64,000 nt of DNA from Actinomycetota bacterium (GTDB taxonomy: Bacteria > Actinomycetota > Actinomycetes > Propionibacteriales > Propionibacteriaceae), in the NCBI GenBank assembly GCA_020161755.1, contig JAIUOS010000023.1, forward strand, positions 1-64,000, written 5' to 3'. Below the pieces are notes generated by a model that was not told the DNA's origin, searched no databases, and saw only the letters and a list, made by a program, of their open reading frames with translations. Shown in pieces: positions 1 to 64,000 of the stretch. The stretch's first letter is position 1. Each line of letters opens with the position of its first letter. A program made the translations under genes and the position numbers.

Positions 1-362
1 ATCTTCGGCCGCGCCCTCGGCTTCGGCACCTACAAGCTGAAGTACGGCCACCGCGGCATCAACCAGCCGGTGATGGATCTGGCCACCCGCAAGGTCGAGA
101 TCACCGCCCAGAACCACGGCTTCGCCGTCGACGCCCCGCTGACCGGGAGCACGCCGACCGCCTGGGGCGACGCCCGGGTCTCGCATGTCTGCCTCAACGA
201 CGACGTGGTGGAGGGCCTCGAACTGCGCTCGCCGGAGGGCGACCTGCTGAGCTTCTCCGTCCAGTACCACCCGGAGGCGGCCGCCGGGCCGCACGATTCG
301 GCCCATCTGTTCGACCGGTTCATCGACGTGATGACCGCCCGCCGCGAAGGGAAGGACGCCTG

Positions 363-363
<1 letters not shown>
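1..363 (+). CDS. carA: Carbamoyl-phosphate synthase small subunit, C-terminal part
   Basis: This is the last 120 codons of the glutaminase subunit, which hydrolyses glutamine and passes ammonia to CarB in the first step of pyrimidine and arginine synthesis. The reading frame is open from base 1 and begins inside the class I glutamine amidotransferase domain ([11 protein letters not shown], then the NHGFAVD segment). The YHPEA motif near the end supplies the catalytic His and Glu; the nucleophile Cys lies outside the window. The stop codon overlaps the carB start (TGATG), indicating translational coupling. The 5' end is cut by the window edge, so this is not a degraded gene. Confidence 0.95.
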
Positions 364-3685
<3,322 letters not shown>

Positions 3686-3686
<1 letters not shown>

Positions 3687-4774
3687 TGGGACTGCCGGCC
3701 GAGTTGCTGCGGGGCGGCTACGCCGGGCTGCTGCGTCCGGTGCTGTTCGCCAGCCACGGCGGCGACCCCGAGGCGATCCACGAGCAGCTGATTGGCCTGC
3801 TGGCCGCCATCGGCGACACCCCGCTGTTGCGGGGGATCCTGGATCTGGTCGCGGCCAGCTCCGGCGTGGCCACCGAGGTGGCCGGCGTCCGGTTCCCCAA
3901 CCGGGTCGGCCTGGCTGCCGGCATGGACAAGGACGGCCTGGCGGCCCGCGCCTGGGCCTCGCTGGGTTTCGGGTTCGCCGAGGTGGGGACGGTGACCGCC
4001 CAGGCCCAGCCCGGCAACGATCGTCCCCGGGTCTTCCGGCTACGCGAGAGCCACGCCCTGATCAACCGGATGGGCTTCAACAACCACGGCGCCGGCGCCC
4101 TCGCCCAGACCCTGGCCGAGGCGGGGATCCGCCGCGGCAACGGGGGCGCGGGGATCCCGATCGGGGTCTCGATCGGCAAGACCAAGCTGGTCGCCGTCGA
4201 GGACGCGGTCGCCGACTACCTGGCCAGCCTGGAGGCCGTGGCACCGCACGCCGACTATGTCGCGATCAATGTCTCCAGCCCGAACACCCCGAACCTGCGC
4301 ACCCTGCAGGACGGCGGTGCCTTGGCCGGCCTCACCGCGGCCCTGGTCGCCCGAGCCGCGGAACTCGACGCGAACCCGGTCCCGATCTTCGTCAAGATCG
4401 CCCCCGACCTGAGCTGGGAGCAGATCGACGAGGTGCTCGCCTCCTGCGCGGCGGCAGGGATAGCCGGGCTGATCGCCACCAACACCACGCTGGGACGCGA
4501 CGGACTGGCCCCCTCCGACGCCGGTCTGGCCGACCAGGCCGGGGGGCTCTCCGGCGCGCCGCTCACTGCCCGCGCGCTGGAGGTCGTCCGCTACGTCGCC
4601 GAACACACCGGCCTGCCGGTGATCGGGGCGGGCGGCATCATGACCGCCGACGGCGCGCAGCGGATGTTCGACGCTGGCGCGGCGCTGATCCAGCTTTACA
4701 CTGGCTTCATCTACCACGGGCCGGGGTTGATCGCAGCGATCAACGCCGCGGATACAAGGAGGTACCCCAGGTGA
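3686..4774 (+). CDS. pyrD: Dihydroorotate dehydrogenase (quinone), class 2
   Basis: Oxidises dihydroorotate to orotate with FMN, passing electrons to membrane quinone. The 362-residue product has an N-terminal extension (MGLPAELLRGGYAGLLRPVLF) that in class 2 enzymes forms the membrane-associating helices, followed by the FMN barrel. NVSSPNTPNLR is the family motif carrying the catalytic Ser region. An open frame continues upstream to 3560 inside carB, but ATG 3686 overlaps the carB stop and begins exactly where class 2 proteins begin, so it is the chosen start. The stop overlaps the pyrF GTG. Confidence 0.96.
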
Positions 4775-5580
4775 CGACCTACTGGCGTCGGTTGCGCGAG
4801 ATCGTCTCCGATCGCGGACCGCTGTGCGTCGGCATCGATCCGCATCCGCCGATCCTGAGCGCCTGGGGCCTACCGGCGACCGCGGCCGGCGTGGAGCGGT
4901 TCAGCCGTCACCTGGTGGAGACCCTGGGTGACCGGGTCGCCGCGTTCAAGCCGCAGTCGGCCTTCTTCGAGTGCTACGGGTCGGCGGGCATCGCCGTGCT
5001 GGAGCGGGTGCTCGCCGATATCGCGGAATCCCCGGCGCTGAGCATCCTGGACGTCAAGCGGGGCGACATCGGCTCGACCATGGCCGCCTACGGCCAGGCG
5101 TACCTCGCCGACGGGGCACCGCTGGCGGCGGACGCGATCACCGTCTCGCCCTACCTCGGCTTCGGCTCGCTGCAGCCCACCATCGACCTGGCCCACCGCT
5201 ACGAGCGCGGCATCTACGTGCTGGCGCGCACCTCGAATCCCGAGGGCGGAACCGTGCAGCTGGCCCTGACCGAAGACGGTGAGGGCTCGGTCGTCCAGTC
5301 GATGATCGACGCCGCCACTGCCGTGAACCGGGAATCCCGGCAGAAGGCGGTCGGCCTGGTGGTGGGTGGCACCCACAGCTCGCTGGGCTGCGATCTGTCG
5401 GACTTCAACGGTTCCATCCTGGTGCCGGGAATCGGCGCCCAGGGTGGCCGGATGGAGGATCTGCCCTCCCTCTTCGGCGACGCGGTCGACCAGGTGCTGG
5501 CCGTCGTGGGACGCGGGGTGATCGGCGCCGGTCCGGATCCGCAGGCGCTGCGCGCGAAGGTGGACATGCTGGTCGGGTGA
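4771..5580 (+). CDS. pyrF: Orotidine-5'-phosphate decarboxylase, type 2
   Basis: Last step of UMP synthesis: decarboxylates OMP to UMP. The 269-residue protein has the catalytic DVKRGDIGS motif (Lys at about residue 96) and the family's SPYLGFGSL segment. Its length and the early GIDPHP motif place it in the type 2 group common in actinobacteria. The GTG start at 4771 overlaps the pyrD stop (GTGA) and has an unusually good Shine-Dalgarno, AAGGAGG at 4756-4762, which fixes the start. It is the last pyrimidine gene of this operon; an 82-bp gap follows before mihF. Confidence 0.96.
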   Translation: MTTYWRRLREIVSDRGPLCVGIDPHPPILSAWGLPATAAGVERFSRHLVETLGDRVAAFKPQSAFFECYGSAGIAVLERVLADIAESPALSILDVKRGDIGSTMAAYGQAYLADGAPLAADAITVSPYLGFGSLQPTIDLAHRYERGIYVLARTSNPEGGTVQLALTEDGEGSVVQSMIDAATAVNRESRQKAVGLVVGGTHSSLGCDLSDFNGSILVPGIGAQGGRMEDLPSLFGDAVDQVLAVVGRGVIGAGPDPQALRAKVDMLVG

Positions 5581-5662
5581 TTTCCCCGGAATTCCTGCGA
5601 AGCTCCTAGTTGGGCGTTAGATTGACGACATCAGCCAGCTATTTCGTCTGCCGGAGAATCTT

Positions 5663-5980
5663 GTGACCATTCCACAGCTCACCAGTGAGCAACTCGAAGC
5701 CGCCCGGGCCGCAGCCACCCAGGCCCGCCGTGCCAGGGCGGAACTGAAGAACGACGTGCGCTCCGGCAAGGTGAGCCTGGCCGAGGCGCTGGACGCTTCC
5801 GCCGGCGACGACGTGCTGGCCCACATCAAGGTGGTCGATCTGCTCAAGGCGGTGCCGCGGGTGGGGGAGAAGCGGGCCACCGTCGTGATGGAGAAGCTCG
5901 ACATCGCGCCGAACCGGCGGATCCGCGGCCTCGGCCGGCACCAGCTGGCCGGGCTCAGGGCGGAGTTCGGTGATCGGTGA
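5663..5980 (+). CDS. mihF: Integration host factor, actinobacterial type (mIHF)
   Basis: A 105-residue basic DNA-binding nucleoid protein, unrelated in fold to enteric IHF. Known members bend DNA and act in nucleoid organisation and phage integration. The N-terminal half is helical and Arg/Ala-rich (AAATQARRARAELK). The C-terminal half has the helix-two-turn-helix segment with LLKAVPRVGEKRATVVMEKL and a conserved RRIRGLG stretch. The start is GTG 5663 with CCGGAG upstream. It overlaps gmk by 11 bp, and the mihF-gmk-rpoZ order is the standard actinobacterial arrangement. A weak -10-like TAGATT sits at 5618-5623. Confidence 0.94.
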   Translation: MTIPQLTSEQLEAARAAATQARRARAELKNDVRSGKVSLAEALDASAGDDVLAHIKVVDLLKAVPRVGEKRATVVMEKLDIAPNRRIRGLGRHQLAGLRAEFGDR

Positions 5981-6521
5981 CGTCACCATCGTCTGCGGGC
6001 CTACCGCGGTAGGCAAGGGAACGGTCGTCGCAGCGTTGCGCGATCGGTACCCGCAGGTGTGGGTGTCGGTGTCGGTGACCACCCGTCCGCCCCGTCCCGG
6101 AGAAGTGGACGGCGTGCACTACTGGTTCATCGATGATGCCGCTTTCGACGAGCTCATCGCCACCGACGGGCTGCTGGAGTGGGCGCTGGTGCACGGCGTC
6201 CATCGCTATGGGACGCCCTCGGCGCCCGTGGAGGATGCCGTGGCGGCCGGCCGCCGGGTGATCCTGGAGATCGACCTGCAGGGGGCCCGGCAGGCGCGGG
6301 CCAAGCTGCCCGGCGTGCGCTCGGTGTTCATCGCGCCGCCCCGCTGGGAGACGCTGCGCGAGCGCCTGCTGCAACGCGGAACCGAGGACGAGGCAGAGAT
6401 GAATCGCCGGCTGCAGACCGCGCAGGCGGAGCTGGCCGCCGCCGGGGAGTTCGATCACGTGGTGGTCAACGACGATTTTTCGACTGCGGTCGATCAGTTG
6501 GTAGACTTGCTGGGCCTGTGA
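5970..6521 (+). CDS. gmk: Guanylate kinase
   Basis: Phosphorylates GMP to GDP with ATP in the cytoplasm. The 183-residue protein carries the P-loop GPTAVGKGT at residues 10-18 and the GMP-binding segment [19 protein letters not shown]. It is at the short end of the family range but complete. The start is taken as GTG 5970, inside the last codons of mihF, because the conserved strand TIVCGPT follows immediately and CGGAG lies just upstream at 5961-5965. Co-translation with mihF is likely. Confidence 0.96.
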
Positions 6522-6585
6522 ACAGCCGTCCGGCTGCAGGGCAATGTTCTCCCAGACCGGGTTCTCCCAGACCAGAAGGCACATC

Positions 6586-6924
6586 TTGAGCACACAGACT
6601 CCCGAGGGGATCACCAATCCGCCGATCGACGACCTGCTGACCAGGGTCGACTCGAAGTACCGTCTCGTGCTGTACGCCGCCAAGCGAGCCCGTCAGATCA
6701 ACGCCTACTACTCGCAGCTCGGCGAAGGCCTGCTGGAGAACGTCGGCCCGCTGGTGGACATCGGGATCCAGGAGAAGCCGCTGTCGATCGCGCTGCGCGA
6801 GATCAACGCCGACGTGCTGGAATGCACCGACATCGACCCCGAGGCGGAGGCCGCCGCTCGCGCCGAGGCCGAAGCCGACCCCGATTTCTCGCTGGATCCG
6901 TTCGGCACCGACGAACTGGCCTGA
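6586..6924 (+). CDS. rpoZ: RNA polymerase omega subunit
   Basis: Small subunit that helps beta' fold and assemble. The 112-residue product begins [17 protein letters not shown] and contains the conserved [20 protein letters not shown] and [10 protein letters not shown] segments. The open frame could start at ATG 6544, but that would add a tail made of a 12-bp direct repeat (TTCTCCCAGACC at 6547 and 6562) with no family equivalent. TTG 6586 has AGAAGG (6574-6579) at the right spacing and starts where homologues start. The acidic C-terminal tail from about residue 85 is longer than in many relatives. Confidence 0.94.
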
Positions 6925-6933
6925 GCCGGCGCC

Positions 6934-8166
6934 ATGAGCCGGATCGTGCTCGGTGTCGCCGGCGGGATCGCCGCGTACAAGGCGTGCCTGCTGCTGCGCC
7001 GTTTCGCCGAGGCCGGCCACGAGGTGACCGTGGTGCCCACCCGCAACGCGCTGGAGTTCGTGGGCGCGACCACCTGGGCGGCACTGTCGGGCAAGCCGGT
7101 TGCCGCCGACGTGTTCACCGGCGCCGAGCAGGTGCCCCACGTCCGGCTGGGCCGCGAGGCCGACCTGGTGGTGGTAGCCCCGGCGACCGCCGATCTGCTC
7201 TCCAGGGCTGCGACCGGACGAGCGGACGATCTGCTCACCAACGTGCTGCTGACCGCCGGTTGCCCGGTGCTGATGGCGCCGGCGATGCACACCGAGATGT
7301 GGCTGCACCCGGCCACCCGAGCCAATGTGGCGACGCTGCGCTCGCGCGGCGTGGTGGTGCTGGAGCCGGCCGAGGGCCGGCTGACCGGCGCCGATTCCGG
7401 CCCGGGGCGGCTGCCCGAACCCGAGGACATCGAAGCGCTCGCGCTCGCGCTGCTGGACGCCCCCGGGCTGGCCGAGCGGATGGCCGCCCAGGATCTGGCC
7501 GGGCAGAAGGTCGTGATCTCGGCCGGCGGCACCCGGGAGGCGCTCGATCCGGTGCGGTTCGTCGGCAACTCCTCCTCGGGCCGCATGGGCGTCGCTCTCG
7601 CCCGGGGCGCCGCGGCGCGGGGCGCCGAGGTGACGCTGGTCGCGGCCAACCTGGCCCTGCCGCTGCCGTCGGCAGTGAGCGGCGTGCCGGTGGGATCCAC
7701 CGCCGACCTGGCAGAGGCGATGTTCGTCCACGCCGCCGATGCCGATCTCGTGGTGATGGCCGCCGCGCCGGCCGACTACACACCGGCCGCGCCGAGCCCC
7801 ACCAAGTTGAAGAAGGACGGCGACGCCGGCCTGACGGTGGAGTTCACGCAGACCACCGATATCCTGGCCACGCTCTCCGGACGCCGTCCCCCGGGGCAGG
7901 TGATCGTCGGCTTCGCCGCGGAGACCGCCGGTTCCCGCAACGAACTCCTCGCGCTGGGCCAGGCGAAGCTCGCCCGCAAGGGCTGCCAGCTGCTCGTGCT
8001 CAACGACGTCTCCGGTGGCCGGGTCTTCGGTTCCGACGCCACCGAGGTGATCGTGATCTCCCCGTCCGGCGTCGTCGCGGAGGCGACCGGCAGCAAGGCC
8101 GCTGCCGCGCACGCCGTCCTCGATGCTGCACTCGCTCTCAGAACCGCCGAAAGGAAGCCAGCGTGA
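6934..8166 (+). CDS. coaBC: Bifunctional phosphopantothenoylcysteine decarboxylase / phosphopantothenate-cysteine ligase
   Basis: Two successive steps of coenzyme A synthesis on one 410-residue polypeptide. The N-terminal flavoprotein domain (CoaC, to about residue 180) opens with [13 protein letters not shown] and has the PAMHTEMW motif that includes the family PAMN-like site, here with His in place of Asn. The C-terminal CoaB domain starts near [17 protein letters not shown] and has the KLKKDG nucleotide-binding motif. It begins 9 bp after rpoZ and its stop overlaps the metK GTG, so it belongs to the same transcript. Confidence 0.95.
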
Positions 8167-9350
8167 GCCGCCTCTTCACCTCCGAATCGGTCACCGAGGG
8201 GCACCCCGACAAGGTCGCCGACTCGGTCTCCGACCACGTGCTGGATGCCCTGCTGCGCGAAGACCACCGCAGCCGGGTCGCCGTGGAGACCCTGGTCACC
8301 ACCGGGACGGTCGTGGTCGCCGGCGAAGTGACGACCTCGGGCTACGTCGACATCGCCAAGCTCGCCCGCGACCGCATTCTGGAGATCGGCTACGACTCCT
8401 CGGAGAAGAGCTTCGACGGCGGCTCGTGCGGCGTCCTGGTGTCCCTGGGCACCCAGTCGCCGGACATCGCGCTCGGCGTGGACACCGCGCTGGAGGCCCG
8501 CGCCGAGGGCTCCCGCGATCTGCTGGATGCGCAGGGGGCCGGCGACCAGGGGCTGATGTTCGGGTACGCCTGCAGCGACACCGCCAGCCACATGCCGTTG
8601 CCCATCGACGTTGCCCACCGGCTGGCCGAGCGGCTGGCGGAGGTGCGTCAGCGGGCCGACCTCGACTTCCTGCTGCCGGACGGCAAGACGCAGGTGACCG
8701 TCGAGTACGACGGCGACCGTCCGGTGCGGATCGACACGGTGGTGGTCTCCACCCAGCACATCGAGGCGGTCAGCCAGGCCACCATCGCCGCCGAGGTGAA
8801 GGCCCGGGTGATCGAGCCCGTGCTGGCCCGCTATCCGATCCCGCACGACGGCCTGACCGTGTACGTGAACCCGACCGGGAAGTTCGTCGTCGGCGGCCCG
8901 ATGGGCGATGCCGGCGTGACCGGGCGCAAGATCATCGTCGACAGCTACGGCGGCATGGCCCGCCACGGCGGCGGCGCGTTCTCGGGCAAGGATCCGTCAA
9001 AGGTGGATCGCTCGGCCGCGTACGCGCTGCGCTGGGTCGCCAAGAACGTGGTGGCGGCCGGGCTGGCCGAGCGCTGCGAGGTGCAGGCCGCCTACGCCAT
9101 CGGACGTGCCCACCCGGTCGGCTTCTACACCGACTGCTTCGGTACGGAGAAGGTGCCGCTGTCGCAGATCGAGGATGCCGTGCGCCAGGTCTTCGACCTG
9201 CGGCCGGCCGCGATCATCCGCGATCTCGACCTGCTGCGCCCGATCTACTCCCGGGTGACCAACTACGGCCACTTCGGTCGCGAGCTCGACGTGATGACCT
9301 GGGAGCGCACCGACCGCGCGGACGCGCTCGCTGCAGCCGTCAAGGGCTGA
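8163..9350 (+). CDS. metK: S-adenosylmethionine synthase
   Basis: Makes SAM from methionine and ATP. The 395-residue protein has the hallmark motifs [15 protein letters not shown] at the N-terminus, [12 protein letters not shown], and the phosphate loop [19 protein letters not shown]. An open frame extends upstream to 6822, but that part is only a shadow of rpoZ/coaBC. GTG 8163 overlaps the coaBC stop and is directly followed by the conserved N-terminal motif, fixing the start. No SAM-riboswitch-like structure is possible upstream because the gene is preceded directly by coding sequence. Confidence 0.98.
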
Positions 9351-9410
9351 CGCGCACCGCTCCCGCGTTCGCCCGGGTCGACGTCGGAGCCGGGCTCTAC
9401 CATTCACGTC

Positions 9411-11312
9411 ATGGAGCAGGTGCGGGTGGCGAGCGTGGCGGTGGACATGCCGCTGGCCAACCTCGACCGTCCGTTCGACTACCTGGTGCCGGACGAGCTG
9501 GCCGAGGCCGCGGTGGTCGGTTCGCGGGTGCGGGTGCGTTTCGCCGGACGGCTGCGCAACGGGTTCGTCCTCGAACTGCGAACGGACTCCGCTCGCGACA
9601 AGCTGCTGCCGCTGCAGGGGGTGCTCTCGCCGGAACCGGTGCTGAGCGCCGAGGTGACGCGACTGGTGCGGGCGGTCGCCGACCACTACGCCAGCAGCTT
9701 CGCCGATGTGGTGCGGCTGGCGGTGCCGCCTCGGCACGCGCTGACCGAGCGGGCCGAGCCCCCGGCCTACCCGGCGCCGCGACTGGAGCCGGCACCTCCC
9801 GTGCTCGGCCGCTACCCCGACGGCGAGGTCTACCTGGCGAAGCTCGCCGAGGGCGGCCGGCCGCGTGCCACCTGGACGACCGCACCGCGACCTGACGGGG
9901 TGGGGGACTGGGCCGGCGGGCTGCTGGACGCCGCCGCCACCACCCTGGGTTCGGGCAGGGGAGCGGTGCTGCTGGTACCCGACGCACGCGACCTGGCCGA
10001 ACTGGCCGAGCGGGCCAAGGAACGTCTCGGTGCCGGCAGCTTCGTCACCCTCACTGCCGAACTGGGGCCGGCGGCGCGCTACCGGGCCTTTCTGGCCGCT
10101 GCTCGCGGGCAGGTGCGGCTGGTGCTGGGCAATCGCGCGGCGGTCTTCGCCCCGGTGCACGACCTGGGCCTGATCGCGCTGTGGGACGACGGGGACGACT
10201 CCTACGCCGAGCCGCGGACTCCCTATCCGCACGCGCGGGAGGTGGCCGTGCTGCGCGCCCATCTGGCCGGCTGCGGGCTGTTGCTGGCCGCGCGCTCCCG
10301 CACCGCGGAGGTGCAGCGACTGGTGGCCACCGGCTGGCTGCACCCGCTTCAGCTCAGCCCCGCCGACACCCGGGCCGTCTCCGCAGCGGTCCGCGTCACG
10401 GCCAGCGACGAGACCCGGCTGCCCCGGGAGGTTTTCGCCACGATCCGCACCGGGCTGACCCACGGCCCGGTTCTGGTCAGCGTGCCGCGTGCGGGCTACC
10501 ACCCGGTGGTGGTGTGCGCCGGCTGTCGCGAGGTGGCGCGCTGCGCGAAGTGCGGTCAACCGCTGCGTCACACCAGGGCGGGGCTCGCGTGCGCCTGGTG
10601 CGGTCCGCCGCAGGCGGGCTGGCGCTGCCCGGAGTGCGGTGACCGGCGGGTTCGCACCCCGGTCGCCGGCGTCACCCGCACCGCCGAGGAGTTCGGCAAG
10701 GCGTTTCCCGGCGTACGGGTGCTGTCCTCGTCCGGCGATCACCCGGTCGGCGAGGTGGACGAACAATCCACGCTCGTGCTGGCCACCCCCGGGGTGGAGC
10801 CCCCCGCGCGCTTCGGGTACGCGGCGGCCGTCCTGCTCGATACCGCGGCGACCCTGGGACGGCCCGAACTGCGGGCCGGCGAGGAGGCACTGCGACGCTG
10901 GCTCGCGGTGACCGCGCTGGTGCGCCCGGGGGAGGAGGGCGGCACCGTCCTGGTGGTGGGGGAGGCCGCGGATCGGCAGGTGCAGGCGCTGCTGCGGCTC
11001 GATCCGGTCGGTTTCGCCGAACGTGAGCTGGCCGACCGGGCGGCCGCAGGGTTCCCCCCTGCGGTCAAGCTGGTGGCGCTGGAGGGTGAGTTCGCCGTGC
11101 TGCACGACGTGCTGGGCGCGCTGCAACTGCCCCAGGGCGTGCAGGTGAACGGTCCCTTCGAGACCGCCGGCGAGCCGCGGGTCACGCTGCGCTGCGCGCT
11201 GCCGCTGGCTTCCGAACTGATCGCGGCGGTGCGCACGATGCTCTCCCAGCGCGCCGCGGCGAAGACCGCTGGTGCGCTACGCGTCCGGGTCGACCCGCAG
11301 GTCGTAGGCTGA
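9411..11312 (+). CDS. priA: PriA-like primosomal protein without helicase motifs
   Basis: A 633-residue homologue of the replication-restart protein PriA. The N-terminal DNA-binding domain (VDMPLANLDRPFDYLVP) and the two zinc-binding clusters (CAGCREVARCAKC, then CAWC and CPEC, about residues 366-405) are present. The Walker A GxxGxGKT loop is absent: that position reads DAAATTLGSGRGAVLLVP. The DEEH box is replaced by WDDGDD. This loss is usual for actinobacterial PriA, so a structural role in fork binding is likelier than unwinding. It starts 60 bp after metK and 5 bp before fmt. Confidence 0.92.
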   Translation: MEQVRVASVAVDMPLANLDRPFDYLVPDELAEAAVVGSRVRVRFAGRLRNGFVLELRTDSARDKLLPLQGVLSPEPVLSAEVTRLVRAVADHYASSFADVVRLAVPPRHALTERAEPPAYPAPRLEPAPPVLGRYPDGEVYLAKLAEGGRPRATWTTAPRPDGVGDWAGGLLDAAATTLGSGRGAVLLVPDARDLAELAERAKERLGAGSFVTLTAELGPAARYRAFLAAARGQVRLVLGNRAAVFAPVHDLGLIALWDDGDDSYAEPRTPYPHAREVAVLRAHLAGCGLLLAARSRTAEVQRLVATGWLHPLQLSPADTRAVSAAVRVTASDETRLPREVFATIRTGLTHGPVLVSVPRAGYHPVVVCAGCREVARCAKCGQPLRHTRAGLACAWCGPPQAGWRCPECGDRRVRTPVAGVTRTAEEFGKAFPGVRVLSSSGDHPVGEVDEQSTLVLATPGVEPPARFGYAAAVLLDTAATLGRPELRAGEEALRRWLAVTALVRPGEEGGTVLVVGEAADRQVQALLRLDPVGFAERELADRAAAGFPPAVKLVALEGEFAVLHDVLGALQLPQGVQVNGPFETAGEPRVTLRCALPLASELIAAVRTMLSQRAAAKTAGALRVRVDPQVVG

Positions 11313-11317
11313 CGCCC

Positions 11318-12241
11318 ATGCGTCTCGTCTTCGCAGGCACCCCGACCGTCGCCGCGCACACCCTGGCGCACCTGCTCGATCGCACCGATCACGAGGTCGT
11401 CGCTGTGATCAGCCGGCCGGACGCACCGGTGGGACGGTCGAAGCGTCCGGTGCCCAGCCCGGTCTCCGAGCTCGCTCTGAGCCGCGGCATCGAGCTCCTG
11501 CGGCCGACGCGTCCCAGCGAGGCCGTGGCGCGACTCGGCGAGCTCGCGCCGGACGCCTGCCCGGTGATCGCCTATGGCGCGCTCCTGCCGCAGCGCGTAC
11601 TGGACGTCCCGGCCCACGGCTGGCTGAACGTCCACTACTCGCTGCTGCCACGCTGGCGCGGGGCGGCCCCGGTGCAGCGCGCGATCCTGGCCGGTGACGA
11701 GGTGACCGGCGTCAGCGTCTTCCGGCTGGTGGCGGCGATGGACGCCGGTCCGGTCTTCGCGACCTCCGCGGTGGCGATGGAACCGGGGGAGACCTCCGGC
11801 GAACTGCTGGAACGGCTCACGCCGCTCGGCGCCGCGCTGCTGGCCGAGACCCTCGGCCAGGTGGCGGAGGGAAGCGCGGTGGCCGTCGAACAGCCGGCGG
11901 ACGGCATCACCATCGCCCCCAAACTGACGGTGGCGGAGGCACGCCTGGAGTGGGCTGCGCCGGCGGCGGAGCTGGCGCGACTGGTGCGGGCGTGCAACCC
12001 GTCCCCGATGGCCTGGGCCGGCCACGGCGGCGAGCGCTTCCGGGTGCTACGCGCCGAGCCGGCGGCCGAAGCGGTGCCTGGCCTGGCGCCGGGTGAGCTG
12101 GCGGTCGGCCGCAGGGAGGTGCTGGTGGGCACCGGCGACGGCGCCCTGCGGCTGCTGGAGGTGCAGCCCCAGGGCCGGCGCGGCATGCCAGCCACGGCCT
12201 GGGCCAACGGCCTGCGCGGCGATCCCGGGGTGCTGGAGTGA
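11318..12241 (+). CDS. fmt: Methionyl-tRNA formyltransferase
   Basis: Formylates initiator Met-tRNA using 10-formyltetrahydrofolate. The 307-residue protein opens with MRLVFAGTP and has the conserved VHYSLLPRWRGAAPVQRAIL catalytic-domain segment containing the His and the SLLP motif. The C-terminal OB-fold-like domain begins at about residue 205. The stop overlaps the rsmB GTG. priA-fmt-rsmB is a common actinobacterial order. Confidence 0.96.
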   Translation: MRLVFAGTPTVAAHTLAHLLDRTDHEVVAVISRPDAPVGRSKRPVPSPVSELALSRGIELLRPTRPSEAVARLGELAPDACPVIAYGALLPQRVLDVPAHGWLNVHYSLLPRWRGAAPVQRAILAGDEVTGVSVFRLVAAMDAGPVFATSAVAMEPGETSGELLERLTPLGAALLAETLGQVAEGSAVAVEQPADGITIAPKLTVAEARLEWAAPAAELARLVRACNPSPMAWAGHGGERFRVLRAEPAAEAVPGLAPGELAVGRREVLVGTGDGALRLLEVQPQGRRGMPATAWANGLRGDPGVLE

Positions 12242-13578
12242 GCCGTTCCGCCGGACGTCGCGCCGATCCCGCACGGCGCGCGGCCTACCGGGTTCTGCGC
12301 CGGGTGAGCGACGAAGACGCCTACGCCAATCTCGCGCTCGCCCACGAGGCGGCCGGCCTCTCACCGCGGGACGCGGCCTTCGCCACCGAACTCACCTTCG
12401 GCACCTGCCGGGCGCTGGGCACCTACGACGCGATCCTGCAGGCGGTCTCGAAGCGTCCGCTGGCCGAGCTCGACCCACCCGTACTCGACCTGCTCCGTCT
12501 GGGCAGCCACCAGCTACTGGCCATGCGCGTGCCGCAGCACGCCGCCGTGGATTCCACCGTCGCCCTGGCGAAGGCCGAGGTGGGCCCGCGGATCACCGGC
12601 TTCGTCAACGCCGTGCTGCGCAAGGTCGCCGGCGACAGCCTGGCCGGCTGGGTGGACTGGCTCACCGCCGACGCCGATCCGCGCGACGCGCTCGCGCTCG
12701 CCACCCAGCACCCGCGCTGGATCGTGGACGCCTGGGCCGATGCGCTCGGCCAGCCGGGGGAGGCCGAACTGCGCGCCGCGCTGGAGGCCGACAACAGGGC
12801 GCCGGTCAATCATCTGGTGGTGCGTCCGGGCCTGGCCGCCGTCTCCGAATTGGGCGGCGAACCCGCTCGCTACTCGCCGTTCGGGGCTTACGCCTCCGGT
12901 GCGCCGGGTGGCGTCCCAGCGGTCGCCGAGGGCCGCGCCGGGGTTCAGGACGAGGGCTCGCAACTGGTCGCGCTCGCCCTCAGCCGCGTGGCTGCGCCCA
13001 GCGGCCCCTGGCTGGATCTCTGCGCCGGCCCCGGCGGGAAGGCCGCGCTGCTGGCTGGGCTGGCGATCGAGGCCGGAACCAGGCTGGTGGCCGGCGAACT
13101 CCAGCCGCACCGCGCCCGCCTGGTCGCGCAGAACCTGGCGGGCTACGCGACGGACGCGAATGCCCCGGTCGCCCTCGTCGCCGACGGCACCCGCCCTGGG
13201 TGGGCACCAGGGAGCTTCGCCAAGGTGATGGCCGACGTCCCGTGCAGTGGGCTGGGCGCCCTGCGACGACGTCCGGAAGCCCGCTGGCGCCGGCAGCCCT
13301 CCGACATCGACGACCTGGCCGGGCTGCAGATCGCCCTGCTGCACTCGGCCCTGGCGGCGGCCGCTCCGGGCGGGGTGGTGGCCTACGTCACCTGCTCGCC
13401 CCACCTGGACGAGACCCGCGGGGTGCTGGCCACCGCCGGTGAGGCGGAGATCCTGCCGGCCGCCGACTACCTTCCCGAGGTGCCCGACGCGGCGGTGGGA
13501 GATTTCGTGCAGTTGTGGCCGCACCGCCACGGCACCGACGCGATGTTCCTGGCCCTGTTGCGGGTCGGCGGCGGCTGA
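12238..13578 (+). CDS. rsmB: 16S rRNA (cytosine-C5)-methyltransferase RsmB/NOL1/NOP2/Sun family
   Basis: A 446-residue SAM-dependent rRNA methyltransferase. Residues 1-140 form the NusB-like RNA-binding domain. The catalytic domain has the SAM motif LDLCAGPGGKAALLAGL and two active cysteines, one in DVPCSGLGALRRRPEARW and one in TCSPHLDET. The GTG start at 12238 overlaps the fmt stop. It ends 9 bp from the convergent ROK gene, closing the forward housekeeping block. Confidence 0.94.
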   Translation: MSRSAGRRADPARRAAYRVLRRVSDEDAYANLALAHEAAGLSPRDAAFATELTFGTCRALGTYDAILQAVSKRPLAELDPPVLDLLRLGSHQLLAMRVPQHAAVDSTVALAKAEVGPRITGFVNAVLRKVAGDSLAGWVDWLTADADPRDALALATQHPRWIVDAWADALGQPGEAELRAALEADNRAPVNHLVVRPGLAAVSELGGEPARYSPFGAYASGAPGGVPAVAEGRAGVQDEGSQLVALALSRVAAPSGPWLDLCAGPGGKAALLAGLAIEAGTRLVAGELQPHRARLVAQNLAGYATDANAPVALVADGTRPGWAPGSFAKVMADVPCSGLGALRRRPEARWRRQPSDIDDLAGLQIALLHSALAAAAPGGVVAYVTCSPHLDETRGVLATAGEAEILPAADYLPEVPDAAVGDFVQLWPHRHGTDAMFLALLRVGGG

Positions 13579-13587
13579 CCTACTCCC

Positions 13588-14802
13588 TCAGGAGGCGGCC
13601 GGCCCGGTTGCCCGCAGTACCCGGTCGAGCCGCTCCGGAGCCAGCAGCGCGTCCGAGACGAGGAAGGCCGCACCGATCACCCCGGCCGATTCGTCCAGCC
13701 TGCTGAGCGAGATGTTGAGGTCCTTGGTGGCCAAGGGGAGAGACCGGCTGTAGACCAGTTCGCGCACGCCGGCCATCAGCTGGTCGCCGGCGCGGGCCAG
13801 CTCGCCCCCGATGACGATCACCGCCGGGTTGAGCAGGCTGGTCGCGAAGGCGACGGCCTCGCCGAGGATGCGCCCGGCGTCGCGGATCAGGGCCATGGCC
13901 TCGGGCGCGCCTCGCCGGACCGTGGAGACGACGTCGCGCGCGGTCATCACACCGTCGTATTCGCCGCTCTGCAGGAGGCGGAGTTCCCTGGCCATGGCCC
14001 AGCCTCCGGCCAGTGCCTCGAGGCACCCCCGGTTCCCGCACCGGCAGACCGGATCGCCGTAGCCGGCGATCCGGGCGTGCCCGATGTCTCCGGCGGCACC
14101 GAGCGAGCCGCGGTTGATCCGGCCGTCGACGACGAAGCCACTGCCGATGCCCGTTCCGGCCTTGATGAACATCAGGTGGGACTCCTCCGGCCACACCAGG
14201 CGGTGCTCGGCGAGGGTGAGCAGGTTTACATCGTTGTCGACGAAGACCGGGACGTCGAACTCCGCCGCGAGATGCTCGCGGACCTCGTACCCTTCCCAGC
14301 CCGACATGATCGACCAGCCCACCGTGCGTCCGGTGGCGAAGTCGACCGGGGCGGGCAGGCCCACCCCGATGCCGCCCAGCCGGTCGCCCTTCACGGCACG
14401 GGACGCCAGGAGTTGCCGGCCCGCCTCGATGATCGTGGCGAGGACGGCCTGCGGGCCGTCGCTGACGCGCTGGTCGAGAACGGTCTCTTCGATGATGGTG
14501 TTGCGCAGGTCGGCGATCGCGACCCGGGTGTGCACCTCGCCGATGTCGACGCACAACGAGACATAGGCGCGCGGCTGGAACTCGTAGACGGTGGCGGGGC
14601 GGCCTCCCGAGGCGACGCGACGATTGGTCTTGTGGATGAGCCCGGCGGCCGACAGCGTGCGAAGGCGCTCGGTGACGGTCGGGCGGGACAGCCCGGTGAG
14701 CGATTCGATGGCCGAGCGAGTGCAGTCCGCGTTGTCCATCACCACGGCCAGTACGGCGCCAGGACCAGGGCCGGCGGTAGGTGGCTGGCGCGTCGTCGTC
14801 AC
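13588..14802 (-). CDS. ROK-family transcriptional regulator
   Basis: A 404-residue repressor-type ROK protein. The N-terminal winged helix (SAIESLTGLSRPTVTERLRTL) is followed by the actin-like sugar-kinase fold with DIGEVHTRVAIADL and the zinc-binding CRCGNRGCLEAL cluster. The start is uncertain: GTG 14802 is chosen because it opens directly before the HTH domain, while ATG 14829 would add nine residues; neither has a clear Shine-Dalgarno. It diverges from a sugar ABC transporter, and a perfect palindrome lies between them, so it probably represses that operon until a sugar binds. The sugar itself cannot be read from the sequence. Confidence 0.88.
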   Translation of the reverse strand: MTTTRQPPTAGPGPGAVLAVVMDNADCTRSAIESLTGLSRPTVTERLRTLSAAGLIHKTNRRVASGGRPATVYEFQPRAYVSLCVDIGEVHTRVAIADLRNTIIEETVLDQRVSDGPQAVLATIIEAGRQLLASRAVKGDRLGGIGVGLPAPVDFATGRTVGWSIMSGWEGYEVREHLAAEFDVPVFVDNDVNLLTLAEHRLVWPEESHLMFIKAGTGIGSGFVVDGRINRGSLGAAGDIGHARIAGYGDPVCRCGNRGCLEALAGGWAMARELRLLQSGEYDGVMTARDVVSTVRRGAPEAMALIRDAGRILGEAVAFATSLLNPAVIVIGGELARAGDQLMAGVRELVYSRSLPLATKDLNISLSRLDESAGVIGAAFLVSDALLAPERLDRVLRATGPAAS

Positions 14803-14830
14803 GGCACCAGTGTAGCTTTGGTAAATCATT

Positions 14831-14846
14831 GTTACTAAAGAGTAAC
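14831..14846. promoter_or_regulatory. Operator-like palindrome between ROK regulator and sugar transporter
   Basis: GTTACTAAAGAGTAAC is a perfect inverted repeat with 6-bp arms and a 4-bp AAAG centre. It lies 28 bp upstream of the ROK start and 9 bp upstream of the -35 hexamer of the forward promoter. ROK regulators commonly bind such palindromes in divergent intergenic regions. Binding of this protein here is inferred. Confidence 0.65.
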
Positions 14847-14855
14847 GTTATTTGT

Positions 14856-14884
14856 TTGACAGCATTGCGTAAGGCTGCCAATCT
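14856..14884 (+). promoter_or_regulatory. Promoter for sugar-binding protein gene
   Basis: A perfect -35 TTGACA (14856-14861) is followed after 17 bp by CAATCT (14879-14884), which keeps the key A2 and T6 of a -10 element. The start codon of the substrate-binding protein is 86 bp further on, leaving a 5' leader with GGAG near 14959-14963. Confidence 0.6.
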
Positions 14885-14970
14885 GATGCCAGAATCGCAG
14901 CTGCGCCGTCGGGCCAGGTGTGATGGGCCTTCCGGACGGAGGAGCCCCACAACGTCGTTAGGAGAACGCA

Positions 14971-16035
14971 ATGAAGCTTCGCCAGACCAGGGCAATGCAT
15001 CGTTGGAGCGCCTTCGTGGGTTCCGCGGTGGTTGTCAGCAGCTTGGCTCTCGTCGGGTGTTCTACTGGTACGCCCGCCCCCTCCGGTACGCCAACCTCCG
15101 GTACCCAGACCGCCACCCAGCCCCCGGCGGCCGAGACCTACACGATCGGCATCGTCGAGCAGCAGCTCGCCAATCCGTTCTTCGCCAAGCTCCAGCAGGC
15201 CGCCGTCGACGCGGCCAAGGCCGCCGGGCTGGAGGTGACGACGGCCGAATCCAAGACGGCCGGCGACTCCGCCACCCAGGTGGATGCGATCGAAAACATG
15301 ATCGCGCGGGGAGTCAAGGGGATCGTGCTCGACCCGGCCAACGCCACCGCGCTGGTCGACGTCGTGCAGCGGGCTCGTGACGCCGGGATCCTGGTCGTCA
15401 CGGTCAACACCTCCCTGGAGCCGGTGGACGCCGCCGACGCCTCCTTCGAGACCGACAACCTCGCCGGCGGACGCCTGATGGGCCAGTGGGCGAAGGCCGC
15501 GCTGGGCGATCAGGAGCCACGGGTCGCCATGCTGGACTACGACCTCTCCGACAAGACCGCCGCGGCCCGTCACAACGGCTTCCTGGAAGGATTCGGGCTG
15601 ACCGAGGACTCCCCGGAGATCGTCGGAACGGCGCTGACGAAGTCGAACGTCGAGACCGGCCAGACCGCGATGGAGAACCTCCTCTCGGCGCACCCCGACA
15701 TCAACGCCCTCTACACCATCAACGAGCCGGCTGCCCAGGGCGCGTTCATCGCGATCAGCAACGCCGGCAAGCAGGAGCAGATCGCGATCACCTCGATCGA
15801 CGGCAGCTGCTCCGGCGTCCAGAGCGTCGTCGACGGCGAGATCGGCGCGACGGTCATGCAGTTCCCGAGCCGGATGGGCGAACTGGCCGTCCAGGCGATC
15901 GTCGACTACGTCGAGAGTGGCACCAAGCCCTCGGGTGTGATCGACTCTGGTACTGCCCTGATCACCGACCGGCCGGTCGAGGGCATCGAGTCGCACGACA
16001 CCGCCTGGGGCCTGCAGAACTGCTGGGGCGAGTGA
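14971..16035 (+). CDS. Sugar ABC transporter substrate-binding lipoprotein
   Basis: A 354-residue periplasmic-binding-protein-like lipoprotein. The signal peptide ends in a lipobox LVGC with the lipidated Cys at about residue 30, followed by a Thr/Pro/Ser linker. The mature part is the type 1 ribose/fructose-binding fold (TIGIVEQQLANPFFAKLQQA, then ASFETDNLAGGRLMGQWA). It resembles fructose (FrcB-like) or ribose binding proteins, but the ligand is not certain. The ROK regulator is divergent and a permease gene follows after 64 bp; that permease is truncated, so the system is incomplete as seen here. Confidence 0.9.
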   Translation: MKLRQTRAMHRWSAFVGSAVVVSSLALVGCSTGTPAPSGTPTSGTQTATQPPAAETYTIGIVEQQLANPFFAKLQQAAVDAAKAAGLEVTTAESKTAGDSATQVDAIENMIARGVKGIVLDPANATALVDVVQRARDAGILVVTVNTSLEPVDAADASFETDNLAGGRLMGQWAKAALGDQEPRVAMLDYDLSDKTAAARHNGFLEGFGLTEDSPEIVGTALTKSNVETGQTAMENLLSAHPDINALYTINEPAAQGAFIAISNAGKQEQIAITSIDGSCSGVQSVVDGEIGATVMQFPSRMGELAVQAIVDYVESGTKPSGVIDSGTALITDRPVEGIESHDTAWGLQNCWGE

Positions 16036-16043
16036 CCGACCTT

Positions 16044-16077
16044 TCCTGGGGTCAGGCCGTGTCCTGGCCCCAGGAAG
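16044..16077 (+). other. RNA hairpin between binding protein and permease
   Basis: TTCCTGGGGTCAGG and CCTGGCCCCAGGAA form a 14-bp stem with one G-U pair and a 6-base loop. There is no T-tract, so it is not a standard terminator. Hairpins here in ABC operons often protect the binding-protein mRNA, giving more binding protein than permease; that role is inferred. Confidence 0.6.
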
Positions 16078-16099
16078 TCCTGAACGAAAGGGGGAGGCG

Positions 16100-16273
16100 G
16101 TGACGGATCCCAAGGGGAGCGTTGACCGGCTACGGGGCTTCCTCACCACGCAGGTGGCGGGGCCGCTCGCGGCGCTACTGGTGGCGATCGTCGTGTTCTC
16201 CGCCACGACGGACACCTTCCTCAACCCGGCGAACTTCTCGCTGATGCTGCAGCAGTCGGTGGTGATCGGCACG
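16100..16273 (+). pseudogene. Sugar ABC transporter permease, N-terminal fragment
   Basis: Only the first 58 codons of a FrcC/RbsC-type permease are present: a cytoplasmic start, one membrane helix (VAGPLAALLVAIVVFSATT), then FLNPANFSLMLQQSVVIGT. In intact relatives this continues with a run such as LALGQTLVIL and about 270 more residues. Here the frame crosses into the antisense of a DUF1501 gene at 16273 and stops at 16321. GTG 16100 has GGGGGAGG upstream. The loss coincides with a 19-bp sequence shared by both genes, so this may be a real breakpoint or an assembly join. Confidence 0.85.
16255..16273. other. Junction: 19-bp sequence common to two truncated genes
   Basis: These 19 bases encode SVVIGT of the permease on the + strand and VPITTD of the DUF1501 protein on the - strand. 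Left of 16255 only the permease is coherent; right of 16273 only DUF1501 is coherent. The two halves therefore meet exactly at a short identity. That is what either microhomology-mediated rearrangement or a short-overlap assembly error would leave. Confidence 0.8.
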
Positions 16274-17589
16274 TCGCCCTCGTCGAGGTTGGACGCCTTG
16301 AGCTCGGGCATCTCGCCGTAGACCTTGCCGCCCTTGATGCCGCCGCCCATGAACATCGCGATGTTGCCGTGCCCGTGGTCGCTGCCGCCGTCGCCGTTCA
16401 CCTCGGCGCGGCGACCGAACTCACTCATGGTCACCACCGTGACGCTGTTCCAGCGGGTCCCCAGGTCCTTGCGGAACGCGGCGATCCCGGTGGCGAAGTC
16501 CTTGGCCTGCCGGGTGAACCAGCCGTCCGCGTCCGTCGGGGCGCCGATGTTCTGGTGCATGTCCCAGTTGCCGTAGTCGATGCACGCCACCTCGAGGCCG
16601 AGGTCGGCCTTGTGTAGCCGGGCGATGTCCTGCAGGCCCTTGTGCCACTCGGAGTCCTTGTCGTACTTCGCACCACCCTCGGGGGCGTAGGTCTTCTCGC
16701 GGAGCGTGCCCAGGCTGGTGACGGCGTCGATCGTCGCCTTGGCCTGGGTCTCCAGCACGCCGCCCGCGTCCCCGTAGACGATGCCGAGGTCGCGGACGAG
16801 GTTTGCGCTGTCGTTCCAGCCCGACTCGAGCTTGAAGGAGTCGACGCTGGACATGGCGAGCGCCTGGTAGCCGGTGGTGGTCAGCGACAGCACCACCCGC
16901 TGGTTGCCCATGGTGATCGCGCGGAACGTCCCGGAGGAGGCCGAGGACGAGACGATGTGGCGTCCGATCCACCCCGACCGCTGGTTGGCGGACGCGGCGC
17001 GTTCGCACATGTCCTGGTCCTCGAAGTGCGACCGGGTGACGGCGGGGTGCCCCGAGCCGAGCACGACCGCCATCTGGTTGTCCTTCCAGATGTCGCCGAG
17101 CGCGGAGAACCCGGGGTGCAGGACGTAGTCCGACGACAGCTTCAGGCCGCTGGTGACCCGGACGTTGCCGCGCAGGTCGTGGTAGTAGTTGTCGTTCACT
17201 GCGCCGAGCGCGGCCAGGCCGTCGAAACCACCGCGCAGGAACACGCAGACGAGCAGGTCGCGTCCGCTCCCGGCGGCGAACGAGTAGCGCGGCACCGCGG
17301 AGGCGGCCAGGAGGCCACCGATCCCGATCAGCGAGCCCTTGAACAGGCCGCGCCGTGCGAACCGGGGTCCCGTCGGGACGTGTTCGACGCCGGGGTCGTC
17401 GACCCGGGTGTTCGGACGCAGCGTGGTCACCAGCCGGTTGGCCTCGTCCGGGCTGACCACGCGCGAACGACCGCCGACGGTCGCGATCAGCTTGTTGTGG
17501 GCCTCGTCGTGGTGGTGCAGGGGAGTGATGAGGTCCTCGTGCAGCAGGGCCTCACCGCGGAGCAGGGAGGCGTCCAGGTTCTTGGTCAT
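16255..17589 (-). pseudogene. DUF1501 family exported protein, C-terminally truncated
   Basis: About 445 native codons of a DUF1501 protein. Near residue 75 there is a twin-arginine type signal (RFARRGLFKGSLIGIGGLLAASA), then VCVFLRGGFDGLAALG, HPAVTRSHFEDQDMCE and MSEFGRR motifs of the family, which is related to sulfatases/alkaline phosphatases in fold. The native sequence ends at DEGDVPITTD; homologues continue for roughly 35-45 residues. After 16255 the frame runs antisense through the sugar transporter genes to 14848, which is not real protein. It starts 15 bp after the DUF1800 gene with AGAGGT upstream, forming a two-gene operon of unknown function. Confidence 0.88.
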
Positions 17590-17604
17590 GGCGTGAACGA
17601 CCTC

Positions 17605-19248
17605 TCAGCGGAGCTTGAAGTAGGGGGAGCAGAAGACGAAGTCGAGCGCGATGCCGAGGTTGTACTTCAGTTGGTTCGCACTCAGCGTCTCGACGGTGGC
17701 GTCGCCCTTCAGGCGTGCCACCACGATGTCGAGGTGTTCCTGCTTCCACGTGTAGCCGGTGAGGTCGCGGGTGATCTTCTTCGCCGCGTCCGTGGCCAGC
17801 ATCCCGGTCTTCAGGCCGAGCGCCGACCGCCACGACCCCGACTTCGACGGCCAGTCCTCGTCGTTGCCCCAGTTCGTGCGGGCATTGGCGGTGTACCAGG
17901 AGCTCAACAGCGCGGCCGTCCCCATCCAGGCACCGGCCTTGTCGGGGTAGCCGTTGACCACGGGCCACATCCGGGGTTGGTGGTCCTCCAGGTAGAGCAG
18001 CCACTGGGCGGTCCCGGTGATGTTCCACAGGTTCTTGGTCTGGGTGTCGTTCTTCCCGGTCTTGATCTTGTACGGCTTGCGGGCCTTGATCATCGTCGCC
18101 AGCGTCTCCTGCGGACGGCGCCACTTGGAGCCGACCTCCTCGGCGAACTCGTCGCTGAGCAGCAGCGCCCGCAGCACCGCCTTCAGCGAGGTGCCGTTCG
18201 CCTCGTACACGTCCGCGAGCTTCGAGATGAGCGCGGTGGACGGGGTGTCGGAGACGTACCGGGTGGCGAGCCGGCGCGCGATGTGCTCGGCGGTGCCGCG
18301 GTGGGCGGCGAGGTCCCTGAGGTAGGCCTTCAGGGTCGCCGGCCCGTCGCCCTCGGCGTTGGCGTAGGTCTTGCCCATGATCGTGAGCTCACCGAAGTGG
18401 TGCTGGTCGGCATGGAAGGCGTAGGTGCGCTTCTGCCAGTTGTAGCCGTGGCCGGTGAGGAGCAGCGCGGAGGCGCGGACGTCGTCCTCGGTGTAGCGGG
18501 GGTTGCCGTCCGCGTCCTCGACCCCGACCGTGTGGAGCTCGAGGAGTTCGCGTCCGAGGTTCTCGTTGGGGTTGTCCGCGGAGTTGTACTGGTTGTCCAG
18601 GTAGACCAGCAGCCCGGGGTGCCGTACCGCGGCGTACAGCATGTCGGAGAACTTGCCGAGCGCGTACTTGCGGATCACCGACCAGTCGAACCAGGCCGCG
18701 AGGTCGGACGCCTTGCCGTCGGCGCACACGTAGAGGTGGTCGGCCATCGTGTCGACCATCGACTCGTACAGGTAGCGCTTCGTGAACACCTGGCGGATCG
18801 TGCGCGAGGTGCTCAGCGCCTTGCCGCCGCGCCACGCCTCGTTCTTGCTCGCCTTGACCAGTTGGGACGCGGTCATCGTGGTGAAGCTGAGGTGCTTCTT
18901 GATCAGCTTGTCCGCGGTCTTGTCGCTGATCTTCGTCCAGTTCAGCTGCTTGTCGATCCAGGCCGTGGTGCCGAGCTCGGCGATCTGGGCGACGATCGCC
19001 TTCGTCGGCGCCGGGCAGACCCGGCGGGCGAGGTGCCACTCCTTGGTCGAGGTGAGGTCGAGGCTCTTGGCGAGGTCGCCGATGACCGCGGGGAGCACCG
19101 GCGACATCGGGTACACCGGAGCGGCCTGTGCCGGGGTCGCCCGTCCGAACGCGGTGAGGGCGAGTCCACCTCCCGCAGCGAGCCCGAGGGCGGCCCGTCG
19201 TGAAGGTCCGGAAGCCGCCGGGGGCGGAACTGTGGGCAGTGCAGTCAT
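17605..19248 (-). CDS. DUF1800 family exported protein
   Basis: A 547-residue protein with a twin-arginine signal (SRRAALGLAAGGGLALTAFG, cleavage probably after AQA) and the DUF1800 body, including NENLGRELLELHTVGV and the ELTIMGKTYANAEGDGPATL region. DUF1800 and DUF1501 genes are regularly adjacent; both are exported and their biochemical role is unknown. ATG 19248 is preferred over 19275 because AGGTGG lies 6 bases upstream. A good promoter is 49 bp upstream. The protein looks complete. Confidence 0.9.
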   Translation of the reverse strand: MTALPTVPPPAASGPSRRAALGLAAGGGLALTAFGRATPAQAAPVYPMSPVLPAVIGDLAKSLDLTSTKEWHLARRVCPAPTKAIVAQIAELGTTAWIDKQLNWTKISDKTADKLIKKHLSFTTMTASQLVKASKNEAWRGGKALSTSRTIRQVFTKRYLYESMVDTMADHLYVCADGKASDLAAWFDWSVIRKYALGKFSDMLYAAVRHPGLLVYLDNQYNSADNPNENLGRELLELHTVGVEDADGNPRYTEDDVRASALLLTGHGYNWQKRTYAFHADQHHFGELTIMGKTYANAEGDGPATLKAYLRDLAAHRGTAEHIARRLATRYVSDTPSTALISKLADVYEANGTSLKAVLRALLLSDEFAEEVGSKWRRPQETLATMIKARKPYKIKTGKNDTQTKNLWNITGTAQWLLYLEDHQPRMWPVVNGYPDKAGAWMGTAALLSSWYTANARTNWGNDEDWPSKSGSWRSALGLKTGMLATDAAKKITRDLTGYTWKQEHLDIVVARLKGDATVETLSANQLKYNLGIALDFVFCSPYFKLR

Positions 19249-19296
19249 CGGACCACCTGATGTCAGAGGGGGCATGGGGGAGCCTGAACGGCGCTA

Positions 19297-19325
19297 ACCA
19301 TAACGGATCCTGAGAGTTTTGTTAA
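19297..19325 (-). promoter_or_regulatory. Promoter of the DUF1800-DUF1501 operon
   Basis: On the - strand, TTAACA (19325-19320) and TATGGT (19302-19297) are separated by exactly 17 bp, a near-consensus housekeeping promoter in otherwise GC-rich sequence. The DUF1800 ATG is at 19248. Confidence 0.65.
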
Positions 19326-19419
19326 GACTATCTGAGACTGGGTTGTGCAAGTCCCCTTTCGGGTGACAGCCAACGGGGCCGAGCTGGCCGACCTAGCATG
19401 GGTGCGTCGGAGGAGGGCC

Positions 19420-19911
19420 ATGATCCAGGTCGAGATCGCCAGTGTCGCGGTCGATTCGCGGGGCCAGCCGGTGATCGTGCTCGCTCCCGTCGGCGCCGAA
19501 CCGGGTGCGCGGCGGCTGCTGCCGATCTGGGTCGGCGTGCCGGAGGCGGCCGCGATCATGATGGCGATCTCGGGCGAGGCCCCGGCCCGGCCCCAGGTCT
19601 ACGACCTGATGGCGACGCTGGTCGCCCGCCTCGGCGCGGCGGTCGAGAAGGTGGTCGTCACCCGGCTCGAGAACAGCACCTTCTTCGCCGAGCTCAGCCT
19701 CGAGACACCGATGGGGAGCCAGGTCATCGACGCCCGGCCCTCGGACTCGATCGCCCTGGCCGTGCGCGCGGGTGCGCCGGTGTTCGTGGCCGAAGCGGTG
19801 TTCGCCGAGGCCGGCATGCCGGACGCCGAGGCCGCCGGGGACGAGCAGGCCGAGATGGCGGCGTTCCAGGAGTTCCTCGCCGACGTCGAACCGGATGATT
19901 TCACGGGCTGA
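19420..19911 (+). CDS. Bifunctional nuclease family (DUF151) protein
   Basis: A 163-residue protein of the BFN/DUF151 family: IQVEIASVAVDSRGQPVIVLAP, LPIWVGVPEAAAIMMAI, and VIDARPSDSIALAVR are characteristic. Plant members have DNase/RNase activity, while bacterial members, widespread in actinobacteria near MerR genes, remain poorly characterised. ATG 19420 has GGAGGA at 19409-19414; an upstream open frame to 19345 lacks homologous sequence. The acidic C-terminal tail follows the domain. Confidence 0.9.
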   Translation: MIQVEIASVAVDSRGQPVIVLAPVGAEPGARRLLPIWVGVPEAAAIMMAISGEAPARPQVYDLMATLVARLGAAVEKVVVTRLENSTFFAELSLETPMGSQVIDARPSDSIALAVRAGAPVFVAEAVFAEAGMPDAEAAGDEQAEMAAFQEFLADVEPDDFTG

Positions 19912-20173
19912 GGAGATTGGTCACCCGGAAGGGGTCTGACCATTTCGAGGCGCGTCGCCTATGGTCGAGGAAGGCCTCTCTCGGCGGATCCGCCAACCTC
20001 CGGGAGCACGAAGGGCACGGCGACCTGATCTGGAGGGGGCAGGTTGGCGTGGTTCGTGTCTGTCGTGGTGGCGCCACGAATTGGGTAGGGCCGTGAGCGC
20101 CCCCGGCAGGGCCGTGGCATCGATGGTGACGGCGTCGCCGTCGAGGCCGGCCCAAGGGCCCGGCGGACCATGC
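19912..20173. other. 262-bp gap without a recognisable gene
   Basis: Between the DUF151 gene and the convergent histidine kinase. Short open frames exist on both strands but none has a ribosome site or recognisable protein. One inverted repeat is visible near GGCGGATCCGCC (19983-19994). I see no tRNA, and I could not confirm a transposase remnant. Confidence 0.5.
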
Positions 20174-23100
20174 TCAGGCCTCCTCGGGCTCCACCCCGGT
20201 TTCGATCACACGACGGGCGACCTCACGCAGCTTCAGGTTTCGGTTCTGGCTGGCCGCACGTAGCCGCTGGAACGCCTGCGCCGGCATCAACCGGTGGCGT
20301 TCGACGAGGATGCCGATCGCCTGTCCGACGAGCCGATGGCTCTCCATCGCGGCCTGGAGGTTGGCCTCGCGGTCGGCGGCGCGCTGCGCGGAGATCACCC
20401 GGTCGACGGCCAGCGCCAGGGACTGCGCGAGCAGGTCGGCGACGATCATCTCGTCCGGGCCGATCGCCCGCGGACGGAGGAACTGCACCCACGCGCGGAC
20501 TCCGGAGGCGCTGCTCCGCGGCACCAGCAGGATGCCCGGACGCCGGCCGCGGGCCTCGCTGCCGGGGTCACCGGCGAGGCCCGCGCGCACCTGCTCGGGA
20601 AGGCTCTCGGCCGTGACCGTGACGCCGCCGCTCAGCAGCAGCTGGTGGGTCTCGTCGAGGTTCAGCTGCACGGTGCTCCCGCCGTCGAACAGCACCCCCA
20701 GGCCGTGCTCGGCGACCGCGAGCAGCGTGTCGAGCTCGTCAATCGAGCTGAAGTCGGCGCTGACCTGCGCTGCCGCCACCCGGCGCTCGCGGGCGACGTG
20801 CTCGCGGGAGATGTCGCGCAGCGTCCGCACGGTGGCGGTGAGGCCACTCTCGCGGTGCCGCACCTGCGCGCCGGTCGACTCGACCCACACCGGCTGGCGG
20901 TCGCGCCGGTAGAACTCGAACTCGCCGGTACGGTCCTCGCCGCCCCGGGCCTCCTCGTAGGCCGCGGTGATCACCGCGAGCGCCTCGGCGTCCTCCTCCT
21001 CGGTGGGCCACCACGGGTAGGGCGGGCGGAACGGCCCGTCCGCCATGGTGTAGCCGAGCAGGTCGCTGAACGCCTGGTTCATCTCCAGCACCAGGCCCTC
21101 GGCGTCGAAGATCACCAGCCCGTCGTGGATGGCGGTCATCACCGCGCGCCGCCAGGCCGTGTCGAGGGAGCGTTCGCGGGCGCGCTCGAGGTTGGCCGCG
21201 ATGCGCGCCTTCAGGTCGACCAGCGTGAAGGGCTTGGCGATGTAGTCGTCCGCGCCCTCGCCGAGTCCCGCGGCCGCCGCGTCGTCGCTGCCGCGGGCCG
21301 ACAGCAGCAGCACCGGCAGGCCGCGCAGCGAGGGATCGTCGCGGATCAGCCGCACCAGTTCGAGCCCGTCGACGCCGGGCATGGCGAGGTCGCTCAGCAC
21401 CACGTCGGGCCGGTCGCGCCGGATCGCCTCCAGCGCGGACGCCCCGTCGGCGGCGGTCTCGACCACGTAGGAGTCACTGAGGCTGTCGGCGAGGAACCGC
21501 GCCAGCTGTGCGTCGTCCTCGACCGCCAGCAGCCGTGGGCGGTCGGTGCGGGCGGACGCCGGCGCAGACGCCGTCCACTCCGCGAACTCGGCCAGGAAGG
21601 ACGGCGCACGCCGCGGCGTGATCGAGTCGCCGGTGCCCGCCGGCTCCGGCGGCTCGAACGGCAGCCGGACGGTGAAGGTGCTGCCCTCGCCGAGCGCCGA
21701 ACGCAGCGCGACGGTGCCACCGAGGAGTTCGGTGAGCTGTCGCACCATCGCCAACCCGATGCCGGCCCCGACCGGCGCGCGGGTACCGGACGGGGGGCCG
21801 AGCCGCTCGAAGCGGGCGAAAACCCGGTCGTGGTCGTCGGGATCGATCCCGGACCCGGTGTCGGTGACGGTGATCGCGTAGCCGGTGTCGTCGGAATCGA
21901 GGCTCAGCGTGACCGAGCCGGACGGGGTGAACTTCACGGCGTTGGAGAGCAGGTTGAGCACGATCCGTTCCAGCACGTCGTGGTCGACGAGGGCCGGCCG
22001 GGCCAGGTCGGGCACGTCCACGACGAACTCCAGCCCGGCGCGTTCGAGCGTCGGGGCGAAGGTGGCGGCCAGGCCGCGGACGAGCGTCGTGACGTCGCAG
22101 CGGCGCAGGCGGGGCACCAGCCGTCCCGCCTCCATGCGGTTGAAGTCGAGCATGGCCTCGACGAGCCGGGACAGGCGGGCGACGTTCGCCTGCACGAGGG
22201 CCAGGTCGGCGCGGGTGTGGTCGTCGAGGTCGCGCGCGAGGATGTCCTCGACGGGGGCGGAGATCAGGGTGAGCGGGGTGCGCAGTTCATGGCTCATCCC
22301 GGTGAAGAACTGCGACTTCGCGGCATCCAGGGCGGTGGCGCGCGCGACCCGGTCGCGTTCGGTCCACAGCTCGGTGCGGGTCAGGAGCGCGGCGGCCAGC
22401 GAGATCGCGAGCAGCGTCAGGTAGCTGTCGAGTTCGGCGTCCCACGGCCGCGCGGCGTGGTGCCGGATCACCAGCACGTGGGTGGGGGTGTGGGTCTCGG
22501 GTTCGAGGACGGGGTAGGCGTGCAGGCGTGCGGCCGCCGTGTCCTCGCCGTTGTCGTGGTGCGGGGCCGAGTCGGCCAGGCACGCCCGTGCAAGCGCGCC
22601 GGCGCGGTCGTGGTCGATGGGCTCGCCGAAGCTCGCCAGCGCGGCCCCCACGTCGTCGCCGGAGCGCGTGGCCCGGAACAGGGCGCCGGCCGGGTGGTCG
22701 GCCGCGTTGGAGGCCAGCACGGCCATCGCGAGTTCGGCCAGCTCGGTCTGGGTGCTGCTGTCGACGATCTCGCGTCCGAGGCGCTCGAGGCAGCGCAGGC
22801 GCCGGTCGGCCAGGACCTGCCAGGTCGACTCGACGACGACCGACATGACGCCGCTGGTGCGTCCGTCGTCCTCGACGATCGCGGAATGGCTGAAGGTGAA
22901 GTAGCACTCCTCGCCGGGCAGGGCGCGGTCGAGGTGGACGCCGCGGTCGACGGCGAAGAAGGGTTCCCCGGTGGTGACCACCTGCTCGATCAGGGCGCGG
23001 GACTCGGCGTCCGCCTCGGGCCAGACCTCGTCGCTGCGCCGGCCGAGGGCGGCGCTGAACCGTTCGGGACCGAAGACCTCGCGGCAGGCGTCGTTGTAGA

Positions 23101-23335
23101 GGACGATCAGCTCGTCGCCCAGGCGCAGCGTCATCGGGAACAGCGAGCCCAGGCACAGCACGACCGCGCCGCGGGCGGCCGCGGGCCAGCCGGTGATCGG
23201 TCCGAGGCGGGTGCCGGCCCAGTCGAAGGACGCGACCTTGGCGCCCATCTCGCCGCGGGTGGAGATCCACCGCAGCCATTCGGGCGGCGACGACACCGGG
23301 CCGGGCGGGTCCGCGGCGGCGATCTCAGGCGTCAT
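20174..23335 (-). CDS. Hybrid sensor histidine kinase with receiver, PAS and C-terminal ANTAR domain
   Basis: A 1053-residue soluble multidomain sensor. In order: PAS-like sensor (about 35-170), GAF-like segment (about 180-310), HisKA with MSHELRTPL (phospho-His about 349), HATPase (NLLSNAVKF, DTGSGIDP, GAGIGLAMV; about 450-565), receiver with DVVLSDLAMPG (phospho-Asp about 649) and the conserved KPF, PAS (about 735-850), GAF-like region, and an ANTAR domain (about 985-1050, MESHRLVGQAIGILVERHRL). ANTAR domains bind nascent RNA and prevent termination. The output is thus probably antitermination directly, without a separate regulator. It lies downstream of carH on the same strand, 265 bp apart; a functional link is only suggested. 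Confidence 0.88.
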   Translation of the reverse strand: MTPEIAAADPPGPVSSPPEWLRWISTRGEMGAKVASFDWAGTRLGPITGWPAAARGAVVLCLGSLFPMTLRLGDELIVLYNDACREVFGPERFSAALGRRSDEVWPEADAESRALIEQVVTTGEPFFAVDRGVHLDRALPGEECYFTFSHSAIVEDDGRTSGVMSVVVESTWQVLADRRLRCLERLGREIVDSSTQTELAELAMAVLASNAADHPAGALFRATRSGDDVGAALASFGEPIDHDRAGALARACLADSAPHHDNGEDTAAARLHAYPVLEPETHTPTHVLVIRHHAARPWDAELDSYLTLLAISLAAALLTRTELWTERDRVARATALDAAKSQFFTGMSHELRTPLTLISAPVEDILARDLDDHTRADLALVQANVARLSRLVEAMLDFNRMEAGRLVPRLRRCDVTTLVRGLAATFAPTLERAGLEFVVDVPDLARPALVDHDVLERIVLNLLSNAVKFTPSGSVTLSLDSDDTGYAITVTDTGSGIDPDDHDRVFARFERLGPPSGTRAPVGAGIGLAMVRQLTELLGGTVALRSALGEGSTFTVRLPFEPPEPAGTGDSITPRRAPSFLAEFAEWTASAPASARTDRPRLLAVEDDAQLARFLADSLSDSYVVETAADGASALEAIRRDRPDVVLSDLAMPGVDGLELVRLIRDDPSLRGLPVLLLSARGSDDAAAAGLGEGADDYIAKPFTLVDLKARIAANLERARERSLDTAWRRAVMTAIHDGLVIFDAEGLVLEMNQAFSDLLGYTMADGPFRPPYPWWPTEEEDAEALAVITAAYEEARGGEDRTGEFEFYRRDRQPVWVESTGAQVRHRESGLTATVRTLRDISREHVARERRVAAAQVSADFSSIDELDTLLAVAEHGLGVLFDGGSTVQLNLDETHQLLLSGGVTVTAESLPEQVRAGLAGDPGSEARGRRPGILLVPRSSASGVRAWVQFLRPRAIGPDEMIVADLLAQSLALAVDRVISAQRAADREANLQAAMESHRLVGQAIGILVERHRLMPAQAFQRLRAASQNRNLKLREVARRVIETGVEPEEA

Positions 23336-23600
23336 TCGGCTCCATCGGGCAGGGCCGCGGCAGGCGCGGACCTCTCAGAACTGCGCCTCAACCCTAATAC
23401 GGTCGGCAACTCCGGCGACCGCGAACCCCGTCCGACGTGCGGTGGCGGTGTGCCGGCTGTTGGCTCAACCGACACACCTGGTCCGGTGGCGACCCGGGTG
23501 GCCATCGGACCTTGCCCCGTGGGCAATTAGCACTTACCCGAGATGCTCCCCGGCATTCGTGGCCCGGGAGTACGACCGTGCCAGCCTCCGCCCCCGACCG

Positions 23601-24431
23601 TCAGCCGGTGGTGGCGAGCCGCCGGGCCGCGTCCGCGATGGAGTGGCCCAGCGGTCGCCAGGGGGTGGGGGCCAGGCCCTGGTGTCGTCCGCCGACCCAG
23701 AGGGTGAGGTCGGCGATGTCGGCGAGTTCGGCGGCGACCGGGGCGAGCCGGTCGGCGTCCCGGCGCCGGTGGAGCGAGCTGACCGCGTGCCGCGGTCGCA
23801 CGGTGGTCACGGCGTGGCGCCAGGCGTCCGCCGGCACGTGGCCACCCAGGTAGATGGTGGACAGCCCTGCGCGGCGGGCAGCGGTGGCGAACGCGAGCAG
23901 GCCGATCTGGTGATCGACGTCGGGCGGCGCACCGATCAGCACCGGCCGCCCGGCGGTCCCGCGTCCGGCCGCGTCGTAGGCGTGCGCGAGCCGGCGCATC
24001 ACCACGTTGCTGACGAGGTGCTCCCCGGCCACGGAGACCTCACCTCGCGCCCACGCCTGGCCGAGCCGGAACAGCGCCGGCATCAGCCAGTCGTCGACCA
24101 CCGTCTCGAACGAGGCCAGGGCGAACTGCTCGTCGAGGATGCGGGCGACGTTGTCGGCGTCCAGCGCCATGGCGGCCGGCACGAGGTCGTCGGACGCGGG
24201 CGCCGCGGCTGGCAGGGCGCGCCGGGTGGACTCCACGGCCGCGTCCCGGGCCGTCCACCCGGTGTCGACAAGGCCTTTCATGGTGCGGATCGTGTCCAGC
24301 GCGCGCAGGTCGTACGTGCGATAGCCGCCTTCGGTACGGGACGGGTCCACCAGCCCGTAGCGACGCTCCCAGGCCCGGAGCGTGTGCTCGGGGACCCCGG
24401 TCAGCTCGGCTGCCTTCTTGATGGTGACCAT
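23601..24431 (-). CDS. carH: CarH/LitR-type MerR regulator with B12-binding photoreceptor domain
   Basis: A 276-residue repressor. Residues 1-70 are a MerR winged helix (TIKKAAELTGVPEHTLRAWERRYGLV). Residues 85-150 are the helical cap with W127 and E137-H138 in WARGEVSVAGEHLVSN. Residues 160-276 are the cobalamin fold with DVDHQIG, giving the lower-axial His at 174. In known CarH proteins the Trp, Glu and His of this motif cover adenosylcobalamin, and light breaks the Co-C bond and releases DNA. An upstream frame to 24515 is open, but homology starts at ATG 24431. It diverges from the carotenoid operon, its expected target. Confidence 0.92.
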   Translation of the reverse strand: MVTIKKAAELTGVPEHTLRAWERRYGLVDPSRTEGGYRTYDLRALDTIRTMKGLVDTGWTARDAAVESTRRALPAAAPASDDLVPAAMALDADNVARILDEQFALASFETVVDDWLMPALFRLGQAWARGEVSVAGEHLVSNVVMRRLAHAYDAAGRGTAGRPVLIGAPPDVDHQIGLLAFATAARRAGLSTIYLGGHVPADAWRHAVTTVRPRHAVSSLHRRRDADRLAPVAAELADIADLTLWVGGRHQGLAPTPWRPLGHSIADAARRLATTG

Positions 24432-24484
24432 GTCAGGTCGAGGATACGACCCTGGACGGCGCGAGCCCAGCATTGTGCGCACTT

Positions 24485-24519
24485 TTGTCCAATGTTGCGC
24501 CGGTGGCTTGTCCAATGTT
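24485..24519. promoter_or_regulatory. Paired direct repeats, candidate CarH operator
   Basis: TTGTCCAATGTT occurs twice (24485-24496 and 24508-24519), 23 bp apart, in the 140-bp region between carH and the carotenoid operon. CarH tetramers are known to bind repeated half-sites over the promoter. A further TTGTGCGCAC lies just before the first copy (24473-24482). Assignment to CarH is inferred from location. Confidence 0.5.
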
Positions 24520-24571
24520 TGGTGCCGCTGACAGACTCAAATGTCAAAGGTTGGAGATGAGGGGAGGCGAC

Positions 24572-25366
24572 ATGACTGATCGCGTGCGGCAGCTCGGTGT
24601 CACAGCGAGTGCGGTGTTCATGGTGGTGGGAACCCTGTTCGGGATCGGTGTCCTCGGCACGCGGGTCGAGGAGTCGTCGGGAGGCAGCCTGTCGGCGACC
24701 GCCACGCTGCTCGCGCCGGCCGTCCGGGCGTTCTCGATCTGGTCGCTGATCTACGCCGGCCTGATCGCCTACGTGGTCTGGCAGTGGCTCCCGTCCAACA
24801 CCGCCTCCCCGAGAGCCCGTCGGATCGGCTGGCTCGCGGCGGCGTCCATGGTGCTCAACGGCGCGTGGCTCCTCGTCACCCAGGCCGGCCAGCTGTGGCT
24901 GAGCGTGGTCGTGATCGTGGCGCTGGTCGTGGTGCTCGGCGTGCTGATGCGCCGCCTCGGCGCGCCGCAGTCCGCAGGTCAGGTCGAGAAGCTCATCGTC
25001 GACGGCACCTTCGGGCTGTACCTCGGCTGGGTCTCGGTCGCCACCGTCGCCAACATCACCGCCACCCTGGTGGCGTCCGGGGTCGACCCGGGCCACGAGG
25101 TCGCCGAGCTCTGGGCGGTGGGCGTCCTCGCGGTCGCCGCCGTGATCGGCGTGGTCCTGGCGATGGTTCTCGGCGCACGGATCGGCGTCGCGGCGGCCAT
25201 GGTGTGGGGGCTGTCGTGGATCGCCGTCGGACGCCTGGCCGGCGAGCCGGCGTCCAGCCTCACCGGCGTCGCGGCCGCCGTCGCCGCCGCAGTTGTGCTG
25301 ACCGCGACCGGGTTGATCTGGCTGAGGAGGGCCGGTCAGCTTGTTCCTGTCCACGTCCACCACTGA
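24572..25366 (+). CDS. TspO-like tryptophan-rich sensory membrane protein
   Basis: A 264-residue integral membrane protein with about seven hydrophobic segments. PAVRAFSIWSLIYAGLIAYVVWQWLP and MVLNGAWLLVTQAG match the long actinobacterial branch of TspO/MBR-like proteins, which in other bacteria bind tetrapyrroles and affect light or oxygen control of pigment genes. It is the first gene of the carotenoid operon and diverges from carH, a B12 photoreceptor. The start is ATG 24572 with GGGGAGG upstream; longer upstream frames enter the regulatory region. Its role here, transport or signalling, is unknown. Confidence 0.75.
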   Translation: MTDRVRQLGVTASAVFMVVGTLFGIGVLGTRVEESSGGSLSATATLLAPAVRAFSIWSLIYAGLIAYVVWQWLPSNTASPRARRIGWLAAASMVLNGAWLLVTQAGQLWLSVVVIVALVVVLGVLMRRLGAPQSAGQVEKLIVDGTFGLYLGWVSVATVANITATLVASGVDPGHEVAELWAVGVLAVAAVIGVVLAMVLGARIGVAAAMVWGLSWIAVGRLAGEPASSLTGVAAAVAAAVVLTATGLIWLRRAGQLVPVHVHH

Positions 25367-25378
25367 GGGGCTCCCGGG

Positions 25379-25930
25379 ATGACCGCTGGCGCAACTGACG
25401 ACCTCGTGGTGCTCCTCGACGAGCGCGACCGCCCGATCGGGGAGGCGGCACGCAGCCGCGTCCACACCGACCGGACGCCACGCCACCTGGCCTTCTCCAG
25501 CTACCTCTTCGACGACCACGGACGCGTGTTGCTCACCCGCCGCGCGCTGACCAAACGCACCTGGCCGGGCGTGTGGACGAACTCCTGCTGCGGGCACCCG
25601 CGTCCGGGTGAGGCCGCCGAGGACGCCGTCCGTCGTCGGGTCGCCCAGGAGCTGGGCGCCGTCGTCGAGGACCTCGAACTCGTCCTGCCCGACTTCGGCT
25701 ACACCGCCACCGACGCCTCCGGCATCGTGGAGAACGAGTTCTGTCCAGTGTGGGTGGGCCGGCTCGGCAGCCTGCTCGACCCCGATCCGGACGAGGTCGG
25801 CGAGACCAGCTGGATCGACTGGGACGATCTGGTGCGCGTGGTCGCGGTCTCCCCGTTCCTGCTCAGCCCGTGGTGCGGGTTGCAGGTGCCGTTGCTGGAC
25901 GAGGCGCTGCGCAAGGCGGGTGCCGCATGA
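25379..25930 (+). CDS. idi: Isopentenyl-diphosphate delta-isomerase, type 1
   Basis: A 183-residue Nudix-fold enzyme that interconverts IPP and DMAPP. TNSCCGHPRPGE contains the active Cys, and ENEFCPVW carries the catalytic Glu region. It supplies DMAPP for the prenyl transferase encoded next; its stop overlaps the crtE ATG. Start ATG 25379 lies 12 bp after the TspO-like gene. Confidence 0.95.
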   Translation: MTAGATDDLVVLLDERDRPIGEAARSRVHTDRTPRHLAFSSYLFDDHGRVLLTRRALTKRTWPGVWTNSCCGHPRPGEAAEDAVRRRVAQELGAVVEDLELVLPDFGYTATDASGIVENEFCPVWVGRLGSLLDPDPDEVGETSWIDWDDLVRVVAVSPFLLSPWCGLQVPLLDEALRKAGAA

Positions 25931-27054
25931 CCCTGATGAATTCCTCGGCCCGGCGCGGCGTCGGTCGCGACCGATCTCCCGGCGCCGATGACACCACGGT
26001 GGCCGCGGTCGAGTCGGAGGTCGCCCGGACCCTTGGCTCCCTGCGGGCGAACTGGACCGATCTCGCGGCCGCCGTGGTACCCCGGGAGGGGGTGCTGCGC
26101 ACCGACTCGGTGCTCGACCTGCTCGAGGAGATGGTTCGATCGGGTGGCAAGCGGTTCCGTCCGCGGATGGCCCACTGGGGCTGGGTGGCGGGCGGCGGTC
26201 ACCGCACCGGGCGCGGTCGCGACGACCTGGTGCGGGTCGGGGCCGCGCTCGAACTGCTGCACGTGTTCGCGCTGATCCACGACGACGTGATGGACGCCTC
26301 CGAGACCCGCCGGGGACGTCCTTCGGTGCACGCGAGCGCCCGCGACCAGCACGTCGCCCTGAACGGGACAGGCGACCCGCGGCGGTACGGGGAGAACATC
26401 GCGATCCTGGCCGGCGACCTGGCGCACAGCGAGGCCGGACTCCTGGTGGCGGAGCTGCCGCGGCCGCTCCAGGAGCTGTGGCGGACGCTCATCATCGAAC
26501 TGATGGTGGGCCAGGGTCGCGATCTCGTCGGGGCGGCCAACGGACGCCGGGACGTCGCGCACGCCCGGGAGGTGGCGCGGGCCAAGTCGGGTGCCTACAC
26601 GGTGTGGCGGCCGCTCCAGCTCGGCGCGGTCGCGGCCGGCGCCGGACCCGACACCCTCGCCGCGCTCGAACGCTACGGCGTGGCGGTGGGGGAGGCCTTC
26701 GCGTTGCGCGACGACATCCTCGGCGTGATCGGCGACACCCGAGCCACCGGCAAGCCGGTCGGCGACGACCTGGTGGCCGGCAAGCCGACCGTGCTGATGG
26801 CGCTGGCCAGCCAGCGGTTCTCGCCGCGCTGGCGCCGGGCCCTCGGCCGGGCCGCGCGCGGACGCGCGTCCCGTGGCCTGGTGGGTGCGCTCCAGGCGGA
26901 GCTCGTGGCCTCGGGGGTGATCGGCGAGGTCGAGGAGATGATCCGTGAGGCGGTCACCGCCGCGTTCGGGGCGCTCGCGGACGAGGCGATCGACCGTGAC
27001 GCGGCCGCGGGCCTGGAGGCGCTCGCCCGCCGGGTCGCCTGGCGGGAGACGTGA
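25927..27054 (+). CDS. crtE: Geranylgeranyl diphosphate synthase
   Basis: A 375-residue polyprenyl synthase. GGKRFRPRM, the first Asp-rich motif in LIHDDVMDASETRRGRPS, and the second Asp-rich region RDDILGVIGD are all present. It makes the C20 precursor of phytoene. ATG 25927 overlaps the idi stop, and the stop overlaps the crtI GTG. The first 30 residues are an unconserved extension common in actinobacterial members. The enzyme could release other chain lengths; GGPP is inferred from the operon. Confidence 0.93.
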   Translation: MTLMNSSARRGVGRDRSPGADDTTVAAVESEVARTLGSLRANWTDLAAAVVPREGVLRTDSVLDLLEEMVRSGGKRFRPRMAHWGWVAGGGHRTGRGRDDLVRVGAALELLHVFALIHDDVMDASETRRGRPSVHASARDQHVALNGTGDPRRYGENIAILAGDLAHSEAGLLVAELPRPLQELWRTLIIELMVGQGRDLVGAANGRRDVAHAREVARAKSGAYTVWRPLQLGAVAAGAGPDTLAALERYGVAVGEAFALRDDILGVIGDTRATGKPVGDDLVAGKPTVLMALASQRFSPRWRRALGRAARGRASRGLVGALQAELVASGVIGEVEEMIREAVTAAFGALADEAIDRDAAAGLEALARRVAWRET

Positions 27055-28526
27055 GCCGGGTCGCCGTGGTCGGTGCCGGCCTCGCCGGGCTGGCCGCCGC
27101 GGCCAGGCTGGTGGGCGACGGCCACGACGTGGTGGTGCTCGAACGCGGCGGCGAGCCCGGCGGGCGGGCCGGGACGTGGACGGCAGCCGGCTTCACCTTC
27201 GACACCGGGCCGACGGTGCTGACCATGCCGCACCTGCTCGACCAGGCGTTCGCCCGGTTGGGACGTGACCGGGCGGCCGACCTGCCGCTGATCCGGCTCG
27301 ACCCCGCCTACCGTGCGGTGTACGACGACGACTCGGAGCTGCTGGTGCGCGCCGACCCCGCCGACCAGGTCGCCGAGCTTCGCCTGCGCGGTCTCGCCGC
27401 GGACGCCCGGGCGTTCCCCGGCTTCGTCGACTGGCTACGGGAGTTGTATGACGTTGAAGTACCGAACTTCATCGAGCGCAACTTCGACTCGCCCGTTGAC
27501 CTGCTCACCCGGCCGGTGCCTGCGGCCAAGCTGGTGCGCCTGGGCGGTTTCGGCAGCCTGGAGAAGGCGGTCTCCCGCCACTTCGCCGACCCGCGGCTGG
27601 TGCGGCTGTTCACGTTCCAGGCGATGTACGCCGGACTGGCCCCTGCCGAGGCGCTGGCGATCTACGCGGTCATCACCTACATGGACTGCATCTCGGGGGC
27701 CTACTTCCCGGTCGGCGGCATGCACCAGGTGCCGCGCGCGCTCGCGTCCGCCCTCACGAGCGCGGGCGCGGAGGTGCGGTACGAGCACCCGGTGACGAGC
27801 CTGCTCACCGATGCGACCGGCAAGCTGGCCGGGGTGGTCGCGGGCGGCGAGCGGATCGCCGCGGACGCGGTCGTGATCACGTCCGACCTGCCGACGGCGT
27901 ACGCCGAACTGCTGCCGCAGCTGCGCCCGCCGCGTGCCCTGGGGGGCGCGGACTGGTCGCCGTCCTGCCTGGTGTGGCACGTCGGGGTGCGCGGCGAGCC
28001 GCGTCCGGGGGTCGCGCACCACAACATCCACTTCGCGCGGGCGTGGGCGGAGTCGTTCGACCAGCTGATCACGCGCAAGGAACTGATGGGCGACCCGTCG
28101 CGGCTGGTCACCATCCCGAGCCTGGACGCGCCGGGCATGGCGCCGCCGGGGCACAGCGCCCTGTACGTGCTCGAGCCGGTGCCGCACCTGGGCGGCTCGG
28201 TCGACTGGACGACCGAACGCGGCCCGGCACGCGAACGGCTGCACGGCTTCCTCCAGGCCAACGGCTACCCCGACGACATCGTCACCGAGCACCTGGTGAC
28301 GCCGCTGGACTGGCGTGCGCAGGGCCTGGCGATGGGCACCCCGTTCAGCCTCGCGCACACGTTCGCGCAGACCGGGCCGTTCCGTCCGGCCAACGTGGAG
28401 CCGCGCCTGCCGGGGGTGTTCTTCGCCGGCTCGGGCACCACGCCGGGGGTGGGGGTCCCGATGGTGCTGATCAGCGGCGAACTGGCCGCCGACCGCGTCC
28501 GCGACTACCTGGGGGGTGGGCGATGA
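27051..28526 (+). CDS. crtI: Phytoene desaturase
   Basis: A 491-residue FAD enzyme that desaturates phytoene to lycopene. It has the dinucleotide motif VVGAGLAGLAAAARL at the N-terminus, an ERGGEPGGRAGT second motif, and the C-terminal FAD signature ending in FFAGSGTTPGVGVPMVLISGELAADRV. GTG 27051 overlaps the crtE stop and the stop overlaps the crtB ATG. Confidence 0.95.
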   Translation: MSRVAVVGAGLAGLAAAARLVGDGHDVVVLERGGEPGGRAGTWTAAGFTFDTGPTVLTMPHLLDQAFARLGRDRAADLPLIRLDPAYRAVYDDDSELLVRADPADQVAELRLRGLAADARAFPGFVDWLRELYDVEVPNFIERNFDSPVDLLTRPVPAAKLVRLGGFGSLEKAVSRHFADPRLVRLFTFQAMYAGLAPAEALAIYAVITYMDCISGAYFPVGGMHQVPRALASALTSAGAEVRYEHPVTSLLTDATGKLAGVVAGGERIAADAVVITSDLPTAYAELLPQLRPPRALGGADWSPSCLVWHVGVRGEPRPGVAHHNIHFARAWAESFDQLITRKELMGDPSRLVTIPSLDAPGMAPPGHSALYVLEPVPHLGGSVDWTTERGPARERLHGFLQANGYPDDIVTEHLVTPLDWRAQGLAMGTPFSLAHTFAQTGPFRPANVEPRLPGVFFAGSGTTPGVGVPMVLISGELAADRVRDYLGGGR

Positions 28527-29389
28527 CCGACGAGCTGGCCGCCGGGTACGCCGAGTGCGCGCGCCTCACCCGCGCGTACGGCACCACCTACTACTGGGGA
28601 GCGGTCCTGTTGCCGAAGCGGCAGCGGCGCCACGTCCATGCGATCTACGCGCTGTGCCGGCTGGCCGACGACATCGTGGACGCCGATGGCGCCACCACGC
28701 AGCGGGGCGCGGCGACCAGACGCGCGCTGGCCGGCTTCCGCGCGTCCTTCGAACGGGCGCTGGCCGGCGACCCGGCGGACGCGACCCTGGCCGCGATCGC
28801 GCGCACGGTGCAGGTGACCGGCATCGAGCACGAGTGCTTCGACCGGTTCTTCGACGCGATGGCGATGGACCTGCGGGTGGCCGGCTACGACACGTGGAAG
28901 GACCTGTGCGGCTACATGGAGGGGTCGGCGGCGGTGATCGGGGAGATGATGCTGCCGGTCCTGGAGCCGCTGTCGCCGGCGGCGAAGGAGCCCGCGCGGG
29001 CGCTGGGCTTCGCGTTCCAGCTCACGAACTTCCTGCGCGACGTGGGGGAGGACCTCGACCGTGGCCGGGTCTACCTGCCGGCCGACGACCTGCGCCGCTT
29101 CGGCGCCGATCCGTGGCGGCGGCGGGTGGACGACGCATGGCGTGAGGTGCTCGCGTTCGAGATCGCGCGCAACCGCGAGCTGTACGCGCTGGCCCGCACC
29201 GGCGTGCCGCTGCTGCCCCCGGCGTCCGCGCGGTGCGTGGGCACGGCGCTCGCGCTGTACTCGCGGATCCTCGAACGCATCGAGGCCCGCGACTACGACG
29301 TGTTCTCCGGACGTGCCCGGGTGCCGACGTGGCGCAAGGCGGTTACGGCCGCCGGGTTCCTGGTGGCCGGGCCGAGGGCGGCCGCATGA
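28523..29389 (+). CDS. crtB: Phytoene synthase
   Basis: A 288-residue enzyme that condenses two GGPP to phytoene. Both metal-binding motifs are visible: ALCRLADDIVD and FQLTNFLRDVGEDLDRGRVYLP. An upstream open frame to 27974 is a shadow of crtI. ATG 28523 overlaps the crtI stop, and its stop overlaps the crtYc ATG. Confidence 0.96.
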   Translation: MTDELAAGYAECARLTRAYGTTYYWGAVLLPKRQRRHVHAIYALCRLADDIVDADGATTQRGAATRRALAGFRASFERALAGDPADATLAAIARTVQVTGIEHECFDRFFDAMAMDLRVAGYDTWKDLCGYMEGSAAVIGEMMLPVLEPLSPAAKEPARALGFAFQLTNFLRDVGEDLDRGRVYLPADDLRRFGADPWRRRVDDAWREVLAFEIARNRELYALARTGVPLLPPASARCVGTALALYSRILERIEARDYDVFSGRARVPTWRKAVTAAGFLVAGPRAAA

Positions 29390-29829
29390 GGTTCGAGTAC
29401 CTGCTCCTGATGGCGGCCTGCCTGGCGGTGACGCTGCCGCTGGAGTTCTGGCTGCGGGCGCGGGTGTACCGGCGTCCACTGCGGCTGTTGCTGGCGATCG
29501 TCCCGGCGCTGGTCGTGTTCTACGTCTGGGACGCGGTCGCGATCGCCCGCGGCCACTGGACGTACAGCCCTGCGCACACCACCGGCTGGCTGCTGCCCGG
29601 CGCCGTCCCCGTCGAGGAGGTCGTGTTCTTCATCGTGATCCCGATCTGCGGCCTGCTGACCTACGAGGGGGTCGGCACCGTCCTGCATCGCCGCGCCGTC
29701 CGAAAGCCCGCAGAAGAGGGACCGTCCCCCCTTCTGCCGGGGCCACCGAAACGAAAGGGGACTGTCCCCTTTCATTCCGGCGCGGACCAAAAGGGGACTG
29801 TCCCCTTTCGGTCCGGGGAGGGGCGGTGA
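29386..29829 (+). CDS. crtYc: Lycopene cyclase, CrtYc half, with repeat-derived C-terminal tail
   Basis: One half of the heterodimeric actinobacterial lycopene beta-cyclase. The native part, about 110 residues, has three membrane helices with LEFWLRARVYRRPLR, the catalytic-region PVEEVVFFIVIPICGL, and ends near RRAVRK. From about residue 111 the frame reads through at least two near-perfect palindromes (29753-29773 and 29784-29814) plus a decayed copy (29711-29736), giving the repeated peptide KGTVPF. Typical CrtYc is 105-125 residues; this one is 147. The tail probably lies outside the membrane and may be tolerated. Confidence 0.92.
   Translation: MRFEYLLLMAACLAVTLPLEFWLRARVYRRPLRLLLAIVPALVVFYVWDAVAIARGHWTYSPAHTTGWLLPGAVPVEEVVFFIVIPICGLLTYEGVGTVLHRRAVRKPAEEGPSPLLPGPPKRKGTVPFHSGADQKGTVPFRSGEGR
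29711..29814. repeat. Palindromic repeat family A, three copies inside crtYc
   Basis: Copy 1 (29753-29773) has arms GAAAGGGGAC/GTCCCCTTTC around a single T. Copy 2 (29784-29814) has the same core extended by GGACC/GGTCC outer arms. A decayed copy with CAGAAG/CTTCTG ends is at 29711-29736. The same core occurs at 49366-49431. The family is dispersed, palindromic and has no ORF of its own, resembling REP/BIME elements; no REP-associated transposase is in the window. Confidence 0.85.
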
Positions 29830-29831
29830 CG

Positions 29832-30146
29832 ATGCCTGAGTACACGCTGTACACGCTGGTGGCGGTGGTCGTGGTCGTCGCGATCGAGCTGCTCTGGGCG
29901 CGCACCGGCATCTTCGCGACCGCGCAGTACTGGATCGCGCTGGGGATCGTGTTCTTCTTCCAGGTGCTGGTGGACGGCTGGCTGACCCGGCTGGTCGACC
30001 CGATCGTGCTCTACTCGCCGCAGCACTTCCTCGGCGTCCGGTTCCCGTTCGACATCCCGATCGAGGACTTCGGGTTCGGCTTCGCCCTGGTCACGCTGGT
30101 GATCGTGTGCTGGCAGGTGGCCGGACGCCGGGAGCGGCGCGCATGA
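29832..30146 (+). CDS. crtYd: Lycopene cyclase, CrtYd half
   Basis: The second half of the split beta-cyclase, 104 residues with three membrane helices. MPEYTLYTLVAVV, YWIALGIVFFFQVLVDGWLT and PFDIPIEDFGFGFALVT match the family closely. ATG 29832 starts exactly at the conserved MPEYT. GTG 29826, which overlaps the crtYc stop, is an alternative that would add two residues. GGGGAGGGG at 29815-29823 serves as ribosome site and touches the repeat. The stop overlaps the crtU ATG. Confidence 0.94.
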   Translation: MPEYTLYTLVAVVVVVAIELLWARTGIFATAQYWIALGIVFFFQVLVDGWLTRLVDPIVLYSPQHFLGVRFPFDIPIEDFGFGFALVTLVIVCWQVAGRRERRA

Positions 30147-31669
30147 GCACCTGGCGTCCCGGACGCGACCGGCACGCGGTCCGCCACCCGGCGTCCCCTC
30201 CGGTGAGGGGTACGACCACGCCCGACTCGACCGTCGTGGTGGTCGGCGGCGGCATCGCCGGGCTCGCCGCCGCGACCGGGCTGGCCGAGCGCGGCGTCCG
30301 CGTGGTGCTGCTGGAGGCGTGCGAGACCCTCGGCGGACGCGTCCGCGCCTGGCCGCTCGACCTGCCGGACGGGCAGCGCGGCACGATGAGCCGCGGCTTC
30401 CACGCATTCTTCCGCCAGTACTACAACCTGCGCGCCCTGCTCCGCCGCGCCGACCCCGACCTGTCCCGGCTCGTGCCGGTGGCCGACTACCCGCTCCAGC
30501 TCGCCCCTTCCGCCGGCGGTCCGCCGGTCGTCGACTCGTTCGCCGCCGTGCCCCGCACCCCGCCCTGGAACCTCGTCGGCTTCGTCGCCAAGAGCCCGAC
30601 CTTCTCGGTGCGCGACCTCAGCGGCGTCGACGTCAAGGAAGCCCTGGGCCTGCTCACGGTGGCGTTCCCGCGCACCTACACCGACCTGGACGGGGTCAGC
30701 GCGGCCGAAGCGCTCGACCGGCTCAACTTCCCGCACTCGGCGCGGCACCTCGCGCTCGAGGTCTTCGCCCGCAGCTTCTTCGCCGACCCCCGCGAGTTCT
30801 CGGCCGGCGAGCTGGTGGCGATGTTCCACACCTACTTCGTCGGCTCGGCCGAGGGCCTGCTGTTCGACGTGCCCAGCGACGACTACGACACCGCCCTGTG
30901 GGCTCCGCTGGGGCAGTACCTGGCCCACCTCGGCGTCGAGGTCCGCACCAGCACCCGGGCGCTCGGCCTCACCGACACCGCGGACGGCGTCGAGGTCGCC
31001 ACGACGTCCGGAACCGTCACCGCGGACGCGGTCGTGCTCGCGCTCGACACGCGCGCGCTTCAGTCCCTGGTGGCGGACGCGGCGTGGCTCGGCGACCCCG
31101 ACTGGCGCGACCGCGTCCACGCCCTGGGCAGTGCGCCACCGTTCGGGGTGGGGCGGCGCTGGTACGGCGGATGCCTGCCGGCGCTCGGCGCCTTCCTCGG
31201 CACCAGCGGCTACGGGCCGCTGGACAACGTCAGCCGGCTGGACGCCTTCGAGGACGGGGCGGCGCGGTGGAGCGCCCAGACCGGCGGCAGCGTCGTCGAG
31301 GTGCACGGCTACGCGCTCACCGACACCTCTCCGGGCACCCGCGACCGGCTGTGGCACGAAGCCGCCCGCGTCCACCCCGTGCTGGGCCGGACGCCGGTGG
31401 TCGCCGAGCAGTGGCTGGTGGCCGACGACTGCCCGCTGGTCGACACCAGCCCGTGGGAGCGGCGTCCGACCGTCCGGACGCCCGACCCGCGCGTGGTGCT
31501 GGCCGGCGACCTGGTGCGGTGCGACTGGCCGGTCGCGCTGATGGAACGGGCGGCCACCACGGGCTGGCAGGCGGCCAACGAACTCCTCAGCGGCTTCGGG
31601 AAACGCGGTCACGACCTGTGGTCGCCGCCGCTGGAGGGGCTCCTCGGACGCCGATCCTCCCGAGCCTGA
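30143..31669 (+). CDS. crtU: Isorenieratene synthase (carotene desaturase/methyltransferase)
   Basis: A 508-residue FAD protein of the CrtU branch of the desaturase family, which converts beta-ionone rings to aromatic phi rings. VVVVGGGIAGLAAATGLAERG is the FAD motif. TMSRGFHAFFRQYYNLRALLRRADPDLSRL, split here by family standards into RGFHAFFRQYYNLR and following residues, and FARSFFADPREFSAGELVAMFH are diagnostic of CrtU rather than CrtI. With CrtYcd upstream the expected product is isorenieratene. ATG 30143 overlaps the crtYd stop; an upstream frame to 30107 is a shadow. Confidence 0.9.
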   Translation: MSTWRPGRDRHAVRHPASPPVRGTTTPDSTVVVVGGGIAGLAAATGLAERGVRVVLLEACETLGGRVRAWPLDLPDGQRGTMSRGFHAFFRQYYNLRALLRRADPDLSRLVPVADYPLQLAPSAGGPPVVDSFAAVPRTPPWNLVGFVAKSPTFSVRDLSGVDVKEALGLLTVAFPRTYTDLDGVSAAEALDRLNFPHSARHLALEVFARSFFADPREFSAGELVAMFHTYFVGSAEGLLFDVPSDDYDTALWAPLGQYLAHLGVEVRTSTRALGLTDTADGVEVATTSGTVTADAVVLALDTRALQSLVADAAWLGDPDWRDRVHALGSAPPFGVGRRWYGGCLPALGAFLGTSGYGPLDNVSRLDAFEDGAARWSAQTGGSVVEVHGYALTDTSPGTRDRLWHEAARVHPVLGRTPVVAEQWLVADDCPLVDTSPWERRPTVRTPDPRVVLAGDLVRCDWPVALMERAATTGWQAANELLSGFGKRGHDLWSPPLEGLLGRRSSRA

Positions 31670-31676
31670 GGCCGGC

Positions 31677-32402
31677 TCAGACCAGCGGCCAGGGCACCCG
31701 GTAGCCGCTGAGGTCGACCGGCAACCGGCCGGCCGCCAGCAGCCGTCGTGCCCGATCCCGCAGGGCGTCCAGCTCCCACTCGTCGAGGAGCGTGGACAGC
31801 CCCGCCGGCACCTCGTCGGCCAGCGGCGCGAACCCGTCGAGCAGGTCCCGCCCGATCGGCTCCCCGGCGAAATCCCAGATCACGGTCCGCAGCTTGTCGT
31901 CGGCGGCGAAGCACAGGCCGTGGTCGATGCCCTGGATGCGTCCGTCCGGGCCGAGCAGCACGTGGCCGCTCTTGCGGTCGGCGTTGTTCGCGAGCACGTC
32001 GAACACCGCCATCGCCCGGAGTGAAGCCAGGGTCTCGGGTGCGCTCTCGTACAGCGTGAAGTAGTGCTCGGACGGGTCGGCCTCGATCCAGAGCTGGAGC
32101 GACCCGACCCCGGCGGGGGCGTCGTCGCGCACCACCGTCGGCGGCACCAGCCCCCAGCCGAGCGCGTCGCTGAGCAGGTAGGCGGCCACCTCGCGGCGGT
32201 ACAGGCCCGGCTCGAAGTCCCACAGCGGACGCTCGCCCGCCTCCGGCTTGTAGACCGCGGACACCGTCCGCTCCCCGCAGCTCACCCGCACCAGCAGGGC
32301 GTGGTTGCTGCTCGGCACGATGCGGGCCACCACCTCGACCTCGCCCGTGGTGAGCAGCTCCAGCACCGCGTCGTCGCCGGAGGCGGCGATCTTCCGGGCC
32401 AT
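31677..32402 (-). CDS. SCO1664 family protein (PI3/4-kinase-like fold)
   Basis: A 241-residue protein with the actinobacterial SCO1664 pattern: SAVYKPEAGERPLWDFEPGLYRREVAAYLLS resembles a kinase nucleotide-binding lobe, and DVLANNADRKSGHVL with GIDHGLCF resembles the catalytic and metal loops. Function is unknown. Its ATG follows the phosphatase stop by only 3 bp, so the two are co-transcribed. In many actinobacteria a DUF3090 gene lies in this pair; it is absent here. Confidence 0.85.
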   Translation of the reverse strand: MARKIAASGDDAVLELLTTGEVEVVARIVPSSNHALLVRVSCGERTVSAVYKPEAGERPLWDFEPGLYRREVAAYLLSDALGWGLVPPTVVRDDAPAGVGSLQLWIEADPSEHYFTLYESAPETLASLRAMAVFDVLANNADRKSGHVLLGPDGRIQGIDHGLCFAADDKLRTVIWDFAGEPIGRDLLDGFAPLADEVPAGLSTLLDEWELDALRDRARRLLAAGRLPVDLSGYRVPWPLV

Positions 32403-32405
32403 TCC

Positions 32406-33050
32406 TCAGGCCCCGCCCTCGGCGCCGTCCAGCGGCCCGTGCCGGGAGTTGATCGCGAACACCACCGGCGGCGCCCCGACCGGGTAGCGGATCGCCGAGA
32501 TCGACCCGGGGGTCACCGCCACCCGGTGGAACGACTCCAGCGGCGCGCCCAGGGCGAAGGTGAGCGCGGCCTGGATCGGGTCGGCGTGGGAGAAGCAGGC
32601 GACGACCTTCCCGGGGTGCGCGGTGCGGATGCGGTCGAGCGCGGCCACCGTGCGGGCCTCCAGCTCGGCGAAGCTCTCCCCGCCCGGGAACCGGAACGTG
32701 GACGGCGACGCGTGCACGGCCCGCCACTCCGCCCGCCGGGCCAACGATGCCAGCGACAACCCCGTCCACTCGCCGGTGTCGCACTCCAGCAGGCCCGGCT
32801 CCTCGACCGGGGTCAGGCCGGTCGCGGCCGCGGTCGGTTCGGCCGTCTCGCGGGCCCGTTCGAGCGGGGAGGTGTAGACGGCGGCCAGGGGCAGGCCGCT
32901 CAGCCGTTCGGCCACCTGCTCGGCCTCGCGGCGTCCGACGTCCGACAGGTGCAGGCCCGGCGCGCGTCCGGGCAGCACCGTGCCCGTGGTGGGGGTGGTC
33001 CCGTGGCGCACCAGCAGCACCAGGGTGCCCGGCGGCCTGCGCGATGCCAT
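32406..33050 (-). CDS. Histidine phosphatase / phosphoglycerate-mutase-like protein (MSMEG_4193 type)
   Basis: A 214-residue histidine phosphatase superfamily member with the catalytic LLVRHG motif near the N-terminus, the TSPLERARETAEP arginine segment, and the second catalytic His in CFSHADPI. The proposed start is ATG 33050, directly before the first beta strand; an upstream codon at 33083 would add an unconserved Arg-rich tail. The pairing with the SCO1664 gene is conserved in actinobacteria. Substrate is unknown. Confidence 0.88.
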   Translation of the reverse strand: MASRRPPGTLVLLVRHGTTPTTGTVLPGRAPGLHLSDVGRREAEQVAERLSGLPLAAVYTSPLERARETAEPTAAATGLTPVEEPGLLECDTGEWTGLSLASLARRAEWRAVHASPSTFRFPGGESFAELEARTVAALDRIRTAHPGKVVACFSHADPIQAALTFALGAPLESFHRVAVTPGSISAIRYPVGAPPVVFAINSRHGPLDGAEGGA

Positions 33051-33139
33051 GGCGGTGAGCGTAGCTCGCCGGCCGGGGTGCACAAGCGGGCAGGACTACG
33101 GTCGTTACCGACGGTTGCGCACCGGGTTAGCGTGAGGAC

Positions 33140-34528
33140 GTGAGCGAAGCCCCAACCATCTCCACGGTCGGCGAACTGCGCGCGTCCGGCCACGTCCACA
33201 AGCACCTCCACGACGAGATCTGCGACAACCTGCTGGCCAGCCTGGCCGCCGGCGAGAACCCGTGGCCGGGCATGCACGGCTTCAGCCGGACGGTGCTGCC
33301 GCAGCTCGAGCGCGCCCTGATCGCCGGCCACGACGTCGTCCTGCTGGGGGAGCGCGGCCAGGGCAAGACCCGCCTGCTGCGTTCGATGGTCGGCCTGCTG
33401 GACGAATGGACGCCGGTGATCGCCGGCGCCGAACTCGGCGAGCACCCCTACGACCCGATCACGCCGGAGTCGCGGCGCCGTGCCGCCGAGCTGGGCGACC
33501 AGTTGCCGATCACGTGGCGGCACCGTTCGGAGCGCTACTCCGAGAAGCTGGCCACCCCCGACACCTCGGTGGCCGACCTGGTCGGCGACGTCGACCCGAT
33601 GAAGGTGGCCGAGGGACGCCAGCTCGGCGACCCCGAGACCATCCACTACGGGCTGATCCCGCGCTCGCACCGCGGCATCGTGGCGATCAACGAGCTGCCC
33701 GACCTCGCCGAGCGCATCCAGGTGTCGATGCTGAACGTGATGGAGGAGCGGGACATCCAGATCCGCGGGTACGTGCTGCGGCTGCCGCTGGACGTGCTCG
33801 TGGTCGCGTCCGCCAACCCCGAGGACTACACGAACCGGGGACGGATCATCACCCCGCTGAAGGACCGGTTCGGGGCCGAGATCCGCACCCACTACCCGAT
33901 CGAGCTCGACGACGAGGTGGCGGTGATCCTCCAGGAGGCCCGGCTGGTGGCCGAGATCCCCGACCCGATCATGGAGATCCTGGCCCGCTACACCCGCGCG
34001 CTGCGCAGCTCCGACGCCATCAACCAGCGGTCGGGGGTGTCGGCCCGGTTCGCGATCGCCGGTGCCGAGACGGTGGCCGCGGCCGCGCTGCACCGGGCCA
34101 CCTCGCGCGGGGAGCCGGAGGCGGTCGCCCGGGTCGTCGACCTGGAGTCGGCGGTGGACGTCCTCACCGGCAAGCTGGAGTTCGAGAGCGGCGAGGAGGG
34201 CCGGGAGTCCGAGATCCTGGGCCACCTGTTGCGGACGGCGACCGCGGAGACCGTCCGCCTGCACTTCCGCGGCATCGACCTCGGCCCGCTCGTCGGGGCG
34301 CTGGACGGGCACCTCACCGTCACCACCGGCGAGCAGGTGACCGCCCGGGAGTTCCTCTCCGGCCTGCCGTCGCTGGACGGCGCGGACGTCTACGACGTGA
34401 TCTGCGAGCGCTTCGGCGCGTCCAGTGACGGCGAACGGGCCAGCGCGATCGAGCTCGCGCTGGAGGGGCTCTACCTGGCCCGCCGGATCTCCAAGGAGTC
34501 CGACGAGGGCCAGACGATCTACGGCTAG
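33140..34528 (+). CDS. AAA+ ATPase, MoxR / magnesium-chelatase I-like
   Basis: A 462-residue ATPase. Walker A is GERGQGKT at residues 70-77, and the Walker B-like strand is GIVAINELPD, where Asn-Glu replaces the usual Asp-Glu, as in chelatase-type proteins. PRSHRGI and ASANPEDYTNRGRIITPLKDRFG are sensor and Arg-finger segments. It is followed by a VWA-domain gene 16 bp downstream. Such pairs act as chaperones that remodel or insert cofactors into partner proteins; the partner is unknown. GTG 33140. Confidence 0.9.
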   Translation: MSEAPTISTVGELRASGHVHKHLHDEICDNLLASLAAGENPWPGMHGFSRTVLPQLERALIAGHDVVLLGERGQGKTRLLRSMVGLLDEWTPVIAGAELGEHPYDPITPESRRRAAELGDQLPITWRHRSERYSEKLATPDTSVADLVGDVDPMKVAEGRQLGDPETIHYGLIPRSHRGIVAINELPDLAERIQVSMLNVMEERDIQIRGYVLRLPLDVLVVASANPEDYTNRGRIITPLKDRFGAEIRTHYPIELDDEVAVILQEARLVAEIPDPIMEILARYTRALRSSDAINQRSGVSARFAIAGAETVAAAALHRATSRGEPEAVARVVDLESAVDVLTGKLEFESGEEGRESEILGHLLRTATAETVRLHFRGIDLGPLVGALDGHLTVTTGEQVTAREFLSGLPSLDGADVYDVICERFGASSDGERASAIELALEGLYLARRISKESDEGQTIYG

Positions 34529-34544
34529 GCAAGGACGGACGCGC

Positions 34545-36638
34545 ATGGCTCGGACCCGCTCCCGCTACGGGCGTTACGTCGACGGCCCGGACCCCCTCGC
34601 GCCCCCGGTGGACCTGTCCGAGGCGCTGGCGGCGATCTCGGAGGACGTGATGGCCGGCTACTCGGCCGAGCGCGCGTTGCGGGAATACCTGCGTCGGGGC
34701 GGCCAGAACCGGGAGGGGCTGGACGACCTGGCCGGACGGGTGGCGCGCCGTCGGCGCGAGCTGCTCACCCGGCACCGGCTGGACGGCACGATGGCGCAGG
34801 TCAAGGAGCTGCTGGACGCCGCGGTGCTGGCCGAGCGCAAGGAGCTCGCCCGCGACATCACCCTCGACGACACCGACCGCGACTTCCGCGAACTGCGGCT
34901 GGAGAACCTGCCGGACTCGACCGCCGCGGCGGTCACCGAGCTGGCCGACTACGACTGGCGCTCCGCCGAGGCCCGCGCCGACTACGAGAAGATCAAGGAC
35001 CTCCTCGGACGAGAGCTGCTCGACCAACGCTTCGCCGGCATGAAGCAGGCGTTGGAGAACGCCACCGACGCCGACCGGCAGGCGATCCAGGAGATGCTGT
35101 CCGACCTCAACCAGCTGCTGGACGCGCACCGTCGCGGCGAGGACACCGAGCAGGACTTCGCCGACTTCATGGACAAGCACGGCCAGTACTTCCCGGAGAA
35201 CCCGCAGAACGTCGACGAGTTGATCGACGCGCTGGCGAACCGGGCGGCGGCCGCGCAGCGGATGCTCAACTCGATGACGCCACAGCAGCGCGAGGAGTTG
35301 CTGCAACTCTCGGCGCAGGCGTTCGGGTCGGCGGAGCTGATGGCGCAACTCGGACAGTTGGACGCGAACCTGCAGGCGCTGCGTCCGGGGGAGAACTGGA
35401 CGGGCTCGGAGCGGTTCGGCGGCGAGGAGGGCCTGGGGCTGGGCGACGGCACCGGCGTGCTCCAGGACCTGGCCGAGCTCGACTCGCTGGCCGCTCAGCT
35501 GGGGCAGGGCTACGGCGGCGCCCGGATGGACGACATCGACCTGGAGGCGCTGGCGCGCCAGCTGGGGCCGGACGCGGCGGTGTCGGCGCGGACGTTGGCG
35601 GAGCTGGAGAAGGCGCTGCGCAACGCCGGCTACCTCAGCCGCGGCGCGAATGGCGACCTGCGGCTCTCGCCACGGGCGATGCGCCAGCTCGGGCGGACGT
35701 TCCTCCAGGAGGTCGCGGAGCGGATGAGCGGTCGCACCGGCCAGCGCGACACCCGCCTGACCGGGGCCGCCGGCGAAATCACCGGCTCCACCCGACAGTG
35801 GGCGTTCGGCGACACCGAGCCCTGGGACGTGACCCGCACGATGCTGAACGCCATGCGCCGCACGGCGTCCGACCCCACGGTCCCTGAGGAGCGTTCTAGA
35901 GCGCAGCGTTCGGACCCCACTCCCACGGTCCCTGAGGAGCGTTCTGGAGCGCAGCGACCGAACGCGTCACGAAGGGCCGCCGTCCCACGGTTCCGCGTCG
36001 AGGTGAGCGACGTCGAGGTGACCGAGACCGAGACCCGGACGCAGGCCGCGGTCGCGCTGCTGGTCGACACGTCGTTCTCGATGGCTGCCGAGGGACGTTG
36101 GCTGCCGATGAAGCGCACGGCGGTGGCCCTGCACCACCTGGTCTCGACACGGTGGCGCGGCGACCAGCTCGAACTGGTCACGTTCGGCCGGTACGCGCAG
36201 GCGATGGGAGTGGCCGAACTCGCGGGGCTGCCGGCGCTGCGCGAGCAGGGCACGAACCTGCACCACGGGCTGTTGCTGGCGGAGCGGATGTTCCGCAAGC
36301 ACCCCACCATGCAGCCGGTGGTGCTGGTCGTCACGGACGGCGAGCCCACGGCCCACCTCACTCCGGAGGGCGACGCCTGGTTCAACTATCCGCCGGACAC
36401 AGCAACGATCCGCGCGACGGTGGCGCAGCTCGACCGGCTGGGCCGGTTGGGGGCCAGGATCACGTTCTTCCGGCTGGGAGACGATCCCGGGCTGGAGCGG
36501 TTCGTGCGGCAGATGGCCGATCGGGTGGACGGACGCGTGGTGAGCCCCGACCTGGACGATCTGGGGGCGGCGGTGGTCTCGGAGTACCTCAGCGCGCGGC
36601 GTGCTTCGTGGAACCGGTACCCCGGCTGGGACGTGTGA
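34545..36638 (+). CDS. VWA-domain protein partner of the AAA+ ATPase, with repeat-derived linker
   Basis: A 697-residue protein. The N-terminal 430 residues are helical and charged. Residues about 444-477 are a linker from two direct DNA repeats (VPEERSRAQR and VPEERSGAQR). The C-terminal VWA domain has the MIDAS motif LLVDTSFSM (D508, S510, S512), with VVTDGEPTAHL lower down. ATG 34545 is chosen; the frame upstream is antisense-like shadow of the ATPase gene. Together with the ATPase it resembles a BchI/BchD or MoxR/CoxE pair. No chelatase substrate genes are nearby. Confidence 0.88.
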   Translation: MARTRSRYGRYVDGPDPLAPPVDLSEALAAISEDVMAGYSAERALREYLRRGGQNREGLDDLAGRVARRRRELLTRHRLDGTMAQVKELLDAAVLAERKELARDITLDDTDRDFRELRLENLPDSTAAAVTELADYDWRSAEARADYEKIKDLLGRELLDQRFAGMKQALENATDADRQAIQEMLSDLNQLLDAHRRGEDTEQDFADFMDKHGQYFPENPQNVDELIDALANRAAAAQRMLNSMTPQQREELLQLSAQAFGSAELMAQLGQLDANLQALRPGENWTGSERFGGEEGLGLGDGTGVLQDLAELDSLAAQLGQGYGGARMDDIDLEALARQLGPDAAVSARTLAELEKALRNAGYLSRGANGDLRLSPRAMRQLGRTFLQEVAERMSGRTGQRDTRLTGAAGEITGSTRQWAFGDTEPWDVTRTMLNAMRRTASDPTVPEERSRAQRSDPTPTVPEERSGAQRPNASRRAAVPRFRVEVSDVEVTETETRTQAAVALLVDTSFSMAAEGRWLPMKRTAVALHHLVSTRWRGDQLELVTFGRYAQAMGVAELAGLPALREQGTNLHHGLLLAERMFRKHPTMQPVVLVVTDGEPTAHLTPEGDAWFNYPPDTATIRATVAQLDRLGRLGARITFFRLGDDPGLERFVRQMADRVDGRVVSPDLDDLGAAVVSEYLSARRASWNRYPGWDV
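35874..35974. repeat. Palindromic/direct repeat family D inside the VWA gene
   Basis: Two 35-bp copies (35874-35908 and 35922-35956) beginning CCCACGGTCCCTGAGGAGCG differ at one base. The second continues to CGTCACGAAGGG, so CCCTGAG and CGAAGGG ends bracket the element, as in dispersed palindromic repeats of actinobacteria. It is in frame and adds about 34 residues to the linker. Confidence 0.75.
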
Positions 36639-36833
36639 GTGAGGTTCGGCACGCGCACCCTCGGGGGGTGGCCCCCCACGTCCACCCACACCCGAAGGGC
36701 CTGCAAGCGCTGCCCGGTCGACCTCCCCATCCCCCCGAACGAGGTCCTCGACCGACGTAAGTAAGTCTACCACCAAAAATCACCAATCGGTGAAACTGGT
36801 CAGTACTGGTCCGTACCGGCTTGTCGCGCGCTC

Positions 36834-37280
36834 TCACGGCGTGTTCGCGAGGCGGGTGAGGGCTCGGGCGACCTCGTCGCGGTGCTTGGCGGTGACCATC
36901 CAGGCGGGGAACTTGTCGGCGAGTTGGCGGTTGCCGGAGACGCTGGGGAAGTCGGCGCTGCGGTTCCGGGACGCGACGAAGGCGAGTTCGTAGGCGACGT
37001 GGTCCTCGTCCAGGGCCCAGAGTTGGTGGCCGCCGCAGCACTCGGCCACGAACCAGAGTTCGAGGCCTGCCTCCTGGACGACCCGGCGCGCGGCGGCGAA
37101 GGAGAGCGGCCAGTGCTCGGGCCAGGTGCCGAGCACGTCCGTCCGGCCGCACGCTGGGGAGGTCAGTCGCACCTCGGAACCGAACGGGGCGACGGTGGCC
37201 CGGCTGCCGCACGTGGGGCAGTGGACCCGCACCTTGTGGCCGAAGGCGGCGTCAGGCTGGACCGGCGCGGAGTGTTCCAT
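36834..37280 (-). CDS. Zinc-ribbon-like hypothetical protein
   Basis: A 148-residue protein. CPTCGSRATVAPFGSEVRLTSPACGRTDV near residue 18 resembles a zinc ribbon, although only three of four expected Cys are seen; a Cys pair occurs later in AECCGGHQLW. No catalytic motif is recognised. ATG 37280 is chosen because upstream frame is a shadow of the divergent DinB gene. The two genes diverge with 72 bp between them. Confidence 0.65.
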   Translation of the reverse strand: MEHSAPVQPDAAFGHKVRVHCPTCGSRATVAPFGSEVRLTSPACGRTDVLGTWPEHWPLSFAAARRVVQEAGLELWFVAECCGGHQLWALDEDHVAYELAFVASRNRSADFPSVSGNRQLADKFPAWMVTAKHRDEVARALTRLANTP

Positions 37281-37352
37281 CTCTGGGAGGCTAGCGCCCG
37301 GTCCCGGGAGTCGGAATGCCCGCCGGCGGCACGCAGGGGCGACGATGGACCC

Positions 37353-37856
37353 ATGACTTGGACCGCACCCCTGGTGACCCGGCGAGAGTTCGCGCTCGAC
37401 CTGTCCGACCGCCAAGCGCTCGAGGCCTTCATCAGCTGGCACCGGCAGACCCTGCTGTGGAAGGTGTCGGGGCTGACCGGTGAGCAGTTGGCGAGCCGGC
37501 CCGTCCCGACGTCGAACCTGAGCCTGCTGGGCATCGTCCGGCACATGGCTGAGGTGGAGCGCTACTGGTGGCGACAGCGGGTGGCGCGCGAGGACGTGGC
37601 GAGCCTGTACCTCGACGACGACGAGTGGGACCGGATGGACCCCGAGCGCGCCGCGGAGGACTACCAGCAACTCCTCGACGAGTGGGCCGAGGTGGACGCG
37701 GTCGCGCAGACCTACGACCTGGACCACACCTTCGACCGGCGGGGCGAGACGTGGTCGATCCGGACGCTGTACCTGCACCTGATCGAGGAGTGGGCGCGGC
37801 ACAACGGGCACGCCGACCTCCTGCGCGAGGCGATCGACGGACAGACCGGCGAGTAG
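37353..37856 (+). CDS. DinB family protein (DUF664)
   Basis: A 167-residue four-helix DinB/YfiT-like protein. SNLSLLGIVRHMAEVERYWW provides the first conserved His, and LYLHLIEEWARHNGHADLLRE the paired His residues that bind a metal in this superfamily. Members in mycothiol-producing actinobacteria often are mycothiol-dependent transferases; the substrate of this one is unknown. ATG 37353. Confidence 0.88.
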   Translation: MTWTAPLVTRREFALDLSDRQALEAFISWHRQTLLWKVSGLTGEQLASRPVPTSNLSLLGIVRHMAEVERYWWRQRVAREDVASLYLDDDEWDRMDPERAAEDYQQLLDEWAEVDAVAQTYDLDHTFDRRGETWSIRTLYLHLIEEWARHNGHADLLREAIDGQTGE

Positions 37857-37873
37857 CGCGTCTCGAGGGTGTT

Positions 37874-38284
37874 CTACGCCAGACGTTGCCGTTTGCTCCT
37901 CAGCAGCACGAGCGCGCCGCCGGCGATCAGCATCGGAATCGTGGAGACCATCGCGATGGCCGAGAGGGCCTGCCAGAATGCTTGCGCTCCGACCGGGATC
38001 CCACCTTCGACATCACCGCCCGCGACGAGGGCCAGGAGGAACACCAGGTACGTGGCGACGCCGGCCGTGCAGACGACTCGTCCCCAGCGGTCGAGGTCGG
38101 CATTGCGCCATTCGAGCGCAAGGATGATCGCGGCCCCGACGATGAGCACCGGCGCAGCCAGGAAGAGGATCGCGACCCTGAGGCCAGCCGGCAACGGGAT
38201 GCCGCCAACCAGGCAGAGTCCGCCAAGGAGCGCCATCCAGCCGATCGCTGGTTGAGCCCAGGGGCGTTCGGGCGAACCGTCCAT
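37874..38284 (-). CDS. Small integral membrane protein
   Basis: A 136-residue protein with four membrane helices (IGWMALLGGLCLVGGIPL, VAILFLAAPVLIVGAAIIL, VVCTAGVATYLVFLLALVAG, and AIAMVSTIPMLIAGGALVLL) and a basic C-terminus KRQRLA. ATG 38284 begins just before the first helix; a frame extending to 38467 covers the DUF1963 remnant antisense frame and is not credible. No family recognised. It is the left border of the accessory stretch before tRNA-Ala. Confidence 0.6.
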   Translation of the reverse strand: MDGSPERPWAQPAIGWMALLGGLCLVGGIPLPAGLRVAILFLAAPVLIVGAAIILALEWRNADLDRWGRVVCTAGVATYLVFLLALVAGGDVEGGIPVGAQAFWQALSAIAMVSTIPMLIAGGALVLLRSKRQRLA

Positions 38285-38370
38285 GCTGCAAGTGTGCCTT
38301 CCGCAGGGTCGCGGACGCGGACCGGCGGACCGGCGCCCTGTTGCTCGCCGGCCCGGCCCCTGGAGTGGAC

Positions 38371-38539
38371 TCAGCCGCAGTCCCAGGTGTAGAGGACGTT
38401 GGAGAAGTCGCAACGGCTCAGGCGTTCGGGCTCGATGAGGAAGCAGGCCACGCCCATGTCGCCCCACATGATCTCGCCGGAGGGGTCATCGAGAGACGAG
38501 TCGAGCTGCAGCAGCGCGGTGTGCCCTTGCAGCGACTGG
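38371..38539 (-). pseudogene. DUF1963 (YwqG-like) C-terminal remnant
   Basis: Read on the - strand and ending at TGA 38373-38371, the sequence GHTALLQLDSSLDD, EIMWGDMGVACFLIEPERL and CDFSNVLYTWDCG matches the end of DUF1963 proteins, which bind an unknown ligand. Only about 55 residues remain, starting at or just inside the end of the HIT gene. There is no start codon or N-terminal domain. It is a gene fragment left by deletion. Confidence 0.65.
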
Positions 38540-39088
38540 TCAAGCGGGTGTGTCAGTGCTTCTCGATGCTCTCGCGAGGGCTGCCAGTTCGAGGCGTAGC
38601 GCGCTTCGCAACGGGTCGTGCACAGCGCTGAGTTGGTGATCGGGGTCCTGCCAGTTCTCGGGCGGGTACAGCCAGACCGGCTTCCCGACCAGACCTGCGG
38701 GCTCCCAGTCGTACCTGGGCCATACGTGCGCGTGGAGAAACGGGTCGGTGTTGCCCAATATCTCGATGTTCACCCGCCTGAAGCCGCCGTCGCCGGCAGC
38801 GCAGACCCGTTCCACTGCGGTTGCCAGCAGGTCCACGTCAGCGAGGTAGCGAACTCGCTGCGCCCGAGGCAGATCGGTTAGCCGATCCACACCCCGGACC
38901 TTCGTCAGCGCCAGGCAGTATCCGGGCAGGAACTGCACATCGCCGATCACTGCGAAGGCTGAGTCGAGCTCGCTGAGAACGGTCGGATTGTGTCCCTCGA
39001 TCGCGGCGCCCACGCGGTCCGCTCGCCAGTCCTGCACGGCCGCGAGGTTAGCACCACCCACCCGGGGCCATCTCAACCTCCGCGGCAT
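38540..39088 (-). CDS. HIT family protein
   Basis: A protein of up to 182 residues resembling HIT nucleotide hydrolases/transferases. FLHAHVWPRYDW carries a His-x-His pair like the HIT triad, and GDVQFLPGYCLALTK the typical first strand. The start is uncertain: ATG 39088, or GTG 39037 at VQDWRADRVG; neither has a strong ribosome site. Substrate probably a dinucleotide or nucleoside phosphoramidate, not determined. Confidence 0.65.
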   Translation of the reverse strand: MPRRLRWPRVGGANLAAVQDWRADRVGAAIEGHNPTVLSELDSAFAVIGDVQFLPGYCLALTKVRGVDRLTDLPRAQRVRYLADVDLLATAVERVCAAGDGGFRRVNIEILGNTDPFLHAHVWPRYDWEPAGLVGKPVWLYPPENWQDPDHQLSAVHDPLRSALRLELAALARASRSTDTPA

Positions 39089-39175
39089 GATCGGACGTCG
39101 GCTTGGATGTGCCTCCGCCAGGCACGGACCCCGTGAGCGGACGCCCCTCCGGCGCGGTGCCCTTCCTACGTTCGT

Positions 39176-39802
39176 TCAGGAGTTGTCGGTGAGGGGAATG
39201 TCGAGGTCGTAGGCAAGGACGATGGCTCGGGCGAGCATGCGGTCCTGCCCGGAAGTCAGGTAGCCGACGGTTCGCCCAAGGGCCGTCGCGGGGATTGTGA
39301 TCGGCCAGCGGCTCCGACGCCTGGGGCACTGGGAGGTTCGAGGACTACCGACCCTAACTTGTAGACCGCGACCAGCACGGCAGTTCCAGACGTGGCGAAG
39401 CCAGTGTTGGGTAATGACGACTTCGATCGTGCAGCGGGGTCCGGTGGATCTGGCGAGACGCCGATCGCCGGTGAGCAAGGGCACCTGGAGTGCTTCGGCC
39501 AGGGCGACGTAGGCGGCGTCGTAGATCGTGAGGTTGTCGCGGAGTTCCCAGCAGCGGGTCAGGAAGGCGGTGTGCTCCACCCGCTGGATCGGCAGGTCCT
39601 GCAGATCGTCGAGCGCAAGCCCGACCCGCCGCGGATCCAGATGTCCGGCACGGGCCAGCCCCCGCCACACCGAGACCACCTCGAGGTCGATCAGGGCCGG
39701 AGCGGCGAGCTGTTCACCGCGCAGTCGCAGCCGGGCCGCGTCGCCGTCTTGGCCGTCGTCGAGCAGGGCGACGGCCAACACGCTGGCGTCAATGACGAGC
39801 AC
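39176..39802 (-). CDS. VapC-like PIN-domain toxin with long C-terminal extension
   Basis: A PIN-domain RNase: VIDASVLAVAL (first Asp), DLEVVSVWRG (Glu), NLTIYDAAYVALAEAL and LLTGDRRLARSTG (third and fourth Asp). The PIN domain ends around residue 130 at CTIEVV, where homologues stop. Here the frame continues 78 codons through a linker to GRTVGYLTSGQDRMLARAIVLAYDL, which weakly resembles another toxin's tail. The natural stop may have been lost, fusing VapC to a gene remnant. GTG 39802 overlaps the antitoxin gene by 14 bp, the usual VapBC coupling. Confidence 0.8.
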   Translation of the reverse strand: MLVIDASVLAVALLDDGQDGDAARLRLRGEQLAAPALIDLEVVSVWRGLARAGHLDPRRVGLALDDLQDLPIQRVEHTAFLTRCWELRDNLTIYDAAYVALAEALQVPLLTGDRRLARSTGPRCTIEVVITQHWLRHVWNCRAGRGLQVRVGSPRTSQCPRRRSRWPITIPATALGRTVGYLTSGQDRMLARAIVLAYDLDIPLTDNS

Positions 39803-40019
39803 GGTCGAACCGCAGCGCGCCCACCGCATCTGCCAACGGCAGCGACCCGCCGGCTCGGCCACCGGCCCGGGCCAACACCTCGTCCACAGTCGGCCGGGCC
39901 GCTTCGGCGATCAGCCTCGAGCGCAGGTACTCCTGCAGCGACTGGTGCGCAGCGCTGGCCCGCTGCCGCAAGACCGCGTGAGTGTCCTCGGGCACGTCCT
40001 TGATCTGAATGTTCGGCAT
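39789..40019 (-). CDS. VapB/FitA-type ribbon-helix-helix antitoxin
   Basis: A 76-residue antitoxin. IQIKDVPEDTHAVLRQRASAAHQSLQEYLRSRL is the ribbon-helix-helix DNA-binding domain, and the C-terminal half wraps the toxin in known complexes. ATG 40019 begins at the first strand; longer frames upstream are not homologous. It overlaps the PIN toxin by 14 bp. Confidence 0.85.
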   Translation of the reverse strand: MPNIQIKDVPEDTHAVLRQRASAAHQSLQEYLRSRLIAEAARPTVDEVLARAGGRAGGSLPLADAVGALRFDRARH

Positions 40020-40143
40020 GGAGCCATTGTGGCTCCACAGGCACCAATGTGGAAGCGCGCGCAGATCGGCAAATCCGGTCGTATCGCGTGCATATGCCGA
40101 CGGGCGTTCGCAGCTCGGCTGGCCCGTAGGTCTGACGCCTGTT

Positions 40144-40503
40144 TCAGGCGCCCTGCTCCAGGCTCGCCTCCGCGTCGGCGAAGGTTCCGGCGAGTGCGGC
40201 CCGCCACGACGCGAGGTCACCGGCGAGGGTCTCCCAGGTCAGCGCCCGGTCGATCTCGTCGTACTGGTGGATGAGCCAGTTGCGATTCGCGATGGCGTCC
40301 GTCCAGAGCACACCTTCGGGTGGCTCGATGTTGGCTCTGGCGAGGCGACCGGCCGCCTCGCCGAGTTTCATCATGAGGGAGTCGCCGGCCTCTTGCAGCA
40401 ACGGGTCGTCCTGATACGCACCCCGGCCGTGGTCAACGATGTCGCCGGCGCGTGTGAGCCAGTCGCGAATGTGCAGGAACTCCTTGGCGACTCTCCGGTC
40501 CAT
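40144..40503 (-). CDS. HepT-like HEPN-domain RNase toxin
   Basis: A 119-residue HEPN ribonuclease. RNWLIHQY (R74, H79, Y81) is the RX4HXY motif of HepT, whose Tyr is AMPylated by the MntA partner in studied systems. ATG 40503 overlaps the stop of the nucleotidyltransferase gene. A 124-bp gap follows to the vapB start, so this is a separate module. Confidence 0.9.
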   Translation of the reverse strand: MDRRVAKEFLHIRDWLTRAGDIVDHGRGAYQDDPLLQEAGDSLMMKLGEAAGRLARANIEPPEGVLWTDAIANRNWLIHQYDEIDRALTWETLAGDLASWRAALAGTFADAEASLEQGA

Positions 40504-40976
40504 CACAGGAGCACCGCCTCTCGTCGGATGTCGTCGTCCAGCCCGGCCTTGAGCCCGCCGTACGTGACGAGGTCGACGGGACGGCCGAGGATCTGCTCGA
40601 AGGTGACTCCAAGTGCGAGCAGCTCCTTGATTGCGGTGCCCGCAGGAGCATCGACCAGGAGATCGATGTCCGAGTCGTCTCGGGCCTCCCCTCGAGCCAC
40701 CGATCCGAACACCGCCAGGCGCTCGAAGCCCTGAGACCTTGCGACGTCCACCAGAACCGGTGCCGCGGCCCTCACCAGGTTCTCCGGATGCACCTTGGTC
40801 AGGTCTCGCGACGCCCTGAGTTGCTGGCTCACGGCCGGCTGACTGATCCCGAGCTTCGAGGCCACGTCGCGTTGACTGGAACCCGTCGCGAGCAGGGCGC
40901 GTAGCGCCAGCATCCTTCGCAGTCGCGAGCTTTCCTCGTTGGCCCGCGCGTCGCGGTACTCGGCTACCAGGCTCAT
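40503..40976 (-). CDS. MntA-like nucleotidyltransferase antitoxin with N-terminal HTH
   Basis: A 157-residue protein. Residues 22-55 form a helix-turn-helix (SSQRDVASKLGISQPAVSQQL), unlike minimal MntA. Residues 85-157 are a minimal nucleotidyltransferase with GSVARGEARDDSDIDLLVD (G91, S92, D103, D105). In known MntA-HepT systems the antitoxin adds AMP to the toxin Tyr. The HTH suggests it also represses its own operon. It overlaps HepT (ATGA) and the HigA-like gene upstream. Confidence 0.88.
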   Translation of the reverse strand: MSLVAEYRDARANEESSRLRRMLALRALLATGSSQRDVASKLGISQPAVSQQLRASRDLTKVHPENLVRAAAPVLVDVARSQGFERLAVFGSVARGEARDDSDIDLLVDAPAGTAIKELLALGVTFEQILGRPVDLVTYGGLKAGLDDDIRREAVLL

Positions 40977-41305
40977 AAGTACAGCTTATCACCGCCGGAC
41001 CGCTCCACCGAGCGGGGTGGGGCGACGGGGTCGAGGCGGGTGACTTTGGGCAGGCCGGCGGCGCGTTCGGCGGCGAGGTCGTGAGCAGACTTCATGGCCA
41101 GCCAGGCGCGGGCCGTGCCGACACCGGCCTCTTCGAGACGGACGGCGAAGTTGGGGCTGATCCGGGCGTGGCCGTGCAGGACGCGGCTCAGGGTGACCCG
41201 GGAGATGCCGAGCCGGGAGGCCGCTTCGCCGACGCTGAGCCCGAGGTCGGCCAGGACGTCCTCGCGGAGGATCTCGCCGGGGTGGACCGGGTTCTTCATC
41301 ACCAT
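40973..41305 (-). CDS. HigA-like HTH antitoxin
   Basis: A 110-residue Xre-type regulator. NPVHPGEILREDVLADLGLSVGEAASRLGISRVTLSRVLHG is typical of HigA antidotes. GGAGGTG lies 6 bases before ATG 41305, which is therefore preferred over GTG 41314. No HigB toxin is found in the 210 bp upstream; a short DAEAVEDLHR frame there only hints at a HigB tail. Its stop overlaps the MntA start, so it now heads a three-gene operon. Confidence 0.85.
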   Translation of the reverse strand: MVMKNPVHPGEILREDVLADLGLSVGEAASRLGISRVTLSRVLHGHARISPNFAVRLEEAGVGTARAWLAMKSAHDLAAERAAGLPKVTRLDPVAPPRSVERSGGDKLYL

Positions 41306-41514
41306 AGTGTTCACCTCCTCAGTGGTAGTCCTGATGACCCTGTGGAGATCCTCGACAGCTTCCGCGTCCCGATCGACGTCTTCGTTGGCGGGTCGACGTG
41401 GCCCTAGAGTCTCACAGGAGGCTCAGGGCACGCGTCCGCGCCTAGGGCACGATAGGTGCACGCGGGGGTAGTCCGGGAAGACCCAAGGTGGGCTTGACTA
41501 GGGGAAACACTAGG

Positions 41515-41587
41515 TGGAGCTAACGGGATTCGAACCCGTGGCCTCTTCCATGCCATGGAAGCGCGCTACCAACTGCGCCATAGCCCC
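41515..41587 (-). tRNA. tRNA-Ala (GGC)
   Basis: A 73-base cloverleaf on the - strand. Acceptor GGGGCTA pairs with TAGCTCC (one G-U), anticodon arm CTTCC-ATGGCAT-GGAAG gives anticodon GGC, and the T arm is ACGGG-TTCGAAT-CCCGT. CCA is not encoded. It decodes GCC alanine codons. The 3' end faces the toxin-antitoxin stretch. Confidence 0.96.
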
Positions 41588-41612
41588 AGCGTCCTGCGGA
41601 CGGGTCCGTACT

Positions 41613-42395
41613 CTACCCGGGCCGGGGCGACGAAGGGAAATCGGCGGCGGGCGGCAGTTCCCGCGGCGCGCGGGGAGCGATCCGTCGCCGCAACAGCACC
41701 TGGTGGACGGTGATCAGCAGAGCCAGCCAGGCCAGGCCGAACAACCAGGCGAACATCACGTCGGTGAGCCAGTGGTGGCCGAGGAAGACCCGGCTGAGCC
41801 CGATCGCCACCGCCCAGAGTGTGGCTCCGACCACCGCGAGCACCCGGGCCCACACCCGCGCGGACAGCCACACCACCAGATAGGCCAGCATCCCGGCCAC
41901 CACCGTGCTGTTGAGCGTGTGGCCGGACGGGAACGAGAAGCTCTGCTCGTACGGCGGCACGGCCAGTTCCAGCGGCGGACGGTTCCGTCCGACCAGCGCC
42001 TTGCCGACGATCGTGAACGTGACCGAGCCGGCCGCGGCCACCAGCATCAGGACCCAGATCGTCCGCCGGCGGTACCGGTAGTACAGGGCGCCGGTCAGGA
42101 GCAGGCCGATGATCACCATCGAGAGCGTGTCGCCGAGGTTGGTGAACCCGGTGACGAACGCGTCCAGGAACGGGGTGCGCAGCCGGATCGCCGCGTCCAG
42201 CACCGGCTGGTCCAGGCCGGCCACGCCGTCCGCCTCGGTGACCGCGTCGTAGATCCGCTCGGCCGCGACCATCAGGCCCAGGAACACGCCGCCGCCGATC
42301 ACGCCCGTCCACACCAGCGCCCGGTTCGACGGTGCCTCGACCACCGCGGGCGGCGTCGGCGCCACCGGTCCGGTGAGTTCGCCCTCGTCCGACAT
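41613..42395 (-). CDS. PAP2 family phosphatase, membrane
   Basis: A 260-residue membrane phosphatase. The three motifs are KALVGRNRPP, PSGHTLNS and SRVFLGHHWLTDV, with about six helices. It likely dephosphorylates a lipid such as undecaprenyl diphosphate or phosphatidic acid outside the membrane. ATG 42395 begins at MSDEGEL; the frame extending to 42587 is antisense to the OsmC gene. It lies 25 bp before the tRNA gene. Confidence 0.9.
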   Translation of the reverse strand: MSDEGELTGPVAPTPPAVVEAPSNRALVWTGVIGGGVFLGLMVAAERIYDAVTEADGVAGLDQPVLDAAIRLRTPFLDAFVTGFTNLGDTLSMVIIGLLLTGALYYRYRRRTIWVLMLVAAAGSVTFTIVGKALVGRNRPPLELAVPPYEQSFSFPSGHTLNSTVVAGMLAYLVVWLSARVWARVLAVVGATLWAVAIGLSRVFLGHHWLTDVMFAWLFGLAWLALLITVHQVLLRRRIAPRAPRELPPAADFPSSPRPG

Positions 42396-42507
42396 GGGCC
42401 GAGAGTACCCACCGTCCGACCCGACAGCCGGAATAGGCACCGTGAGACCTCCGTTGGACGTGGGTAGAACCCACGCAGCAGTGGACCCACCAACGAAAGG
42501 CGCCACC

Positions 42508-42930
42508 ATGACCGTTCGCTCCGCACAAGCCCACTGGGAAGGTTCCCTCATGGAGGGCCAGGGCGAAGTCGAGTTCCTGAACTCCACGCTCGGCAGCGTC
42601 GAGGTCGACTGGCGCTCCCGCGCCGGCGAGACCGAGGGCAGGACCAGCCCCGAGGAACTGATCGCCGCCGCCCACTCCGCCTGCTACTCGATGGCCCTGT
42701 CCCACGCGCTCGCCCAGAACGGCACCGTGGCCGACACGGTCGACACCAAGGCCGACGTCACCTTCGTCCCGGGGGAAGGCATCACCGGCATCGTGCTCAC
42801 CGTGCGCGCCGCCGTGCCCGGCCTGACCGCCGAGCAGTTCGCCACCTTCGCCGAGGGCGCCAAGACCGGCTGCCCGGTCTCCCAGGCCCTCACCGGCACC
42901 AGGATCACCCTGGACGCCGCCCTGGTGTGA
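42508..42930 (+). CDS. OsmC/Ohr family peroxiredoxin
   Basis: A 140-residue thiol peroxidase. The two redox cysteines are C59 (HSACYSM) and C122 (GCPVSQ). It reduces organic or fatty acid hydroperoxides. ATG 42508 has GAAAGG upstream. Length and motif spacing are of the OsmC branch. A MarR-type regulator is not adjacent. Confidence 0.92.
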   Translation: MTVRSAQAHWEGSLMEGQGEVEFLNSTLGSVEVDWRSRAGETEGRTSPEELIAAAHSACYSMALSHALAQNGTVADTVDTKADVTFVPGEGITGIVLTVRAAVPGLTAEQFATFAEGAKTGCPVSQALTGTRITLDAALV

Positions 42931-43063
42931 CCCCGCGGCTCACCTCGCGCACCTGAGAGACCGCTGTCTGGGCGCAGTCTGAGAATTGCGCAAGGTATTC
43001 CCGCGGCCCTTCCCTGCTCTGACAGGCAGCGCAATCATGGGAGCGACGCGAGAGGGGAAGCTC

Positions 43064-44269
43064 GTGCAGCCAAGGCACGCCTACCACAGCGTTCCCCGGC
43101 ATGCTTCCAGCCGGCCAGCCGCCCGTGGTGTCGGGCATGCGGCGCCACGGCGAGCCGCGGCCGTCGACGTCCTGGGACGCCGCTCGGCCGCAGGCTCCCT
43201 GGTGATCCGGGCCGTCCAGCGCGCCGTCCTCGTCGGCTTCGTGGCCGTCGCCGCGGGCAGCACCGCGTATGCGTCCGTCCCGGTCCCGTCGGCGGCCGCG
43301 CCGGGGCTCGCGACGGTCGTCACCGCCGCACCCGTCGTCGTCCCGTCCATGGCACCCGTGCCCGGTCTGGTGGCCGGTCTGATCGACGGGGACGACCTGG
43401 TCACCGACCCCGAGGGCATCTCCACCGTGCCGGTGGTCGGCGTGGACGGTGCCCTGATCGGCTGGCCGGTCAGCGACCACACCCCGTCCACCGGGTTCGG
43501 CTACCGCAGCGACCCCTTCACCCACAAGCAGCGCTGGCACGACGGGGTCGACCTCGGCCAGCCGTGCGGCGACGCCGTCCACGTCTCGCTCGACGGCACC
43601 GTCGCCTTCACCGGATGGGCGGGTGGCTACGGCAACCGCATCATCGTGCGGCACGCGGACCGCGGCGGGCACACCTTCTCGACCACCTACAACCACCTGA
43701 GCAAGATCGAGGTGACCGCGGGGCAGGTCCTGAAGCAGGGCGACGTGATCGCGCGGATCGGGTCGACCGGACGCTCGACCGCCTGCCACCTGCATTTCGA
43801 GGTGATCCTCGACGGCAGCTACGTCGACCCGATGCGGTTCCTCACCGGCGACCAGTCGAAGGCGTCGCTGAGCCGCCGGGTGGGCAGCTACATGCCGTCC
43901 GGACTGCCGTCGCCACACGTGCCGACGACCGTACCCAGCATCCCGTCGGGCACGACGGACACGTCCACGAAGACGCCGAAGTCGACACCCACGCCGACGC
44001 CCACGCCGACCACCGCGTCGCCGTCGCCCACCCCGACCACACCGGCCCCGACCACGCCCGGCGCGTCCACAACCAGCCCGACCCCGACGCCCACCGACAC
44101 TCCGACGGCCACCACGACACCCGAGTCCGCGTCGCCGGGCAACACAGCGAGTGCCTCGCACAGCGCGACGTCCACGACGGCGTCGACCGCCGCGACACCG
44201 TCCGCCGCGCGCAGCGGCACGCCGACGGCCGACAACTCGCCCACGTCCGGCAGTACCGCCTCGCCGTAG
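43064..44269 (+). CDS. M23 family (LytM-like) cell-wall peptidase
   Basis: A 401-residue exported peptidase. After a long Arg-rich N-terminus and one hydrophobic segment (AVLVGFVAVAAGSTAYA), the M23 domain has HDGVDLG and HLHFEV, the zinc motifs. From about residue 290 the tail is Thr/Pro/Ser rich, likely wall-spanning. GTG 43064 is preferred because AGAGGGG is just upstream; ATG 43037 is possible. Expected role is peptidoglycan cleavage or regulation. Confidence 0.88.
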   Translation: MQPRHAYHSVPRHASSRPAARGVGHAAPRRAAAVDVLGRRSAAGSLVIRAVQRAVLVGFVAVAAGSTAYASVPVPSAAAPGLATVVTAAPVVVPSMAPVPGLVAGLIDGDDLVTDPEGISTVPVVGVDGALIGWPVSDHTPSTGFGYRSDPFTHKQRWHDGVDLGQPCGDAVHVSLDGTVAFTGWAGGYGNRIIVRHADRGGHTFSTTYNHLSKIEVTAGQVLKQGDVIARIGSTGRSTACHLHFEVILDGSYVDPMRFLTGDQSKASLSRRVGSYMPSGLPSPHVPTTVPSIPSGTTDTSTKTPKSTPTPTPTPTTASPSPTPTTPAPTTPGASTTSPTPTPTDTPTATTTPESASPGNTASASHSATSTTASTAATPSAARSGTPTADNSPTSGSTASP

Positions 44270-44278
44270 ACTCGGTTG

Positions 44279-45337
44279 ATGAGCCGACTCGCCGCTGGCC
44301 TCGCCGCGTTCGCGGTGCTGCTCGCCGGCTGCACGGGGTCGACCCCGTCCGTCACTGATCGGTCGCCGGCGTCGACGGCCACCTCGTCCAGTGGACGGCA
44401 GGTGCTCGCGTCCGGCCTCGACGTGCCCTGGGACGTCGCCGTCCTGCCCGACCACAGCGTGTTGGTCACGCTGCGCGACCGGGCCGAACTGGTGCGGGTG
44501 ATGGACGGCACCACCTCGGTCGTCGCGACGGTCGACGGAGTCGTGCCGGCGGGGGAGGGCGGTCTGCTGGGGATGGCGCTGTCGCCCGGGTTCGCGTCCG
44601 ACCAGCTGCTGTACCTGTACTACACCGCAGCACAGGACAACCGGGTGGTGCGGTACCGCTACACCAGCACCGGGCTCAGCGATCCTCACGTCGTCCTCGC
44701 CGGCATACCCAAGGCGTCGAACCACAACGGGGGCCGCATCCGGTTCGGCCCGGACGGCAACCTCTACATCGGCACCGGGGACGCCGGTCGGCGCGAGCTC
44801 GCGCAGGACACCAGCGCGCTCGGCGGCAAGATCCTGCGGGTCGCCCCGGACGGATCGATCCCGTCCGGCAATCCGTTCGGCAACGCGGTTTGGAGCTACG
44901 GGCACCGCAACGTCCAGGGGCTCGCCTGGGACGACGCCGGCTCGCTGTACGCCAGCGAGTTCGGCCAGGACCGGTTCGACGAGCTCAACTTGATCACGGC
45001 GGGCGGCAACTACGGCTGGCCGGGCAGCGAGGGCCTCACCACCGACCCGGCGCTGGTGTCGCCGCTGCTGGTGTGGGCACCGTCGCAGGCCTCGCCCAGC
45101 GGCATCGCGATCCGTCGCGGCGGCTCGATCTACATCGCGGCGCTGCGCGGCGAGCGGGTCTGGCGCACCACCAACGACATCGAGAGCATGGCCGAACCGG
45201 ACGTGTTCCTCGACGGCCTGGGACGTATCCGCGACGTCGAGGTGGTCGGCGACCAGCTCTACGTCCTCACCAACAACACCGCCCGCGGCACCCCGCGTCC
45301 CGGCGACGACCAGCTGATCGCCGTCCCGCTCTCCTGA
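44279..45337 (+). CDS. PQQ-dependent sugar dehydrogenase-like lipoprotein
   Basis: A 352-residue six-bladed beta-propeller of the soluble glucose/aldose dehydrogenase family. The lipobox is LLAGC with Cys about residue 18. GEGGLLGMALSP, HNGGRIRFGPDGNLYIGTGDAG and YGHRNVQGLAWD are family signatures, including PQQ and calcium regions. No PQQ synthesis genes are in the window, so activity depends on imported or unlinked cofactor. ATG 44279 is chosen over TTG 44276. It is 9 bp after the M23 gene. Confidence 0.88.
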   Translation: MSRLAAGLAAFAVLLAGCTGSTPSVTDRSPASTATSSSGRQVLASGLDVPWDVAVLPDHSVLVTLRDRAELVRVMDGTTSVVATVDGVVPAGEGGLLGMALSPGFASDQLLYLYYTAAQDNRVVRYRYTSTGLSDPHVVLAGIPKASNHNGGRIRFGPDGNLYIGTGDAGRRELAQDTSALGGKILRVAPDGSIPSGNPFGNAVWSYGHRNVQGLAWDDAGSLYASEFGQDRFDELNLITAGGNYGWPGSEGLTTDPALVSPLLVWAPSQASPSGIAIRRGGSIYIAALRGERVWRTTNDIESMAEPDVFLDGLGRIRDVEVVGDQLYVLTNNTARGTPRPGDDQLIAVPLS

Positions 45338-45341
45338 CCCG

Positions 45342-45431
45342 GGGGACGGTTCCTAACTCGGTCCCGGACCGAAACGGGGACGGATCCCGGCGCGGTCCAC
45401 CTGAGAATGGACTGAGTTAGGAACCGTCCCC
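45342..45431. repeat. Long inverted repeat family B
   Basis: Arms at 45342-45364 and 45409-45431 (beginning GGGGACGGTTCCTAACTC) are complementary over 23 bp with one G-U position. The 44-base centre contains a smaller GGACCG/CGGTCC repeat. It separates the convergent sugar dehydrogenase and glycogen phosphorylase genes. It may act as a bidirectional terminator, but the dispersed-repeat look suggests a mobile palindromic element. Confidence 0.8.
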
Positions 45432-45448
45432 AATTCGGGCCGTGGAGG

Positions 45449-48019
<2,571 letters not shown>

Positions 48020-48128
48020 TGGACCACCGTAACCAAACTCCCTGAGGACCACGAAAACGTCCAAACCGACGGCTCGGGTCGACGCCGGTCGGGGTGGTGG
48101 GTTGACCGGCGCTGACAGGATGGGCGCC

Positions 48129-49367
48129 ATGACGGAGCACCGCAGTGACGTGATCGTGATCGGCGCAGGACTCGCCGGGCTGCAGTGTGCGCGCGTCCTG
48201 ACCGCCGCCGGGCTCGGGGTGACCGTGCTCGAAGCCGGGGACGCGGTGGGCGGACGGGTCCGCACCGACCTGGTGGACGGGTTCCGCTGCGACCGTGGCT
48301 TCCAGCTGCTGAACCCCGCCTACCCGGACGCGAAGACCCAACTCGACCTGGGCGCGCTGGCCCTCCAGCCGTTCGGACGCGGGCTGGCCGTCCGCGACGA
48401 CGACGGCGTCTCGGTGCTGGCGGCGAACCCGCTGAGCCTGCTCGGGGCGGACGGGTCGCGCTACCTCACGCCGGCCGCCGTGGCCGCGCTGGCCCGCTGG
48501 GCGGCGCCCGCGTTCGGCCCCGTGCCGCGCCTGCTCGCGCGCCCGGACCTGACACTGGCCGAGTCGCTGGACGCGGCCGGGCTGTTCGGGCCGCTGCGTG
48601 ACCGGGTGATCGAGCCGTTCCTGGCCGGGGTGCTCCTGGAGGACAGCGGACGGACGTCGGCGCGGTTCGTCCGCCTGCTCGTCCGCTCGTTCACCCTCGG
48701 CGTTCCGGGACTGCCCGCGCAGGGGATGGCGGCGATCCCCGTGCAGCTGGCCGGACGCCTGGCCGCCCCGGTCGAGCTGGGCACGCCGGTGGACGCGGTG
48801 GTCGCCGACGGCGACCGCTGGGTCGTGCACACCCCGGACGGGGAGCGCGCGGCGTCCACGGTGGTGGTCGCGACCGATCCGGGCACCGCCGCACGGCTTG
48901 TGCCCGGGGTGCCGGTGGCGGCGATGAAGGGCGTGATCACGTGGTGGTTCGCCGCCGCGTCCGCGCCCACGGACAGCCGCTTCCTGCTGGTCGAGGGACG
49001 CTCCGGCGCCGGCCCGGTCGTCAACACGGCCGTGATGTCGAACGTGGCGCCGAGCTACGCCCCGGCGGGCCGGCACCTCGTGCAGGCCTCAGCCCTGCTG
49101 CCGGCGGACGCCGAGCCGCCGTCGGTCGACGTGGTGCTCGACCAGCTGGCGTCGCTCTACGGGCGTCCGACGGACGGGTGGCGGCTGCTGGCCACGCACG
49201 TCATCCGCGACGCGCTGCCCGAACTCCCGCCCCCGGTCGAGGTGCGGCGGCAGATCGCCTTCGGACGGGGCCGCTACGTGTGCGGCGACCACCGCGACAC
49301 CGCGTCCATCCAGGGTGCGCTGGTCTCCGGCCGCCGCACCGCGGAGGCGATCCTCGACCGCCTCTGA
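48129..49367 (+). CDS. FAD-dependent amine oxidase/phytoene-desaturase-like oxidoreductase
   Basis: A 412-residue flavoprotein. VIVIGAGLAGLQCARVL and GDAVGGRVRTD bind FAD, and the C-terminal GDHRDTASIQGALVSGRRTAEAIL is the FAD-closing motif. It resembles amine oxidases and CrtI-like enzymes but lacks signatures of a particular carotenoid step. ATG 48129; nearby ATG 48120 also possible. It diverges from glgP and ends at a palindrome cluster. Substrate unknown. Confidence 0.8.
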   Translation: MTEHRSDVIVIGAGLAGLQCARVLTAAGLGVTVLEAGDAVGGRVRTDLVDGFRCDRGFQLLNPAYPDAKTQLDLGALALQPFGRGLAVRDDDGVSVLAANPLSLLGADGSRYLTPAAVAALARWAAPAFGPVPRLLARPDLTLAESLDAAGLFGPLRDRVIEPFLAGVLLEDSGRTSARFVRLLVRSFTLGVPGLPAQGMAAIPVQLAGRLAAPVELGTPVDAVVADGDRWVVHTPDGERAASTVVVATDPGTAARLVPGVPVAAMKGVITWWFAAASAPTDSRFLLVEGRSGAGPVVNTAVMSNVAPSYAPAGRHLVQASALLPADAEPPSVDVVLDQLASLYGRPTDGWRLLATHVIRDALPELPPPVEVRRQIAFGRGRYVCGDHRDTASIQGALVSGRRTAEAILDRL

Positions 49368-49431
49368 AACGAAAGGGGACAGTCCCCTTTCGTTTCGCCC
49401 CGCAGGAGTGGGGGACAGTCCCCTTTCTGCG
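49366..49431. repeat. Palindromic repeat family A, two copies between convergent genes
   Basis: The first copy (49366-49396) is a perfect 31-bp odd palindrome with 15-base arms starting GAAACGAAAGGGGAC. The second (49401-49431) has CGCAG/CTGCG ends around GGGGAC-A-GTCCCC. They begin within the oxidoreductase stop and end 10 bp before the nadC stop, so they may terminate both transcripts. The core equals the copies in crtYc. Confidence 0.85.
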
Positions 49432-49441
49432 GCCGGAGAGC

Positions 49442-50290
49442 TCAGGCGCCGGCGTAGTCCAGGCCGATGTCGAGGACGCGGACGGAGTGGGTCAGCCAGC
49501 CCACCGAGATCAGGTCGACGCCGGCCTCGGCGATCGCGACGGCGGTGGCCGGGGTGATGCGTCCGGACGCCTCGGTGATCAGGCGGCCGTCGACCATCGC
49601 CACCGCCTCCCGGAGCAGGTCGGGGGGCATGTTGTCGAGCAGGACGGCGTCCGCGCCCACCTCGAGCAGCTCGGTGAGCTGGGCGAGGGAGTCGACCTCC
49701 ACCTCGATCTTCACCAGGTGCCCGACCCCGGCCTTCGCGCGCGTCACGGCCTGGGTGACTCCGCCGGCGACGGCGATGTGGTTGTCCTTGATCAGCACGG
49801 CGTCGTCCAGCCCGAAGCGGTGGTTGCTGCCGCCGCCCGCCCGCACCGCATGCTTCTGCAGCGCCCGCAGGCCGGGAATGGTCTTGCGGGTGTCGGCCAC
49901 CTTCGCCTTGGTGTGCGCGATCGCGTCCGCGATCGTGGCGGTGCCGGTCGCGACGCCGGACAGGTGGCCCAGGAAGTTCAGCGCCACTCGCTCGCCGCTG
50001 AGCAGCCCGCGGGCCGGGCCGGACGCCGTCCCGATCACCGTGCCGGGCTGGACGCGGCTGCCGTCGGGCAACAGGTCGCTGACCACGATCCGGGGGTCGA
50101 CCAGCTCCCACGCCAGCCGGGCGCAGTCGGTGCCGGCGATCACGCCCGGCTCCCGGCTGACCAGGGCGACGGTCGCGTGCGCGTCCGGGCTGAGGATGGC
50201 GTCGGTGGTCAGGTCACCGGCCCGCCCCAGGTCCTCCAGCAGCGCCGCCCGCACCAGCGGCTCGATCACGATGCGCGGCAGCGATCTCAT
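49442..50290 (-). CDS. nadC: Nicotinate-nucleotide pyrophosphorylase (quinolinate phosphoribosyltransferase)
   Basis: A 282-residue enzyme that makes nicotinate mononucleotide from quinolinate and PRPP. DTRKTIPGLRALQKHAVRAGGGSNHRFGL and LIKDNHI are the active-site stretches, each with conserved Arg/Lys. ATG 50290 overlaps the nadB stop (ATGA). Third gene of the nadA-nadB-nadC operon. Confidence 0.96.
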   Translation of the reverse strand: MRSLPRIVIEPLVRAALLEDLGRAGDLTTDAILSPDAHATVALVSREPGVIAGTDCARLAWELVDPRIVVSDLLPDGSRVQPGTVIGTASGPARGLLSGERVALNFLGHLSGVATGTATIADAIAHTKAKVADTRKTIPGLRALQKHAVRAGGGSNHRFGLDDAVLIKDNHIAVAGGVTQAVTRAKAGVGHLVKIEVEVDSLAQLTELLEVGADAVLLDNMPPDLLREAVAMVDGRLITEASGRITPATAVAIAEAGVDLISVGWLTHSVRVLDIGLDYAGA

Positions 50291-51834
50291 CGCAGCCCCC
50301 CAACCGCCGACTTGTCAGACGCTGGTTGCGCTATAGCGCAACCACGTTCTGACAACTCGGGGAGGGTGAGGGTGTGCACGGCCTCGGGGTCGGTGGACGG
50401 GAAGTCGAGGCGGGTGTGGCCGCCGCGGGACTCCTCGCGGCGCAGAGCCGCCTCGACCACCAGGTAGCCGACCAGGCCGGTGTCGCTGCCGCGCAGCGGC
50501 TCCAGCTCGGCGAGGGCCGCGCGCAGCCCGCCCGCCTCCCGCAGGACGCCCGCGCCGGCCGTCACCACCTGCCGCACCTTCGCGATCACCGGGTCGGGCG
50601 GACCCTGCTGCCAGGCGTCCGACCAGTTGTGCGCGAGCGGGGCGGGCGGCGCGCCCGCGTCCACGCCGTCGCGGCGCCACTGCTGGGCGACCCAGCGTCC
50701 GCACACCACGGCCTCGAGGAGCGAGTTGCTGGCCAGCCGGTTCGCGCCGTGCAGCCCGGTGGAAGCGACCTCGCCCGCGGCGTACAGGCCGTCGATCGTG
50801 GTGCGTCCGGCGAGGTCCACCAGCACCCCGCCCATGTGGTAGTGGGCGGCCGGACGCACCGGCAGCAGGTCCTTCTCCGGGTCGAGCCCGGCCTTCATGG
50901 CGGTGGCGTAGATCGAGCCGAACAGCTCCGAGAACCGCGCGCCGGGGTCCTTTCGGGCGTCGAGGAACACCTTGTGCCCGGCCTGGAGCTGGGCCCACTC
51001 GGCGCGCGAGACCACGTCCCGCGCCGAGAGCGGGTTGCGCAGCACCCACTCGCCGAGTTCGTTGACCAGGATCGCGCCCTCGCCGCGCACCGCTTCGCTG
51101 ACCAGCGGCATCGGGTCGATGCCGACCTCCAGGGCGGTGGGGTGGAACTGCACCATCTCGATGTCGCGCAGCACCGCGCCGGCCCGGTGTGCGAGCGCCA
51201 GGCCCTGGCCGCGGGACGACAGCGGGTTGGTGGTGTGGGTGTACAGCCCGCCGATGCCGCCGGTGGCCAGCAGCACCACGTCCGTGCGCAGCTCGACCGG
51301 GCCATCGGGGGTGCCGACCAGGACGCCGGTGACGCGCCCGTCCTCGGTGAGGATCTCCAGCGCCGGGGAGTGGTCCCACAGCGAGACGGACGGCAGCGCG
51401 CGGGCCGCGTCCACGACCGTTTCCAGCAGTTCGGCGCCGGTGCGGTCGCCGTGGGCGTGGACGATGCGGCGGCGTCCGTGGGCCCCCTCCAGGCCGAGGC
51501 GCAGGGTGCCGTCCGGTGCCCGGTCGAAGTCGGCGCCCTGCCCGGAGAGCCAGGCGATCGCGCCCGGGGCGGCGGCGGTGATGGCCCGCACCACGTCCGG
51601 GTCGCACAGGCCGGCGCCGGCGGCGAGGGTGTCGAGGGCGTGCAGTTCGGGGTCGTCGTCCGGGCCGACCGCGGCGGCGACGCCGCCCTGGGCCCAGCCG
51701 GTCGACGTCCCGGTGCTGACCGCGCCCGCGCTGAGCACGACGCAGGGCAGCGGGCTGAGTTCGATGGCGGCGGTGAGCCCGGCCAGGCCGGCGCCGATGA
51801 TCACGGGGCAGCCGGCGTCCACGACGGTCGTCAC
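50287..51834 (-). CDS. nadB: L-aspartate oxidase, with repeat-derived C-terminus
   Basis: A 515-residue flavoenzyme that oxidises aspartate to iminoaspartate for NadA. PVIIGAGLAGLTAAIEL binds FAD, and HYHMGGVLVDLAGRTTIDGLYAAGEVASTGLHGANRLASNSLLEA is the succinate-dehydrogenase-like signature, seen as separate motifs. GTG 51834 overlaps the nadA stop. The last 20 residues after LPELSER come from a palindrome at 50312-50354, so the natural C-terminus is replaced or extended. Confidence 0.95.
   Translation of the reverse strand: MTTVVDAGCPVIIGAGLAGLTAAIELSPLPCVVLSAGAVSTGTSTGWAQGGVAAAVGPDDDPELHALDTLAAGAGLCDPDVVRAITAAAPGAIAWLSGQGADFDRAPDGTLRLGLEGAHGRRRIVHAHGDRTGAELLETVVDAARALPSVSLWDHSPALEILTEDGRVTGVLVGTPDGPVELRTDVVLLATGGIGGLYTHTTNPLSSRGQGLALAHRAGAVLRDIEMVQFHPTALEVGIDPMPLVSEAVRGEGAILVNELGEWVLRNPLSARDVVSRAEWAQLQAGHKVFLDARKDPGARFSELFGSIYATAMKAGLDPEKDLLPVRPAAHYHMGGVLVDLAGRTTIDGLYAAGEVASTGLHGANRLASNSLLEAVVCGRWVAQQWRRDGVDAGAPPAPLAHNWSDAWQQGPPDPVIAKVRQVVTAGAGVLREAGGLRAALAELEPLRGSDTGLVGYLVVEAALRREESRGGHTRLDFPSTDPEAVHTLTLPELSERGCAIAQPASDKSAVGGLR
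50312..50354. repeat. Palindromic repeat family C inside the 3' end of nadB
   Basis: Outer arms TTGTCAGA/TCTGACAA flank a perfect 22-bp palindrome (50323-50344) with arms TGGTTGCGCTA/TAGCGCAACCA. Total 43 bp with two 3-bp mismatched hinges. It lies in frame in nadB, 23 bp before the nadB stop, and could fold in mRNA between nadB and nadC, affecting nadC expression. Confidence 0.85.
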
Positions 51835-52805
51835 TTGCCCACCGCCAGCATCTTCTCCACCGCCAGCCGCGCACGGTCGGCGACGTCGTCGGGCACGGTG
51901 ACCTCGTTCGTCATGGTCTCCAGCGCGTGCCGGATCCGGGCGAGCGTGTTCCGCTTCATGTGCGGGCACAGGTTGCAGGGCCGGACGAACTCGAGGTCGG
52001 GGTAGGCCTGCGCCACGTTGTCGCTCATCGAGCACTCGGTGATCAGGGCCACCTTGAGCGGACGCCGGGCCTCCACGAACTTCACCATCTGGGCGGTGGA
52101 GCCCGCGAAGTCGGCCTCGTCCACGACCGCGGGCGGGCACTCGGGGTGGGCGAGCACGGTGATGCCGGGGTTCTCCGCCCGGACCTGCTGGATGTCGTGC
52201 GGGGTGAACCGCTCGTGCACCTCGCAGGCGCCCGGGTGGACGATCACCTCGACGCCGGTCTGGCGGGCCACGTTCGCGGCGAGGAACTGGTCGGGGATCA
52301 TGATCACCTTGGGCACGCCGAGGCTTTCGATCACCTTCACCGCGTTGCCGGAGGTGCAGCAGATGTCGGACTCGGCCTTCACCGCGGCGGACGTGTTCAC
52401 GTAGGTGACCACCGGCACACCGGGGTGGGCGGCGCGCAGCGCGCGGACGTCCTCGGGGGTGATCGACTCAGCGAGCGAGCAGCCCGAGCGCAGGTCGGGG
52501 ATCAGGACGGTCTTGCCCGGGTTCAGCAGCTTCGCGGTCTCGGCCATGAAGTGGACGCCGGCGAGCACGATCACGTCCGCCTCCACGTCGATCGCCTCGC
52601 GGGCCAGGGCGAGGGAGTCGCCCACGATGTCGGAGACGCCGTGGAAGATCTCCGGCGTCATGTAGTTGTGCGCCAGGATCACGGCGTTGCGTTCCTGCTT
52701 GAGCCGCATGATCGCGTCCACGTCGTCGGCCATCGTGGCCCATTCGACGCTCGGTATCACGTGCGCAACCTTCGGGTAGAGGTCGGCGGCGGTCAGGGTG
52801 GTCAT
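51831..52805 (-). CDS. nadA: Quinolinate synthase A
   Basis: A 324-residue [4Fe-4S] enzyme that condenses iminoaspartate with dihydroxyacetone phosphate. The cluster cysteines are in SGCSLAES, CCTSGNA and CNLCPHMK regions. VILAHNYMTPEI is the N-terminal signature. ATG 52805 starts the homologous region; the long frame upstream to 54068 is a shadow. A promoter is seen just upstream. Confidence 0.96.
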   Translation of the reverse strand: MTTLTAADLYPKVAHVIPSVEWATMADDVDAIMRLKQERNAVILAHNYMTPEIFHGVSDIVGDSLALAREAIDVEADVIVLAGVHFMAETAKLLNPGKTVLIPDLRSGCSLAESITPEDVRALRAAHPGVPVVTYVNTSAAVKAESDICCTSGNAVKVIESLGVPKVIMIPDQFLAANVARQTGVEVIVHPGACEVHERFTPHDIQQVRAENPGITVLAHPECPPAVVDEADFAGSTAQMVKFVEARRPLKVALITECSMSDNVAQAYPDLEFVRPCNLCPHMKRNTLARIRHALETMTNEVTVPDDVADRARLAVEKMLAVGK

Positions 52806-52830
52806 CGGTCGTCCCTTCGTTGACACCCTT

Positions 52831-52858
52831 ATGCTACAACTGAGCAAAACCCCGTCAA
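52831..52858 (-). promoter_or_regulatory. Promoter of the nadABC operon
   Basis: On the - strand TTGACG (52858-52853) and TAGCAT (52836-52831) are spaced 16 bp apart, 26 bp before the nadA start codon. The segment around it is AT-richer than its surroundings, and an NrtR operator would be expected to overlap it, but no clear palindrome could be fixed. Confidence 0.55.
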
Positions 52859-52903
52859 GCGCATTCCCGACCCGTGGACAGCGTGCGAAGGTGCGGGCAG
52901 TGG

Positions 52904-53809
52904 TCAGCGGGAGCGGGTGGTGGGCAGCGTGGTGCCGGCCACGTGGCGCTCGTGCAGCACCTGGCGGCGGAAGCGGTAGAGCCGGGCGGGACGGCCCCCG
53001 GTGCCGGCGTGCACCTCGCCGGTTTCCTCGACGAGGTCCTGCTGCTCGATCAGGCGACGGAAGTTCTGGGTGTGGACGGCGCGTCCGGCCAGCGCCTCGA
53101 CGCAGTCCTGGAGTTGGCGCAGGGTGAACGCCGGACTCATCAGCTCGAACACCACCGGGCGGTAGCCAATCTTGGCGCGCAGCCGGGCCAGCCCGGTGGC
53201 GAGGACGCGGCGGTGGTCGCCGGCCATCCGGTCGCCCGGCACCAGCTCGGCGTCCGCGCCCCGCCAGGAGTCGGGCGACTCGGGCACCAGGCCGCTCTCG
53301 TAGAGCAGCTCGTAGCGCTGGAGCACCAGCTCGGGCTGCCAGGTCTCGCCGGACAGGCCGAACGTGATCTGCACCCGGCGGCGGCGCTCGGCGCGCTCGC
53401 CGGTGTCGGCGTCCACCCACTGCCACAGTCGGGGGGCGATCACGTCGGTCAGCAGCCGGGTGTCGGTGCGGGTGTCCTCCCAGGGCAGGAACGAGTACCA
53501 GTCGCGCCACCCGCCGATGCCCGGGCTGCCGGGGGTCGTGAGGCCGAGGTACGACACCGACATCGGACGGCCGCCGTCGCCCTCCCGGTCGAGGTCGGCG
53601 AAGGTGTAGAGCTGCTCGAGGTAGCCCAGGCTGCGTCCGGTCTGTTCCTCGACCCAGGCGCGGGTGGCGGCCTGCAGCGAGCGGTGGCTGGGCAGCAGCG
53701 GGCCGGACGGCAGCCGCGGCGGCTCGCCGAGGGTGAGGACGGACGGGCGCCCGTCCACCAGGGCGACGATGACGGCGAGCAGTTCGGCCGTGACGGCCTG
53801 TCCGCTCAT
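52904..53809 (-). CDS. nrtR: NrtR-like Nudix/winged-helix regulator of NAD synthesis
   Basis: A 301-residue protein with a degenerate Nudix domain (PLLPSHRSLQAATRAWVEEQTG, YLEQLYTFAD) and a C-terminal winged helix (FELMSPAFTLRQLQDCVEALAG, FRRLIEQQDLVEE). NrtR proteins bind ADP-ribose and repress NAD genes; location directly upstream of nadA supports this. ATG 53809 has GGAGGTG upstream. Same direction as nadABC, 98 bp before nadA. Confidence 0.82.
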   Translation of the reverse strand: MSGQAVTAELLAVIVALVDGRPSVLTLGEPPRLPSGPLLPSHRSLQAATRAWVEEQTGRSLGYLEQLYTFADLDREGDGGRPMSVSYLGLTTPGSPGIGGWRDWYSFLPWEDTRTDTRLLTDVIAPRLWQWVDADTGERAERRRRVQITFGLSGETWQPELVLQRYELLYESGLVPESPDSWRGADAELVPGDRMAGDHRRVLATGLARLRAKIGYRPVVFELMSPAFTLRQLQDCVEALAGRAVHTQNFRRLIEQQDLVEETGEVHAGTGGRPARLYRFRRQVLHERHVAGTTLPTTRSR

Positions 53810-54192
53810 CGCCCACCTCCTTCGTGGCGTCAGGATAGCGATCGGCCGGACGTGGCACCCGGCCGAGCTGGGCGGAACGCCACCGTCCACCCCTCTCGGC
53901 CCGCTGGCGCGATCTGGCCGCTCTTGCGGTCCCGGGCGTCCCACTCGTCACACCCGGGCACGCGGGCGGCCGGATCGCGACACCCGTCTGGGTGGCGCGT
54001 GGGGCACCCGCGCCCGGGTGGCGCCGCGACCTCGGCAGAACCGTGACGCCATCGGTCCACCGAACCACTCATCGGGGGCTGCTGGGACAGGCGGGACGCA
54101 GATCGTGGCCGGATCGCGACACGGGGCGCAGCCGCGCAGGGCCTGCGACCTCAGGGATCGACCGGGGTGCCGATGTTGTTAGGCTCGAAGGC
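53810..54192. other. 383-bp intergenic region with a 16-bp direct repeat
   Basis: Between nrtR and the DUF2207 gene, which diverge. GGCCGGATCGCGACAC occurs at 53968-53983 and 54107-54122. No gene, tRNA or clear promoter was recognised. The region must carry both promoters. Confidence 0.6.
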
Positions 54193-55992
54193 ATGAAGCG
54201 GCTCGGGATGGCCCTGTTCGCCCTGGTGCTGGTGGTCGCACCGATGTTCCTCGCGCCCACGCAGGCGCGCGCGGACGTCGGGGACGGCACCATCACCGAC
54301 TACCGCGTCGTCGCCACCGTCGACGCGGACGGCAACGCGAGCGTGCAACTGACGCTGACCTATGTGTTCGGCAGCGACGGCGGGCACGGGGTGAAGCTGT
54401 TCCTCCCGCTGCGGCAGGAGATCGGCAACGACCCCGACCACTGGCGCATGCTCGACACCACGATCGGCCAGGTGACCAGCCCCAGTGGCGCCAACGCGGA
54501 GGTGCAGACCGACGAGGAGGACGGCAACCTCCTGGTGCGCGTGGGCAGCGAGAACCAGATCTTCCACGGCACGCAGACCTACCAGGTGAACTACACGATC
54601 CACGGCCTGATCGCGCCGAACCAGGCGACCTCCGGCCTCGACGAGTTCAACTGGAACGCGGTCGGTGACGCCTGGGAGGTGCCGATCGACTCGGTGCAGG
54701 TCACGGTCAACGGCCCGGCCGCGATCACCCGCGTCGCCTGCTTCTCCGGCTCCGACTTCAGCCGCCCGTGCGACGCCGCCATGAGCGGCACGGCCGCGAC
54801 CTACTCGGCGCGCGGGGTCGGCAACGGTTCCGGCGTGCAGGTCGTCGCCGGCTTCCCGGCCGGCACGTTCACCCAGGCCGCCCAGCCGCGCCTGGAGCGC
54901 CGCCTCAGCGTGGGCAACATGTTCCCGCTGACCCCGTGGACGGGCGGGGCGGCCGCAGCCCTGTCCGCGCTCGGCCTGGCGGCCGTGTTCCGGCGGACGC
55001 GCCGCGGCGCGCGCGACCAGGTCTACCTGGGTCTCACCCCCGGCGTGGCGCCCGCTCCCGGCCAGGAGGGCACGGTCGGCTACCAGACCCAGGACGTGCC
55101 GGTGGCCGTCCAGTTCACCCCGCCGGCGGACGCCCGTCCGGGCGAACTGGGGACGCTGACCGACGCCACCGCCGACAACAAGGACATCACCGCCACCATC
55201 ATCGACCTCGCGGTCCGTGGCCACCTGCGCATCGACCAGACCGGCAAGAAGGACTGGCGGTTCACCCGGCTGAACGGCGGCGACCAGCCCGTCGGCTACG
55301 AGTCCAAGCTGCTCTCCAAAATGTTCTCCGCCGGCGACCAGGTGACCACCGACGACCTGCGCGAGTCCCGCTACGCCGGGATGCTCACCGACACCCAGGC
55401 TGCCCTGCACAAGCGGGTCACGACCGACCTGAAGTGGTTCACCCGCAACCCTGCCACCGTGCGCGGGCTGGCCCTCGCCGCCGGGCTCGGCCTGATCGTG
55501 GCCGGCGTCGGGCTCGGGCTCCTGCTCGGCCTCGTCGGGTGGGGCCTGGTCGGCGTCGCCGGCGTCCTGACCGGCCTCGCGGTACTCGTGATGAACAACA
55601 AGTTCGGCCACCGCACGGCCGCCGGCTCCGCGGTACTCGCGCAGACCCGGGGCTTCGAGCTGTACCTGACCACGGCCGAGGCCGACCAGATCAAGTTCGA
55701 GGAGGGCATCGACGTGTTCTCCCGCTACCTGCCCTACGCGATCATGTTCGGTGTCGCCGAGCGCTGGACGAAGGTGTTCGCCCAGCTCGCCGAGCAGGGT
55801 CGCTACACCTTCGCGCCGTACTGGTACACCGGCTACGGCTACGGGTTCAACTACTCCACCTTCAGCTCGTCGATGGACTCGCTGGCCAGCACGATGTCGA
55901 GCTCGATGCAGCACGCCACGGCCGCGACCAGCGGCGGGTCCGGCTTCTCCGGGGGTGGCGGGTTCGGCGGCGGTGGCGGCGGCGGTTGGTGA
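54193..55992 (+). CDS. DUF2207 domain membrane protein
   Basis: A 599-residue protein. Signal peptide MKRLGMALFALVLVVAPMF ending near ARA, extracellular beta-rich DUF2207 domain (about 30-240), membrane helices near 255-275 and 425-470, and a C-terminal Ser/Gly-rich tail ending in a poly-Gly run and Trp. The family is widespread and uncharacterised; the Gly-rich end is typical. ATG 54193. Confidence 0.88.
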   Translation: MKRLGMALFALVLVVAPMFLAPTQARADVGDGTITDYRVVATVDADGNASVQLTLTYVFGSDGGHGVKLFLPLRQEIGNDPDHWRMLDTTIGQVTSPSGANAEVQTDEEDGNLLVRVGSENQIFHGTQTYQVNYTIHGLIAPNQATSGLDEFNWNAVGDAWEVPIDSVQVTVNGPAAITRVACFSGSDFSRPCDAAMSGTAATYSARGVGNGSGVQVVAGFPAGTFTQAAQPRLERRLSVGNMFPLTPWTGGAAAALSALGLAAVFRRTRRGARDQVYLGLTPGVAPAPGQEGTVGYQTQDVPVAVQFTPPADARPGELGTLTDATADNKDITATIIDLAVRGHLRIDQTGKKDWRFTRLNGGDQPVGYESKLLSKMFSAGDQVTTDDLRESRYAGMLTDTQAALHKRVTTDLKWFTRNPATVRGLALAAGLGLIVAGVGLGLLLGLVGWGLVGVAGVLTGLAVLVMNNKFGHRTAAGSAVLAQTRGFELYLTTAEADQIKFEEGIDVFSRYLPYAIMFGVAERWTKVFAQLAEQGRYTFAPYWYTGYGYGFNYSTFSSSMDSLASTMSSSMQHATAATSGGSGFSGGGGFGGGGGGGW

Positions 55993-56029
55993 CCGTCCGG
56001 GCGTCCCACGGCCGCTAGGCTCAACAGCC

Positions 56030-56977
56030 ATGAGCGAGGTGTGGGCCGGCTGGACCGTGCCGCGCGCCGCGCTCGCCCTGAGTGCCGTCGCGACCGTCGT
56101 CGTCGTGGCCTCGGTGGTCGCGGGCTACCTGCTGGGCGGCGTGCCGGCGGCGCTGTGCATCGGCCTGGGCTTCATGACCGCGCAGCGTCCCGCCCTCTAC
56201 CTGCGTCCGGCCCACGCCCTGGGGCTCATCGTGCCGACCGTGATGGCCGGCGTCGTGGCGGTCGCCCTCCGCGGCCAGCCGCTGGCCGCAGCCTGCTTCG
56301 TGGCGCTCTGCTGCCTGCTGGTCGCGCCGGCCGGGATGCTCTCGGACGGGCTGCTGTCGGTGCTGCCGACCAGCGTCGCCGTGCTGGTGCTTGTCCCGGG
56401 TGACGTCGAACCGGGGCCCACAGCGCTCTGGCTGCTGGTCGGCGCCGTCCTGATGGTTGCGATGGCCGCCCGGCTGCCGCGCCGCCCGCGGGCGCCCGGC
56501 ATCGAGCAGCGGCGGGCGTGGCGGCACGCGATCGTGATGGCGCTCTCGGCAGGCCTCGTGGTCTACCTGGTGGGTGTGTGGGACGTGCCGCACGGCTACT
56601 GGGTGGCGCTCACGCTCACCGTCGTGCTCCGTCCGTTCGACGACCAGACCATGACCCGCGCCTCTGAGCGGGTGCTCGGCACGATCGCCGGTGCGCTGCT
56701 GGCGCTGGTCGCCGCCCTGTTGCTGCCCCTGCCCGCGCTGCTCGTGCTGCTGATGGGGTGCACGGTGCTGAGTTTCGCCTACGCGATGAAAGGGGACTAC
56801 GTGCGTCAGGTGCTCTTCCTCACCCCCTCGGTGGTGCTGATCGGCTCGGCGGGCGGCAACGCCGCGCTGCTCGCCTCAGAGCGGGCCCTGGCCACGCTGG
56901 CCGGCGCCCTGCTCGCGGCCGGGATCGCTCTCGCGCTGGCGCGATTCGACACCCACCGTCGAGTGGAGGTGTCCTGA
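56030..56977 (+). CDS. FUSC-like aromatic acid exporter family membrane protein
   Basis: A 315-residue protein with about ten helices in two similar halves, resembling the FUSC/aromatic-acid-efflux membrane unit: VPHGYWVALTLTVVLRPFDDQTMTRASERVLGTIAGALLAL is diagnostic, separated by a cytoplasmic loop with RRPRAPGIEQRRAWRH. It shares a stop/start overlap with the AlbA_2 gene. Substrate unknown. ATG 56030. Confidence 0.82.
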   Translation: MSEVWAGWTVPRAALALSAVATVVVVASVVAGYLLGGVPAALCIGLGFMTAQRPALYLRPAHALGLIVPTVMAGVVAVALRGQPLAAACFVALCCLLVAPAGMLSDGLLSVLPTSVAVLVLVPGDVEPGPTALWLLVGAVLMVAMAARLPRRPRAPGIEQRRAWRHAIVMALSAGLVVYLVGVWDVPHGYWVALTLTVVLRPFDDQTMTRASERVLGTIAGALLALVAALLLPLPALLVLLMGCTVLSFAYAMKGDYVRQVLFLTPSVVLIGSAGGNAALLASERALATLAGALLAAGIALALARFDTHRRVEVS

Positions 56978-57849
56978 TGGGGACGGTTCCCGACCTGCCG
57001 GCGCTGTGGCTCACCGCCGGGGCGCTCCCGGTCGTCCTGCTGGTGGCCTGGGCATTCGGCGCCGTCGCCCGGCTGCTGCTGCGCGGACGGGCCCGGCTGG
57101 GCGTGGCCACCTCCATCGTGATCTCGATCCTCGCCACGTCGCTGGGCATGTTCATCGCGGGCTGGATCAACCCGGACGCGCCGCTGTGGAGCGTGCTCTC
57201 GCTGCTTCTGTGCCTGGGCCTGTCGGTCGCCGGCATCGCCCTGTACGGCGCGGTCGCCGCCCATTTCCAGCACCCCCAGCGGGAGACGGTCGCGGAGCTG
57301 CTGGCGGCGGGGGAGTCCGACCGGGTCGAGTTCAAGTCGACGGCCCGGGTGAACCTGCGCACCGGTGCGCGGGACGACCGCATGGAGCAGGTGATCGCGA
57401 AGACCGCCTGCGCGTTCCTGAACGCGGACGGCGGCACGCTGGTCATCGGGGTGGACGACCTGGGCACGCCGCTGGGCCTGGACGCCGACCTCGCCACCAT
57501 GAAGAGCCCCGACCTCGACCGGTACGAGCTGTGGCTGCGTGACCTGCTGACCACCGCGCTCGGCCAGAACGCCGCCGCCGGCGTCAGCGTCGAATTCGCG
57601 ACCGTGCCGGACGCCGCCGAGCAGCCGGCGACGGTCTGCCGGGTGACCTGCGTGCCGTCGCCGCGTCCGGTGTACCTGCGTCCCAGCAAGGCGGCGACGC
57701 CCGAGCTGTGGGTGCGGTCGGGCAACTCCACGCGCCAGCTCGGCGTGGACGAGGCCACCGAGTACGTGATGCACCGCTGGCCGCTGAACCTGGGCTCCAG
57801 CATTGCCGCCCAGCTACGGGCGGCCGTCCGCTTCTCCGAGGTGCGCTGA
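56977..57849 (+). CDS. Membrane-anchored AlbA_2 (Schlafen-like) domain protein
   Basis: A 290-residue protein. Residues 1-90 hold three membrane helices. Residues about 105-250 are an AlbA_2 domain: ESDRVEFKSTARVN, ACAFLNADGGTLVIGVDDLGTPLGL. This domain binds nucleic acids or nucleotides and is usually soluble; membrane attachment is unusual. ATG 56977 overlaps the FUSC stop by one base with GGAGGT upstream. Confidence 0.82.
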   Translation: MGTVPDLPALWLTAGALPVVLLVAWAFGAVARLLLRGRARLGVATSIVISILATSLGMFIAGWINPDAPLWSVLSLLLCLGLSVAGIALYGAVAAHFQHPQRETVAELLAAGESDRVEFKSTARVNLRTGARDDRMEQVIAKTACAFLNADGGTLVIGVDDLGTPLGLDADLATMKSPDLDRYELWLRDLLTTALGQNAAAGVSVEFATVPDAAEQPATVCRVTCVPSPRPVYLRPSKAATPELWVRSGNSTRQLGVDEATEYVMHRWPLNLGSSIAAQLRAAVRFSEVR

Positions 57850-57945
57850 GGCGCCGGGTGGCGTGGCAGGCGCCCGTGTGATGGGGAATTCGGCGACACC
57901 GGATAGGCTGGCCGCCCCATCGCCCCTCTGACGGACAGGTCGGCT

Positions 57946-58914
57946 TTGATCCACTCGATTCCGCTGGTCATCCCGGGTCTCAACTTCGGGGAGCAGAACA
58001 TCCCGCTCGCGATCGGCATCGTCGTCGTCGCGTCCTTCCTCTTCGCCGGCGGATCGACCATCCAGCACCTCGCGGTCAGCGGCACCGTGGAGAAGGACGC
58101 GGAGAACCGGTCGATGGGCCTGCGCCAGGTGCTCAGCCTGCTGCACAACCCCCGCTGGCTGCTCGGCCTGGCCACCGTCGCGGTCGGCGCCAGCATGCAC
58201 ATCGTCGGGCTGATGCTCGCCCCCGTGACGGTGGTGCAGCCGGTCGGCATCCTCGCGGTGCCGTGGGCGGTGCTGCTGGCGGCCAAGATCCACGGGTTCC
58301 GGCCCACGAAGGTGATCTGGGGCGCGGTTGCGCTCACGATCATCGGCATCGTGGTGTTCACGCTGTTCTCGGCGTCCACGGCCGCCCCCGACACCCAGCT
58401 GCCGCCGACCCGGATCGTCGTCGCCTGCCTGATCGTGTTCGCCTGCGGTGGCCTGCTCGGTTTCTTCGGCCGGTTCGGGTCCCCGGCGGTGCGGTGCCTG
58501 ATGTGGGCTTCGGGCGGCTCCTTCTTCTACGGGCTGTCCTCGGCGATGGTGAAGTCGGTCTCCGAGCTGGTCCGTGAGCCGAACTTCACCGACCGCCCGC
58601 TGTTCTGGATCGTGGCGGTCTTCCTGGTGATCTGCTACGTCGTGGGCGGCTGGATGGTGCAGCAGGGCTACGCCAACGGGCCGGCCGAGATCGTGGTGGG
58701 CTCGATGACCACCACCGACCCGATCGTCGCGGTCACGTTCGGCCTGGCCGTGCTCGGCGAGGGCGCCCTGCTCGGCCCCGGCGACGCGGTCGGGATGGCG
58801 ATCAGCGGCGCGGTCGCGGTCGCCGGCGTGGTGATCCTGTCGCGCTTCCACCCCGACGCGCAGACCAACCAGCCGAAGCCGGTCGCCGAACCGCTCGTAC
58901 CTGCCGAGGAGTAG
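57946..58914 (+). CDS. DMT superfamily transporter
   Basis: A 322-residue protein with about nine to ten membrane helices, resembling the EamA/NIPA-like DMT group. VTVVQPVGILAVPWAVLLAAK and IVVGSMTTTDPIVAVTFGLAVLGEG are the paired repeat ends. Start TTG 57946 with ACAGGT upstream is the only one near the first helix. Substrate unknown; NIPA relatives carry magnesium, others metabolites. Confidence 0.82.
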   Translation: MIHSIPLVIPGLNFGEQNIPLAIGIVVVASFLFAGGSTIQHLAVSGTVEKDAENRSMGLRQVLSLLHNPRWLLGLATVAVGASMHIVGLMLAPVTVVQPVGILAVPWAVLLAAKIHGFRPTKVIWGAVALTIIGIVVFTLFSASTAAPDTQLPPTRIVVACLIVFACGGLLGFFGRFGSPAVRCLMWASGGSFFYGLSSAMVKSVSELVREPNFTDRPLFWIVAVFLVICYVVGGWMVQQGYANGPAEIVVGSMTTTDPIVAVTFGLAVLGEGALLGPGDAVGMAISGAVAVAGVVILSRFHPDAQTNQPKPVAEPLVPAEE

Positions 58915-58947
58915 GACGGACGCCGCCCGCGTCCGGGTCGTTCGGGC

Positions 58948-60219
58948 TCAGCGCGTGCTGTGATGGGCGTCGATCGCCCGGCGGCAGACGTCGAGATACG
59001 CCTGCGCCATCGCGCCGGCGGTCAGTCCGCGGCCTCGCTGCCTCGACGCCGCCGACATCGCCTCCAGTCGCTCCGGGGCGGAGATCAGCTCGGCCATGCC
59101 GGCGGCCAGCGACTCCGGCTCGGGGCCGGTCAGCAGCGCGTTGTCGGGGCCGACACCCACCGTGAGCCGGTCGTCGCAGTACAGGATCGGCGTCCCGGTC
59201 GCGGCGGCCTCGGCCAGCACCATGCCCTGGGTGTCGAAGCGGTAGGAGCCGAGGACGAACACGTCGGCGTCGGCGATCTCCTGGGCGATCAGGTCGGCGT
59301 CATCGAAATGGCCCAAGAAGCGGACCTTGCCGTGCCGCACCCGGGACGCCTGCTGGCGCAGTGACGACTCGGCCGAACCGGTGCCGACGATGTGCAGTTC
59401 CGCGTCGTCTCGTCCGAGGCGGTCGAAGGCGTCGAGGATCACGTCCACCCGCTTCTCCGGGCCGAGCCGCCCGCAGCTGAGGAACCGGGTCACCGGACCG
59501 CGGGGCCGCTTGCGCTGTGCGCGCACGAACGCCTCGGCCACCCCGGACGCCACCACGGTGCCGCGATCGGCCAGCGCGCCGCCGGAGGCGTCCACGATCG
59601 AGTCCACGACGTAGCCGGCCGGCGAGGTGAACCCGTCCACGGCGGACGCGAGACGGGCCAGGCTGCGCCAGTCGCGCCCGGCGAACACCGAATCGGTGGA
59701 CGCCTCCGGGTCGGACGGGTGCCCGACGGCGACCTCGCTGCCCTGGCCGGCCGCGCGGCGCAGCCAGCGTCCGGACCAGTCGAGATAGGTGAGCGAGTTC
59801 AGCCCCGACCACATCGGCGTGGTGCGGTGGGTGCCGACGTAGTTGGAGTGGAACGTGTGCACGTGCGGCACATCCAGGGCCTTGGCGACCGCCGCGGCGA
59901 GGAAGATCGAGCCCCGCTCGTTCTGGGAGTGCACCACGTCGAGGCGGTGGTCGCCGGCGATGCGGCGGGCCAGCCGTCCGCCGACCTGGAGCGAGCACAC
60001 GTGGCTCGGGGTGCCCGGCAGGTGCCAGTACGGCAGCCCCTCCCACGCGCACTCCGTCGGCGGGGTGAGGTGCAGGGCGGGGGCGAACAGCGTCGGGCGG
60101 TGCCCGGCCGCGCTGAGTTGCTGCACCTGCAGCTGGATCGAACGTGCGACGCCACCGGATTCGGGGTAGAAGTCGTCGGTGAACAGTCCGATCTGGAGTT
60201 CGGCGTCCGGCTGCGTCAC
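58948..60219 (-). CDS. Glycosyltransferase family 4 (GT-B fold)
   Basis: A 423-residue enzyme. The N-terminal half has GLFTDDFYPESGGVARSIQLQ and HTFHSNYVGTHRTTP, the C-terminal half FLSCGRLGPEKRVDVILDAF and GSYRFDTQGMVLAEAAATGTPILY, with an E-x7-E-like motif. It may add mannose or glucose to a lipid or small acceptor. GTG 60219. Confidence 0.88.
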   Translation of the reverse strand: MTQPDAELQIGLFTDDFYPESGGVARSIQLQVQQLSAAGHRPTLFAPALHLTPPTECAWEGLPYWHLPGTPSHVCSLQVGGRLARRIAGDHRLDVVHSQNERGSIFLAAAVAKALDVPHVHTFHSNYVGTHRTTPMWSGLNSLTYLDWSGRWLRRAAGQGSEVAVGHPSDPEASTDSVFAGRDWRSLARLASAVDGFTSPAGYVVDSIVDASGGALADRGTVVASGVAEAFVRAQRKRPRGPVTRFLSCGRLGPEKRVDVILDAFDRLGRDDAELHIVGTGSAESSLRQQASRVRHGKVRFLGHFDDADLIAQEIADADVFVLGSYRFDTQGMVLAEAAATGTPILYCDDRLTVGVGPDNALLTGPEPESLAAGMAELISAPERLEAMSAASRQRGRGLTAGAMAQAYLDVCRRAIDAHHSTR

Positions 60220-60249
60220 CGCTTCACCATAGCGGCTGGGAGGCTCCGC

Positions 60250-60933
60250 TCAGCCGGCGACGGCCAGGGCCGACATCTGGTTGCCGCTCGCGGTGGCCAG
60301 GATGATCGTGGACGCGCCCCGCTCGAGCGGGAAGAACAGCCAGCCGGTCGCCTCCTGGCCGGTCTGGAGCGGCAGGCCGTCGAACTTCGGGTTCTGCGAG
60401 CCGGGCGAGGCGTTGGTGGCCTGCACGTCGTTGTTGCCGAACGCCAGGAACGAGTACGAGATCGGACCCTTGTCGGCCGCGAGCCGGATCTCCACCTCCA
60501 GGCCCGAGTCCGTCCACTGGTGCCGCAGCACCTCCCAGCGGCCGTTGTAGCGCTGGTCGGGGGTGACGAACGGCAGGCCGGACGCGGTCGACGTCGCGCC
60601 CGGCGAGGACGCGGACGGTGACGGGGACGAGCCGGCGGTGATGTCCTGCTGGCCGCGCCAGGCGGTGCCGGCCCAGATCAGGCCCGCGACCAGGAGCGCC
60701 ACGACGACCACGACCAGCGGCAGGCGCGAGCGCGGCGGGGCGAACTCGTCGATCTTCACCGACGAGAGCTGCCCACCGATCGGGGTGCTCCGCGGCGGCG
60801 CGACCTGCGGCTCGCGGGCCACGGACGGACGCCCGCCGTCGGACAGGGGGGCAGGGGCCCACCCCGACGGTGGTGCCGAGTGGCCGGCGCCCGGCTGATC
60901 GGCGGGACCGGTGGGGAAATGCTGCTGGCTCAT
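60250..60933 (-). CDS. Membrane-anchored hypothetical protein
   Basis: A 227-residue protein with a Pro-rich cytoplasmic N-terminus (1-78), one helix (LPLVVVVVALLVAGLIWAG), a Ser/Pro linker, and an extracellular beta-rich domain containing WEVLRHQWTDSGLEVEIRLAAD. No family recognised with confidence; the domain resembles DUF4352-like folds. ATG 60933. Confidence 0.7.
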   Translation of the reverse strand: MSQQHFPTGPADQPGAGHSAPPSGWAPAPLSDGGRPSVAREPQVAPPRSTPIGGQLSSVKIDEFAPPRSRLPLVVVVVALLVAGLIWAGTAWRGQQDITAGSSPSPSASSPGATSTASGLPFVTPDQRYNGRWEVLRHQWTDSGLEVEIRLAADKGPISYSFLAFGNNDVQATNASPGSQNPKFDGLPLQTGQEATGWLFFPLERGASTIILATASGNQMSALAVAG

Positions 60934-61044
60934 CGCCGCCAAGGTTACCCGTCGTCCCTGACCGGTTGCTGTGGATAACCTGCCGCGGGGCCGGGGGCTG
61001 TGGACGGGTGACGTCTCTGCGGCACCCCTGCCGAAGATCCGGGT

Positions 61045-62034
61045 GTGAGTGTCTCAGAACCGCTGGCCCGGTTGGCCGTCCGCAGTATCGAAGACCTGGT
61101 GGGGCTGGTGCCCTACCTGATCGGGTTCCATCCCGAGGAGTCCCTGGTGGCGATGGTGCTCGAGAACGGCCGGGTGGCGGTGACCGCCCGGATCGACCTC
61201 GACGCGATCACCGACGCCGGGGCGCTCGACCCCCTGCTGGCCCGGTTGTTCGGGCGCTTCCCCGGCGCGGAGGCCTGGTTCCTCGCCTACACCGACGATG
61301 ATGACCTGGCCTGGCAGGTGCTGGCCGACTGCGTCGAGCTGGCCGGTCTGGTTCGGCTGGGCCGAGTGCTGCAGGTGGGCAGCCACCGGTGGCGTGCCGA
61401 CTGCCCGGACGGGGATTCCGGACGCCTGGCCGGCGTCAGCGCAGCGGCGGCGCAGGCGGCCGTGCTCGGCCTGCCGGCACGCTCATCGCGCCGTGAGCTG
61501 GCGGTGGGGATCGCCGGCCCGCCCGACGCCGAGGTCGAAGCCCTGGTGCGCGAGTTCGATGCGCGGTCGACAGAGCTGGAGGCGATGGGTGTGGTCGCCC
61601 GGCGGCGGCTGTTGAAGCGGTTGTTGGCCCAGAAGCCGCCGCTGGCGTTCGCCGACTGCGTCCGCCTGGCCGTCCTGGTGACCAGCACCGAGGGCCAGCT
61701 CGCCGCGCTGCGGGCGATCCGCTGGCGCAACGCCGACCAACAGCTCGAACGCTGGACGCAGGTGGTGCGCCACTGCCTGACCGGGTGCCGTCCGGTCGTG
61801 CTCGGCCTGCTCGGGCTGGCGGCGTGGCAGACCGGGGACGGCGCGCTGGAGGTGGTGTGCCTGGAGGAGCTGGAGAAGCTCGACCGGGGTTCGCCGGTCG
61901 CGTGGCTGCTCGGGTGGGTCAACAGCGAGGTGGTGCCTCCGCAGGAGTGGGAGGACCAGCGCGAGGCGTGGCTGAGCGCGATCGCCGCCGAGCTCAGAGC
62001 TGGCGACCGACCACCCAGCCCACCGCGTAGGTGA
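61045..62034 (+). CDS. DUF4192 family protein
   Basis: A 329-residue protein. SIEDLVGLVPYLIGFHPEESLVAMVLENGRVAVTARID is the diagnostic N-terminal signature of DUF4192, an actinobacterial family of unknown role. GTG 61045. The 3' end overlaps the convergent VIT1-family gene by 41 bp. Confidence 0.9.
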   Translation: MSVSEPLARLAVRSIEDLVGLVPYLIGFHPEESLVAMVLENGRVAVTARIDLDAITDAGALDPLLARLFGRFPGAEAWFLAYTDDDDLAWQVLADCVELAGLVRLGRVLQVGSHRWRADCPDGDSGRLAGVSAAAAQAAVLGLPARSSRRELAVGIAGPPDAEVEALVREFDARSTELEAMGVVARRRLLKRLLAQKPPLAFADCVRLAVLVTSTEGQLAALRAIRWRNADQQLERWTQVVRHCLTGCRPVVLGLLGLAAWQTGDGALEVVCLEELEKLDRGSPVAWLLGWVNSEVVPPQEWEDQREAWLSAIAAELRAGDRPPSPPRR

Positions 62035-62719
62035 GGCCCATGGCCAGGGTGCCGACCACCACGTTGCGCACGACCGCCCGCCACGTCCCGGCGCCGCCGA
62101 GCCGGGCGCTGACCACACCGGTGATCACCAGGGCCACCAGGACGGCCGCCACGGTGACCGGCAGCCGCACCGCCGCGGGTGCGGACACGATCGCGACGAG
62201 CGGGATGACCGAGCCGGCCAGGAACGCCACCAGCGATGCCCGCGCGGCCGCCCAGGGCGAGACGTGGGTGCCGGCGTCCAGGTTCAGGAACACCTGCGCG
62301 TGCGCGTCCAGGGCGGCGTGGGCGCTGAGCTCCCTGGCGACTTCATCGGCCAGTTCGGGGGAGAGGCCGCGCTCGGCGTAGTGGTCGGCCAGCTGGCGCT
62401 GCTTGCCCTCGGGATCGGTGGCCAGCTCGGCCTCCTGCCGGCGCAGGGCGGCGAGCTCGCTGTCCTTCTGGCTGCTGACCGACACGTACTCGCCGCCGGC
62501 CATCGACAAGGCGCCGGCCACCATGCCGGCGAACCCGGCGATCAGCAGCGCGATCGAGTCGGTGGTGGCGCCGGCGACGCCAAAGACGATGCCGGCGGTG
62601 GAAACGATGCCGTCGTTGGCACCCAGCACGCCCGCCCGCAGCCAGTTCAACCGGTGCGACAGCGACGGCGTCGAACCGGAGGTCGAACCGACCTCTGCGG
62701 TGCCCACGGTGAGTGCCAT
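61994..62719 (-). CDS. VIT1/CCC1 family iron/manganese transporter
   Basis: A 241-residue membrane protein. [27 protein letters not shown] is the family signature, followed by [16 protein letters not shown], a long cytoplasmic metal-binding helix region (about 80-130) with Glu residues, and three C-terminal helices. It exports or stores Fe2+/Mn2+. ATG 62719. A candidate iron box is 44 bp upstream, suggesting response to iron. Confidence 0.92.
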
Positions 62720-62762
62720 GACACCATCGTTCGCCGGTATCACCCCTAGTCGCAAGCAAGGA

Positions 62763-62774
62763 AAGGCTTGCCTT
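62763..62774 (-). promoter_or_regulatory. Candidate DtxR/IdeR iron box before the VIT1-family gene
   Basis: On the - strand the site reads AAGGCAAGCCTT, an inverted repeat with arms AAGGC/GCCTT, within GGTAAGGCAAGCCTTTCC. It resembles actinobacterial iron boxes (TTAGGTTAGSCTAACCTAA type) only partly. Position 44-55 bp before the ATG is suitable for control. Confidence 0.45.
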
Positions 62775-62886
62775 ACCGGTGTTCGGGGGGCGTCGAACGC
62801 TCCGGTCGTGGGGAATTGTTGGCAGTCGACGCCGGCCGGGCAGGCCCGCGGGACGACGGCGTCCACGCCCGCGACGGGCGATCCGT

Positions 62887-62892
62887 TACCAT
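62887..62892 (+). promoter_or_regulatory. -10 element of the leuS leader transcript
   Basis: TACCAT fits the TANNNT pattern. The leader GTG begins 7 bases later, the usual position of the first transcribed base, implying a leaderless leader peptide. No clear -35 hexamer is seen 17 bp upstream. Confidence 0.5.
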
Positions 62893-62898
62893 TGACGG

Positions 62899-62928
62899 GT
62901 GCACCACGCATCCCTGCTGCTTCGATAG
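62899..62928 (+). CDS. leuS leader peptide with three consecutive Leu codons
   Basis: GTG CAC CAC GCA TCC, then CTG CTG CTT, CGA and TAG encode a nine-residue peptide (M)HHASLLLR. Three Leu codons just before the stop are the hallmark of attenuation by leucyl-tRNA supply. The stop codon touches a strong hairpin, and a terminator lies before leuS. The frame is too short for conventional gene finding. Confidence 0.7.
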
Positions 62929-62953
62929 CCGCGGCTGCTTTCGCAGTCGCGGC
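62928..62953 (+). promoter_or_regulatory. Attenuator hairpin after the leader peptide
   Basis: GCCGCGGCTGC (62928-62938) and GCAGTCGCGGC (62943-62953) pair over 11 bp with one G-U and a 4-base loop. The right arm is next to the terminator's left arm, so the two could exchange pairing depending on where the ribosome stalls. Confidence 0.65.
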
Positions 62954-62954
62954 G

Positions 62955-62990
62955 GCCCCTGGCGAGCCTGACGGCCCGCGGGGGCTTTTT
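62955..62990 (+). terminator. Attenuator terminator upstream of leuS
   Basis: GCCCC (62955-62959) pairs with GGGGC (62981-62985), followed by TTTTT (62986-62990). The inner stem is imperfect (TGGCG...CGCG). A terminator between a Leu-rich leader peptide and leuS is expected in attenuation. Confidence 0.6.
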
Positions 62991-63017
62991 CATGCCGGTG
63001 ATCAGGGAGATGCGCAG

Positions 63018-64000
63018 ATGAAGGAGAAAGCGGAAGTGACCATCGAACGGGAACGGCTGGGCTACGACGCCGCCGCCGCGCAGGAGAAGTGGCAGCGGTT
63101 CTGGGAGGAGGACGGCACCTTCACCCCGCTCGACGACGGGACGAAGGAACGCCGCTACATGCTCGACATGTTCCCCTACCCGTCCGGCGACCTGCACATG
63201 GGCCACGCCGAGGCGTTCGTGATGGGCGACATCGTGGCCCGCTACTGGCGCCTGCGCGGGTTCGACGTGATGCACCCGATCGGCTGGGACTCCTTCGGCC
63301 TGCCCGCCGAGAACGCCGCCATCGCCCGTGACGCGCACCCCGCCGACTGGACGTACGCCAACATCGAGACCCAGGCCCGCTCGTTCAAGCGGTACGGCCT
63401 GAGCTTCGACTGGTCGCGCCGGCTGCACACCTCCGACCCCGAGTACTACCGCTGGACGCAGTGGCTGTTCCTGCGCTTCTACGAGCGCGGCCTGGCTTAC
63501 CGCAAGGACTCGTTCGTCAACTGGTGCCCCAACGACCAGACCGTGCTGGCCAACGAGCAGGTGGTGCAGGGGCTGTGCGAGCGCTGCGGCGCACTGGTCA
63601 CCAAGCGCAAGCTCACCCAGTGGTACTTCAAGATCACCGACTACGCGCAGCGGCTGCTGGACGACATGGCCGCGATCGAGGGCCACTGGCCCGACCGCGT
63701 GCTGGCCATGCAGCGCAACTGGATCGGCCGCTCCGAGGGCGCGTGGGTCGACTTCGCGATCGAGGGACGCGAGGAGCCGGCCCGGGTGTTCACCACCCGT
63801 CCCGACACCCTCTACGGCGCCACGTTCTTCGTGGTCGCTCCCGAGGCCGCCCTGGCGTCCGAGATCGTGACCGACGCGCAGCGTCCGGCGTTCGAGGAGT
63901 ACCTGGAGGTCACCAAGCGCGCCACCGAGATCGAGCGGCAGAGCTCCGAGCGTCCCAAGACCGGGGTGTTCCTGGGCGTGCACGCGATCAACCCGGTGAA
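63018..64000 (+). CDS. leuS: Leucyl-tRNA synthetase, N-terminal part
   Basis: The first 327 codons, cut by the window end. Class I motif [16 protein letters not shown] gives the HIGH signature as HMGH, and [15 protein letters not shown] and [13 protein letters not shown] follow as in LeuRS, with the editing insertion beginning about residue 235. ATG 63018 is chosen with GGGAGATG upstream. Expression is probably controlled by the leader peptide attenuator, so that low leucyl-tRNA raises LeuRS. Confidence 0.97.

Follow-up and report, generated by a model that had tools for sequence, protein, structure and literature searches.

A join between two Propionibacteriaceae species on one draft contig is very probably an assembly chimera

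Metagenome assembly with MEGAHIT, metaSPAdes, or IDBA-UD can yield inter-genome chimeric contigs, in which two genomes are combined in one contig, a short exact repeat marks the switch, the bin lacks both continuations, and single-copy genes are duplicated. Such contigs are documented in two reports (PMC7881036, PMC11261854), and a mock-community benchmark gives 22.15 chimeric contigs per genome for MEGAHIT versus 2.63 for SPAdes (PMC11261854). Assemblies are commonly run with 21 as the minimum k; one study, for example, used the option --k-min 21 (PMC10867827). The locus described here resembles these contigs in all of the aspects listed, and no difference from them was detected. A second known process, microhomology-mediated illegitimate recombination or gene transfer, is alike in leaving a short identity at the breakpoint; it is weighed below against the evidence from related genomes. 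We are highly confident that the contig is a cross-species chimera created by assembly and that the gene order across the join is not biological.

The window, i.e., the whole stretch of 64,000 bases that was analyzed, corresponds to bases 1-64000 of contig C23 (75,307 bases in full) of a draft genome, here called G000, which consists of 61 contigs and 4.08 Mb, is 95.94% complete with 3.66% contamination, and was probably assembled from a metagenome. Another species of the same genus is represented by G010 (public record JAIUOR01, Actinomycetota bacterium isolate PROP1; locus L075 is its contig C17), and the record of G010 names a MEGAHIT bin and k141 contigs ('megahit-bin.30~k141_171917'). Both species belong to one genus of the family Propionibacteriaceae, which includes records named Propionicimonas; G008 (public record VMSW01000007.1, Propionicimonas sp. 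S2_20) falls in the same genus set as G000.

Two genes cut within one short block

At the junction (16254-16274), the frames of a sugar ABC permease on the + strand and of a DUF1501 gene on the - strand both change within one short block, so that the meeting of two truncated genes noted in a preliminary description of this DNA is borne out by the ORF translations. The first 58 codons of the permease (16100-16274, + strand) end in VVIGT and are followed by 15 unrelated residues and a stop, the whole + strand ORF spanning 16100-16321. The DUF1501 gene (16255-17589, - strand; Pfam PF07394) reads normally up to GDVPITTD, where it is cut with loss of a 34-residue C-terminal tail, and its frame then runs through the antisense strand of the sugar operon to form a spurious 913-aa ORF (14848-17589). 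The upstream partner of DUF1501, an intact DUF1800 ORF (17605-19275, - strand; Pfam PF08811), belongs, as DUF1501 does, to the window's own species.

Both genes are normally longer, as the same description had assumed. The permease is intact in G010 (323 aa; Pfam PF02653), where it is followed by an ABC ATPase gene and then an SDR gene, and a near-full-length permease was present at all six of the other loci with a similar binding protein (L004-L009). A tblastn match to the permease in the window does run past the join to residue 172, with 44% identity overall; this is taken as a chance extension in a search without a low-complexity filter. For DUF1501, each of the 10 public relatives found has a 34-residue tail (YRQ...LGxA) after VP-x-x-x-D. 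Homologues truly ending at these residues, which the description had named as counter-evidence, were not found among the related genomes, as both the permease and DUF1501 continue. A 40-residue query covering the DUF1501 tail gave no match in G000 at E<=10, in an assembly that is 95.9% complete and may have a gap at this point, whereas the query matched at an E value of 1e-14 or better in five of five other genomes searched. A 35-bp string spanning the junction was present in one of 198 family genomes, G000 itself, and the same junction was not found in an independent genome among these 198.

The block contains a word of 21 bp (16254-16274) that is present in the G010 permease and, in identical form, in the intact DUF1501 of several relatives. 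A shared identity of 19 bp had been proposed for this site; the short block stands, with its length best read as 21 bp rather than 19 bp, and 16274 is the last position identical to G010. The exact complement of 16254-16274 occurs in the intact DUF1501 of four of the 10 relatives (L074, L076, L077, and L078), and the remaining six differ from the 21-mer by one mismatch (two relatives), two mismatches (two relatives), or four mismatches (two relatives). A TAY codon lies next to the word in all 10, and for this reason the match to the permease on the DUF1501-tail side is capped at 21 bp. Judging from these sequences, a true overlap of exactly 21 bp is most likely, although it may be shorter, since six of the 10 relatives differ by 1-4 bases.

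G000 and G010 each contain a single copy of the 21-mer. When the 59-kb right part of the contig (join excluded) was compared with 50 kb of contig C10 of G010, exact matches reached 19 bp at most; extrapolation from 59 kb versus 50 kb leads us to estimate that shared 21-bp words on the order of hundreds are expected between both genomes. A shared 21-mer is therefore nothing unusual and can be accounted for without special biology. Short-read assemblers often start from k = 21, a value that is also on the default k list of MEGAHIT.

A left block from another species and a right part from the window's own

The left part of the contig (1-16274) is DNA of the other species. Window positions 2-16274 align with G010:C10:14564-30836 over 16,273 bp, ungapped, with 99.957% identity and seven mismatches (at 9, 10, 12, 15, 18, 978, and 3263); the last base identical to G010 is 16274, the first mismatch falls at 16275, and the sequences are unrelated beyond. 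Of these mismatches, five are clustered at the contig tip (9-18), perhaps due to strain variation or end-of-contig error. Long matches of window 16255-36000 to G010, by comparison, reach 69-75% only. The sequence comparison, with 99.957% on the left versus 69-75% on the right, confirms that the junction observation is real and places it far beyond chance.

The left block includes priA-like, fmt, and rsmB genes (9411-13578, + strand; Pfam), the ROK-family regulator of the sugar operon (13588-14829, - strand; Pfam PF00480; the same ORF is present in G010), and the sugar ABC transporter substrate-binding protein (14971-16035, + strand; Pfam PF13407) upstream of the cut permease. The substrate-binding protein shows 100% protein identity to that of G010:C10, and the next genome gives 63%.

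A native, diverged counterpart of this block resides on another contig of G000, as G000:C2:99942-113674 is collinear with window 1-13571 over 13.6 kb at 76%. This region carries second full-length copies of fmt (C2:111421-112329, 61%) and rsmB (C2:112350-113675, 68%), and one full-length copy of each was present in the four other genomes searched (G010, G002, G008, and G001). Synteny between C2 and G010:C10 resumes right after rsmB, at about 34691, with the sugar operon skipped. Given the native diverged copy on C2 together with the near-identity to G010, the left 16.27 kb must be regarded as an additional copy of foreign origin. The possibility that G010 is the faulty assembly was also considered and rejected: G010 has a single full-length fmt and a single full-length rsmB on C10, and on either side of the sugar operon C10 runs collinear with G000:C2.

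Neither the continuation of the permease nor the G010 DNA downstream of the join was found in G000 at high identity, and the only 100% match in the search for the permease continuation was the 138 bp before the join. For the 14 kb upstream of the block in G010:C10, G000 has diverged homologues only, with the longest matches at 73-84%. With the upstream DNA diverged and the downstream DNA not found, G000 holds, of G010:C10 bases 1-33900 tested, the join-attached piece only.

The right part of the contig (16275-64000, and on to 75307) belongs to the window's own species. The DUF1501 protein is 70% identical to its G010 counterpart, and a dispersed palindrome, AAAGGGGACTGTCCCCTTT, which is a species-specific expansion, occurs 125 times in G000, 13 times in G001, twice in G002, and not at all in G010 and six other genomes of the genus. 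Four copies of the palindrome core are present in the right part of the window, and these tie the right part to G000; the absence of the core from the left block says little, as a 34-kb stretch of G000:C2 had a single core copy itself. The halves were not cleanly separated by tetranucleotide usage, which was left out of the evidence: the left block was closest to one portion of the G010 contig (C10a, 0.895), but the right parts also correlated with another (C10b) at 0.90-0.91 and with G000:C2 at only 0.81-0.82.

Several repeats were also observed in the right part. Paired REP-like palindromes lie at 29754-29811 and 49375-49423, with the core GGGGAC[T/A]GTCCCC within AAAGGGGACTGTCCCCTTT, and exact 19-mer copies of the palindrome in G000 are often paired, 30-50 bp apart. 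A short repeated unit with TCCCTGAGGAGCGTTCT-GAGCGCAGCG is present at 35880-36000, with two copies in view and similar copies on contigs C28 and C30 of G000.

Origin of the join and consequences for use of the contig

In the sequence of events that we favor, positions 1-16274 and positions 16275 onward come from two species of one genus that were probably assembled together. The G010-type permease and the DUF1501 gene of the right-hand species would share the 21-bp word by chance and codon use, the right-hand species' own DUF1501 presumably carrying all 21 bases. For an assembler working with k = 21, as was probably the case, the word would form one node in the de Bruijn graph that two paths enter and two paths leave; the assembler would have kept a wrong path, leading from the start of the permease into antisense DUF1501, and the resulting contig would then have been binned with the right-hand species. 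A binner that relies on composition would have difficulty in detecting a donor of the same genus with similar composition. A short-overlap assembly error was one of two options offered in the preliminary description, and it is the one strongly favored here by a left part from a different species, a native diverged copy elsewhere, two continuations that were not found, and a likely overlap of 21 bp. With an assembly error at the junction, the gene order across 16.26 kb is therefore wrong, as had been foreseen for this option. The other branch of that description, in which a real junction destroys both systems, falls away, as G010 has an intact permease operon and the rsmB locus of G000 does not natively include one.

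The alternative that fares best, although we hold it to be quite improbable, is a real and very recent transfer, by which at least 16.3 kb of G010-like DNA would have entered DUF1501 of the living right-hand species via the 21-bp microhomology, cutting both genes and leaving the cell diploid for priA-fmt-rsmB. Such an event would agree with the presence of both halves on one contig and of a short common block at the join, and a very recent date would be consistent with the count of two mismatches across 16.3 kb once the contig tip is set aside. However, an insertion would have left the other half of DUF1501 at the distal end of the inserted DNA, and a search of the assembly did not recover it (95.9% complete, so that a gap is possible); the contig, moreover, ends inside the foreign part. 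A foreign stretch of 13.6 kb with mostly housekeeping genes beside a native copy is what cross-contamination would be expected to produce, the junction is confined to one of 198 family genomes, and the probable overlap has the length of a k that assemblers commonly use. Compared with microhomology-mediated recombination, the locus differs in that it lacks a second breakpoint, that a remainder of DUF1501 was not found, that a native copy is kept, and that the left part is nearly identical to a different species.

Even less can be said for a rearrangement within one genome, an inversion or deletion joining two native operons, to which we assign hardly any probability. That both operons are native is the natural view when the sequence is considered by itself; however, the left block shares 99.957% of its bases with another species, its native counterpart on C2 is undisturbed and lacks the sugar operon, and a rearrangement would not yield two diverged copies. 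This reading was rejected, as the left block is DNA of another species with a native counterpart on C2. That both proteins naturally end at the junction, for which no supporting evidence was found, has next to no probability and was rejected in light of the longer homologues, with DUF1501 running 34 residues further in 10 of 10 public relatives and the permease reaching 323 aa in G010 and near full length at each of the six other loci.

With a cross-species assembly chimera as the preferred explanation, the join carries no new biology. Approximately 16.3 kb of the draft genome G000 belongs to another species, and window 1-16274 is not to be used as part of it. The duplicate housekeeping genes of the foreign block would count as contamination, and metabolism, gene order, or horizontal transfer read from contig C23 would mislead. 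The case also illustrates that sequence alone is enough to recognize a switch from one gene into the antisense of another at a word about k letters long. The foreign block adds an operon for sugar uptake, which is absent from the native rsmB locus. In G010:C10, the corresponding insert (L026 14151-19261), which separates rsmB from the conserved gene that follows and which G000:C2 is without, comprises the ROK regulator, the sugar-binding protein, the permease, the ATPase, and an SDR dehydrogenase.
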